DNA from: Bathymodiolus brooksi
Taxonomy: Eukaryota > Mollusca > Bivalvia > Mytilida > Modiolidae
Length of the DNA: 64,000 bases
Reading direction: 5' to 3'
Assembly (NCBI GenBank): GCA_963680875.1
Contig: OY804579.1
Span: 32,411,804-32,475,803, forward strand
Shown: in pieces, positions 1-64,000 of the stretch
How positions within the stretch are numbered: position 1 is the first letter of the stretch
Layout of the letters: each line of letters opens with the position of its first letter
Program-made: the position numbers and the translations under genes
Notes under the pieces: model-generated
The model's database searches: none
Seen by the model: only the letters and a program-made list of their open reading frames with translations
What the model was told of the DNA's origin: nothing

Positions 1-707
1 CAAAGGAAAATTTGAATTTTATAAAATAAAATAAAATAAACCTGCTATATATAAATTAAAGAAAATCAAACTAGAGATCTGATTTACTGTAAACAAGGAC
101 CAGGGGTGATTTTAATTATAATATTTAACTTCTGTTTGTAGATATCAATAAATTAAAATAATTTAATTATATGTAGAATCCCAACTATTATCCTTGGCTT
201 CACCTCCTAATATCTTTTTTATCTCAAAATTGTTCATCATGGATTGGCCAATTACATAATGTGGTGTCCTTCGTGAATCGAGAAATAGTATGTGTTCCTA
301 TAAAGAAACTACACGTAAAATTAAGACCAACAAACAAAGGAAATCGTTTAAAGTTGCGAAAAAAAGTTATAATTACGCCAACAGTTTTGATATCATGAAA
401 TATCAACAGCAAGATCAAACAAACAAATGGTCAAGTACTGTTTGAAACCAATGACTTTCTTCAAGTAGAATGATACAATGTGTTCATGTTGCAATGTTAG
501 GTCATGCACATAATGTTTTATGGTTTTATATCAAATCAGAGATCGTGTGATCATAGCATGTGTCAGAATGGAGTATAGGTTAAGAACAGTACAGACACTA
601 GTATGTTCTGCAGACAAGAACATTACTTATCATTAAAGATAGTTAGAAGTGAAAACTAAACAATGCCGATAAGTTCGTGTGCTAATATAAAAATGGCAAT
701 AACTGTC
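1..707. other. AT-rich DNA, nothing recognised
   Basis: No exon with splice sites and family resemblance was found. It lies downstream of the polycystin stop in the direction of transcription. Confidence 0.5.
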
Positions 708-715
708 GTTATTAG

Positions 716-974
716 CACAGGCATTTGGGTCCAGGATTTTTTTTTTTTTTTTTTTAATTAAGATAAGTTATCTAGAGTGTATGTTTAATTTTAGAGCTCC
801 CTGATATGTTTTATTACTATTTTAGGCCATATTTAAATTTTCCAAAAATGTTGTAGACATTTTTTGGAAAATGTCAATATGGTCTAAAATAGTAATAAAA
901 CATGCCCGGGAGCTGTAACATACACTCTAGATAACTTATTTCAACTACTAATAATCCTGGACCCAATGCCTGTG
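716..974. mobile_element. MITE-like foldback element, 8-bp target duplication
   Basis: Two arms of about 115 bases face each other: the left starts CACAGGCATTTGGGTCCAGG and the right is its near-perfect complement. Arm identity persists to the centre (TTTTCCAAAAAATG). GTTATTAG flanks both ends (708-715 and 975-982), a perfect 8-bp target duplication. CA...TG ends with 8-bp duplications suggest hAT or P superfamily mobilisation; no transposase is encoded. A poly-T run of about 20 interrupts the left arm. Confidence 0.85.
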
Positions 975-982
975 GTTATTAG

Positions 983-1914
983 GTTTCAAACTAATAATTT
1001 ACCAATTTCGCTTTGTTGTATTGTGACAAATACTGAATGGAATGGAATAATTAAAATTGATAATTGAAGTTAAATATATAAGGATTATTTTGAGCCCAAA
1101 TTTGATGCATTTAGTTATATTTTAATACCTCTATAGAGGATTTGATGCATGACCTATAAATATTGAATTTCCTGTGAATGACCGAGCTATTTTTAAACAT
1201 CACCTGATTTTTTTACAGAACGTAGAGGAATCATGTACGTTTCAGAAAATATATGGAAAGGTTAAACTTAAGATAAAATAGCCAGGCAGGCTCGAAAAAA
1301 CACAAATTTAGTAGAAAATGTAAAAGAAATTAATTATAGGTTTCACACCTTATTAGCTGAACTTTGTCCATACAAAAATGGTAATCAAATACCAGACTGC
1401 CGGAACAGTTCTAAAATACGATTGTAAAATCGTAGACCGAGGCAATATATAGATTCCCCTAATACATATATACACGACCGGGTTAAACTAGTTTCACCCC
1501 CCTCTTAGTGAAATGATGCTGTCATGTTATTATATAAACGGAGTTTTATGCTTAAAGAGAGATAACTCTAATTTACTCAGAATATTTGCAAGCGAAATTA
1601 ACACGGAGCAACCTTAGTCGAGTGAAATGACGTGGTCATGCAAGTGTTCTCCACGTGTGTAAGATGGTTTGCAAATATTGTCATACAAGTCCTGGATATA
1701 AATTTATTTAAGGAATTAAGATAAGAAATTGCAAACATACAGGCATTACCATTAGCTACGATCAACGTAATCATCACGTGATCAACATTGTAGTATTAAA
1801 ATGAAAAACCTAAAATATTTAATTAGGTCATCAACATAGTAATCTTTACTTAGGTAATTTACAGAGGTAAATAAATCAAAGACATTGATTACATATGGAA
1901 ACAGGAGTCTCAGT
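983..1914. other. AT-rich DNA, nothing recognised
   Basis: No exon or repeat family identified beyond short AT-rich tracts. Confidence 0.4.
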
Positions 1915-2146
1915 GCCCGTCATCGTTTGGTAGTTGGATCTATATCTACATACGATAATCAGTGCCTATCATCACTGAAATGTATCAGATTGATTCCCAT
2001 CACATTATCTGGTGTATTTGATACATCTTTAAGTGATAATTTGATCAGTATGCCGGTTTCCCCCCGTACTTCAGTTTTCTCCACCAATAAAACTGACCGC
2101 CGCATAAATAACTGAATTATTATTGAAAGTGGCGTTAAGCACCAAT
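1915..2146 (+). mobile_element. SINE, mollusc tRNA-derived, old copy
   Basis: Diverged copy of the family seen cleanly at 37,421: it keeps GGTAGTTGGAT, CCAATAAAACTGACCGCC and the tail TGAAAGTGGCGTTAAGCACC. The middle is badly diverged. Confidence 0.75.
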
Positions 2147-2330
2147 GCTGCGATCCAACTGTTGTGTATTAAAGTGTATGACAATTACACAGGATTTGTC
2201 TACACGGGGTACTTCCCAGGAAAGAATAGGTGTGGTGTGTAGACGAATGCATTTGTGTGTAACATTTTCTGTTGTGTAGTGCATATATACAGTTATATGA
2301 ACTGACCTACAACACAAAAGACGGATGATT

Positions 2331-2797
2331 TTGATTGTGTTTTAGTACTAACATTCCAGAAGATTACACCGAAGATTGTGTTTTAGTACTAACATTCCAG
2401 AAGATTACGCCGAAGATTGTGTTTTAGTACTAACATTCCAGAAGATTACGCCGAAGATTGTATTTTAGTACTAACATTCCAGAAGATTACACCGAAGATT
2501 GTGTTTTAGTACTAACATTCCAGAAGATTACGCCGAAGATTGTGTTTTAGTACTAACATTCCAGAAGATTACATCGAAGATTGTGTTTTAGTACTAACAT
2601 TCCAGAAGATTACGCCGAAGATTGTGTTTTAGTACTAACATTCCAGAAGATTACGCCGAAGATTGTGTCTTAGCACTAACATTCCAGAAGATTACGCCGA
2701 AGATTGTTTTTTTAGCACTAACATTCCAGAAGATTACGCCGAAGATTGTACATGTTTTAGAGCTAACATTGAAGAAAATTACGTCGAAGATTGTGTT
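2331..2797. repeat. 41-bp minisatellite carrying the gene's stop-codon region
   Basis: About 11 units of 41 bp. On the minus strand each reads like AATCTTCGGCGTAATCTTCT followed by GGAATGTTAG, that is N-L-R-R-N-L-L-E-C-stop, the same as the last codons of the polycystin-like gene ([13 protein letters not shown]). The innermost, most diverged unit is coding; the rest form the 3' flank or UTR. Confidence 0.93.
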
Positions 2798-4078
2798 TCA
2801 CTTGTGCCCTCAATTTGATATTTTGTAACTGTTTCTCTCTTTCAGATTGTGTAGTATTAAAGGAATGTTTTGATATCGTAGCAAATCCTACAGTATTCTT
2901 CAAGAAGTTTACAAGAAGATTGGAAATACCGTAGTATGGCGAACTTGTTGCCTGTTCTTGTCTAACTGTCGTAATGCCAACGTTTAATGTCGCATTTAAC
3001 ATTGTCATCAAAATCCACACCAAAAAAAGAACAAAGAAAAAATAATAAATACGTCCTAAAAATGGGTCTATGGTAAAAAGGTCATTCATACTGTTTTTCC
3101 CAATAATTGCATTAGTCAAAGTGGTGGATGCAACAAAAAGGTTTTTGTACGTTTCTAATTGTCTACCGAAAATAAGATACCCGAATCCCATAAAAGCAAA
3201 ATACACTATCAGAAACAGTATACAACAACCACAAAGATCCCAGCTAACATGGTGCATGACATTTCCTAGCTGGTTTATTGTTTCACTGTAACTTAGGACC
3301 CTCATTATTCTAAAGGAGATTAAAAATATTATAATTGCCAGAAAAATATTAAAAATGTCATCCCATGTAGCTATATGACTAAAATTAACGAATTTGTTTT
3401 TGTTTTCTGCAAATTTTGTCATACTGTAGTCTATCATAATCCACCGTCCAATATACATTATTGTACAAATAAAAAACATTAATATAATCAAAATGTCTAG
3501 AACATCCCATATATCCTCTAGGGTCTTCCTTTTCCGTTTACGGAAAGAAATAGCCTTCCTAACAGCAAATACAATTATGCCCACCAAGACAATGATTTCA
3601 CATATAAATGTGACAATTCCAAGACTATCAACATGCTGGTATGGCCTAAACGGTTTAATAGTAGAGGACGTGAGAATACCTCCAGTCTCTAGAAACTCAC
3701 ACAGGAGTGACACGTAGATAAATACATTATTATCTACATTATAAAGAGTAAACTCTGTAAAAACAGCCCGAGTTTTACGATCTATCCAAATATAAGTGTA
3801 TAAATCATCAATGATTTGCTTAGAAATGTTATAATTAACAATAAATTCAGCTATATAGCCACCACCACCGTATGTATTGTGAATCCCAGTGGTTGGTAGC
3901 CCCCAAATATCTAATGAGGACACAAAGTTCCAAGCAGCATTTGTTATATTGTATACAGATTGACCCCTTACACATGGTTCCGTCTCCCAACCAACACAGT
4001 AACTTCCATCGTCTTCTCCTGGTATTGTGTATTCATAGATGCAAGTTGGAATATTCAACCATTCTGACTTGCAGTTTT
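2763..4078 (-). CDS. Polycystin-like last exon: TOP domain end and polycystin channel
   Basis: Residues 1951-2388; acceptor TTATGTTGTAG, stop TAG at 2,763-2,765. It has the rest of the TOP domain ([32 protein letters not shown]), the polycystin motif region [20 protein letters not shown] and ETGGI, then five helices from about [16 protein letters not shown] to [16 protein letters not shown]. The pore stretch reads [16 protein letters not shown], without the Gly-Asp of PKD2 filters. The cytosolic tail is only about 80 residues, with no EF-hand or long coiled coil visible. The last ten codons ([10 protein letters not shown]) are themselves a diverged unit of the 41-bp array that follows the stop. 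Confidence 0.96.
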
Positions 4079-4903
4079 CTACAACATAAATGTTTTGAAA
4101 ATCATTTGTGCATTTAAAATGAAGACTAGTACAATGTAATGTACCCATTTAATAACTACAGGCTGGACACATATATCGCTAACATATATATTTTACCGAG
4201 AGACCACACAATTTGGAAACTAAAGCAAAAAATTCTCGAGTACACAAAATTCAAATATTGTAATATTGTATTGTTTTGTAGCAGTATTTAGATAAGTGAT
4301 TTTCTACCAAATGTCAAAATATTATTTTGAAGAAAAAACAAAATAATACGATATTTATTTGAAGATTATTTAAATATTTTATTCCTCACAATTTTATAAA
4401 GATGCAAGACATTGACCATACAAGAACACTTATTGAAATCATTAAACCTTGTTGTTTGTTCTTCATCTCATTTTCAACAAATATAAAGATTTAATAACAC
4501 CACTCCCATTATAAAGATTTAATAACACCACTCCCATTATAAAGATTTAATAACACCACTCCCATTATAAAGATTTAATAACACCACTCCCATTATAAAG
4601 ATTTAATAACACCACTCCCATTAGTTCTGTATTGCTCAAAGCACAGAATGGTAATATTAGTTTAGTCAAGATATGATTTTCTGTGTACTTTCAGACCCTT
4701 TAAAGAACACAAACAATGATGTGCAAACTTGTTGCTCCATTTAAATTCGGCAATGCATATTACGTGGTCTATAAATTAATGGTTATTGCGCTTTTATCCT
4801 GTATTGTATTCGCCTATTTGTCTTAACTATAACTGACCACTGTAAGATATCATAGGTGTGGTTTTGTGGTTAAAGTATCTAATTTCTAAAGTCGTATGTG
4901 TTT

Positions 4904-4943
<40 letters not shown>

Positions 4944-7900
4944 ATTCATGGTGGAAGTACCTTCTTTTGCTCGAACTTGTCTCATTCTGAGTGGTCCTAC
5001 TCGAAAGTTTGTATCGTCCTGTATAAACTGCCTGTGATACGGCCTCAATGGCATACTATTTACAGCATATTTCGGGAAAATAAATGGGAATAAGGTTTCA
5101 TCCAACCAAACATAGAAATTGGACGTTGTTTTTATCTGAAATTACAATTAACGAATGAAATGATGTGTGGTACCTGCTGTCTATTTACATGTTAACTATT
5201 ACAATATTTGTATATATAATAGAACAGATTGACTCTGATGTCATGGCTGACTACTGTTCTTTATAAGTTCTGATAATAATTAAAGTTGTTTCTTCCCGAA
5301 AAAACGTATGTCTCCCCCCCGTCCCACAAACTGTAGTCAAAGGTAACAAATCTATTTAGGTAACAAATAAAATTAAGCTTCAATGAATAAAAAAAAATGT
5401 TTTTAATCCATGAAAAACAAAAACAAATTGATCAAAAGTGCTAATGCAAGGGTTACAGGTACTATTCCATATTGTCATGGCAAAGTCCCCATTCCAGAAA
5501 ATTGCTCAGCCTATGTTCCAATGATTTTAAAGGAGTTTGTTCTAGAATCAATGGATTGGTGGTGAAAATTTTTTCAGGGAAATAGTGGCATTATGATAGA
5601 CTCTTGTACATATATATATATACAAGTTTCAGTCAGAGATATTACACTAGAGTGTTTGCAAATAACAGTGTCCACTTGAAATGAGAAATACCTGAATATA
5701 TTTATAAAATGATTCTACTGAAGTTGTTGCATATCTACAGAAATATATGTCATATCATGGTAGCTGTAATAAATTGGCACTACACCAGCTTGTTGAGCAT
5801 TCAAATGTCGAGTGTAAATATAAAATTATGTTCAGTAGTTTCAGAGGAGTTGCGCTGACAAGTTGCTTCAGAAGTATATTTCGGGAAATTTTTAAGTTCA
5901 AAGGGGCATAACTCCCACACAATTCAGACGATCAAAATTTCCTGGTAGGATGTACAACTACATATGGTGTTCTTAATACCTACCAAGTTTCATGAAATTC
6001 TGTTCAGTAGTTTCAGATGAGTTGCGCTGACAAGCTGCTTCAGTAGTACATTTCGGGAAATTTCTAAGTTCAAAGGGGCATAACTCCCACAAATTCCAGG
6101 CGATCACAATTTCCTGATAATATGCACAACTACATATGGTGTCCTTACTACCCACCAAGTTTCATGAAATTCTGTTCAGTAGTTTCAGAGGAGTTGCGTT
6201 GACAAACTGTGTGACGGACAGACGGACAGGACAAAAACAATATGTCTCCCCACCAAAGTGGGGGGAGACATAATTCATCATTCAAGTTCGGGAAAAAACG
6301 TAAGACTTGAGAGACTGCTGTTTAGAGTGGTTCCTTTACAATCATTGTTTTGTTTTCATTGGTTCGATCGATATCATGGTTCATTTGCTAACATTTAATC
6401 TCAGTTTCCATTATAATGATATGTTCAATGTATTATCGGTAAAGAGTGTACAATTAATTACCCTTATCATATTGAGATTTGTTTTGATCTATTATTTTAT
6501 AAACTGTTGTTCTCATATATTTAATTTCAATTGTTATTAGCTATTTTAATAGAAGAAGGGTATGAAGATACCAAGAATAGGGTTCGTCGTGGCAACAATT
6601 ACATGGTACACGTATTTTGTTTACATCTATCTATGCAGTCAGTATCTATTTACGCTAATGTGGTTTTTGCGATTCTCACCAGTGACCAGACGTATTCTAT
6701 ATAACTTTATGTGATAACGTTTGACAGTGTCTTGTTGAAGTTCGGTGGTTTTGTCAAGCTACCCCTGTGTCCCCTGAATCGTTGTTGAATACCAAAACCC
6801 TAACACAACTTGACCTTTCATGGGTACCGAAATCAGAAATAATATCTCCCTTGTATCACAACAGTAATATAAGTAATTTATCTCCCTATTATTTTATATT
6901 TTGTAGTAATACCTGGTTAAATCTTAGAGTAGAATCTCCCTTGAAAACGTTGCTTAACGTGATTAGTTCCTGATCAATGTGTTCTTTAGCATGGAACCAG
7001 CGTGAATCTCGGTTACTAAAGCTAATTAGATACAACACAAATACGAACACTAGATAAAGTATTAATTCCACAAATGTTTTCTGAACCCGTAATTTTTGTT
7101 TCCTCTCCTTCTTCAACAGCTGAATTTGTGTCTGTTTAATTGGTGCATTTACTTGTCTGAATGAATCTGTAACGTTAAATAAGATTTTTTTATGAAAAAA
7201 CAAACCGGTTCATTGTCCAAAATCAATGTATCTCAAATGCATCATGGAATATCCATATTTCAATAACATTTTATTTCAATTTCTAATAAACAAAATGATA
7301 AAAAAAGAAAGCAGTTCTCCACAAACACGTCTTACAAAGTACCCCATGTAATAATTGTCTGATTCTTGTTTTGTTTTTGCTATTTAATATCTTTGTGTTA
7401 TATCTTTATGTTATATCTTTATGTTATATCTTTATGTTATATCTTTATTTCATGATATATCTTTATGTCATGTTATATCTTTATGCTATGTTATATCTTT
7501 ATGCTATGTTATATCTTTATGCTATGTTATATCTTTATGCTATGTTATATCTTTATGCTATGTTATATCTTTATGCTATGTTATATCTTTATGTCATGAT
7601 ATATCTTTATGTCATGATATATCTTTATGTCATGATATATCTTTATGTCATGTTATATCTTTATGCTATGTTATATCTTTATGCTATGTTATATCTTTAT
7701 GCTATGTTATATCTTTATGCTATGTTATATCTTTATGTCATGATATATCTTTATGTCATGATATATCTTTATGTCATGTTATATCTTTATGCTATGTTAT
7801 ATCTTTATGCTATGTTATATCTTTATGCTATGTTATATCTTTATGTCATGATATATCTTTATGCTATGTTATATCTTTATGCTATGTTATATATTTATGT

Positions 7901-10900
7901 TATGTTATACCTTTATGTTATATTGTATCTTTATATCATGTTATATCTTTATGCTATGTTATATCTTTATGCTATGCTATATCTTTATGCTATGCTATAT
8001 CTTTATGCTATGCTATATCTTTATGCTATGTTATATCTTTATGTCATGATATATCTTTATGTCATGTTATATCTTTATGTCATGTTATATCTTTATGCTA
8101 TGTTATATCTTTATGCTATGTTATATCTTTATGCTATGTTATATCTTTATGCTATGCTATATCTTTATGCTATGTTATATCTTTATACTATGTTATACCT
8201 TTATGTTATATTGTATCTTTATGTCATGCTATATCCTTATGCTATGTTATATCTTTATGTCATGATATATCTTTATGTTATAGTACATCTTTATGTTATG
8301 CTATATCTTTATGTTATGCTATATCTTTATTTTATGTTATATCTTTATGTCATGATATATCTTTATGTAATAGTACATATGTATGTAATAGTACATCTTT
8401 ATGTTATGCTATATCTTTATGTTATACTATATCTTTATGCTATGCTATATCTTTTTGTTATGTTATATGTTTTTGCTATATTATATCTTTATGTAGGATC
8501 CATCGTGGCCGTGATCGTATGGTAGTTGGATTTACAGCTACCCAGCCAGCAATCAGTGCTTATCATCACTGATGTTGTGAGTTCGAATCTCGATTAGGGA
8601 GAGGTGTATAGCATTATGTGATAACATTTGTCAGTGACTTGGGACAGGTCAGTTGTTTTCTCTGGGTTCACCGGTTTCCACCACCAATAAAACTGACCGC
8701 CACGATATAACTGAAATATTGTTGAAAGTGGCGTTAAACACCTTCAAACAAACAAACAAACAAACAAATAATATATATTTATGTTATGGTATATCTTTAT
8801 GGCATATTGTATATTTATGTTATGTTATTATATGTTATTCAGCTATCAGAGCTGAATAAAAGATATATTACGGATTTAACTTTTTTTCAAATACAACATC
8901 CAACTGTATTAAATAAATTTGCCTCTTTTATTTTCATTTTTCGTATCTCTAGATGTCTGTTTCCGTACCTTTGACACGTCACGTCATATTTCATGTATAG
9001 GGTGTCTCATGAAGGAAAATACTGTACTAAATTTCTAAATCAATACAGTTTCATATGTAGTCAATTTTATAAACTTTATAAATATAACATTAATATATCA
9101 CATAACAAAACAACGGGTTGGCGAAACAGTTTCAATAATTTAAATGTTAACTACATGTAAATAAAACCTTGGTGTGGCCCCATGACGTCGAAAGTTTTCA
9201 AGGCTCAACGTTTTGTTTATTTGTTATGGTACATCCGTGGAACATAGGAGTTTGCTGAATCGATCAGGTATTTGTGACGGAATTAACCGTTGTAATATTT
9301 TTTTTGTTCATGCAGCCGTTTTGAGTATAAAAACAGCATTTAATTTGGTAAAAATACATTTATTATTCCGTAATATACCATTGATTCAGTGAAGCGTAAT
9401 GTTTTGTCGTCCATGTTTTAATCGTTTTTGGGGACTGAAATATATACCCCGTCTGTTTTCCGAATATATGCTGACATTCAGGACTGAAGAACCAATGAAA
9501 ATATGTGTAACAAACTAAATTCGTAATATTATATGTTATTCAGCTATCAGACAGGGTATATAATGTGACATTCCCAGCTTAGGATCTATATTCCCTGAGG
9601 CGCAGCCGAAGGGAATATATATCATAAGCCGGGAATGTCACATTATATACCCTGTCTGATAGCTGAATAACAGATATATTACGGATTTAACCATTGTTAA
9701 ATACAACATCCATCTGTATTAAATAAATTTGCCTCTTTTATTTTCATTTTTCGTATCTCTAGATGTCCGGTTCCGTACCTTTGACGTCATGATTCAATGA
9801 CGTCAAAATATGTGTCGCGTCATATTTCATGTATGAAGGAAAATACTGTACTAAATTTCTAAATCAATACAGTTTCATATGTAGTCAATTTTATAAACTT
9901 TATAAATATAACATTAATATATCACATAACAAAACAACGGGTTTGCGAAACAGTTTCAATAATTTAAATGTTAACTACATGTAAATAAAACCTTGGTGTG
10001 GCCCCATGACGTCGAAAGTTTTCAAGGCTCAACGTTTTGTTTATTTGTTATGGTACATCCGTGGAACATAGGAGTTTGCTGAATCGATCAGGTATTTGTG
10101 ACGGAATTAACCGTTGTAATATTTTTTTGTTCATGCAGCCGTTTTGAGTATAAAAACAGCATTTGATTTGGTAAAAATACATTTATTATTCCGTATTATA
10201 CCATTGATTCAGTGAAGCGTAATGTTTTGTCGTCCATGTTTTAATCGTTTTTGGGGACTGAAATATATACCCCGTCTGTTTTCCGAATATATGCTGAAAT
10301 TCAGGGTTGAAGAACCAATGAAAATATGTGTAACAAACTAAATCCGTAATATATCTTTATGTTATGCTATATCCTATGTCATGTTATATTTTTATGCTAT
10401 ATCATATCTTATGTCATGTTATATATTATGTCATGCTATATCTTATGTCATGTTATATCTTATGTCATGTTATATCTTATGTCATGTTATATCTTATGAC
10501 ATGCTATAATTTATGCCATGTTATATCTTTATGTCATGTTATATCTTTATAATATGTTATATATTTATGCTATATCATATCTTTATGCTATGTTATATAT
10601 AATGTCATGTTATATCTTTATGTTATGTTATATCTTTATGCTATGTTATATCTAATGTTATGTTATATCTTTATGCTATGCTATATCTTATGTCATGTTA
10701 TATCTTTATGTTATGTTATATCTTTTGTTATGTTATATCTTTATGCGATATTATATCTTTATGCTATGTTATATCTTTATGCTATGTTATATCTTTATGT
10801 CATGTTATATCTTTATGCTATGCTATATCTTATGTCATGTTATATCTTTATGTTATGTTATATCTTTGTTATGTTATATCTTTATGCGATATTATATCTT

Positions 10901-13900
10901 TATGCTATGTTATATCTTTATGCTATGTTATATCTTTATGTCATGTTATATCTTTATGCTATGCTATATCTTATGTCATGTTATATCTTTATGTTATGTT
11001 ATATCTTTTGTTATGTTATATATTTATGTTATTATTATATCTTTATGCTATGTTATATCTTTATGTCATGTTATATCTTTATGCTATGCTATATCTTATG
11101 TCATGTTATATCTTTATGTTATGTTATATCTTTATGATATGTTATATCTTTATGTCATGTTATATCTTTATGCTATGCTATATCTTATGTCATGTTATAT
11201 CTTTATGTTATGTTATATCTTTATGTTATGGTATATCTTTATGCTTAGTTATTGCTATATCTGGTATGCTATGTTATATCTTTATGCTTAGTTATTGCTG
11301 TATATGGTATGATATGTTATGTTATATCCTTAAGTTTAGTTATTGCTGTATCTGGTATGATATGTTATGTATTATGCTTAGTTATTGCTGTATCTGGTAT
11401 GCTATGTTATGTATTATGTTAGCATGTGTTATTGCTGTATCTGGTATATTATGTTATGTATTATATTAGCATGTGCTATATTGCTGTATCTGGTATGCTA
11501 TGTTATGTATTATGTTAGCATGTGTTATTGCTGTATCTGGTATGCTATGTTATGCATTATGTTAGCATGTGTTATTGCTGTATCTGGTATGCTATGTTAT
11601 GCATTATGTTAGCATGTGTTATTGCAGTATCTGGTATGCTATGTTATGCATTATGTTAGCATGTGTTATTGCTGTATCTGGTATGCTATGTTATGCATTA
11701 TGTTAGCATGTGTTATTGCTGTATCTGGTATGCTATGTTATGCATTATGTTAGCATGTGTTATTGCTGTATCTGGTATGCTATGTTATGTATTATGTTAG
11801 CATGTGTTATTGCTGTATCTGGTATGCTATGTTATGCATTATGTTAGCATGTGTTATTGCTGTATCTGGTATGCTATGTTATGCATTATGTTAGCATGTG
11901 TTATTGCTGTATCTGGTATGCTATGTTATGCATTATGTTAGCATGTGTTATTGCTGTATCTGGTATGCTATGTTATGCATTATGTTAGCATGTGTTATTG
12001 CTGTATCTGGTATGCTATGCTATGTATTATGTTAGCATGTGTTATTGCTGTATCTGGTATGCTATGTTATGTATTATGTTAGCATGTGTTATTGCTGTAT
12101 CTGGTATGCTATGTTATGCATTATGTTAGCATGTGTTATTGCTGTATCTGGTATGTTATGTTATGTATTATGTTAGCATGTGTTATTGCTGTATCTGGTA
12201 TGCTATGTTATGCATTATGTTAGCATGTGTTATTGCTGTATCTGGTATGCTATGTTATGTATTATGTTAGCATGTGTTATTGCTGTATCTGGTATGCTAT
12301 GTTATGTATTATGTTAGCATGTGTTATTGCTGTATCTGGTATGCTATGTTATGCATTATGTTAGAATGTGTTATTGCTGTATCTGGTATGCTATGTTATG
12401 CATTATGTTAGAATGTGTTATTGCTGTATCTGGTATGCTATGTTATGTATTATGTTAGAATGTGTTATTGCTGTATCTGGTATGCTATGTTATGTATTAT
12501 GTTAGAATGTGTTATTGCTGTATCTGGTATGTTATGTATTATGTTAGAATGTGTTATTGCTGTATCTGGTATGTTATGTATTATGTTAGAATGTGTTATT
12601 GCTGTATCTGGTATGCTATGTATTATGTTAGAATGTGTTATTGCTGTATCTGGTATGCTATGCTATGTATTATGTTAGAATGTGTTATTGCTGTATCTGG
12701 TATGTTATGTATTATGTTAGAATGTGTTATTGCTGTATCTGGTATGTTATGTATTATGTTAGAATGTGTTATTGCTGTATCTGGTATGCTATGTTATGTA
12801 TTATGTTAGCATGTGTTATTGCTGTATCTGGTATGCTATGTTATGTATTATGTTAGCATGTGTTATTGCTGTATCTGGTATGTTATGTATTATGTTAGCA
12901 TGTGTTATTGCTGTATCTGGTATGTTATGTATTATGTTAGAATGTGTTATTGCTGTATCTGGTATGCTATGTTATGTATTATGTTAGCATGTGTTATTGC
13001 TGTATCTGGTATGTTATGTATTATGTTAGAATGTGTTATTGCTGTATCTGGTATGCTATGTATTATGTTAGCATGTGTTATTGCTGTATCTGGTATGCTA
13101 TGCTATGTATTATGTTAGAATGTGTTATTGCTGTATCTGGTATGCTATGTATTATGTTAGAATGTGTTATTGCTGTATCTGGTATGTTATGTATTATGTT
13201 AGAATGTGTTATTGCTGTATCTGGTATGCTATGTTATGTATTATGTTAGCATGTGTTATTGCTGTATCTGGTATGCTATGTTATGTATTATGTTAGCATG
13301 TGTTATTGCTGTATCTGGTATGTTATGTATTATGTTAGCATGTGTTATTGCTGTATCTGGTATGCTATGTTATGTATTATGTTAGCATGTGTTATTGCTG
13401 TATCTGGTATGCTATGTTATGCATTATGTTAGCATGTGTTATTGCTGTATCTGGTATGCTATGTTATGTATTATGTTAGCATGTGTTATTGCTGTATCTG
13501 GTATGTTATGTATTATGTTAGCATGTGTTATTGCTGTATCTGGTATGCTATGTTATGTATTATGTTAGCATGTGTTATTGCTGTATCTGGTATGCTATGT
13601 TATGCATTATGTTAGCATGTGTTATTGCTGTATCTGGTATGTTATGTTATGTATTATGTTAGCATGTGTTATTGCTGTATCTGGTATGTTATGTATTATG
13701 TTAGCATGTGTTATTGCTGTATCTGGTATGCTATGTTATGCATTATGTTAGCATGTGTTATTGCTGTATCTGGTATGCTATGTTATGTATTATGTTAGCA
13801 TGTGTTATTGCTGTATCTGGTATGCTATGTTATGTATTATGTTAGCATGTGTTATTGCTGTATCTGGTATGCTATGTTATGTATTATGTTAGAATGTGTT

Positions 13901-16900
13901 ATTGCTGTATCTGGTATGTTATGTATTATGTTAGAATGTGTTATTGCTGTATCTGGTATGTTATGTATTATGTTAGAATGTGTTATTGCTGTATCTGGTA
14001 TGTTATGTATTATGTTAGAATGTGTTATTGCTGTATCTGGTATGCTATGTATTATGTTAGAATGTGTTATTGCTGTATCTGGTATGCTATGTTATGTATT
14101 ATGTTAGCATGTGTTATTGCTGTATCTGGTATGCTATGTTATGTATTATGTTAGCATGTGTTATTGCTGTATCTGGTATGTTATGTATTATGTTAGCATG
14201 TGTTATTGCTGTATCTGGTATGCTATGTTATGTATTATGTTAGCATGTGTTATTGCTGTATCTGGTATGCTATGTTATGTATTATGTTAGAATGTGTTAT
14301 TGCTGTATCTGGTATGTTATGTTATGTATTATGTTAGAATGTGTTATTGCTGTATCTGGTATGCTATGTTATGTATTATGTTAGAATGTGTTATTGCTGT
14401 ATCTGGTATGTTATGTATTATGTTAGAATGTGTTATTGCTGTATCTGGATTGTTGATTTATTCCAAAATATCTTTCCTGGATGCTTAAATTTTAAATCGA
14501 AGACGAAAAAAAAAATGGAATGATGACTATCATAATATGTAAAGTATTAAGTATGGTAAGTAAATCGTCAATATTACCAGGTATTAGCTACGATGGTAGA
14601 ATAAAAAATGTATACACATTGTAGTTAAATGTAGCGAAATCGGATTCCTTTCTCCATAGCCACAATAAGATACATCACACACACTATTGAAAAATAAATA
14701 GAAATGTCATTCAAATAAAATGTGTTGCTTGACAATATAAATAAGATAATATTTCTTTTTATTTTACTATTAAACACCAAACACGCTACAATTACAAAAC
14801 TTGTCTTACCAATCATGAACATTATGGTTGACGTAGTACGATTCTTTGTTTCTATTATTAGTCGCTCTCTGTCATATTTGACAGTTCTCTCTGTTTTATC
14901 ATTCACAATCCAAGAGACTATGATAGACAGCAAGAGTATCTGTAATACCAGGGACAAATTAAGTTGTAACGTATTAGAGATGTCACATATACTGTATATA
15001 CAATCGGGACCCGTCGTGGTTGTGATCTTATGATAGTTGGATTTATAACTACCTATGCAATCAGTGCCTATAACCACTAACGTGGTGTGTTCGAATTTCG
15101 CTCAGAGATGTACTCGATACAACATTATGTAATAAAGCTTTGACAGTGACTTGCGACAGGTCGGTGGTTTTCTCCGAGTACTCCGGTTTCCTCTACCAAT
15201 ACAATTGACCGCCACGATACATATACATGTATATATATAACTGAAATAGTGTTGAAAATGGCGTTAAACATCATTAACCAAGCCAACCTGAATGAGATAT
15301 GCTGTCTTTTCATAGTACGAAAATAATGAATTACAGATATTAGCTAAAGTGGCTGCATGTATTGTTGCTTAATAGAGCAGTACTTTGTATGTTGGCATTA
15401 TCTACATATGTATGTAGCAATCAAAATAATAAAAAATGGAATTCATCAAAATTCAACCAAAAAACGAGAATCTCCATTAATAAACGATTTTCGTTGACAA
15501 TATGTATTATCGTTATTTTGTATATTGTAATAGAGTTACCTCTGACATAAATCTGGAAAAATGGAACACAATACCTGAAAAATCATAGTGAGTTAGTCAT
15601 ACCAACGACATCAATCATGAAAAATGTATTTCGTGCAAAACGAAATATGATTATAGAAATAAAATGTTGACTCGGATGTTTGGTTTTTGCAAAAGCTTGT
15701 AAAATGTTACTTTACCTATCATGTTGACTCGGAGATACTTGTATGATAAATGACTATCATCTGGAATAAACCGAATTCGGTCGAGAACATAATAATCCCT
15801 ATTAAAGATATAATTTGCATTTTTTAAGGGACCGGTCATAATTTTTCCTCACATGGCCTGCTAATTATATATCATAAATAAGCAGCTCCAAAATACGCAT
15901 ATTATGTGACACCCCCCCCCCCCCCCTCACTAATATAAAAAAGAGATGTACAACAGATACACAATAGATCATTCCCTAATTTGTTGAAACTTGTTTAAAA
16001 TGTAGTAGGCTTGAAGCTGGTAAAAAAAAATTACATGACCCCCATGTTTCAAGTTCATAAAATATCTGACCCACCTTTTCTAAATTTGCATGACCCTTAC
16101 ATATTCCGGTCCCATGACGATAAATAATGAATGGTTCCTCGGAAAACAATCTTGGTAACACGGTCACTTAAATATTTAATATTATATAGTATTATCTGAG
16201 GTTCTAATGTTTTGATTGACTTGAAATTAGTAACTAATCATGAGATTGGTAAGATACATGCCTTGTTGAGTTATTGTGATTTTGTCGTTTCCGAGTTATA
16301 TCCCTTGATGTTTTCGTTTAGGTTTTTATATTCTTATCTACAGTCTAGTATTTTTAAGTTTTATTTATTGAATTGAGGTACAAACATTGCTATATAAAAC
16401 CATAAATGTACCTTTACTGGATCTATGATAAGCATAGCCTCAAAGAATGATAAAACGAAAGCCAGCAGCCATTCCTCTGATTTGGTTTTTCTCCATTCCA
16501 TACTATATAAAATTAGGAAGAAACCCGAGACAAGTACTGCAGCTGTAGCAAATCCCCACGCTATAAAACGACACCAAAATGGCAATGGCAGCTGTGATTC
16601 GTTCATAGTCATACTGGATCTATCGGTAATCTCTCTATTATCTACATATTGTGGGAAATTTTTCTGGCGATGTCTGGAATTTCTAAATAAGTAAGTAATT
16701 AATAGTACTGGAATTGTCGCTATGAACGTACTAAGAAATGATATGTAAAAACTAGATAAGGACATCTTTAAAGGTCCCATTGTAATCTTCTTCCCAGTGT
16801 CTTGTCCGTAAAACATGGCATTGGTTATCATTGTTAGAAACAATAGCACTAGACAACATTCCAATCTCTGTACTCGTGTAAAATTACTCTGATCGGGTCG

Positions 16901-19900
16901 TATAGCTACTGACAACCAAAGATGACTCTCAGTCGTGTTTTCTCTGACGTTTTCGGTAAATAGAAAAGAGAATCGTTTCATGTCTGCTTTACTGGTCACG
17001 GGAACGATGCATTCGATACTACCATACTCATCATCTAGTGATAGCCACGTGTCAAAAATAAACACATGCCTGAAATAATAAGAATAGGTGTCACATATAT
17101 AAACACATGCCTGAAATAATAAGAATGAACGTCATATATAGCCACGTGTCAAACATAAACACATGCCTGAAATAATAAGAATAAGCCTCATATATAAACA
17201 CATAACTAAAACACATGCCTACAATAATGACAATGCGTGTCAAACATAAAGACATGCCTGAAATAATTATGGTGTCAAACATAATCACATACTTGAAGCT
17301 AGCACATTCCTAAAATAATGGCAGCAAGTCTCTAAATAAACGCACACCTGAAAAATGGCAATATGTGTCATTCATAAAACGCGTGCCTACAATAATGACA
17401 ATATGTGTCAAACATAAACACATGTCTGAAATAGTAGCAATACATGTCAAAAATGTACATGTAAATAGATGCCTGAAATATGTTTATATGAAGCGCAGTC
17501 ATAGGTGACCATAGCCGATTTTGGAGATTTTGATTTTTGGTTTACTTGTTCCAAAAACTTTCTAAATTAATTGGCGTTCCAACCTTCGACTTTGAGCGTA
17601 CCTGATGAAGGTTATTCCAGAAACGCGTCAAGTGCACTAAATTTGATATCTACGTTTTTATTCGTAATGAAAACTAATAAATGTCATGAACATTCGTTTT
17701 TATCACGGTTCCCCGAAATTGTATTGGAATGAAATATGTATTTCTTCATTAATTATTATCAACTTTATCATAGTATTAATTGCTCTAGAAAATTGATTTT
17801 TGTGTTGGTGCAAAAGAAATAATTAATCATGTTCATAAAAATATGAGAAAGTCTATAGCAATTATAAAGCAAAAATCAGTTTTTCAATATATAACAATGA
17901 CAACTAGAATATAAAGAAACAAAGGTAGCATACATATCAAAGGGACGGTGTTAGAAATAAACATCACATATATCAATACTGATACAGTACACCAGATGTA
18001 CATTTATGTGTTTAACTTCTTCGTCTATTCTTCAAAATTGTTCATCATTATTTAGTATCCGGATTCGAACGTTTAGACTACTCGTTATCATGTATCCCGT
18101 CATGAATGGAAGTCAATACCTTTTGTCACTGTAAATACGAAATCCGTGTTGTAATGTTTATGCATTTCATCATTGTTTGGCATCCAGATTCGAATTTGTA
18201 TACTGTTGGTCAAAGTTTTGAAATCCACATTCTATTACTGATCTGACCACGATACCTATGTTAATTTCATGATCAAGGTGTCACGTACATTATGACGCTA
18301 TGTATATATAACATTTAACATATATTGGGTATGGTTAGTTATGTACGCTGTTACCCTTACTTCTCCTGTGTCTGAATGTCTTCTATCATTATCTTAGCAA
18401 GGTACCATGATGCATCATGTCCTACTCCACTATTGTCATGCCAAATCTTCATAGCCGTTGGATCTCCAATACGCCTTGTTTTGCTCATCACAAAACGTCT
18501 TACACTACCGGTAGAAAACCCCTAAAATATCATTACAACGTGTATAGTGTAGCTTTATTGACAATGAAAAACTTAAGTAAGAATGTGTTTAGTTCATTGT
18601 GAATCATTCCAACTGATCAGTGAGTCATATTTAAAAAAAAACCTTTCTGTGTTTGACATTTCATATTGCACCATGCAGAATATCTGTTCCTCAGCTTGAT
18701 GTAGTAGTGTTTTTCAATGTAAACTGATGCATATCCTAGATAGCTTAATTTATGACACGATCGAATATAGAGAGCTGGAAATAAGGAAACTCTTATTCTC
18801 ACCCCTTGGATAAAGTAGTCCGTTAGTTTAGGTGGAAAAGATTTTTCTATCTTACCCCGGCTCCAGGGTAAGACAAGCTACACGCCGTTTTTCCCGCAAA
18901 ATTGTTTTCCATTGTTGAATTAAATTGTCGATATATAGTGTCTTGACAGTATTTCACAATAAAATACAATAAAATACAATGTATTTTATTTATAAATATA
19001 TTATAAATGCTACTACAACAGCGATAAATGCCTGTAAAAATTTTTATTTGACGTTGATCAAAGGGAGGTAATTGTTTTTATTTACGTCACCTAACAAGGG
19101 AGAGTACTCTATATTTTCTCAACGTAAACAAATATATAAAGAGATGAGAAAAAGAGGCAAACATCGTAAAAGGTGCAAGATTTTGTTTATTGTAGAATCT
19201 ATCACAAGTTTGTTTACTTTATTATTTTGAACCTCTTTAAAGTTGTAAAATGAAAATCTTGTTTTATTTTAATATGAAACCGGCACGGCCTTGAATGCTC
19301 GCGCATCTGAAAATTATCTGGCAATTTCATCAAAAAGTGTCGAGATTTTTTGGGCCGAGATATATTAGGGACGACGTTTTTTAGGGCCGAATCTAGTCTC
19401 ATTCAATCGAGCTGTCGTTCCTTTATTCGAGTTATCGTTCCTTACGAAATCTCAAAAGTTAACTTCCGCGTAGAAACAAAAATTCTTGTCAGTATGTCAG
19501 AAGAGATTTAATAAATTAAAAAATATCAATATAAGTAAAACAAGCTAGCAAAATGACTTTTATTACATATGGGTTCCGGGTTTCAGTGGTATCGGACGTA
19601 CGAGAGAGGGTACGAGACCTCAGGATCACATTTGCGCTTTATGTTAAGAAGATCTTCATTAGTTGAGTGTGTTAGTGTGTTACCCGGAAACCGGTGTTTA
19701 CAAAACGTAGAATTTTTTTTTCTTCGACAATATGTTCAACCATGTTTGTTAAAAAATCCTAAAGTACACATTTTATACCATAAAGAGCTCGCTTAAGCTC
19801 GCATATTACGTGGCATTTTGGTCCTGGCGTCTGTGATACGGTTCGCAAATTAATGCACCAAACTACACAACAAGTAAACAAACATTGACACGGTAGAAAG

Positions 19901-22900
19901 GGGTGAGAAAAAGAGTCAAACACCGTAAAAGGTGCAAGATAGTACAATCTGTGACACCCTCGGATAAGATTTAAATCGTATTGGACTCGGACAAGCCTCG
20001 TCCGATACGATTTAAATCTCATATCCAGAAATTGAGGGTACTTTCCTCATAAATATTCATCATATTTAAATTAGATTTTGATCACGTGACTGCAGTTTCA
20101 AGCTTATTAGATTTGTCAAAAAATAGCCTATAGTACGGAAATTCAATGTGTCCGTCAATGATTCGAAAATTAAAAGTTATTGTTTATTTCCGCAAAGTTT
20201 TTCTTCTGTCAAATTTCAAATATTTTTGTTTTGTAACGATTTTAGACATGTCTTTGATATCGCGATCATGCAAAAATGATCATATTATATTTAATGTGGG
20301 AAGCTAGAAATATAAGGTTAGTTAATATAATTACATGTATTATTGAGGAATCTAAATTAATTTCAGAAAATATGTCGCCAAATGTCATTCATTGTTAAAT
20401 TTTGTGTCACACGCCACCAGTTTCATGTATTTCAGACATTTTTACATAGACTCTTAAGGCCAAAAAAGGGTTCGTCGCCTCGGATTTTCATTTAGTCCAG
20501 GAACCTCGAATATTTAATTGTTTTCATTAATTTTTATTTCATTTAATTCAGCTTGATTCAATGTATCATTTTCAAGTTCAGAAAATGACACACATGCAAT
20601 TATGAATGATATCGTCTATATAGATCATATGAAAATTGCAGACGTCCCAGCGTCGCCATCTTAGATATGCAAATGAGCAAAGTACCCATCATTTCTGGCT
20701 ATGTTACCCTCGGGTGTCACAGATTTTACTATCTTGCACCTCTCCCGGTGTTAGACCATATATTTCTTTCGTAAATGGTCATTTTCGGGTTGAGACGACC
20801 GAGTTAAGACGAGTGCACGTGCACTCGTCTTTACTCGTTGTGACATCCAATCAGAACGTTTCTAACAAGAAAACAATCGTTTAAATATATATCCTAAGCC
20901 GGGAATGTCACATTATATACCCTGTCTGATAGCTGAATAACAGATATATTACGGATTTAACCATTGGGTTTTTTTTCAAATACAGACTCCAACCGTATTA
21001 AATATATTTGTGTCTTTTATTTTCCCTTTTTTCGTATTTCTAGATGTCCTTTTCCGTACCTTTGACGTCATTCTTCAATGACGTCAAAATATGTGTCACG
21101 TCATATTTCATCTCATGAAGGAAAATACTGTACTTTCAATAAAATAATATGAGACAGGCAACCTGTTTGAAGGACGAAGTCCTAAAATTTCAATAATACG
21201 ATGATCCGTACACGCAATTACGAACAATTTCGATGATATTGACCGTGACATTTGATAATGAATTTGACCAAATTGTCAATTGATGAAGCTAATTGCATGT
21301 TCATATTTCAGATTAAACACCAATATTCCTTTTGAATCATAGCTCATATATTATTCAATGCATTTTTACGGGTTTTAACTTAGAACAGATTTTCATGACC
21401 CCGTTCTAGTCAATCTGTGACCTAGATCCGGACACAATTTCGAACGACATCATAATAACCTTTCTAGTGTAAATTATTTAATGACAACTGTTAAAATTGA
21501 AAGAGCATTCATTCATTTACGTTCACATATCTATTTGTATATAATACACATGACATAAAAACCTTTCCTTTATTCATACCATAAATGTGTGCCAGTTTGC
21601 ATTCGGAATTCCTTGGACTCTTCAATGAATAAGGTACATCACGGATTTTGACATTTTGGGATAGATCAAGGTAACGAAAATGTATCCTATTATATTGACT
21701 GTTTTTGTTTTAATTTCAATGTGTTCTACATATGCATAGAACCAGGAGATCATATTCTTTCCAATTACAGGCATAAGATAACAAAATATGCGTACCTCAA
21801 TGAATTTTAGCGATAGATTCCAAGTGCAATTGTCGATCGTTTTCTGTTTACAAATATGAAAACCCGTCGTCTACAACATTCAACAACTGCGCATGAATAA
21901 TTTTCTCCCAAAACACGAGTAATTTAGCGGGGTATCTATTTATAAAAGCATTTTTTTATTTCATGTTTTGAAGGAACAATTAGGGGACATACTTTTTATT
22001 TCGTTCGTAATTGCGTCCGGTGAGGCTATTATCTTTTATTTTTAATGAATTGTGCAGCCGATTTGTTATGGCGTTCATTTTACCTACGCCGCTCTTCCAT
22101 AGGGAGTTTCGTAGAAAGAGATTTTTTTATTAGAATTTTATTAAAAGTTTATTTCGATTTTGCAGAGAGTAAATAATCAAAGAATTGGGAATTTTTCATT
22201 GAAATATATTTCTTTTGCGTTTCTAAATTATCAGTTGATCTATTTTTTAAACTTCCGGTGAGCAGATTTTTGGCTATCAATATAGAAGGAAAAATCGGAC
22301 AGCTTACCGTTAGAAGGACTTCGTCCTTTAATATGAGACAGGCAACCTGTTTGAAGGACGAAGTCCTAAAATTTCAATAATACGATGATCCGTACACGTT
22401 AGCCTCACCGGACGCAATTACGAACAATTTCGATGATATTGACATTTGATAATAAATTTGACCAAATTGATGAAGCTGATTGCATGTTCATATTTCAGAT
22501 TAAACACCAATATTCCTTTTGAATCATAGCCCATATATTATTCAATGCATTGTTACGGGTTTTAAACAGATTTTCATGACCCCGTTCTAGTCAATCTGTG
22601 ACCTAGATCCGGACACAATTTCGAACGACATCATAATAACCATTCTAGTGTAAATTATTTAATGACAACTGTTAAAATTGAAAGAGCATTCATTCATTTA
22701 CGTTCACATATCCATTTGTATATAATACACATGAAATAAAAACCTTTCCTTTATTCATACCATAAATGTGTGCCAGTTTGCATTCGGAATTCCTTGGACT
22801 CTTCAATGAATAAGGTACATCACGGATTTTGACATTTTGGGATAGATCAAGGTAACGAAAATGTATCCTATTATATTGACTGTTTTTGTTTTAATTTCAA

Positions 22901-25900
22901 TGTGTTCTACATATGCATAGAACCAGAACCAGAATCATACGGATAGGGATTAATATAAGTTCTTGTAACTTGTTTCCCAATCCTATTAATTTCTTCTTAT
23001 TATGTAATGTATATAGCTGAATATTGTAATGTTATATTGAATTAATTAATCAAATATGTTTAAACTAACCAGAAGATCATATTCTTTCCAATTACAGGCA
23101 TAAGATAACAAAATATGCGTACCTCAATGAATTTTAACGATAGATTCCAAGTGCAATTGTCGATCGTTTTCTGTTTACAAATATGAAAACCCGTCGTCTG
23201 CAACATTCAACAACTGCGCATGAATAATTTTCTCCCAAAACAAGAGTGATTTAGCGGGGTATCTATTTATAAAAGCATTTTTTTAATTCATGTTTTGAAG
23301 GAACAATTAGGAGACATACTTTTTATTTCGTTCGTAATTGCGTCCGGTGAGGCTATCATCTTTTATTTTGAATGAATTGTGTAGCCGATTTGTTATGGCT
23401 CATTTTACCTACTTACTGTACGCCGCTCTTCCTGTCGGGAGTTTCGTAGAATAAGATTTTTTTATTAGAATTTTATTAAAAGTTTATTTCGATTTTGCAT
23501 AGAATAAATAATCAAAGAATTGGGAATATTTCATTGAAATAGATTTCTTTTGCGTTTCTAAATTATCAATTGATCTATTTTTTAAACTTCCGGTGAGCAG
23601 ATTTTTGGCTATCAATATAGAAGGAAAAATCGGACAGCTTACCGTTAGAAGGACTTCGTCCTTTATTACCAAAAATCGTATAGCCGTTAGAAGGGCTTCG
23701 CCCTATATTAGTGAGAAAAGCTCAAATATCAGTAGAAAGCTACTTAGTTTATCAATCGGTGTCACAAAAGTCAATTTTATGTGATGTGTATTTCATAACG
23801 CTCAATCTTATGATATTGATCTGATAATTTATGCAAATTAGTTACTGATCAATGGCGGGGGTCTCTAGGAGTTCGCGATAGTGAAAGTTGTTGGTTTACG
23901 GAAGAAATAAGTACTTACATGCGTTGTTGGCAAAGCCCGGGTGATCTTCCACTCACGATAGAAATTTTTCTTTCTTTTCGCTCGTTTCGCTGCGCTCCAC
24001 TCGCGAAAAGACATAAAATTTATATCACTCGTGGAAGATCACCCGGTCTTTCCCAAGAACGTATGTAAGAACTTATTAGTCTCAGTTCTAGTTTTTATAC
24101 CAGTTCCTCTTCTCGTTTTATATTAACTTTTGTATGTACCATAATAAGGTATTCAAAGAAATGAATTAATCTCGATTTAATATACCATTCTCATATATTG
24201 ACCTACGTTCACAACCTTAAGATCACAATACAGGGATGAAATGTATGTTCTAACTAAAACCAAGTTATATGAATGGATAGTTTATCAGTGTAGATTTCCC
24301 CCAGAAATATATTAAACTTTTTTGTTGTTGGAAAAAAGTCCTCAAACAATGCTACAAACCTGGTGATGTTCATCATCTAGACGTCTAACAAAATTACAAG
24401 GATATGGGTCTTCTCCGTCAATAATGATGAAGCAGACATTGGATTTGGTTCCAGCGTGTCTGTGTAATCCAGTATAGACAGTTACTATGTACAAATAATC
24501 ATCATTTTCGACATTGTCCACTAAGTATGATATGGTCCACTGTTAAAACACCATATTTATCAATATAAAGCATAGGATATGTACAAGTACTCGTCACATT
24601 ATAATGTGAAACAACAAATTATATATATATAAATACAATATACGTACATTGTCGGTAAATATAAAATTTATTTGTACGAGCTTTAGAAACAGGCAGAATA
24701 GCGAGCTTTTCAGGCCTGTTTCGCAGCGAGTACAAAGGAATTTTATATTTAACGACAATGTACGTATATTGTGTTTATCCTGCAATGTCAAAAAGTCGGA
24801 AAACTTGTCAGATTTAAACAAAAAGGACAGAAACAAGCGTCATTCCTCGCCTTTCATAACTGTTGTCAAGGGTGTCTTTTTCGTGGTCCGCGTTACATTA
24901 GTACCAGTTTCATACTTGTCTGCGCCCTCCGCTGTACATAGCTACAGGGTACCAGGAAAGTTTATTCGTAGGCTGAAAAGTTTATTCGTAGGCTGAAAAG
25001 TTTATTTGTCTAGTACGAATAAAGCAAACATTTATTGGTATAGCATATTTGTACAGCAAATGTACTGATTGCAGGATAAATATTAATACATTATACATTA
25101 AGAATAGAGTAAAAATCGGATACAATTAATCATCACATAACAGTATGAAACGACACAATGTCAAACATGTTATATACATTAATATAAGAAGAGTTTGAAG
25201 ATACCAACAGTCAGAATCAGTAAATTGAACAACGATTAACAAAACACTACACAGAAAACTAAAGATTGAGCAACACAAACCCCACTAAAAACTGGGGTGA
25301 ACTCTGGTACTCCGGAAGGGTAGGTAGTTCTTACTCCACATGTGACATCCGTCGTGGTTCTCTTGTTTCAAACCCGGTGATAAGAACACATCCGTGGTTA
25401 CCTGTGACACAGATACTCCGTACCTGTTAACTAAGTCATGGTGACGACCATGAAGCTTTCGAAGTGATGACACCAACTTAACCAGCAGTAACCCAGACCC
25501 AGCACGAACCTCCGGCTGAGCAGCAACCCTTCATCAAGGAAATCACGATAGGAACCACACGATCTTGAACATCGGATCAGCTGAGAGATATGCACTTCAT
25601 ATGCAGGTGTCTTTGTAATGTTGCTACACATAAATGGAGAGTTCGCAATGGGAAAATTGAAATCACCTCTTGTGTCGTATAGTTTCGTTCTTAACCGGTC
25701 CTCACTGTTAATATCAAGATGTAGGTCAAATATAGAACGGATTGGTGTGTGGGTGGTTATGTGTGTCTCTTGCCACGTTCTCTATCATATAACGGATCGA
25801 TATGTAGGCGGTTATGGGTGTCTCTTGCCACGTTCTCTATCATACAACGGATCGATATGTAGGCGGTTATGTGTGTCTCTTGCCACGTTCTCTATCATAT

Positions 25901-28900
25901 AACGGATCGATATGTAGGCGGTTATGTGTATTTAATGCAACACTCTCAAATATTGTATACCGGATCGATATGTAGGCGGTTATGTGTGTCTCTTGCCACG
26001 TTCTCTATCATACAACGGATCGATATGTAGGCGGTTATGGGTGTCTCTTGCCACGTTCTCTATCATATAACGGTTCGATATGTAGGCGGTTATGAGTGTC
26101 TCTTGCCACGTTCTCTATCATATAACGGATCGATATGTAGGCGGTTATGTGTGTCTCTTGCCACGTTCTCTATCATATAACGGATCGATATGTAGGCGGT
26201 TATGTGTGTTTAATGCAACACTCTCAAATATTGTATACCGGATCGGTATGAAGGCGGGTATGAGAGTTTATCGCCACATTTTCTTATATATTCTCAGTTT
26301 TATTGGTGCAGTCAACCGATATCCTGTAACAAGTCCTTGACGAACTTCATCACATAACCATGAATCGAGTAAGTGGTAATCGGCAGTGATGTCTTAGTTA
26401 AATGTAAACTATTATACGATAACGATAACCTGGGCATAATGAAGTGAACATAAAACGATAACCACTCAAATCAAAGTTAAGTAACAACATCTTCTTCATT
26501 GAGAGGACAATATTGTGGTATAAGTAAATATAGTGATATAAGTATATTCTAAAAAAAAAACCTGCATATGTGAATTGTAGCCTGTTCTGCTTCAGGAATA
26601 TCAGGATCTTATGACTTTTCAATGATGATAAGAAACTTTGAGGTCATGTTTAAGACATAATACGCCATGTAAGGTAGTGTTTACTGCTTGTTTCTGTGGT
26701 TGTTCTTCAAATTTTTAATTATGCTTTATATTGTTTGCAATGTTGTTATATTATTTTGATTTAGTTCTTTGTGTTAGGGTTGATGTCTAACGCCACTTTC
26801 TACAATATTTCAGTGATATTACGGTGGTCAGTCTTATTGGTGAAGGAAACCGAAGTACTCGGAGAAAACCACTGACCTGCCGCAAGTCACTGACAAACTT
26901 TATCGCATAATAGTGTATCGCGTACACCTCGCCTGAGCGCGATTCGAACTCACAGCGTAAGTGCTGATAGGAACTGATTGCATATGTAGTTGTAAATCCA
27001 ACTACCATACGATGACGAACACGACGGCCCGTAAATGAATAATAAAAGATAAAAATAATTATTTATAATTCTAGAGGATACCCTTCTAATATCCTTTTTA
27101 TCTTGTCTAAATGCCCAAACACATATCAATATGTAAATGATTAAAAGGCATATAACAGTAGAAAAAACAGCAGCATTGTCTTTCAGGTCAAACTTAGAGA
27201 AGACAGAACTGAGGTCAATGGTGTTTGGGGGTACGTAGAATGTTGTAGCGAAACTGTTCCCTGGTGGATTAGTACATTCACAAACTGTTTCGTTTAATGT
27301 TGACAGAGTAGATACCTAAAATTAAATAACATTTGTAAAAATAACACATAACTGAATTAGAGTAATATAATATACAGTGACTCTTTTTATGTTAATATTT
27401 TTGTTTGAAATACATTTATAATCGAATGTTTTAAGGTCTTTATAGTTCCATTTACATTGTTTGATGTTTTCGTCAAATATTCCAAGGAGTGTAACTCTCA
27501 TAAACAAAGTAAACATGACCTTGACATTTCTCATACATTTTCCATGTAGAACAATACTTCGGTTAGACGTCGTTTCAAATGACAAATACAATTTCATTTG
27601 TGTGCATACTGGTACCAGACTGTGCCTTTGAACATCAGAATTATCTTGAATGTGTGTCAATATTAATGTCACAATACTCCCTGGAGGATTTACCCAAGCT
27701 ACATTCGTATTTACTATTGGCCCCACTTTACAGCGTCAGAAAAGGCACAATAAATTAGATTTTATCTTTATATTGTAGAACACAATTATTTTGTTATTCC
27801 AATTTCATTCGTAATATTCATGAGTAATAATATCATACAAGAGGAAATATTTGTTTGTAATGGTTCAACATCCTAATTAATTAGAGATTGTATCATATTC
27901 TAGTTCTCGGTAATTAAACATTTTACAACTAGAAGTACTATTCTACATTTACCAAGGACTTATCTCATTGTGTGTATGGTTCCTCACTCCTTTAAAGCTA
28001 ATATATTTACCTTACAAGACGTCTTATCCCACTGTTGGACGTCTTGGTTCCACACCCTACAACCAGTAGTAACACCACCGATACCATATTCTACTAGATT
28101 AGTCTGTGTTGATCTCTTACGTCTAGATGATGCTACAGTTGTATTATAGCCTAAGGTACACAGAATAACAATGTGTAATATTCGTTTAATCTCAAAAATC
28201 TATATCGATCAACAATTTGGTTTTTGCTTTGTTTTGTTTTGTCTTTGTTTTTGTTTTTTTGTTTTTTGCTTTTGTATTTTGTTTTGTTTTCATACATTTT
28301 TCCTTATCTAATTTTCACTTTTGAAGACATTGCTTTTTTTCAACATTAAAAGGAAAAAAAAGATACCAAAGGAGTAAACAGAAGCCGTAAATCGAAGGAC
28401 ATGCCATACAATGTTAAACGACAAAACGACAAACAGAGGTCAATAAAACACAAATAGAAAATTGAAGAATGAACAATAAGAACCCCACTAACAACCCGGA
28501 GTGACATCAGGTGCTCCGGAAGGGTAGGCAATACCTGTTCTACTAGTGGCACCTGTCGTGTTACTCGTGATTTATATCCGCTGATAAATCATGAAAAGAG
28601 AAAGGACATGACAAATATGACGTTATAACTCATTAAATACAAAGACATATGATGTGCTGTTATAACTCATTAAATAGAAATACATGTGTACGTTTAGGCA
28701 GACGAACAATCATTTACATTAAAATTATCTTGTGTATATATCTTTCGTGGCCATATACTCATCTTCTTGACAATATATCTAATATATCATAGAACAATCT
28801 GTAGGACTACCCTTTATACAGACTTGTTTTCTGGGTATTCACTCCGTTTAATACATATGTAATTGAGCAAAAACCGATCGTATTTATGACCACAAATAGT

Positions 28901-31900
28901 AAATAGTTTCTCTTAATTCGGACAGATGGGTAAGCGAATGAGTGTAAAACAATGTACGTGCCTATTCGTCATGTAAAAATACAAATAAGTACCTGTTAAT
29001 CTAAATACATGTACCCCAATATACACTAATGTTGATTCAGTATATAATATATCATTTATTATAATAGTAATGTTATTATCTGTATTCAGATCTTCAGCTT
29101 GGATCTCTTTCTTCCAATCATAGTTGTCTGCCGAAGGATATTTATTTCTGCTGATGTATATAGTATGATCCATGTCCTCAACAACGTTTTGTATACAGAA
29201 TATCAAGCTATCATTGGGATTATTCCAGTACATGCTATACGTTAACATCTGTGATGTTGATTCATTCTTTTCTACAGGAATGGCTAGTTGGACAGACTTC
29301 ATTGGTGATTTTAGATCAGAATTCTTAAGTTTTATTGTTGATGGTATAACGGAAGTGTTACCATGGATATCATCGGTAACAGAAACAGTAACAGTCTTTG
29401 ATGATATGTATTTTGATTCGTCATCCCACGAGAACGGTGTGTGATCATAGAACGTTACCTACAACGACAGTTTATACATTTTAATGAGCAAGATGGAAAC
29501 ATGCCTTACAGCGGTGCCATACTCAAAATATATATTTACTTGTATCGCTCGTATATATCTATGCAAACTACAATTGGTGTCCCGTTCGTATATAAAAGAA
29601 TACAGTATATTAAACAACAAAGCGGGACATTTTCTAAAACAATCAACTATCATCTTGTATCTGTTTCTAGGTGGAAATATTTAATGCATATATACCATAG
29701 TAAATTGGAGATGTATCCTGTAGTTGTATTATTTGTGCGTTACTACGAGTGAATGTTTGCTGAAATTTCCATTTTGTAGACATTTTCAAGAAGGAAATTA
29801 AGATTTGGTCAGTTCGCAATGCTTCTCGCGACGGGTAAGCAGTTCCCATCTCTGTAAGACACCCATCATGTTACCCATATAGTCAAAGAAATTATGTGTT
29901 TTACAGAAAAACAACGAGAATCTAGTTGCGTACATAGTGTGACAATAATGTTTTTGGTAGATACAAGGTTGCGTGGTGTTGAGGACATTTCTGTTCTTGG
30001 TTGATACAAGGTTGCGTGGTGTTGAGGACATTTCTGTTCTTGGTAGATACAAGTTTGCGTGGTGTTGAGGACATTTTGTTGTTGTAAATGTGATTTGTTT
30101 GAACTACGAGATCCAACGAATAATGATGGGGTTTTTTTTTTAAACATTTGTATCATTTTAATTATTCTATATACCTGAACATTTTGCTCGTCCATAGACG
30201 TAGAATCAGCCGGAACAAATTCAATCTTCGCGTCCTCATGTGAGAGTCCAGAGTCCAGTAATTCATAAACAAATTTCGTATCCTTTGTAGTATTGACATG
30301 TGCGTATTGTACATAGACAGGCAACTGCTTACGAAAATTTAATTCTTGTAACACTTTTCCTAGAGTGGAAATGGCTTCTAATAAACTAGGAACTACATTC
30401 TTGACCTGAAGTCAGATGAAAGAATGCTTTAGACAAACAGTTCTAGATTTAGCTACATAGATAGATAGGTATCCAAATGAAATCAATGCAAAAGAGATAT
30501 ATATCCGACATTTCCAGTCGATTTATACTTTAATATTTACAATGATTGAATAATTGATTGATTGGTGTCTAACCCTAACGTTAGCAGTATTTCAGCTATA
30601 TCGTGGATTGAGCAATATTTACAAATTAACTGCCTCAACTACAAGATTCTTAGAAATAAAACATATGTGTGTATAAAACAATTTATAGAAACAATTATAG
30701 GATTGTATAACAAATAAAAGAAAAATTAAATGGATTAAAAGAGTTTTTATATTTATATTTTAGTATATAAATTAATTTGTTAAAATAATCAAAATAGTGT
30801 CGTCTGCGACATTTGTAAACAAATCAGATATTGTCACTGACAATAAGAAACATTAACATTCAAATATTTACGATTAACGTGACGTGGACTTGCAAACAGA
30901 TTCACCATTACTCATTTTTATAAATCTCTGTTTGTAACCCAGTTGATATGTTATATAATATGTTCCTCTCATTTTTATAAACCCCTGTTTGTAACCCAGT
31001 TGATATGCTATATAATATGTTCCTCTCATTTTTATAAACCCCTGTTTGTAACCCAGTTGATATGCTATATAATATGTTCCTCTTATTTTTATCAACCCCT
31101 GTTTGTAACCCAGTTGATATGCTATATAATATGTTCCTCTCATTTTTATCAACCCCTGTTTGTAACCCAGTTGTTATGTTATATAATATGTTCCTTTCAT
31201 TTTTATAAACCCCTGTTTGTAACCCAGTTGATATGCTATATAATATGTTCCTCTCATTTTAATAAACCCCTGTCTGTAACCCAGTTGATATGCTGTATAA
31301 TATGTTCCTCTCATTTTTATCAACCACTGTTTGTAACCCAGTCGATATGTTATATAATATGTTCCTCTCATTTTTATAAACCCCTGTTTGTAACCCAGTT
31401 GATATGCTATATAATATGTTCCTCTCATTTTTATAAACCCCTGTTTGTAACCCAGTTGATATGCTATATATTATGTTCCTCTCATTTTTATCAGCCTAAA
31501 ACCCCTGTTTGTAACCCAGTTGATATGCTATATAATATGTGCATTGTATTGTGTATTATGTGTACACGTTTAGATATAAGGGATAAAACCGTATCATTGC
31601 GCTGGTATACATTTATGTAATTTATATCTTAGAAAACGGGGGCCGTCGTGATCGTATGGTAGTTGGATTTACAATTACTTATGCAATTATGCAATCAATG
31701 CCTATCGCCACTAAAGTTGTGAGTTCAAATCCCGCTCATTGAGAGGTGCACTCGATACAACATTATGTGATAAAGTTTGTCAGTGACTTGCATAATTTTC
31801 TCCGGTTTCCTTCATCAATAAAACTGACCAAAACAATATAACTGAAACATTGTTGAAAGTGGTGTTTAATACCATATCCCCAATCCAAGAAATGACACAC

Positions 31901-34900
31901 ACTGAAGACACAAACTTTCGGTTTGTGTCTTCAGTGTGTGTCATTTTTATGCATGTTTGATAATTCCGATTATGGGATAAATAAATTGTATTGTATCCTA
32001 TTTGTCATCTATTAATACACACCAAGTTATTTTGTAATTCCTGGTCTAATTCATTCTTGGAAGCAATCTGTGAGGCAATATAAGCTCTTTCCATATTAGT
32101 TAAATCAGCATCAGTTGGTTCAACAAATGTTTGTCTGTCAGCCAGAACTTCATGTATATTGTATATATCTAAGTGACATGGTGTCTCATAAGAAGAATTG
32201 GGTAAGATTCCCTCCAAAACATTATTTAATACTCGTAATATACCTTATAAAATAAATTTAAAACTCTTAGAATCAATACACTTTTAAAATACAAATAACA
32301 AAATGTGTACCGAATAAATCAAACAATAACTCTTACTTTCTGAAACATATACATTTTGTATTTCTTGATTAATATTCCCGAAGGATAATGGCTAGCACAA
32401 TACAGAGAGATGCAGCATGACAAATATGATTTAAAAACCACTAAGCCGTGAATTTATTATCGTTTGCTTGTTTGATGTTTTAGAAAAGAAATTGGTCAAA
32501 GGAGACAGTATTAAAGGCATGCAGTAGCTAGCTCAAATTGATTTTTTTTGTTTATATTAAAAGTTGCCAATATTCGATGTTTTATACTAATGTTCTGAAC
32601 AAGAAGCCAGGTTTAAAAAATATGCTATAATGTCGTAATTAGTGAAAAGAATTCGAATGTCTGTTGGTAAAATCGCCATTAACACACCTAATTATAAGTC
32701 GGTTGATTTTCCGAAGTTTGCCAGACACTGATAACTGCTATAAATAACCAGGATGCATGCTTTTTATGTAAATTCGTTATAATTAATACAATTTAAGAAA
32801 TATATATATGAAATTGGATCTGGCGTAATTAGTTAATATTATATAATGGTATTTAGTAAGAATGACACTTAAAATCTGAAATACGTGATGTAATCAATAA
32901 AAACAAACCCAAACTCTGCAAAGGGGCCTGATAATGGGAAAATTGTAAACAAATTGTATTGCATATTATTGACAACACTTGAGTTGACCTGATTATATTT
33001 TTTCCTAGAAAAAACAGTCATGAAGTTCATTATTTTAGTCTCTAATTTAAAAGAGATATCACCTAGTGTTTTCTCCTGAAAAAAAAAGAATAATATCAAA
33101 AAAGACGATGCAATTCTACTGTCAAAATACGATTCGGCCGTAAAAAGATACTAAATTATGCCTACCGTATACGTGTTGAAAAATGAAGTAGGTCGGTATA
33201 ACACTTTTTTTTTAATTTTTACACGAAATCCTCATTTGTGTCGTTTTCGTGTAGAATCTATCAATATTTTTGTTTGTGCCATACATGTACTTTTCCTTCG
33301 CAAACAATTTCGCACATGCGCAAACTCTTTACCGAATAGGTTCACTTTATAGGTCACGGAATATTTGAATATTGTACGGGTCAACATTGCATTCTTTAAT
33401 GGATACAAGAAAAATTTCAACTGCAATTAGTATAAAACATCGAATATTGGCAACTTTTAATATAAACAAAAAAATCAATTTGAGCGACTGTATGTGTATG
33501 ACGCGCGGTTATACAAAATGATCATATTAAACAGCAGTTCAGAGAGAAGAGTTTGAAGATACCAAAGGGGCAATCAGAATCCGTATATCGAAGAAGAACA
33601 GACAAAGTACAAAAGGACAAACAACGATAAACAAAACATACATATAAAACTAAAGATCGAGTAACACGAACCCCACTAATAACCGGGGGTGAACTCAGAT
33701 GCCCAGAATGGTAAGCAGTTCCTGCTCCACTAATGACGCCCGTCGTGTTAATCAGAGTTCCTGTCACATACAGGTTGTTAGGAAATTCTCTCGTCATTTA
33801 TGTATGTACGGGTATTGTACTTCATCATTACTGTCCTCTCTTCGGCAGGTAATAGTCCGTGCTGTTGTTGTTTTCACCTTTGTGTTTCTACAGTTGATTT
33901 GTTTTATATTGAACCATCCTTTAACTCCAGTATCACGCTTCATGTTCATGCATAGCTAATTAGAGTCTGTCTATTGGATAGGGAATATGCTTGTTGTCAA
34001 CAGAGACCTTGAAATCTCATATGGGTCAAATTATACATAATGGTCAACATCTATAGTGATGTCATTTGGAATTTTAACCAGTACATTTATAACATGTTAT
34101 GTGAATTATGATAAATGCAACCAACTAAGGTGGTTTATATGACTGTCTCGGTATCGGAGTTTGAGGTGATGGAATGTTAACAGGGTTCTAGCAATAATGT
34201 ATATCCCCATGGAGTCTATTTATTCGGTCAAATTTATATTAGCATATCATTCATATTTTATGTGCAGACTCGAGTTGCTTTTGGATGTCTCAAACATCAT
34301 AGTAAAATTACTTGCTGAATTCAATTGAGTACTTCCAAATTTCAAAATTGGCGTTGCTGCTAGTCCTATTTTATCTGAGGTATTTTATGGAATATGTCAC
34401 TGGAATACCATAACAACTTTACCTTCACATGTAGATAAGTAGTCCTCGTATTTGAGGTAATGCTCATTCTCTGCTAGAGTAACCAATTGGTCTAGTAGCT
34501 TTCTTTGCCCAGTAAACGCTAAAGACTAAAAATAATGTTTATGAAAAAGAACAACGGTATATAATATATGGATACTGTCGGAATATATCAAATAGTGACC
34601 TGAACTTTCGAAACAAGTAAATAAACGAGTCTCTGATGAATTGTTCTCACCTGCATAACTAAAATAATTTTTGCCTATAATGTACATATATTGTTTTTAT
34701 CCTGTAATGTGAAGAACTATGTATCAGTGCGTCCATTTTTATATTTTTGAAAAGAAAGCTTAAGCGGTGACTTGTCAATATATGAGCAAATACATTTGGT
34801 TTCATCTTTGTATGATGATACGTATGTGTAAATGTGTAGGAATTTCTATGTATGAATGCAAATAATTATGAGTGCATTTTGTCTTTTTATATACTTGCAT

Positions 34901-37900
34901 AAAGTAAATATGTACAAGAACATGTTTATTTATACTTGTATTATGGCATGTGTTTACAAGACGTCTAATTATACTTATAAGATAGTACAGATGTACGCTA
35001 TATTTAATGAATAAGTTGTACATGTATATGTTTTTCCACACAATTACCGACCTAACTTGAGCTTTAAGACAGATTGTTCCGTCAATAAACTAGTCTTAAC
35101 ATTGGGTTTTTTAAAAGAGGGCTTAATACATAATAGTGCATAACTTACGGTAGAGGAATTTGCAACGAACATTTTATTATTGATGGCTGTGGCAATACTA
35201 TAAACAATCTGGGCAATATTAACTGTAGATCTACTATCTCCGTCATCTGAAACAGACGCCAGTTTCTCTACAAAACTTGTCAACTCCTGTAATAATATTG
35301 CCAGTCATTAGTTAGAACGGTAACACTGGAATATGAATGGTGATATATAAAATGTTTTGTATATTTTGGGGTTACAATTAAACACTTAAAATTATATGCA
35401 TGTTGATTGTGTGAAAGAAAGCGAGACAATAAAACTGTAGCATATGTGTATTTAATGTGCTTAAACATTGATTTTCTTGGAATAAGTACACTGGACATGA
35501 TAATATTCAAATATTGGTCATTTTGATCTAAAATGTATTTGTCCTGTTTTTAGAAATAAAATAGTTTCAATAATAACTACGTAACTGATATCGTCCGTAA
35601 GCCATTGTAGATTGTTCAGTAAAAACTACGTAACTGATATCGTCGGTAAGCCATTGTAGATATAGTCGGTAGGCCATTGTAGATATCGTCGGTAAGCCAT
35701 TGTAGATATCGTCAGTAGGCCATTGTAGATATCGTCGGTAAGCCATTGTAGATATCGTCGGTAAGCCATTGTTGATATCGTCGGTAAGCCATTGTCTATA
35801 TCGTCGGTAAGCCATTGTAGATATCGTCGGTAAGTCATTGTAGATATCGTCGGTAAGCTATTGTAAATATCGTCGGTAAGCTATTGTAGAATGCGGTGGA
35901 TTACACTTTTCTTGATCTTCCTTCACGCCAAATTATATGAAAACCGTCTTTTTCGGCTTGTTCCGAAATTAACCTGTATTTAATAGTTCCATAGCAGCAA
36001 AACAAAACTAGAAATTTTCTATTGGCCAGATTGAACAGATTATTAAAGATGCTATCAACGGTTTAAAATGAAATAACCAAAATATGTCAGAGGAAGGCCC
36101 AGTGGGAGGTATGAGTCGTCACCCGTATGTTACCAGGTATACATAACTGACAAAACCACTGTCATATCTAATAGAATATCATGTTTATAAATAGAATATG
36201 TGCATCTTGAAGTAGCATTAACAAATGTTCATGGTTAAAATAGAGATGTGTTTATAAATGAAAAGGAACTTAGTATGTGTGATGGGTGTCAAAAGAATAT
36301 ATAATTGATTAATGTAAATGAATGTACACATTACATGTTTATTCTAAAGTAAATGAATGTACACATTACATGTTTATTCTAAAGTAAATGAATGTACACA
36401 TTACATGTTTATTCTAAAGTAAATGAATGTACACATTACATGTTTATTCTAAAGTAAATGAATGTACACATTACATGTTTATTCTAAAGTAAATGAATGT
36501 ACACATTACATGTTTATTCCTTTTAAAAAATAAACAAATTACAAAAAAAAACACGTGCATCTTGAAACGTAACATAATATGTATTCTTGATACTGTCACC
36601 CATGGATTTTGATACCTTATCCACTCATATGGATTGAAATAATTTTATTATCCATCCAATTACTTGCATTAATTATGGCTGTACTTGATACTACATCTCC
36701 CCTGTCTGGATTATAATACATATCTAATAATTCCTCAAAAGACCTTGATATAGTTGATCCATTATTTAACTTCTCAATCCCAAGATTCACCCATTCACCA
36801 GGATCCATATCAAAAAGTGTAGATGGAACACTCTACAAGGATAAACAGAATAAGGTCCAGGTAAATGGGGCGCGAATATACATATATAGAATAACTTCAG
36901 TGATGAAGGTCGAGACAGACATTATTGCCATTATCATAACCAGTCCGTAGGACGAGTATTGATACTAGTGATAATATATGTCTAAGTGTACAAATCTGAC
37001 TTAATCGTTGTTTTCGATATCGTCATAGTGTATTTGACGTAACATTGACTAATGTCAGAGTCAGGTCGTTGATACTATTACTCGGTGAAATGTAAGAAAA
37101 AATGTCCAAATTGCCGATAATGTTGAATAGTGTCCCGAGTAGAATGTTATATTTTATTGTATACGATTATAGTAATAAACAATCACATTTCGCAAATTCG
37201 TTTGTTTTGCTGAAAAATCAAACAAATTGTGAAGTATGTGTGCTTAAATGAATATGTTTTTGCTAATATTTTTCTTAGAAATGACCTTTACTTTATTCTT
37301 TACAAGATGTTGAATATATGAACACATCCTATTAACGTTGTTAAGCCTACAATCAGTATTGTCTTAGTTAAGCCAACAACAAAACAATGATCGTTCCATG
37401 CAAATACTGATCAAATTCAAGAGACCGTCGTGGTCGTGATCGCATGGTAGTTGGATTTACAACTGCTTGTGCAATCAGTGCATATCACCACTAAAGTTGT
37501 GAATTCGAACCTAGTTCATGGTAAGTTGTACTTGATACAACAATATGTGATGAAGTTTGTCAGTGACTTGCAACAGATCGGTGGTTTTCTCCAGATACTC
37601 CGGTTTGCTCCATCAATAAAACTGACCACCACGATATAACTGAAATATTGTTGAAAGTGGCGTTAAACACCATAAAACAAAACAAACAAAACTGATAGTC
37701 TTCACGATAAGTAAAATACGGTTATTATATATTACAAGATTATGGATTATTTTTACTTACCAGGTCTTCGACAGGATTACCTGCCACCTCTACATTCATT
37801 GCCACTTGTTTCACATTACCAGACCTCCAATAGTAATCAATGATGTCTGTAATGTTGGTAATAAACGTAGAAACACTTGTAACACCACCTGTATTGTATT

Positions 37901-40900
37901 GAGGAAAAATCTAAAAAATAAGAGTGACTTAATAAGTTACATACCTCACTCATATTGTAATAAATATTATTCAAGATTTGCACTGTTAATGTTTTGCTTT
38001 ATTTAGTGCCCTGTTGTTTATTTTGCATTATGATGGTAAATGTTCGACTTTGAGCGTACCTGATGAAGGTTATTCCAGAAACACGCCATGCGCATTGAGC
38101 GCACCTGATGAAGGTTATTCCAGAAACACGCCATGCTCACTGAGGGTACCTGATGAAGGTTATTCCAGAAACACGTCATGCACACTGAGCGTACCTGATG
38201 AAGGTTATTCCAGAAACACGCCATGAACACTGAGCGTACCTGATGAAGGTTATTCCAGAAATACGCCATGCGCACTGAGCGCACCTGATGAAGGTTATTC
38301 CAGAAACACGCCATGCGCACTGAGCGTACCTGATGAAGGTTATTCCAGAAACACGCCATGCGCACTGAGCGTACCTGATGAAGGTTATTCCAGAAACACG
38401 CCATGCGCACTGAGCGTACCTGATGAAGGTTATTCCAGAAACACGCCATGCGCACTGAGCGTACCTGATGAAGGTTATTCCAGAAACACGCCATGCGCAC
38501 TGAGCGTACCTGATGAAGGTTATTCTAGAAACACGCCATGCGCATTGAGCGTACCCCATGAAAGTTATTCCAGAAACACGCCATGCTCACTGAGGGTACC
38601 TGATGAAGGTTATTCCAGAAACACGCCATGCGCACTGAGCGTACCTGATGAAGGTTATTCCAGAAACACGCCATGCGCACTGAGCGAACCTGATGAAGGT
38701 TATTCCAGAAACACGCCATGCGCATTGAGCGTACCTCATGAAAGTTATTCCAAAAACACGCCATGCTCACTGAGGGTACCTGATGAAGGTTATTCCAGAA
38801 ACACGTCATGCGCACTGAGCGTACCTGATGAAGGTTATTCCAGAAACACGCCATGCACACTGAGCGTACCTGATGAAGGTTATTCCAGAAACACGCCATG
38901 CGCACTGAGCGAACCTGATGAAGGTTATTCCAGAAACACGCCATGCGCACTGAGCGTACCTGATGAAGGTTATTCCAGAAACACGCCATGCGCACTGAGC
39001 GTACCTGATGAAGGTTATTCCAGAAACACGCCATGCGCACTGAGCGTATCTGGTGAAGGTTATTCCAGAAACACGCCATGCGCACTGAGCGTACCTGATG
39101 AAGGTTATTCCAGAAACACGCCATGCGCATTGAGCGTACCTGATGAAGGTTATTCCAGAAACACGCCATGCGCACTGAGAGTACCTGATGAAGGTTATTC
39201 CAGAAACACGCCATGCGCACTGAGCGTACCTGATGAAGGTTATTCCAGAAACACGCCATGCGCACTGAGCGTACCTGATGAAGGTTATTCCAGAAACACG
39301 CCATGCGCACTGAGCGTACCTGATGAAGGTTATTACAGAAACACGCCATGCTCACTGAGCGTACCTGATGAAGATTATTCCAGAAACACGCCATGCGCAC
39401 TGAGCGTACCTGATGAAGGTTATTCCAGAAACACGCCATGCGCACTGAGCGTACCTGATGAAGGTTATTCCAGAAACACGCCATGCGCACTAACTTTGAT
39501 AGTAGATATCAAAGTTAGTGCGCATGGCGTGTTACTGGAATAACCTTCATTACTCTAAAATGATATTGTTTTGCATCACTCACTCTGCATTCCTTTACAA
39601 AAAAGTAAAGTTTGTTGATATGGTTGTTTTGAGCATAAGCAAGGGGACAGATGTGTAAAGTCCCACACACTATGGGGTTTACTTACTTGTCCTAAATGAT
39701 ATATACATTCAGTGTAGTCAATGAATATGTCATAAATCTGTACTTTAATAATAACTTGATAATTAAGTTCAGGTACACCTGGATTTATTTTGATATAATT
39801 CTCTTCTTGAGCTGAAAGTAAAAACAAATAAATTTCTGTGATTTATATATCCACAATAAATTATTTTTATTATTGTTCAGATCTCAACTATTATATAATT
39901 GATGCTATTGTTTGTACTAACTTAATTAATTAAACATTTTGCTAATTGACAAATTAGACCATTCCCTGTAATTGTATAATTAATTACATGTAGATATTTT
40001 AGATAATTGAAAAATCAGACCATACTTTGTAATTCAATAATTAATTACATTTATATATTTTGGCTAATTGATAAATCAGACCATACTTTGTAATTCAATA
40101 ATTAATTCCATGTAGATATTTTTGCTAATTGACAAATTAGAGGATACTTTGTAATTTAATAATTAATTAGACAGTTTCACTAGTTTAGAAATCAGACCAT
40201 ACTTTTGACTGGCATATTTAATTATACATTTACTAGATAATAAACTTTTGTATTGGCATAGTAATGTTAATCTTCACTTATTCCGTTGGATACTTAGTTG
40301 GAGACACAAGGAGAATAATCCACTTATATTTATGCTTCTGCATCAATAAAAGTGTGTAGATACCAAAGGAGTAATCAGGAACCGTAAATCGAAGAAGTAC
40401 AGACAATACAAATAAAACAAACAAAAGAACAAACAATGATCTACAAAACACTACACAGAAAACTAAAGATCGAGCAACACGAATCCCACTAAGAACCGGG
40501 GATGAAATTAAGTTCTCCGAAAGGGTTAGCTGTTCCTGCTCTGCATGTGACACCCGTCGTGACACTGTTAAACGACACTAACAGTATCAGATATGTATAA
40601 ATAAATACAAATAACATCAATAAAAAATGAACCCCTTACAAAACAAATGGTAGTGAAGACGAATATAACATCATTTGTATGCGGATATCGTAGCGGACAT
40701 CACAACACGGAACTACAAATGTAAGGAAATCATTTGACAACGCGAACAACACGAACCCCACTAAGATAAGTAAAACAACTGGTGAGAACTCGTGTGTTCC
40801 GGAAGGACAAGCAGTTTCTGCTCCACACATGGCACATAGATACACAGTTCAATCATATGACGAATATTTACATGATTTCATTCAATTTATTACCGAAATG

Positions 40901-43900
40901 ATAAATGAATCGATGCATATCCCCATGTCAATGATGAACTACGTTGAAAACACCATCGTCCTCCTTGTTCAACCCGAATGGTTTAATAATGCAACCAAAC
41001 TACAAAGAACTAAAAAGAAATACTTACAGCCATAATACAACATGATTTCTTGTCCTCTGGATGTGGGTTGTACTATCCGGAAGTTTAATTGTTCCTTCCA
41101 GTCAACGGAGTAGTCTTTATAATTTCTAAATCCTTCATCTTTCCAACCGGATGTTATTACTTTCTTTTCATCTGGATAAGATTTTTTTATTAAACATATA
41201 TTCTTGTTTTATTTTAAAGATTCCAAAATATAAAATTGAAACAGTGATGGTAGGATTTATCACAATATAAATTTACCCTAGTATGCCCAAAGCTATGTAT
41301 ATTATAAAAACAACAGAACACAAATATTGCTTTCATAAAGTAAAACATCGTTTGAGATATGACCAACTAAATTCCATTAATCACTAACTAAATGATATAC
41401 AAAAGTTTGTCTTAGATGTGATCCTTTGAGCACAATACTTTATTAGACAGGCCTAAGAGCATAAAAAACATATTGTATTGTATAGACACCGGTAATGATT
41501 TAAAACAGGCTGTTAATTTCTGGAACATTTGCCAAACTCTACAGCAACGATCGTACAATACAAATGTGCTTACATTTATGTCTATGGTCAGTCAAGGAGT
41601 GGTGGTGTATTATACCGGTATTATGCTTACACTTTTATTTATTCAGGGATATATTGGTTAGTATATCAACTTGACAGTCGGCATTTCTATAGGTATCAAT
41701 TGTGCTCCGCTTCACGCTCTTTTATTCGTATGAAGCAGACTTCATGGAGGGACTTTTCAAGAAAAACTAAAAGTAGGTAGCCCGGGCTTTTAATTTCACG
41801 TTCCTCTGAATTTCACTGAATAATTAATAGCTTGATGACTATGTTGTTCGTATATATCTTATTGAAATTGAGATAAAGGATATCACAGATAAATCTAGAT
41901 CTGTTTTATACCTTAATGTACGCCTCGAAATTGACATTGAGAGCCGGTCGAGAAAGAAACTATACGACAAAAGAGATGATTTCATTTTTCTAATTGTGAA
42001 TTTTCCATTGATATAAGGCTAAACTACAGTAACACCATCACATGAAGTATATATCTTTCAGTTGATACGATATTCTACAGTTTGTGCTTTCTATCAGGAA
42101 TTCATTGATACATGGTTGCTGCTAACTAAGAAGCTACAGAACAATGTTTTCATAATAATAAAATTGAAGTTAACTCGTCCGAGGTTTTATGCACCCAATG
42201 GTGATGACTAACCGCTACGGTATATTTGTATTACAAATGACCAAGGATATGTTTCCCTTGTCATTGTCATGATCCTGTCCTACTTTACTCGTTCATGACT
42301 TGATTACCAAATATGACTCCCATCGTATTTGTGACATTAGCAACACGACGGGTGCCACTAATGTAGTAGGAGTTGATCATAATTTCGGAGCACATAAGTT
42401 CAGCACCTGTTTTTGGCGTGGATTGTGTAGCTCAATCTTAAGTTTTTTGCGTAGTGTTTTGTTGACCAATTTTGTTTGTCCTTTTCTTTGTCAATGTATT
42501 GTCTATCTTCCCGTTTACGACTTCTGATAACCTCTGTGGATACTTAAAGATGCATCATTCTATTATTTGATCGAGTTTTAAATAATGAAACTCCTATGTC
42601 GTAATCAGATACAATACATACCCCAAATGTCGTCCTCTATTGAACAAGTACCATCGTACGGTAGAATATTTGTAGTGATCATCCAGATTACCGTACTTAT
42701 CTCCCCTGTTGAAAACTCTAAGAATGCTTCTATAAGATATCCGGTACTGGCATTCAATACATTGGAACTCATTATAAATTTTGATGTGTTGAGTTCTAAA
42801 AAAAATAATAAAGCGTACCTTATGTAATATACCGACGTTATGGTATTTTTTGCTTTTCATTTTCTTTCTATATAATACCAATTAATCTGCACAGAGAATC
42901 AGAAGAGTCGCAATTTCAGTAATTACACATACTTTAGCAATGAAAGAGTCAAGACATCACCAATGAAATATACAATAACAATTAGAGGAAGACACAAGAA
43001 TCAATCAGAATATGCAAAACAGGACCAATCAAACAAACTAACGACAAAAAATATCGAGAACAACAAAATACCATCAGTGAAACAAATAATACCAATACTG
43101 TGAAAGAATTATTATTCGTACAGTTTCAATTGTCGTGGATTTCGTTGTTCATTAAGACCACGAAATAAAAAATGTCTATACTATTATTTTTGATAAGCAT
43201 GTAAACATGAACTTAGGAACCCACGAAACAAGAAGGTGGACATAAACCATGAAAATTGATATCTACAAATACAAGTACTTTCATAGTAAACAAATCAGAA
43301 TATTGAGGGAAAATTATCAGCAGTAAATTAAATGGAACAGATTATGGAGAGTAAGAGTCACAAATAAAGCATACAATGCCAACAAGAACCTACAAAAATC
43401 ACAATTCGGATTGATAAATAAATTTATCCTGCAATGACAGCATTTACCGACCAATATAGCCTGCCCAATATTTTTTTTGATATCGTTTATTTACGATTTA
43501 AAATTGCAGGATAAATACAATACATGTGCACTGTCGAAGCATATAGGTAAATATGTGTATTCGGTGCGAAACGCGGGAAAAGGCTCGGCGAAGCCTCGCC
43601 TTTCCCCCCGTTTCTAAGCCTCATACACATATTACCTATATGCTTCGACAGTGCACAAGTATTGTATATAAATGAAACATGACATAATCTGGGGATAACA
43701 AAGTATCACCAGCGACACGTTTAATCACAAGGACACACTATAGAGACAAAACCAGTGATAAAATAAAAAAACAAATTATACCACAGTGTCGGAACAGTTC
43801 CAATATACAAGATAAAAAGAGACTAAATTGATACCTCTAGCACAAATATGCATTGCAACATGCAATTCCAAAAAGAAACCGATACAAAATTCGAATAGAT

Positions 43901-46900
43901 AAAACAACACCCGTGAAACATAATATACTAATTAGATTAAAAACTACAAAATTTACAGTTCAAACAGAAAACACAACACTGAAACATCACATCAATTACA
44001 TGATGATTAATAACCATAATTCGGGGTGACAAATCACAAAATTGCAATGAAACATGACATTAAACTGAAATGCTTAGGACAATTGAAAAAAACCCAGATC
44101 TGATAATAAGAAAAGCAACAACAAGAAAGGGGGAGAGTTAAGGTGAACCAAAAGACGAACGACGAAGCTTGTCTTATAACACCCGTCTTGAAGTCCTAAC
44201 TTAATATTGATATGTACCTGATAACATCCAATTCTGCCATTCTGTATTATCAACAGCTTGTCTGGTGTAGATGTTAAAATTTTTGATATTCCACCACAAT
44301 TTAGAACCTTTCATTTGATCTAATGTACAGAAAGGGCATGCAACTTTTAACGAAAGTATCGATGTTAAAGCTGTCTTCTTCATACAGTTTAATCGACATC
44401 TGAATAATTTTAATACGATACATTCAATAAAACAAAACTATTATACCTAGAAAAATAAAGCATAACCTAAATAGATTTTCTTCTATGTTCTTGTTGTGAT
44501 AACACATACAAGACGATACAATAGTGAATGGAATAATTATTTTGAAAGTGAACGAAAATATAAAACGGAATTACGAGCACAATCAAAAGAGGCTTACAAT
44601 GTTTTACAATTAATATTTAAAATACCAAAAAAACTAATAAATTACAATGCTGTAAAATATACAAATAATTCATTACTAACTGTTTCATTGTTTTAATAAC
44701 AAACGGTAAACCTATATACTGTAATATAGTGTAACACAAACAATGTGATTGTATTGATAATTTAACACAAACAAGGTGATTGTATTGATAATTTAACACA
44801 AACAATGTGATTGTATTGATAATTTAACACAAACAATGTGATTGTATTGATAATTTAACACAAACAATGTGATTGTATTGATAATTTAACACAAACAATG
44901 TGATTGTATTGAAAATTTAACACAAACAAGGTGATTGTATTGATAATTTAACACAAACAATGTGATTGTATTGATAATTTAACACAAACAATGTGATTGT
45001 ATTGATAATTCAACACAAACAATGTGATTGTATTGATAATTTAACACAAACAAGGTGATTGTATTGATAATTTAACACAAACAATGTGATTGTATCGATA
45101 ATTTAACACAAACAATGTGATTGTATTGATAATTTAACACAAACAAGGTGATTGTATTGATAATTTAACACAAACAAGGTGATTATATTGATAATTTAAC
45201 ACAAACAAGGTGATTGTATTGATAATTTAACACAAACAATGTGATTGTATTGATAATTTGACATTAAGATTTAGGTAATAAACACGTAGATAATTAAGCA
45301 CAACAAAATGACAACTTACTCTATGTGTAACTCAGGGGGGTTCTCAGATACTGACTGTGCATACTGCACAAAGTAGCTAATTGATCCGTTAAATTCTACT
45401 CGGACATTAACTAAATATCCAATCCCAAGAATGACATCTATCTCAGTTACACTCAGTCTCCCAGTTCCATTATCAAACCCATCAAATAGTTCACATTCAC
45501 TCGATTGGAATAGTTCATCTTCAATCCACTGCAGGTAATAACGTTCTTTGTTTCTCATGTCGAACCAGTCATATTTGTTGATCTTATAAAATCCCTCGAA
45601 TAATTCTCCAAGAAAATTTAAGAGACACGTTCCCCACTCGTCTATATATAGTTGCATATAACCATCTATACCTATATAGTTGATTAAGTCAACCCCGTCA
45701 TAGATGTAACTAATATATGCTTCATAGGTCGTCAAAAGTGGCGACACAGTTTCTGCAAATGATGTACTTTCACTAGCAATTTTAAGCCATGTCTTAAGGT
45801 TTTCAAAGAACGTTGCATTAGCACTGGCTGGTAATCCATCTAAACCCTCCAGCTGACTGATACTTTGTAGTGTTAGAAAACTTTCTGATAATCTTTGGAA
45901 AAAGTCTAAGGAGAATATAGATAATGGGGATATGTTTGTACCATAGTAAAACTCTAAGAATGTAAACAATTCATTTGTAACAAGTTCGGTATAGACAGGA
46001 AGTGGTAAAGCGTTCTTTAAACTATATATTGGTTTTGATTTATTACTAAAATCTTTAAGATACATAATATTGTAAAATATTGTTAATGGTACAAGATCAT
46101 AGATTGGTACTGTTGTATTTTCGGCAGTGTCATTTTGATAGTTGTCGCTTGTTATGTGTTGAAAACTGCCAGGTGTTACTTTAACATAAATTTCATCTGC
46201 TGTTGAACATGTAGCATTGTTATTTCTGAGGTATGATACCCGTTCGTACAACGTTGAGACATCAATCCAGGGTACTTGTTCATCTACATGTTCTGTAAAA
46301 CCAGACTGGTACCACTTCCTCTCATATCCGGTTTCATCATTAAAAGCTGAGGTAGGATTGATACTTAATTGAAGCAATTTATACAAATGTTTTGTGATAA
46401 ATTTTAGACATCGCCATTCAAATGTTAGGCCAGAAGGGTCACCTGGACCTTTTGCTAAGCTGTAAGAGACAGAACGAGCATCAAAGGCTGCAATACCTTT
46501 ACCTATATTTTTACCTGATCCACCCTTTATGAACGCATGTGGTGGGGGATGCATTATTTTGATATACATAGATTCCTCCATCCAATGTTCCATGCTGCCT
46601 GGTGGGTATCCTATTTTAATATATAGTCGGTATGTCCCTACGTCATAGCTTCCAGGCTTTATTATGAACTTTATTGTAGATCTTTTCGGTCTAACTTTTG
46701 TTTCTGTACTGGTTGTTGTATTGACACTATATATGTTCCAGTAGTTTTGAATAATGGTATCCGTTGTACATTTATTCTTTGTCAGTGAATAAATCTCGAC
46801 TTGAGCTGAAGTATATATAACCATTGGATTATCTTCCTTAAGAAACTTCTCCTCGAAAATCCTTGATGTCAAGCAGGGAGGTGTAACTAAAAAATGACAT

Positions 46901-49900
46901 GAATTCATAGAAATATTATGCACAAACAAAATAATCCAATAAAGCATAACGGTTGCCCGTTATTATTGATCTAAATACACCATTTGCATATAATAAATAC
47001 ATGTATCCCACTTTCAATACAATCTTAGATGAATGTATTACATCAAAAGAAATGAATTCACTCATTCAAATATATCTTGGAACAGCTTCAAATGAAAATA
47101 ATTAGGACATGTTTTTGTTAATAATATAAGACATAAAACTTGACTTGTTGTAGTACCAATAATGACAATCGTAACATTACTCTTATAATTGTGTGCGTGA
47201 AGAATAAGTGAACGAAGATTATCATGTTACAAATATAGTTCTAATTACTGAGGCCGAATATGAGGGATTCTACTTTGCTATCAGTCAAGCACAAATAATT
47301 TTCTTTCTATATTTAATAAAAGCATTATACTATTCCATAGCTCTATACTATTCCATAGCTTTATACTATTCCATAGCTTTATACTATTCCATAGCTCTAT
47401 ACTATTCCATAGCTTTATACTATTCCATAGCTCTATACTATTCCATAGCTTTATACTATTCCATAGCTTTATACTATTCCATAGCTCTATACTATTCCAT
47501 AGCTTTATACTATTCCATAGCTTTATACTATTCCATAGCTTTATACTATTCCATAGCATCATACTATTCCATAGCTTTGGACCCATAAAACTAGTTTAAC
47601 ACTCCCACTTTTTATCGGGGTTTCTGCACCAATTCAGGAATGTGAGGGTTCATGTATTTGTGTGATAGGGGTATCGATATTTCATCTTTCTGTGCTTTTT
47701 ATGTGTGCTTTTTGGGACTATTCTGACTGTGTTGTATTTTTTGCTTTTCATTTTAATTTGTAAATTGACCTTTGTTTTAATATATTAATATTAACATATT
47801 ATCAATAGGAAGATTGATTAACAATTTTTATTTGCATCGTCAGAGGAAATTACTGGTGTGATTGAATAATAAATTTGTATTAAACAGACAATAACTCTAT
47901 CAGTATTCATACATCTACAGTAAACAGACTATAAATCTACCAGTATGCATACCTCTACAGTAAACAGATTATGACTCTACCAGTATGCATACCTCTACAG
48001 TAAACAGACTATAACTCTATCAGTATTCATTCCTCTACAGTAAACACACCATAATTCTATCAGTATTCATACCACTACAGTATACAGACAATAGCTCTAT
48101 CAGTATGCATACCTCTACAGTAAACAGACCATAATTCAATCAGTATTCATACCACTACAGTAAACAGACTATAACTCTACCAGTATTCATACCACTACAA
48201 TAAACAGACTATAGCTCTATCAGTATGCATACCTCTACAGTAAACAGACTATAACTCTACCAGTATGCATACCTCTACAGTAAACAGACTATGACTCTAC
48301 CAGTATGCATACCTCTACAGTAAACAGACTATAACTCTACCAGTATTCATTCCTCTACAGTAAACAGACCATAATGCTATCAGTATTCATACCACTACAG
48401 TAAACAGACTATAGCTCTATCAGTATTCATACCTCTACAGTAAACAGACTATAACTCAACCAATATGCATACCTCTACAGTAAACAGACTATGACTCTAC
48501 CAGTATTCATACCTCTACAGTAAGCAGAATATGACTCTACCAGTATTCATACTTCTACAGTAAATAGACTATAATTCTATCAGTATTCATACCACTACAG
48601 TAAGCATACTATGACTATACAAGTATTCATACCTCTACAGTAAACATACTATAACTCTATCAGTATTCATACCTCTACAATAAACAGAATATGACTCTAT
48701 CAATGTTCATACCTCTACAGTAAGCAGACTATAATTCTATCAGTATGCATACCTCTACAGTAAACAGACGATAACTCTATCAGTATTCATACCTCTACAG
48801 GAAACAGACTATGACTCTATCAGTATTCATACCTCGCCCGCAAACAGAATATGACTCTATCAGTATTCATACCTCTACAGTAAGCAGACTATGACTCTCC
48901 GTATTCATACCTCTACAGTAAGCACACTATTACTCTAACAGTATTCATACCTCTACAGTAAACATACTATAACTCTATCAGTTTTCATGCCTCGACAGTA
49001 AACAGACTATAACTCATTCAGTATTCATACCTCTACAGTAAGCAGACTATAACTCTATTGGTATTCATACCTCTATCGTAAACGGACTATGACTCTATCA
49101 GTATTCATACCTCTACAGTAAACAGACTATAACTCTATTAGTATTCATACCTCTATCGTAAACGGACTATGACTCTATCAGTATTCATACCTCTACAGTA
49201 AACAGACTATAACTCTATCAGTATTCATACCTCTACAGTAAACAGACTATAACTCTATCAGTATTCATACATCTACAGTAAACAGACTATAGCTCTATGA
49301 GTATTCATACCTCTACAGTAAACAGATTATAACTCTATCAGTATTCATATCTCTACAGTAAGCATACTATAACTCTATCAGTATTCATACCTCTACAGTA
49401 AGCAGACTATACCTCTATCAGTATTCATACCTCTACAGTAAACAGATTATAACTCTATCAGTATTCATATCTCTACAGTAAGCAGACTATAGCTCTATCA
49501 GTATTCATACCTCTACAGTAAGCAGACTATAACTCTATCAGTATTCATACCTCTACAGTAAGCAGATTATAACTCTATCAGTATTCATACCTCTACAGTA
49601 AACAGACTATAACTCTATCAGTATTCATACCTCTACAGTAAGCAGACTATACCTCTATCAGTATTCATACCTCTACAGTAAACAGATTATAACTCTATCA
49701 GTATTCATATCACTACAGTAAGCATACTATAACTCTATCAGTATTCATACCTCTACAGTAAACAGACTATAACTCTACCAGTATTCATTCTTCTACAGTA
49801 AACAGACCATAATTCTATCAGTATTCATACAACAACAGTAAACAGACTATAGCTCTATCAGTATTCATACCTCTACAATAAACAGACTATAGCGCTATGA

Positions 49901-52900
49901 GTATGCATACCTCTACAGTAAGCATACTATAACTCTATCAGTATTCATACCTCTACAGTAAACAGACTATAACTCTACTAGTATTCATACCTCTACAGTA
50001 AACAGACAAAATCTACCAGTATTCATACCTCTACAGTAAACCAACTATAACTACTCAACCAGTATTAATACCTCTACAGTAAACAGACTATAATTATATC
50101 AGTATTCATACCTCTACAGTAAACATACTATAATTATATCAGTATTCATACCACTACAGTAAACATACTATAACTCTACCAGTATTCATACCTCTACAGT
50201 AAGCATACTGTATCTTTATCCGTATTCATACCTCTACAGTTAACAGACTATAACTCTATCAGTATTCATACTTCTACAGTAAACATACTATGACTCTATC
50301 AGTATTCATACCTCTACAGTAAACAGACGATAACTCTACCAGTATGCATACCTCTACAGTAAACAGACTATAACTCTGTCAGTTTTCATGTCTCTAGAGT
50401 AAACAGACTATAACTCAATCAGTATGTATACCTCTAGAGCAAACAAACCATAACTCTACCAGTATTCATACCTCTACAGTAAGCAGACTATAACTCTATC
50501 AGTATTCATACCTCTACAGTAAACAGACTATTACTCTACCAGTATTGATACCTCTACAATAAGCAGACTATAGCTCTATCAGTATTCATACCTCTACAGT
50601 AAGCAGACTATAACTCTATCAGTATTCATACATCTACAGTAAGCAGATTATAACTCTATCAGTATTCATACCTCTACAGTAAGCAGACTATACCTCTATC
50701 AGTATTCATACCTCTACAGTAAACAGATTATGATATTCTCAGTATTGATATCACTACAGTAAGCATACTATAACTCTATCAGTATTCATACCTCTACAGT
50801 AAACAGACTATAACTCTACCAGTATTCATTCCTCCACAGTAAACAGACCATAATTCTATCAGTATTCATACCACTACAGTAAACAGACAATAGCTCTATC
50901 AGTATTCATACCTCTACAATAAACAGACTATAGCCCTATCAGTATGCATACCTCTACAGTAAACAGACTATAACTCTATCAGTATTCATACCACTACAGT
51001 AAAAAGACTATAGCTCTACCAGTATTCATACCACTACAGTCAACAGACTATAGCTCTATCAGTATGCATACCTCTACAGTAAACAGACTATAACTCTACC
51101 AGTATGCATACCTCTACAGTAAACAGACTATGACTCTACCAGTATGCATACCTCTACAGTAAACAGACTATAACTCTATCAGTATTCATACCACTACAGT
51201 AAACAGACTATAGCTCTATAAGTATTCATACCACTACAGTAAACAGACTATAGCTCTATCAGTATGCATACCTCTACAGTAAACAGACTATAACTCTACC
51301 AGTATGCATACCTCTACAGTAAACAGACTATAACTCTATCAGTATTCATACCACTACAGTAAACAGACTATAACTCTACCAGTATGCATACCTCTACAGT
51401 AAACAGACTATGACTCTACCAGTATGCATTCCTCTACAGTAAACAGACTACAACTCTACCAGTATTCATTCCTCTACAGTAAACAGACCATAATTCTATC
51501 AGTATTCATACCACTACAGTAAACAGACTATAGCTCTATCAGTATTCATACCTCTACAGTAAACAGACTATAGCTCTATCAGTATGCATACCTCTACAGT
51601 AAACAGACTATAACTCTATCAGTATGCATACCTCTACAGTAAACAGACTATGACTATACCAGTATTCATACCTTTACAGTAAACAGATTATGACTCTACC
51701 AGTATTCATACCTCTACAGTAAACAGACTGTAACTCTACCAGTATGCATACCTCTACAGTAAACAGACTATGACTCTACCAGTATTCATACCTCTACAGT
51801 AAGCAGATTATGACTCTACCAGTATTCATACCTCTACAGTAAATAGACTATAATTCTATCAGTATTCATACCACTACAGTAAGCATACTATGACTATACA
51901 AGTATTCATACTTCTACAGTAAACATACTATTACTCTATCAGTATTCATACCTCTACAATAAACAGAATATGACTCTATCAGTATTCATACCTCTACAGT
52001 AAGCAGACTATAACTCTATCAGTATTCATACCTCTACAGTAAACAGACGATAACTCTATCAGTATTCATACCTCTACAGTAAACAGACTATGACTCTATC
52101 AGTATTCATACCTCGACCGCAAACAGAATATGACTCCATCAGTATTCATACCTCTACAGTAAGCAGACTATAACTCTATTAGTATTCATACCTCTATCGT
52201 AAACAGACTATAACTCTATCAGTATTCATACCTCTACAGTAAACATACTATAACTCTATCAGTATTCATACCTCTACAGTAAACATACTATAACTCTATC
52301 AGTTTTTATACCTCTACAATAAACAGACTATAACTCTATCAGTATTCATACCTCTACAGTAAACAGACTATAACTCTATCAGTATTCATACCTCTACAGT
52401 AGACATACTATAACTCTATCAGTATTGATACCTCTACAGTAAACAGACTATAACTCTATCAGTATTCATACTTCTACAGTAAACAGGTTATAACTCTATC
52501 AGTATTCATACCTCTACAGTAAACAAAATATAACTATATCAGTATTCATGCCTCTACAGTAAACAGACTATGACTCTATCAGTATTCATACCTCTACAGT
52601 AAACAGAAGATAACTCTACCAGTATGCATACCTCTACAGTAACCAGACTATAACTCTATCAGTTTTCATGTCTCTAGAGTAAACAGACTATAACTCAATC
52701 AGTATTTATACCTCTAGAGCAAGCAAACCATAACTCTACCAGTATTCATACCTCTACAGTAAGCAGACTATAACTCTATTAGTATTCATACCTCTACAGT
52801 AAACAGACTATTACCCTACCAGTATTGATACCTCTACAGTAAGCAGACTATAGCTCTATCAGTATTCATACCTCTACAGTAAGCAGACTATAACTCTATG

Positions 52901-55900
52901 AGTATTCATACCTCTACAGTAAGCAGATTATAACTCTCTCAGTATTCATACCTCCACAGTAAACAGACTATAACTCTATCAGTATTCATACCTCTACAGT
53001 AAGCAGACTATACCTCTATCAGTATTCATACCTCTACAGTAAACAGATTATAACTCTATCAGTATTCATATCTCTACAGTAAGCATACTATAACTCTATC
53101 AGTATTCATACCTCTACAGTAAACAGACTATAACTCTACCAGTATTCATTCCTCTACAGTAAACAGACCATAATTCTATCAGTATTCATACCACTACAGT
53201 AAACAGACTATAGCTCTATCAGTATTCATACCCCTACAAAAAACAGACTATAGCACTATCAATATGCATACCACTACAGTAATCAGACTATAACTCTATC
53301 AGTATTCATACCTCTACAGTAAACAGACTATAACTCTTTCAGTATTCATACCTCTACAGTAAACATACTATAATTCTATCAGTATTCATACCTCTACAAT
53401 AAACAGACTATAACTCTATCAGTATTCATACCTCTACAGTAAACAGACTATAACTCTATCAGTATTCATACCTCTACAGTAGACATACTATAACTCTATC
53501 AGTATTCATACCTCTACAGTAAACAGACTATAACTCTATCAGTATTCATACCTCTACAGTAAGCAGACTATACCTCTATCAGTATTCATACCTCTACAGT
53601 AAACAGATTATAACTCTCTCAGTATTCATATCTCTACAGTAAGCATACTATGACTCTATCAGTATTCATACCTCTACGGTAAACAGATTATAACTCTACC
53701 AGTATTCATTCCTCTACAGTAAACAGACTATAACTCTATCAGTATTCATACCTCTACAGTAAACATACTGTAACTCTATCAGTATTCATACCTCTACAGT
53801 AAATAGACTATAGCTCTATGAGTATTCATACCTCTACAGTAAGCATACTATAACTCTATCAGTATTCATACCTCTACAGTAAACAGACTATAACTCTACC
53901 AGTATTCATACCTCTACAGTAAATAGACAAAATCTACCAGTATGCATACCTCTACAGTAAACCGACTATAACTACTCTACCAGTATTAATACCTCTACAG
54001 TAAACAGACTATAATTATATCAGTATTCATACCACTACAGTAAACATACTATAACTCTACCAGTATTCATACCTCTACAGTAAGCATACTGTATCTTTAT
54101 CAGTATGCATACCTCTACAGTAAACAGACTATAACTCTATCAGTATTCATACCTCTACAGTAAACAGATTATAACTCTATCAGTATTCATACCTCTACAC
54201 TAAACAGACTATAGCTCTATGAGTATGCATACCTCTACAGTAAGCATACTATAACTCTATCAGTATTCATACTTCTACAGTAAACAGACTATAACTCTAC
54301 CAGTATTCATACCTCTACAGTAAATAAACAAAATCTACCAGTATGCATACCTCTACAGAAAACCGACTATAACTACTCTACCAGTATTCATACCTCTACA
54401 GTAAACAAACTATAATTATATCAGTATTCATACCACTACAGTAAACATACTATAACTCTACCAGTATTCATACCTCTACAGTAAGCATACTGTATCTTTA
54501 TCAGTATTCATACCTCTACAGTTAACAGACTATAACTCTATCAGTATTCATACTTCTACAGTAAACAGACTATAACTCTATCAGTATTCATACCTCTACA
54601 GTAAACAGACTATTACTCTACCAGTATTGATACCTCTACAGTAAGCAGATTATAGCTCTATCAGTATTCATACCTCTACAGTAAGCAGACTATAACTCTA
54701 TCAGTATTCATACCTCTACAGTAAGCAGATTATAACTCTATCAGTATTCATACCTCTACAGTAAACAGACTATAACTCTATCAGTATTCATACCTCTACA
54801 GTAAACAGACTATAACTCTACCAGTATTCATTCCTCTACAGTAAACAGACCATAATTCTATCAGTATTCATACCACTACAGTAAACAGACTATAGCTCTA
54901 TCAGTATTCATACCTCTACAATAAACAGACTATAGCGCTATCAGTATGCATACCTCTACAGTAAACAGACTATAACTCTATCAGTATTCATATCTCTACA
55001 GTAAACAGACTATAACTCTATCAGTATTCATACCTCTACAGTAAACAGACTATAACTCTATCAGTATTCATACCTCTACAGTAAACATACTATAACTCTA
55101 TCAGTATTCATACCTCTACAATAAACAGACTATAACTCTATCAGTATTCATACCTCTACAGTAAACAGACTATGACTCTATCAGTATTCATACCTCTACA
55201 ATAAACAGATTATAACTCTATCAGTATTCATACCTCTACAGTAAACAGACTATAACTCTATCAGTATTCATACCTCTACAGTAAGCAGACTATACCTCTA
55301 TCAGTATTCATACCTCTACAGTAAACAGATTATAACTCTCTCAGTATTCATATCTCTACAGTAAGCATACAATGACTCTATCAGTATTCATACCTCTACA
55401 GTAAACAGACTATAACTCTATCAGTATTCATACCTCTACAGTAAACATACTATAACTCTATCAGTATTCATACCTCTACAATAAACAGATTATAACTCTA
55501 TCAGTATTCATACCTCTACAGTAAACAGACTATAACTCTATCAGTATTCATACCTCTACAGTAAGCAGACTATACCTCTATCAGTATTCATACCTCTACA
55601 GTAAACAGATTATAACTCTCTCAGTATTCATATCTCTACAGTAAGCATACCATGACTCTATCAGTATTCATACCTCTACAGTAAACAGACTATAACTCTA
55701 TCAGTATTCATACCTCTACAGTAAACAGACCATAACTCTATCAGAATTCATACCTCTACAGTAAGCAGACTATTCCTCTATCAGTATTCATACCTTTACA
55801 GTAAACAGATTATAACTCTCTCAGTATTCATATCTCTACAGTAAGCATACCATGACTCTATCAGTATTCATACCTCTACAGTAAACAGACTATAACTCTA

Positions 55901-58900
55901 TCAGTATTCATACCTCTACAGTAAACATACTATAACTCTATCAGTATTCATACCTCTACAATAAACAGACTATAACTCTATCAGTATTCATACCTCTACA
56001 GTAAACAGACTATAACTCTATCAGTATTCATATCTCTACAATAAACAAATTATAACTCTATCAGTATTCATACCTCTACAGTAAACAGACTATAACTCTA
56101 TCAGTATTCATACCTCTACAGTAAGCAGACTATACCTCTATCAGTATTCATACCTCTACAGTAAACAGATTATAACTCTCTCAGTATTCATATCTCTACA
56201 GTAAGCATACCATGACTCTATCAGTATTCATACCTCTACAGTAAACAGACTATAACTCTACCAGTATTCATTCCTCTACAGTAAACAGACCATAATTCTA
56301 TCAGTATTCATACCTCTACAGTAAAAAGACTATAGCTCTATCAGTATTCATACCTCTACAGTAAGCAGACTATAGCCTATCAGTATGCATACCTCTACAG
56401 TAAGCATACTATAACTCTATCAGTATTCATACCTCTACAGTAAACAGACTATAACTCTGTCAGTATTCATACATCTACAGTAAACATACTATAACTCTAT
56501 CAGTTTTCTTACCTCTACAATAAACAGACTATAACTCTATCAGTATTCATACCTCTACAGTAAACAGACTATAACTCTATCAGTATTCATACCTCTACAG
56601 TAGACATACTATAACTCTATCAGTATTCATACCTCCACAGTAAACAGACTATAACTCTATCAGTATTCATACCTCTACAGTAAGCAGACTATAACTCTAT
56701 CAGTATTCATACCTCTACAGTAAGCATACTATAACTCTATCAGTATTCATACCTCTACAGTAAACAGACTATAACTCTATCAGTATGCATACCTCTACAG
56801 TAAACAGACTATATCTCTATCAGTATTCATACCTGTATAGTAAACATACTATAACTCTATGAGTATGCACACCTCTATAGTAAACAGACTATAACTCTAT
56901 CAGTATTCATACCTCTACAATAAGCATACTATAACTCTATCAGTATTCATACCTCTACAGTAAACAGACTATAACTCTATCAGTATGCATACCTCTACAG
57001 TAAACAGACTATATCTCTATCAGTATTCATACCTGTATAGTAAACATACTATAACTCTATGAGTATGCACACCTCTATAGTAAACAGACTATAACTCTAT
57101 CAGTATTCATACCTCTACAGTCAACAGATTATAACTCTATCAGTATTCATACCTCTACAGTTGCCTGTGTCGTTAGAAGATCCTAAACAGTAATATCCAG
57201 AACAGATTGGATAGGGATTGTTGCAATAACGACTTCTTTCACGTGTTCCTGTTCCATATATGGATGTAGAATTTGGAGTAATACATGGTCCCCAGCTGTT
57301 CCACTCACCCCACTGTCCGTCTACTGGTCCTATAGATAGTAGATAAATTTAGGATGCATATGAATATGTTTAAGCAAAAAAGCTATAAATGCAGATGAAA
57401 AAAAAAATGGAAGTTCATATAAATATTATTCTCTCAGTATGAAAACCATACATATCTATTCACACATGGTTGATTATTAGTTCTGGAGAGCATCATCCAC
57501 ACAGTATTCAGTGTTTCATGGTTGATTGTTAGTTCTGGAGAGCATCATTCGCCCAGTATTCAGTGTTTCATGGTTGATTATTAGTTCTGGAGAGCATCAT
57601 CCGCCCAGTATTCAGTGTTTCATGGTTGATTATTAGTTCTGGAGAGTATCATCCACACAGTATTCAGTGTTTCATGGTTGATTGTTAGTTCTGGAGAGCA
57701 TCATTCGCCCAGTATTCAGTGTTTCATGGTTGATTATTAGTTCTGGAGAGCATCATCCACACAGTATTCAGTGTTTCATGGTTGATTGTTAGTTCTGGAG
57801 AGCATCATCCACACAGTATTCAGTGTTTCATGGTTGATTATTAGTTCTGGAGAGCATCATCCACACAGTATTCAGTGTTTCATGGTTGATTGTTAGTTCT
57901 GGAGAGCATCATTCGCCCAGTATTCAGTGTTTCATGGTTGATTGTTAGTTCTGGAGAGCATCATCCACACAGTATTCAGTATTTCATGGTTAATTGTTAG
58001 TTCTGGAGAGCATCATTCACACAGTATTCAGTGTTTCATGGTTGATTGTTAGTTCTGGAGAGCATCATTCGCCCAGTATTCAGTGTTTCATGGTTGATTG
58101 TTAGTTCTGGAGAGCATCATTCGCCCAGTATTCAGTGTTTCATGGTTGATTATTAGTTCTGGAGAGCATCATCCACACAGTATTCAGTGTTTCATGGTTG
58201 ATTGTTAGTTCTGGAGAGCATCATTCGCCCAGTATTCAGTGTTTCATGGTTGATTATTAGTTCTGGAGAGCATCATCCGCCCAGTATTCAGTGTTTCGTC
58301 ACTGACATGGTATATAAGTTATCATTTAAATTAACAATGCCTAAATAATGTAATTATTAATCAAAACTAAGAGTCTATTCCCTCTGACATAGGTCATCTA
58401 TGACGATTTTGGCTATCCTATTTAAGTTTGGTTTTATTGCTATCAAACACTTTTAAATTACTTAGCTTTGCAATCTTTCGATTTTGACTTGATTTTGTTT
58501 TGGTGTTTAACGCCACTTTCAGCAATATTTCAGCTATATCATGGCGACCAGCTTTAGTGGTGCAAGACGCCGGACAACCCGGAGAGAACCACCGACCATT
58601 GGTAAGCAACTGGTAAACTTTATCACTTGCGGCTGCGAGTCGAGTGCATCCATTTTGTAATTTACAAAACCGGGCGCGAACCCACACCGTATTGGTGATA
58701 GGCTTGTATGAGTTGTTAGGTAATCCAACTACCTAACTCATTGAGCCACCCCTTTCGATTTTGAGCGTACATGATAATGGCTATTCCAAAAAACACGACG
58801 TGCGAAAAACATATCCATTAATATAGTATTCAGTTACTGGTGACTAATTCATATATTAGAATAAAATTGAAAATATACTTGCATGGAAAATTTTACACAT

Positions 58901-61900
58901 TAGCATGCTAAACTACAACATAATGGTCACTGTCGTCAAAGAGCTCCGGTCGGAAATGCTCTGTCATCTTCCGGTACAAGTCAATTAGGCATGTTTGACA
59001 TACAGGAGACGACAAAAAGTAAGTATTATCATCATATAGTATTATTATATCTTGAATCCAGAAGATGTCGTTATCGGTCGATTATTTTTACTTGTTTTTA
59101 CCTATATATTACTGTAGTTATCTTCATCGATTACTCAGATATAGATAAAATGATGGACATAAACAATGAAAAATGCTAATAATGAGATTGAAATCATCAA
59201 ATAAAGCTATAAAAAGTATATATATGTGTAATTAAAGTACACAAACCCTTTGTAATGCTTATATACATGATAGTTTGCATTGGCGTGCCACCATGAATAG
59301 TTGTAGACTTACTACAGTGAAAAACACAATGCTTATTTACGTACATTCGTTCCGGCTCTGTCAGCCACTACTTTCTGGTTGGGTCGCAAAAATTGTGTTT
59401 CAGTAGAACCGGTTTTGGCTATGTAAAAATTGAAAGAATAGCGAAAACAGCTCAATATCACAATTATGTTTCCTTTCTGTAATTTATTTAAGGTTCATTA
59501 TAACACTTGTCAAGGGTATGTTCGACTTGCAAATTGATAAAAAGAAGAAAAAAAACCAAAAAAATGTCTTCAATGAATAAAAGTTGTGAACAAAAACAAC
59601 AACAGCACATAGTCAAAATATTTTACATGTGGATGTTTTGTATAACAATAAAAGGAAGAAATACAAAACGGTTTGTGCAGAATTGGCAGTCACCAAGTCG
59701 CCTTCGACAGAATGGTCATGATTTTGTATAGAACTTATAATTATTTTTCTTTATTTGCTATGCAGTTGAATTATTGCAATAGTCAAAGAGTGTTTGATCA
59801 AAAGTAGGAACTCTCACTGTTTAAATAGATATCAAGTAACTCTTATTGTTTTGGATTAATTTTTGTTTTCAAATAATATATTGAAGGACAATAAGAAATT
59901 TTGATTAAAAAAATTAATAAAAATTAAATAAAAATCGGTAGCGTAATGGTTAGCGTGCTCGCCTCGAGTGCGATAGATTGTGGGTACGAGCCGCGGTCTT
60001 GTCAAACAAAAGAATATAAAATTGGTATTTGTTGCTTCTCCGCTAAGAACGCAGCATTAAGGAGAAAAAGCAAAGACTGGTTGGCTCGGAATCAGAATAA
60101 TGAGTAAGAAAAACTCGTCAAAACTCCTATAGATAAATTTTATATTTTCGACAATGTATATATATTGTCTATTTTTTTTCTCCCTCGTTTCACTCCTCAG
60201 AAAATATTTTTTTTATTAACTAAAATAATGTAATATAAATAAGACTCGACACAGTGTAGGGTTGTGCGTTCGTTACAAGATCGCATAGCATTTATTATAA
60301 ATATATATCAACATAACAAATTCATTTAGTCTGTCATATCCATCCCCCCCCCCCCCCCCCCCCCCCACCCCACCCAAAATGCAAAATATATACGAGTGAT
60401 TGAAATTCTTTTGGCATTGATATTGGTGGATGGGCTGGGGACTATAACATCCAAAGAACGAACTTCTGTCGTATTACAACTTGTAACGAACGTTGCATTA
60501 ATCGAGTACACCTAACATTTTCTTTGCATACAAACTGCCAAAATCGTCCGTGCGGAAAGGAATTCAATACTACAGCCTTTGTTAATTTGCTTATCTTTAA
60601 AATCCACCTGTGATGTAAATCTATTGTCTAAACTCTCCATTATTTTTAAGGAATGGAGAGTTATGAACAATGTGGGGTGGAGCTAGAGTTTAAAGGTCAA
60701 AAACCTCATTCTGCTTAAAATTGCAAAATTGAATAACAAACAATTTATTTAAAATTTTTTTGTTACAAGATTAATAATTAATAAAATTAATAAACTACAA
60801 TGGGTGGATTATAAGTTGGAGAATGTCCTCGTATCTCTCCATTCCTTAAAAACAATGGGCCTCGGCTCCATTATTTTTAAGGAATGGAGAGTTACTCGGA
60901 CATTCTCCTATACATAACTACCCCGGTATTGTTAAATTGCAATATAATACTCAATAACAATAAGATCAGTGGTATTTACATACTGACAAACCCGGTTATT
61001 TATAAATGACCCAACCGGTTTGTATACATGTTTACATTTTGACCAAGCCGGATTTCAAAAACATCTGTTGACATCATGTTTTAGGGTACAACTAGTTACT
61101 AATTGACTTTTCATCAACAAAATAGTATTTTTAAGTAAAATCAATCATTCATCAATATTTTTTTCTTTTTGGGCAACATTTAATTCATTCGTAAATGCAA
61201 GATATAGCGATATTTCAGTTGATTGTAATGATTTTGAAGCCGGATTCCTTATAACTTATAGAAAAATCTAATTTTACACTGCAAAGATAAATGATATTTG
61301 GACAAAAAATGAAATTAATAGTAATAACAATCATAAAGCATCATAATTCAAAACATTATATACACAGTATATTTATAAATACTTACGATAATTATCCGTG
61401 TCTGCTTTAAAAATACCGCTTTAAAATATCACGGATGTTGACCAAACATTTTCGATCGGAGCTCTTTGACGACAGTGATGGTAGACGAAATTAATATGTC
61501 TTGCCAATAGCAAAGCTGCACGAGCTTGTAGAAATATGACCTATTGATATAAATACACGTTAGAGAATACCGAAGGGGCAATCAAAAAAGGACAATCCAG
61601 AAAAACTGGCAGCATAGGATACACAAGACGAAAAAAACAAAAACACAACACAATATGGTGGTGGACACCACCATACGAAAACACTTAGCTTAAAAATCCC
61701 TACATATTGATATATTGAAGTGTAAAAGTTACGAAGTGATCATATATTTGACTGCTAACAAAGTCGACCCATTCCAGTGGCACGTCTGAGTCTGTATAAA
61801 ATACTCCCATGGACTTAGATTAAATAACTATGTTGTCACTAGTATAGAACTGCTCGGTTGTGCTACTAACAGTAAAGACTGTGACAAAATATTTGGTAAA

Positions 61901-62034
61901 AACACCACACACAATGAAACAGCACCACTAAATGGGTGATCATTAACACTTATAAAACCATTTACTAATATACAGTTTTCTATTATAAAAGAGAGACAAA
62001 TGACCGAAAGACTGAATAGAAATATAATGTCCAT
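2763..62034 (-). CDS. Polycystin-1-like receptor-channel (TSP1-REJ-GPS-PLAT-channel), whole gene span
   Basis: This entry spans the whole gene; exons are listed separately. The conceptual protein is about 2,388 residues. Order: signal peptide (1-25, tentative), TSP1 (about 30-89), REJ region (about 198-700, with an insert), a Ser/Thr/Asn-rich stalk, GPS-like segment (about 1335-1375), TM1 (about 1400-1422), PLAT (about 1445-1550), TM2-TM6, a TOP-type extracellular domain (about 1900-2110), then five membrane helices of the polycystin channel. Eleven TM segments with PLAT after TM1 is the PKD1/PKD1L/PKDREJ plan, not the six-TM PKD2 plan. In known families such proteins act at cilia, sperm or sensory membranes, usually paired with a PKD2-type subunit; a specific role here is inference. 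Intron phases agree across all junctions except 36,668/35,286, which needs an unusual donor. No disabling stop was seen in any exon, so the gene looks intact. Orthology to a named PKD1L gene cannot be settled by eye, so no symbol is given. Confidence 0.9.
4483..4622. repeat. 28-bp minisatellite, 5 copies
   Basis: Five nearly identical units of ATAAAGATTTAATAACACCA plus CTCCCATT, in the last intron of the gene. Confidence 0.95.
4906..4940. repeat. (GT)n microsatellite
   Basis: About 17 GT units. On the coding strand it is (CA)n, some 20 bases into the last intron. Confidence 0.95.
4961..5135 (-). CDS. Polycystin-like exon: TOP domain, first part
   Basis: Residues 1893-1950, phase 0 to 1; acceptor TAATTTCAG, donor AAAGAAG|GTACTT. 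The translation ([16 protein letters not shown], then [15 protein letters not shown]) matches the dFW-x-WL...LFP segment and the VGPxRLRQLR motif of the extracellular polycystin domain. The donor lies about 20 bases before a (GT)n tract at 4,906-4,940. Confidence 0.93.
5307..6272. mobile_element. Bivalve-type repeat with TATGTCTCCCC ends
   Basis: The left end reads TATGTCTCCCCCCC and the right end is a 32-bp palindrome with the same motif (TATGTCTCCCCACC...GGGGGGAGACATA). Inside, a block of about 172 bp starting TGTTCAGTAGTTTCAG is repeated at 5,829, 6,001 and 6,172, with phrases such as CAAAGGGGCATAACTCCCAC and ACGGACAGACGGACAGG. I know such sequences as dispersed repeats of bivalves (from memory, unchecked). 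No coding capacity; no clear target duplication. Confidence 0.7.
6274..6912. other. Intron sequence, nothing recognised
   Basis: Intron between the 6,913 and 4,961 exons. No further exon was seen or needed by phase. Confidence 0.5.
6913..7166 (-). CDS. Polycystin-like exon: TM6 (S1) and start of TOP domain
   Basis: Residues 1808-1892, phase 1 to 0; acceptor TTAACGTTACAG, donor AACCAG|GTATTA. A basic stretch ([14 protein letters not shown]) leads into TM6 ([20 protein letters not shown]) and the conserved SNRDSRWF that follows this helix in polycystins. The intron upstream is 7.6 kb, mostly tandem repeats. Confidence 0.94.
7379..8495. repeat. 18-bp minisatellite array, about 62 copies
   Basis: Units of TTATATCTTTATGCTATG with GTCATGA and GTTATG variants. 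Because 18 is a multiple of three, long open frames run through it in several frames; they are not genes. It lies in the 7.6-kb intron before the TM6 exon. Confidence 0.97.
8496..8770 (+). mobile_element. SINE, mollusc tRNA-derived
   Basis: Starts GGATCCATCGTGGCCGTGAT, with a B-box-like GAGTTCGAATCTCG, the middle motif ACTGACCGCCACGATATAAC, and tail GAAAGTGGCGTTAAACACC followed by CAAA repeats. It sits at the end of the 18-bp array. Confidence 0.9.
8850..10350. mobile_element. Duplicated foldback element, two about 690-bp direct copies with a palindrome between
   Basis: The segment from GCTGAATAAAAGATATATTA (8,850) to about 9,530 recurs from 9,664 to 10,350 with few changes. Between them, 9,535-9,675 is a near-perfect palindrome: AGACAGGGTATATAATGTGA... 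folds onto its complement around a GC-rich centre CCTGAGGCGCAGCCGAAGG. A partial third copy lies at 20,885-21,130. It interrupts the 18-bp arrays and so probably inserted into them. Confidence 0.8.
10346..11260. repeat. 18-bp minisatellite array, second block
   Basis: Same TTATATCTTTATG-type units as 7,379-8,495, with shorter variants (TATATCTTATGTCATGT) and a higher-order pattern of about 130 bp repeated near 10,690, 10,815 and 10,970. Confidence 0.93.
11230..14447. repeat. 47/42-bp minisatellite array, about 70 copies
   Basis: Units of CTGTATCTGGTATGCTATGT plus TATGTATTATGTTAGCATGTG-type sequence, 47 bp long, intermixed with 42-bp units that lack one ATGCT-like pentamer. A C/A variant (AGCATGTG or AGAATGTG) is clustered, not random. 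The left edge grades into the 18-bp array. All long frames here are repeat artefacts. Confidence 0.96.
14810..14939 (-). CDS. Polycystin-like exon: end of TM5 and cytosolic loop
   Basis: Residues 1765-1807, phase 0 to 1; acceptor CCTGGTATTACAG, donor ATGATTG|GTAAGA, both strong. [17 protein letters not shown] completes the TM5 region after DPVK; a basic loop follows ([15 protein letters not shown]). The exon is only 130 bp and is identified by its sites, phase and position. Confidence 0.88.
15005..15275 (+). mobile_element. SINE, mollusc tRNA-derived
   Basis: Full-length copy: GGGACCCGTCGTGGTTGTGA head, TCGAATTTCGCTC B-box-like, CTGACCGC motif near the centre right (here CAATTGACCGCCACGA), and tail GAAAATGGCGTTAAACATC. 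An extra (TA)n-like stretch lies before the tail. Confidence 0.88.
15276..16411. other. Intron sequence, nothing recognised
   Basis: A poly-C run at about 15,911-15,926. No supported exon. Confidence 0.5.
16412..17069 (-). CDS. Polycystin-like exon: PLAT end, TM2-TM5
   Basis: Residues 1545-1764, phase 2 to 0; acceptor TTATTTCAG|GCATG, donor AGTAAAG|GTACAT. It finishes PLAT with FDTWLSLDD, then has the family motif [22 protein letters not shown]2 ([18 protein letters not shown]), TM3 ([14 protein letters not shown]), a cytosolic loop, TM4 ([20 protein letters not shown]) and most of TM5 to IIDPVK. The acceptor and the first 25 or so exon bases are repeated in degenerate form up to about 17,475. 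Confidence 0.95.
17061..17475. repeat. Degenerate minisatellite made of a 3' splice site and exon start
   Basis: Starting at the real acceptor of the 16,412-17,069 exon, the intron holds about nine degraded copies of CACATGCCTGAAATAATAAG plus CACGTGTCAAACATAAA. On the minus strand these are ATTATTTCAG|GCATGTG. One copy (17,091-17,165) would translate as HVFMFDTWL, near identical to the exon's HVFIFDTWL. Confidence 0.85.
17585..17660 (+). repeat. Single copy of the element amplified at 38.0-39.5 kb
   Basis: Reads TTCGACTTTGAGCGTACCTG, then ATGAAGGTTATTCCAGAAAC, GCGTCAAGTGCACTAAATTTG. The first part starts the 45-bp array and the last part matches its far end. Another diverged copy is at 58,755. 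Confidence 0.75.
18361..18521 (-). CDS. Polycystin-like exon: second half of PLAT domain
   Basis: Residues 1492-1545, phase 0 to 2; acceptor GATATTTTAG, donor [27 protein letters not shown], then [11 protein letters not shown] and [14 protein letters not shown] are hallmark PLAT sequences (WHDNSG and the WYL-x-K strand). The split Lys codon joins to HVFIFDTWL in the next exon. Confidence 0.95.
18522..19917. other. Intron sequence with small palindromes
   Basis: No exon seen. AAAAGAGGCAAACATCGTAA at about 19,150 resembles the left end of the 19,918 element, so this stretch may hold an older relative. Confidence 0.4.
19918..20757. mobile_element. Inverted-repeat element of about 840 bp
   Basis: AACACCGTAAAAGGTGCAAG then ATAGTACAATCTGTGACACC at the left faces its complement at 20,705-20,757 (GGTGTCACAGATTTTACTAT, CTTGCACCTCTCCCGGTGTT). 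A short internal palindrome (AGATTTAAATCGTAT around a GACAAGCCTCGTC centre) is at 19,968-20,025. No transposase frame. Confidence 0.65.
20885..21130. mobile_element. Partial copy of the foldback element of 8.8-10.3 kb
   Basis: Matches the half starting CCTAAGCCGGGAATGTCACA through GACGTCAAAATATGTGTC and TGAAGGAAAATACTGTACT. It then breaks off into the 21.1-23.7 kb duplication. Confidence 0.8.
21135..22333. repeat. 1.2-kb tandem duplication, copy A
   Basis: Begins near AATATGAGACAGGCAACCTG and ends GAAGGACTTCGTCCTTTAAT. Very similar to copy B next to it. It lacks the TTAGCCTCACCGG end of the internal TIR that copy B has, and it lacks copy B's 140-bp insertion. Confidence 0.85.
22334..23670. 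repeat. 1.2-kb tandem duplication, copy B, with TIR element inside
   Basis: Same order as copy A. Inside it, GCCTCACCGGACGCAATTAC (22,403) faces GTAATTGCGTCCGGTGAGGC (about 23,336), outlining a TIR element of about 950 bp. AAGGACGAAGTCCT-type palindromes mark both ends of each copy. An extra 140 bp at about 22,927-23,066 is flanked by AACCAG. Confidence 0.82.
23930..24065. repeat. Long palindrome with GC-rich centre
   Basis: GGGTGATCTTCCACTCACGA faces TCGTGGAAGATCACCCGG around TTCGCTCGTTTCGCTGCGCT. One of several foldbacks in the window with AT-rich arms and a CG-rich core. Confidence 0.8.
24360..24539 (-). CDS. Polycystin-like exon: first half of PLAT domain
   Basis: Residues 1432-1491, phase 0 to 0; acceptor GTTTTAACAG, donor [32 protein letters not shown] followed by FIIIDGEDP is the opening of a PLAT/LH2 domain, the intracellular lipid- or protein-binding beta sandwich found between TM1 and TM2 of polycystin-1. 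Confidence 0.93.
24632..25085. mobile_element. Composite foldback element: ACAATATACGTACATTGTCG arms plus TTTATCCTGCAAT ends
   Basis: A palindrome (24,638-24,772; arms ACAATATACGTACATTGTCG and complement; centre CAGGCCTGTTTCGCAGCGAG) is followed at once by TTTATCCTGCAATG, whose complement ATTGCAGGATAAAT lies at about 25,070. The same two modules, in reverse order, lie at 43,428-43,664. Confidence 0.75.
25190..25375 (+). mobile_element. Dispersed repeat, GATACCAAAGG family
   Basis: Starts GAGTTTGAAGATACCAACAG, contains AACAAAACACTACACAGAAA, ACACAAACCCCACTAAAAAC, CTCCGGAAGGGTAG, and ends CCGTCGTGG. Related copies: 28,361; 33,545; 40,345; 40,741; 42,338 (minus); a fragment at 63,307. No coding or TIR structure seen; class unknown. 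Confidence 0.75.
25745..26265. repeat. 55-bp minisatellite, about 9 copies
   Basis: Units such as ATATGTAGGCGGTTATGTGT plus CTCTTGCCACGTTCTCTATC and ATATAACGGATCG. Two units carry a different block (TTTAATGCAACACTCTCAAA), a higher-order arrangement. Intronic. Confidence 0.93.
26783..27030 (-). mobile_element. SINE, mollusc tRNA-derived
   Basis: Reverse-orientation copy: on plus it begins TCTAACGCCACTTTCTACAA, includes GAGCGCGATTCGAACTCACA (B-box complement) and ends ACACGACGGCCC. It ends about 50 bp from the GPS/TM1 exon's donor, at 27,082. Confidence 0.88.
27082..27315 (-). CDS. Polycystin-like exon: second half of GPS and TM1
   Basis: Residues 1354-1431, phase 0 to 0; acceptor TTTAATTTTAG, donor AGAAGG|GTATCC. 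It contains [19 protein letters not shown], then [15 protein letters not shown], then TM1 (about [19 protein letters not shown]) and the basic RQDKKDIRR that follows TM1 in PKD1-like proteins. The usual His-Leu-Ser/Thr cleavage tripeptide of the GPS is absent; NPPGNS occupies its place. Confidence 0.93.
27316..28010. other. Intron between the two GPS exons
   Basis: It contains a minus-strand open frame (27,322-27,726) with protein-like sequence but no phase-compatible splicing; see findings. Confidence 0.6.
28011..28150 (-). CDS. Polycystin-like exon: first half of GPS, with furin-type site
   Basis: Residues 1307-1353, phase 1 to 0; acceptor GTACCTTAG, donor TGTAAG|GTAAAT. A tetrabasic RRKR followed by Ser lies at about 1316-1319. 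[18 protein letters not shown] then gives the C-x2-W-x5-W-x4-C half of a GPS. The second half is on the next exon, so the GPS is split by a phase-0 intron. Confidence 0.92.
28361..28568 (+). mobile_element. Dispersed repeat, GATACCAAAGG family
   Basis: GATACCAAAGGAGTAAACAG start, CCCCACTAACAACCCGGAGT middle, GTGCTCCGGAAGGGTAGGCA, end CCTGTCGTGTTACTCG. See 25,190 for the family. Confidence 0.8.
28993..29458 (-). CDS. Polycystin-like exon: conserved pre-GPS domain
   Basis: Residues 1152-1306, phase 0 to 1; acceptor CGTTGTAG, donor TTAACAG|GTACTT. The start ([15 protein letters not shown] and [10 protein letters not shown]) fits the pre-GPS pattern of PKD1L/PKDREJ proteins: an NPF-W-like motif, then beta strands, a P-x5-IP motif, and a final LVYIGVHVF strand. 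In these families this region belongs to the GAIN-like fold that carries the GPS. Confidence 0.9.
29945..30085. repeat. 43-bp minisatellite, 3 copies
   Basis: TGGTAGATACAAGGTTGCGT followed by GGTGTTGAGGACATTTCTGT, repeated three times with few changes, about 100 bp downstream of the 30,175 exon in transcription order. Confidence 0.92.
30175..30405 (-). CDS. Polycystin-like exon: stalk region before GPS
   Basis: Residues 1075-1151, phase 0 to 0; acceptor TGACTTCAG, donor GTTCAG|GTATAT. The translation ([19 protein letters not shown], later [19 protein letters not shown]) continues the helical stalk and then turns to beta-like sequence leading into the pre-GPS domain of the next exon. Confidence 0.84.
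30561..30615 (-). mobile_element. SINE tail fragment
   Basis: A short piece resembling the SINE tail in reverse (TTGGTGTCTAACCC...AGTATTTCAGCTATATCGTG). Too short for certainty. Confidence 0.5.
30905..31545. repeat. 57-bp minisatellite, about 11 copies
   Basis: Units GTTCCTCTCATTTTTATAAA then CCCCTGTTTGTAACCCAGTT and GATATGCTATATAATAT. The unit length, a multiple of three, keeps frames open on both strands (19-residue repeats); these are not genes. Confidence 0.95.
31638..31873 (+). mobile_element. SINE, mollusc tRNA-derived
   Basis: GGGGGCCGTCGTGATCGTAT head, GTGAGTTCAAATCCCGCTC B-box-like, tail TTGAAAGTGGTGTTTAATACC. The hairpin at 31,890 follows 16 bases after the tail. Confidence 0.88.
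31890..31946. repeat. Perfect hairpin, 26-bp arms, 5-base loop
   Basis: AAATGACACACACTGAAGAC plus ACAAAC pairs without mismatch to the complementary arm after the loop TTTCG. Confidence 0.95.
32023..32243 (-). CDS. Polycystin-like exon: stalk region
   Basis: Residues 1001-1074, phase 1 to 0; acceptor TTTTATAAG, donor AACTTG|GTGTGT (usable but not strong). The translation includes [19 protein letters not shown] and, near the end, [19 protein letters not shown]: helix-rich and hydrophilic. The acceptor is weak on pyrimidines, but no other AG keeps both frame and phase. Confidence 0.8.
32531..33485. mobile_element. TIR element of 955 bp with about 57-bp inverted ends
   Basis: The left end GCTCAAATTGATTTTTTTTG, TTTATATTAAAAGTTGCCAA, TATTCGATGTTTTATACT is matched almost base for base by the complement at 33,429-33,485. 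No target duplication is obvious and no transposase frame is present; the inside is AT-rich. Intronic, between the 34,423 and 32,023 exons. Confidence 0.82.
33545..33755 (+). mobile_element. Dispersed repeat, GATACCAAAGG family
   Basis: GAGTTTGAAGATACCAAAGG start, ACACGAACCCCACTAATAAC, GTAAGCAGTTCCTGCTCCAC, end CGCCCGTCGTGTTAATC. The cleanest copy in the window. Confidence 0.82.
33760..34422. other. Intron sequence, nothing recognised
   Basis: No exon or named repeat seen. Confidence 0.5.
34423..34525 (-). CDS. Polycystin-like exon: stalk region
   Basis: Residues 967-1000, phase 0 to 1; acceptor TTATTTTTAG, donor TGTGAAG|GTAAAG. A short helical exon ([19 protein letters not shown]). It ends with STCE and a split Gly codon shared with the 32,023 exon. 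Confidence 0.82.
34678..34713 (+). repeat. Fragment of the composite foldback family
   Basis: AATGTACATATATTGTTTTT joined to ATCCTGTAATG repeats the junction found at 24,755-24,790. Confidence 0.55.
35149..35286 (-). CDS. Polycystin-like exon: stalk region
   Basis: Residues 921-966, phase 0 to 0; acceptor TATTATTACAG, donor TCTACC|GTAAGT. It encodes an amphipathic-looking helical segment ([18 protein letters not shown], then [13 protein letters not shown]). Similar L-rich helices lie before the GPS in PKD1-like proteins. No other motif is visible. Confidence 0.82.
35580..35890. repeat. 23-bp minisatellite, about 13 copies
   Basis: Units of ATATCGTCGGTAAGCCATTG plus TAG, with small changes, ending near 35,890. 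Intronic. Confidence 0.94.
36311..36519. repeat. 35-bp minisatellite, 6 copies
   Basis: AAAGTAAATGAATGTACACA plus TTACATGTTTATTCT, nearly identical copies. Intronic. Confidence 0.95.
36668..36832 (-). CDS. Polycystin-like exon: stalk region, donor uncertain
   Basis: Residues 866-920, phase 0 start after acceptor TTATCCTTGTAG. The next exon (35,286) needs phase 0. The open frame runs on to a stop at 36,617. The GT donors GCAA|GTAATT, CATATGA|GTGGAT and GTATCAA|GTACAG all leave phase 1. The end given here uses a GC donor, AAT|GCAAGT, which leaves phase 0 and keeps the GCAAGT consensus. The alternative phase-0 GT site, GAT|GTAGTA, is a poor match and would shorten the exon by about 11 codons. 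The exon is real; its 3' end is a choice. Confidence 0.72.
36833..37420. other. Intron sequence, nothing recognised
   Basis: No exon or named repeat seen. Confidence 0.5.
37421..37690 (+). mobile_element. SINE, mollusc tRNA-derived, clean copy
   Basis: GAGACCGTCGTGGTCGTGAT head, A-box-like ATGGTAGTTGGAT, B-box-like GTGAATTCGAACC, middle TCGGTGGTTTTCTCCAGATA, tail TGTTGAAAGTGGCGTTAAAC then ACC and CAAA repeats. Best copy for defining the family here. Confidence 0.92.
37761..37910 (-). CDS. Polycystin-like exon: stalk region
   Basis: Residues 816-865, phase 0 to 0; acceptor TTATTTTTTAG, donor GACCTG|GTAAGT. The translation ([20 protein letters not shown], then [15 protein letters not shown]) is hydrophilic with one N-x-T sequon, as expected for the helical stalk between REJ and GPS. 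Function is inferred from position only. Confidence 0.84.
38043..39457. repeat. 45-bp minisatellite, about 32 copies
   Basis: Units of GAGCGTACCTGATGAAGGTT, ATTCCAGAAACACGCCATGC, GCACT. All copies keep 45 bp, so frames stay open on both strands for over 300 codons (plus: [15 protein letters not shown] repeats; minus: [15 protein letters not shown] repeats). Intronic to the polycystin-like gene; coding is unlikely. Confidence 0.96.
39458..39550. repeat. 43-bp inverted repeat closing the 45-bp array
   Basis: The last array unit plus ACTAACTTTGAT folds onto a complementary arm (39,508-39,550) across a 7-base loop AGTAGAT, with one mismatch. Confidence 0.93.
39687..39811 (-). CDS. Polycystin-like exon: REJ/stalk region
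   Basis: Residues 774-815, phase 1 to 0; acceptor TTTACTTTCAG, donor GGACAA|GTAAGT. It encodes a short beta-rich segment ([20 protein letters not shown]) that continues the fold of the preceding exon. The intron after it holds the 45-bp array at 38.0-39.5 kb. Confidence 0.85.
39925..40205. repeat. Degenerate about 61-bp tandem repeat, 4 copies
   Basis: Repeats of GCTAATTGACAAATTAGACC plus TACTTTGTAATTCAATAATT. Intronic. Confidence 0.8.
40345..40560 (+). mobile_element. Dispersed repeat, GATACCAAAGG family
   Basis: GATACCAAAGGAGTAATCAG, AACACTACACAGAAAACTAA, CGAGCAACACGAATCCCACT, end GACACCCGTCGTGACACTG. Confidence 0.82.
40741..40832 (+). mobile_element. Dispersed repeat, GATACCAAAGG family, 3' part
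   Basis: AACACGAACCCCACTAAGAT, GTGTTCCGGAAGGACAAGCA, GTTTCTGCTCCACACATGGC; the upstream part is diverged. Confidence 0.65.
41028..41171 (-). CDS. Polycystin-like exon: REJ/stalk region
   Basis: Residues 726-773, phase 1 to 1; acceptor TCTTATCCAG, donor GGCT|GTAAGT. The translation includes [19 protein letters not shown] and ends MLYYG, typical of the W/F-rich strands of REJ modules. Codon phase and strong consensus sites support it; there is no catalytic motif to expect. A split Ser codon leads into the 39,687 exon. Confidence 0.87.
41172..42337. other. Intron sequence, nothing recognised
   Basis: No exon with matching phase seen. Confidence 0.45.
42338..42480 (-). mobile_element. Dispersed repeat, GATACCAAAGG family, reverse
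   Basis: On plus it reads ACACGACGGGTGCCACTAAT, TTCGGAGCACATAAGTTCAG, GCGTAGTGTTTTGTTGACCA, the complement of the family consensus. Confidence 0.7.
42622..42795 (-). CDS. Polycystin-like exon: REJ region
   Basis: Residues 668-725, phase 1 to 1; acceptor after a T-rich tract ending TTTAG, donor TTTGGG|GTATGT. The translation includes the strand-like segment [15 protein letters not shown] and ends [13 protein letters not shown], which resembles the G-x-C-x-(I/V) motif repeated in REJ-type stalks. It joins the 41,028 exon through a split Asp codon. Confidence 0.87.
42796..43427. other. Intron sequence, nothing recognised
   Basis: A-rich on the plus strand; no exon or named repeat seen. Confidence 0.5.
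43428..43664. mobile_element. Composite foldback element, reverse order
   Basis: TTTATCCTGCAATGACAG (43,428) faces AAATTGCAGGATAAAT (43,500). Directly after comes a palindrome ACAATACATGTGCACTGTCG...CGACAGTGCACAAGTATTGT around GGCTCGGCGAAGCCTCGCC. Same modules as 24,632-25,085. Confidence 0.78.
43670..44217. other. Intron sequence, nothing recognised
   Basis: A-rich plus strand, no exon or named repeat. Confidence 0.5.
44218..44399 (-). CDS. Polycystin-like exon: REJ region
   Basis: Residues 607-667, phase 2 to 1; acceptor AATTATTCAG, donor TTATCAG|GTACAT. It starts (E)CRLNC, matching the conserved C-x3-C that follows the REJ PPxLxIxC strand, then a CPFC pair and W-rich sequence. The phase joins exactly to the exons on both sides. 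Its first and last codons are split and complete as Glu in each case. Confidence 0.88.
44735..45265. repeat. 31-bp minisatellite, about 17 copies
   Basis: Units AACACAAACAATGTGATTGT plus ATTGATAATTT with an AATG/AAGG variant. It ends about 55 bp from the REJ exon donor (45,320). Confidence 0.96.
45320..46886 (-). CDS. Polycystin-like exon: REJ region with large insertion
   Basis: Residues 85-606, phase 1 to 2; acceptor ATTTTTTAG, donor ATAGA|GTAAGT. The exon first supplies the sixth TSP1 cysteine. Residues about 150-153 read RPKR followed by Ser, a furin-type site. The REJ start is clear: [16 protein letters not shown], an FDA motif, then FEWRC. About 300 residues with no family resemblance (about 247-546) follow before the REJ pattern resumes at [16 protein letters not shown] and YLVNVRVEF, ending near PPELHIE. 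REJ modules form the stalk of polycystin-1 and sperm receptor REJ proteins. At 1,567 bp it is the longest exon of the gene. Confidence 0.92.
47325..47575. repeat. 18-bp minisatellite, about 14 copies
   Basis: Units ACTATTCCATAGCTTTAT with a CTCTAT variant. Open in frame on both strands by unit length. Confidence 0.96.
47880..57152. repeat. 40-bp minisatellite, about 230 copies, made of a 5' splice site
   Basis: Unit on plus: CAGTATTCATACCTCTACAG then TAAACAGACTATAACTCTAT. It fills the intron from the first base after the TSP1 exon's donor for 9.3 kb. On the coding strand most units read ACTGTAGAG|GTATGAATAC, identical to the last nine exon bases and first ten intron bases at the real donor (57,153). 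Some units lose the GT (TTCATTC or ATCTC variants). Two 41-43-bp length variants occur near 49,990-50,040 and 53,930-54,390. No genes inside. Confidence 0.97.
57153..57329 (-). CDS. Polycystin-like exon: thrombospondin type 1 (TSP1) module
   Basis: Model residues 26-85, phase 1 to 1. The acceptor is CTATCTATAG and the donor is TGTAGAG|GTATGA. The translation has the TSP1 signature [10 protein letters not shown] (W-x2-W-x2-W-x2-C) and five cysteines; the sixth (TPPC) comes from the next exon 10.3 kb away, so one disulfide module is split by the intron. TSP1 modules bind glycosaminoglycans or proteins outside the cell. An N-terminal TSP1 is not part of vertebrate polycystin-1 as I know it. The donor sequence seeds the 40-bp minisatellite that follows. 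Confidence 0.88.
57465..58295. repeat. 52-bp minisatellite, about 16 copies
   Basis: Units TGGTTGATTATTAGTTCTGG, AGAGCATCATCCACACAGTA, TTCAGTGTTTCA, in two subtypes (CATCCACAC and CATTCGCCC) that alternate in patches. Upstream of the TSP1 exon. Confidence 0.95.
58500..58755 (-). mobile_element. SINE, mollusc tRNA-derived, diverged
   Basis: On plus: TGGTGTTTAACGCCACTTTC start, GGGCGCGAACCCACACCGTA (B-box complement), end CTACCTAACTCATTGAGCCACCCC, whose complement GGGGTGGCTCAATGAGTTAG looks like a tRNA-type A-box head; differs from the other copies' head. Confidence 0.82.
58755..58805 (+). repeat. Diverged copy of the 45-bp unit element
   Basis: TTTCGATTTTGAGCGTACAT, GATAATGGCTATTCCAAAAA, ACACGACGTGCG; compare 17,585 and 38,043. 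Confidence 0.65.
59936..60002 (+). repeat. tRNA-like segment, probably SINE head
   Basis: GGTAGCGTAATGGTTAGCGT resembles an A box and GTGGGTACGAGCCGCGG a B box, spaced as in tRNA. The acceptor stem does not close, so it is a tRNA-derived repeat head or pseudogene, not a working tRNA. Confidence 0.55.
60346..60376. repeat. Poly-C tract
   Basis: About 21 C then CCCACCCCACCC. A strand-asymmetric G-quadruplex-prone run on the minus strand. Confidence 0.95.
61959..62034 (-). CDS. Candidate first coding exon: signal peptide
   Basis: An ATG follows directly after a TTTTCAG, and the codons begin [18 protein letters not shown], a hydrophobic signal-peptide-like stretch with acidic and polar residues after it. 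A donor at 61,959|61,958 (AAATG|GTTTTA) leaves phase 1, the phase the TSP1 exon needs, giving ...CILVN-G-PVDGQW. That donor is weak; a better-looking GTAAAT donor seven bases earlier leaves phase 0, which would need another exon. The ATG sitting on an AG suggests a 5'UTR exon further right. The link to the polycystin gene is inferred from strand, phase and the lack of other genes between. Confidence 0.45.
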
Positions 62035-62149
62035 CTGAAAATATGGAAGTTACTTTAACATAGAAAAAAAAAGAAAACAATATTGTAAGTAGGGTGATAT
62101 AATTACCGTATAGCCGGTAATTTCTGCGGTATTGGACTAAAAAGAAGAC

Positions 62150-62290
62150 ATTTTATATTATCATCCTCTAAAGAGCTAACATCGTGGGTTAAGCTGCAAG
62201 AAGAAACCTGTTGTAAGGCGCGCCTGCGGCTTGCCTTACAAAAGATTTCTACTTACAACTTAACCCACGATGTTAGCTCTTTACAGTGGG
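62150..62290. repeat. Long palindrome with GC-rich centre, upstream of the first exon
   Basis: AAAGAGCTAACATCGTGGGT then TAAG faces CTTAACCCACGATGTTAGCT around AAGGCGCGCCTGCGGCTTGC. It lies about 120 bp upstream (coding sense) of the candidate signal-peptide exon. Confidence 0.8.
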
Positions 62291-62299
62291 GAAGCCACG

Positions 62300-63531
62300 C
62301 ACAGATTCCGTACCTCCAACAATGCAAAGTCAAATCCCGAAATCAAGGGACGTAACTCTATGACGTTTTACAAGTGAGCGGCCATGCATTGTTTACGTCG
62401 ACACCCCATGTGTTTTTACTGAATATCTTCATAAATAAAACTGAAAGACGTATTCATTTTTATTGAATCCATTTTTTAAATAAAATTGTAACGTGACTGA
62501 CGCGTGAATACGTGTATTTATGATATCGTTTGCTTGAAATCAACGTTGGAACTCGGGATACCGCTGCTGATGAAATGTTTAAAAAAAAAATGGCGCTAAA
62601 AATAGACTCTTTAACTAAGTGGAACAATTGCATCCCATTGGCTGTTTATTAATAAATTTGGTAAAAATAGCTAGAATCACGTATTAGAGTATGGATTATT
62701 TGCATATTTCCCCATCATTCGTCACTAGAATTCCATATTTGGATGTAAACAAGAAGCACTATATTTCGAGATTCTAACCAAATATTTCTGTTTTTTTTCA
62801 TAGATTGATCGATCTATTAGGATGAAAATGTGACTGTTTCTGTTTAAACACGAAAGAACCACTTGACCAATCATAGTCACACATATATAGAGTCATTTTA
62901 TTCCATTTTTAACAACAAATCTTTCATTTTCGTTGACTCCTTCCATGGCATTTATGGACATGTCAAAATATTGACATAATTAATAAATACATTTTAGAAA
63001 TAAAAAAGTCTAGCATTATAATGTATGATCTTGTCATGCAGAGAATTGTGAATGATTATTCTAAATTCACTCTAGATTAACATGGCATAGCATAAGGCTA
63101 CATATTTAGTACATGTCAAGCATGTACACCCCCCCCCCCTTTTTTTTTCATTTTCAGGCTGTTTTCCTGAAATACTTATTGATGTGTGTACATGCTACTT
63201 TTCAGTGCCATTGGTATTGACAACCTCCAGTTTTAGTTAGTTTTAGATCATTGTAGGTAGATATATGTATATACAGACTGGACATGGGATGTTTATTTTT
63301 TTTTAACAAGAGTCTGAAGATACCAAAGGGGCAAAGTTACAGATTCTATTAAATAAAATGGATGTTTATTTTCTGTTAGTTTCAGATTCTATGAGTATAA
63401 ATGCAAAGTTTCCTGTGATGTTTATTGGTTGAATATTTGAATAAATAAAAATATGAATATATGATAAGTCTTATATATATATTCATACAGGTTTGAAAAT
63501 CAATATATAAATATTGTGAAACTTCATCTGA
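62300..63531. other. AT-rich DNA, nothing recognised
   Basis: Possible promoter region of the polycystin-like gene by position only; a GATACCAAAGGGGC fragment of the dispersed family lies at about 63,319. No TATA, CpG cluster or exon can be claimed. Confidence 0.4.
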
Positions 63532-63780
63532 AAGTCAAAAGGTTTATTTCAATTTCAATTGAAAACCAGGACTTGTCTTAAACATTTCAAGAATGAATTA
63601 AATTTCTGTAAAGAATTTGGCTCAGAAGATAACTTATATTGTGGTACATATTGTTATAACAGTTGTAACACATTTTCTAGATCAGAAAGTGGAGCTGAAA
63701 CAAGATCTCAAACTTTTCAATTTCTTATAGATATATTGAACCAGAACCAAGTTGTTGAACAAGTTTCTACAGACATTTAG
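63532..63780 (+). CDS. Possible terminal exon of an unidentified plus-strand gene
   Basis: An open frame ends at a TAG at 63,778-63,780 and is closed upstream by a TGA at 63,529. It includes CKEFGSEDNLYCGTYCYNSC and later FQFLIDILNQNQVVEQV. Composition looks protein-like and an AATAAA lies 205 bases downstream, near the window edge. AGs suitable as acceptors lie at about 63,534-63,569; none is strong. I do not recognise the protein. It could be a chance ORF. Confidence 0.3.
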   Translation, partial: KSKGLFQFQLKTRTCLKHFKNELNFCKEFGSEDNLYCGTYCYNSCNTFSRSESGAETRSQTFQFLIDILNQNQVVEQVSTDI

Positions 63781-63984
63781 ACCTGTATACACTCCAACAT
63801 GTTGTTGAATTTGTTATTCATGCTTGTTTTTAGATGAAAAGGTACTTATGTTGCCTGTTGTTTATAAGAAATATAATTATCTTTTATCTATGAATATTAA
63901 TGTCGAAATTTATAAATTTTCTTTTACAGAAAAGAATTTTTCAAAATGTGCCCATTTATTAACTTTTTTCCAGTCATTGGAACA

Positions 63985-63990
63985 AATAAA
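63985..63990 (+). promoter_or_regulatory. Possible poly(A) signal AATAAA
   Basis: AATAAA about 205 bases after the stop of the open frame ending at 63,780. It supports a terminal exon there only weakly, because this DNA is AT-rich and the hexamer is common by chance. Confidence 0.25.
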
Positions 63991-64000
63991 ATAATTTTTT

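Follow-up and report, generated by a model that had tools for sequence, protein, structure and literature searches.

How can a gene be spliced correctly when its true splice donor is followed by a long field of copies of that donor, and what produced the field? The question is raised by a minus-strand polycystin-1-like (PKD1L2-like) gene of Bathymodiolus brooksi that occupies the window, that is, the whole stretch of 64,000 nucleotides analysed (C5:32411804-32475803 of the 2.0-Gb assembly). Pfam matches in the gene were to REJ (3.7e-07), Polycystin_dom (1.8e-26) and PKD_channel (5.9e-38), and those to TSP1 were weak (E 0.0018 and 0.096) and under the gathering (curated) cut-offs. A protein search returned seven relatives, all from Mytilus and two of them bearing the name PKD1L2; the closest relatives of the gene were thus mussel proteins, at ~50% identity. 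With the Mytilus relatives, tblastn placed 22 exons in the window and another upstream (70229-69978). The matched stretches contained no internal stop with P0006 and one with P0002 (in 1 of 22 stretches).

The array follows a TSP1 exon of 177 nt (57153..57329, minus strand; length from boundary analysis and tblastn), which ends ...AAC TGT AGA G (GNCR). Alignment stopped at 57154 in six of the seven Mytilus relatives and at 57148 in the other, and restarted past the array intron between 46917 and 46881 (at 46887 in three relatives). Since the Mytilus alignments stop at the exon end, the assignment of the TSP1 exon is independent of the repeat. The next exon (45320..46886, minus strand), placed by the Pfam REJ match, boundary analysis and tblastn, carries the REJ domain and begins TT ACA CCT CCC TGC (VTPPC). 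The intron between both exons spans 10,266 bp, and the array makes up ~90% of it. GNCR at the TSP1 exon end did not vary across the eight aligned rows, and the cysteine past the junction was found in seven of them (P0007 was without it). In this alignment the junction lies after the NCR cysteine, in agreement with the initial annotation that the intron splits a TSP1 module.

TRF delimited the array at 47881..57161 (minus strand), with period 40, 232 copies and 89% matches, and parsing of the head-to-tail units gave the same number (227 of 40 bp and 5 of 38, 39 or 41 bp). About 230 tandem donor copies directly after the real donor had been described before, and that description stands; the limits, then put at 47880-57153, are corrected to 47881-57161. 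The unit reads ACTGTAGAG/GTATGAATACTGATAGAGTTATAGTCTGTTT, where the slash marks the junction, and consists of 9 bp of exon end (ACTGTAGAG) and 31 bp of intron start. The exon ends at 57153, and unit 1 begins nine bases within it, at 57161, so that the repeat unit takes its exon part from the final 9 nt of the TSP1 exon. An in-register match of nine exon bases would be expected by chance at ~4e-6 (arithmetic estimate). The proposal that the unit repeats the exon end plus donor is therefore borne out, with the exon itself backed by Mytilus homology. The 227 full-length units comprised 138 distinct sequences. GT at +1/+2 was retained in 201 of these units, and in 205 of 232 overall. The exact 19-mer ACTGTAGAG/GTATGAATAC occurred 107 times, the true site counted, and the 9-mer GAG/GTATGA 130 times.

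Each unit was scored on the minus strand with a donor score built from donor frequencies. The score equalled or exceeded that of the true donor in 164 of 232 units, the true donor counted, i.e. 17.7 sites per kb of the 9.3-kb array vs. 1.24 per kb in the rest of the gene's introns within the window (37,073 bp with 46 such sites); no such site lay on the array's opposite strand. Twenty other donors were placed in the gene, two of them at doubtful positions (39599, 27082): the true donor outscored 15 of these, and by computed U1 pairing (-5.8 kcal/mol; unit mean -5.1) it was weaker than 13. The inner donors nearest to the exon were not generally weakened: the third unit reads GAG/GTGTGC, but the fourth and the ninth read CAG/GTATGA. 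By sequence score the copies are donor-grade, and the initial annotation was right that they look like functional donors.

The junction predates the array. Among the best matches of a whole-genome search were three paralogous TSP1-REJ exon pairs (L028, L029 and L030), whose introns lie at the same position after the exon ends TGTAGAG/GT, TGCAGAG/GT and TGTAAAG/GT, respectively. No array was present at the junction in any of the three introns read; one of them carries a 13-bp array farther in, away from the junction. The best match to the unit in the three introns had 17, 19 and 20 mismatches of 40, and past the donor the introns showed no significant resemblance to the unit (P 0.18-0.51). Stop codons interrupt the match of the third paralog, and this copy may therefore be broken. 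With all three paralogous junctions free of the array, the array must have grown from a junction that already existed, as had been claimed, and an array that founded the intron is rejected on the same ground. In the unit, the exon part encodes GNCR, unchanged in all eight aligned rows, which identifies the exon as the source of the repeat.

Use of an inner donor would alter the protein. An in-frame TGA lies in the first unit (57121..57123, minus strand), ahead of the second donor (GT at 57112), so a premature stop would follow from the use of any inner donor (204 of 204 alternative donors, computed). Frame and homology suggest that the B. brooksi gene uses the first donor. Exon definition would pair the upstream acceptor with the nearest donor, giving an exon of 177 nt vs. 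217 nt with the next competitor, and occasional use of inner donors would yield stop-containing transcripts that would be degraded. Recursive splicing was considered and set aside: CTGAT lies 25 nt before TAG in the unit (by eye), with several AGs between, which would make a poor acceptor.

An unlikely alternative is that the cell uses inner donors at an appreciable rate to generate alternative ends, each of which adds a stop, so that the gene is tuned by nonsense-mediated decay. It would draw on the inner donors that match or beat the true one, among them the CAG/GTATGA of the fourth and ninth units, on the stop added by all 204, and on human IFI6, in which repeat units serve as donors according to PMC4526556; yet selection on the donors was not detected, and the lancelet data in PMC3087553 suggest regular splicing over such arrays.

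Variation among units gave no clear sign of upkeep of the donors. The +1/+2 columns varied in 6.2% of units vs. 6.3% elsewhere (P 0.60), columns -1 to +5 together in 3.9% vs. 6.7% for the rest (P 0.18), and the TAG columns in 1.8% (P 0.06). The three GT-killing variants had a mean spread of 9.3 units vs. 7.1 for the other 76 variants (P 0.13). Across units, column variation and variant spread thus revealed no selection on the donor columns in either direction, and no set of splice-site columns was significantly conserved. Dead donors numbered 27 of 232, the first being unit 22 (counting from 0), and the first 20 donors from the exon all carry GT; intact donors near the exon could hint at upkeep there, or simply at recent local homogenisation. 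The 60 exon-proximal units differed by ~3-4 at the lags tested, and blocks deeper in the intron by ~4.6-6.9. A five-unit repeat was present near the exon, exact internal repeats reached 212 bp, and the three longest were offset by 14, 5 and 7 units. The pattern is that of ordinary minisatellite turnover, apparently most recent on the exon side.

A comparable array in a convergent paralog, 24-68 kb past the low end of the window, bears on the same point. In the fetched stretch, which held the part matching P0002 residues 1120-2510, the GPS-region exon is followed by exon-end plus donor copies, 217 with the true one counted (ungapped probe); GT was found in 4 of the 217, the true donor among the four, so that the array is 98% donor-dead. 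GT columns as variable as the rest, together with a paralog donor array that is nearly all dead, argue against a U1-binding or delaying role and for neutral turnover.

Such a role, in which ~200 U1-binding donors would act in the RNA to recruit U1 and delay splicing or guard the long intron against premature cleavage and polyadenylation, is considered very unlikely. The 164 donor-grade sites in 9.3 kb, at 14 times the density of the other introns and all on the transcribed strand, speak for it, as do the first 20 donors with GT; however, the GT columns are not conserved above the rest, donor decay has not been purged, three paralogous introns manage without such an array, and computed U1 pairing is middling. 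The initial annotation had offered U1 binding and splicing delay beside neutral drift: the former are not supported, given that donor-killing changes spread as widely as others and that the paralog exon-end array lost almost all its donors, and the latter fits best. The reverse order, an older array from which the exon end was derived by exonisation, is scarcely credible: in its favour, the true donor is, in register, indistinguishable from the consensus unit, but the invariance of GNCR in the Mytilus relatives and the array-free junctions of three paralogs refute it.

The array is very probably a minisatellite that arose by tandem duplication across the exon-intron junction of the PKD1L2-like gene, expanded to 232 units and has no role for the gene. 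A short segment (9 nt of exon and 31 nt of intron) would have happened to span the junction and been duplicated in tandem, with expansion presumably through unequal exchange. The first donor would stay in place, and later copies would end up in the intron and then drift. A duplication with one breakpoint nine bases within the exon would be tolerated because the first donor is unmoved, and the array as such would contribute nothing to the gene.

A dispersed satellite that landed at the exon by chance is not the favoured origin, as conserved coding sequence makes up the exon part of the unit and, among the matches listed for the unit in the 2.0-Gb genome, all fall within this array. Tandem repeats accounted for 62% of the 254-kb region read, and minisatellites for 43% of two gene spans. 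Of 32 arrays in two genes, 4 shared 5 nt or more with an exon, against a rough expectation of 1.2 under random seeding (P 0.03); inclusion of the donor array of the paralog raised the count to five (P 0.007). This test was post hoc and used a rough formula and the smallest TRF period per merged array. The excess of arrays on exon edges is mild, and chance placement may not explain all of it; a strong seeding hotspot at exon edges was not adopted as an explanation on an excess of that kind.

The main array has counterparts within its own gene. Degenerate copies of acceptor plus exon start precede the PLAT-region exon (16412-17069) at 17069..17480 (minus strand; probe match), with 5 copies at no more than 10 mismatches of 34 and more by eye. 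The last exon likewise has an array at its stop-codon end (2333..2798, minus strand; TRF and reading), which comprises 11.2 copies of 41 bp, and the first copy is the final 36 nt of the coding sequence, stop codon (2763-2765) included.

Acceptor edges were affected in two paralogs. In the convergent paralog, 61 additional copies of the acceptor plus ~53 nt of exon lie ahead of another exon, with CAG in 57 of 62 copies (true one counted); the AG columns varied by 6.6% vs. 5.2% for the others, and all 56 upstream AG acceptors would add a stop if used (computed). For a third gene (C5:33.14 Mb), the probe counted 74 repeats of acceptor plus exon start (50 with AG; TRF gave 87 copies). There, the array and its 180-nt exon occur as two copies separated by 1.8 kb; identity between the two exons is 99.4%, and the upstream exon is without a donor. 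In a fourth gene, exon-edge arrays were absent at the five exons tested.

Overall, the survey of the four genes covered 50 exons, or 100 edges, an edge being flagged with at least two copies or a TRF array at it. Ten of the 100 edges were flagged, and the 8 flags kept corresponded to 7 distinct edges (A to G); G was flagged twice through its duplicated exon, and F is a polypyrimidine tract only. Edge 33138315 was dropped as its copies belong to the G array, and edge 33130612 had two hits and was dropped as well. Beyond the main array, exon-edge arrays were thus counted at two edges of the main gene and at one donor and two acceptor edges of the two paralogs. No array was flagged at one and the same exon edge in more than one of the four genes, between which exon coverage was uneven, so the arrays look separate in origin.

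Copies of donors are found downstream of the exon body and copies of acceptors upstream of it, which leaves the true site innermost; correct splicing would require no more than that the closest acceptor and donor pair across the exon. A broader reading, held tentatively and judged somewhat improbable, is that live fields of splice-site copies are common in this bivalve genome at both exon edges, that genes work through innermost-pair exon definition however many equal competitors are present outside, and that unequal exchange within the arrays gives rise to new exons, the paralog with array and exon duplicated being an example.

If splicing is normal, one true donor prevails over 204 live copies, of which 163 score no lower than it does, and in two paralogs the true acceptor has 56 and up to 50 live copies upstream of it. 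Since site sequence does not discriminate among them, position and exon definition would have to decide, and the array is a natural test of how cells choose the correct splice site. Growth of the repeat was most likely harmless to the gene.

Three known systems are comparable. Introns can be gained through tandem duplication across AG/GT (PMC4974935; PMC2812944); splice signals are likewise copied in tandem in the mussel, although its intron is already present in three paralogs without the repeat, and the array therefore did not create the intron. In human IFI6 (6-16), a minisatellite supplies multiple splice donors (Turri 1995, as cited in PMC4526556), and two downstream repeat units are said there to serve as donors and give different isoforms. 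The mussel array is similarly a tandem repeat whose units bear a donor at an exon end, but each of its inner donors gives a stop rather than an isoform. Passages of PMC2572611, PMC11506328 and PMC12771815 contributed nothing further than the reference to IFI6, and no molluscan exon-boundary array was recognised in the open-licence literature searched, so that cases may exist elsewhere in print.

The closest match is with the lancelet "mirages", described as minisatellite-like tandem duplications of 5' and 3' exon-intron boundaries in the globin genes BflGb6 and BflGb9, Adh3, TnC and PGBD5 (PMC3087553; PMC3902484). According to PMC3087553, units measure 150-160 bp in the globin genes and 10-72 bp in Adh3, BflGb6 haplotypes carry 3 and 6 copies, the globin and Adh3 repeats carry AG/GT, and RT-PCR suggested that regular splicing was undisturbed. 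As in the lancelet cases reported there, the mussel unit spans an authentic exon-intron boundary and sits in the intron beside the true site, donor or acceptor sides are affected, many units keep AG/GT, and turnover within the cluster is concerted. The differences are in scale, host and kind of evidence: 232 units of 40 bp vs. the few long units of BflGb6, a mollusc with several such arrays within one gene family, and an array known from its sequence vs. globin genes backed by RT-PCR. A boundary-duplicating process known from those lancelet reports thus runs at far larger scale in another phylum, where exon duplication is visible as well. The mussel array is a molluscan mirage, of a known type and exceptional for how large it is and for recurring within a single gene family.

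In the convergent paralog (the related gene beyond the low end of the window, where positions are negative), the GPS-region exon was followed by an array of exon-end plus donor copies (window -65298 to -53178, C5:32346505-32358625 on contig OY804579.1; outside stretches L023 from 4702 to L022 6822). The probe counted 217 copies, of which only 4, the true donor among them, retained GT. Unit length was mostly 39-41 bp, and 57 bp at the far end. This array is a donor-dead counterpart of the array of donor copies at the TSP1 exon.

Acceptor edges carried arrays as well. In the convergent paralog, 64-bp units, in which the acceptor is joined to some 53 nt of the exon, extended from window -51867 to -47901 (L022 from 8133 to L021 2099), with CAG intact in 57 of the 62 copies, including the true one. 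In a third paralog (C5:33143631-33140119; L031/L032), an acceptor-edge array of 38-bp units occurred twice together with a 180-nt exon, the two occurrences being 1.8 kb apart. The exon copies were 99.4% identical, and the upstream one lacked a donor. Joint duplication of array and exon in this gene is a possible route to new exons.

Other repeats were present within the window. The intron immediately preceding the TSP1 exon held a 52-bp array of 16 copies (57465-58297), which lay clear of the junction at a distance of about 136 bp from the exon's acceptor. A 55-bp array (25434-26209) continued into an open frame which, by eye, we take to resemble a reverse transcriptase tail. Within a single intron (21625-23702), short open frames occurred twice, almost identical and about 1.3 kb apart, as a tandem duplication.

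Arrays also flanked the gene outside the window. Upstream, a single 50-bp tandem array (window 74927 to 144000; L010 position 927 through the last base of L016) covered at least about 69 kb, with at least 1382 copies, and ran to the end of the sequence examined. A 36-bp repeat array adjoined the 3' side (window -10077 to -1013; L017, L018), with six occurrences spaced about 1.6-1.9 kb, and this regular recurrence constitutes a larger repeat unit.
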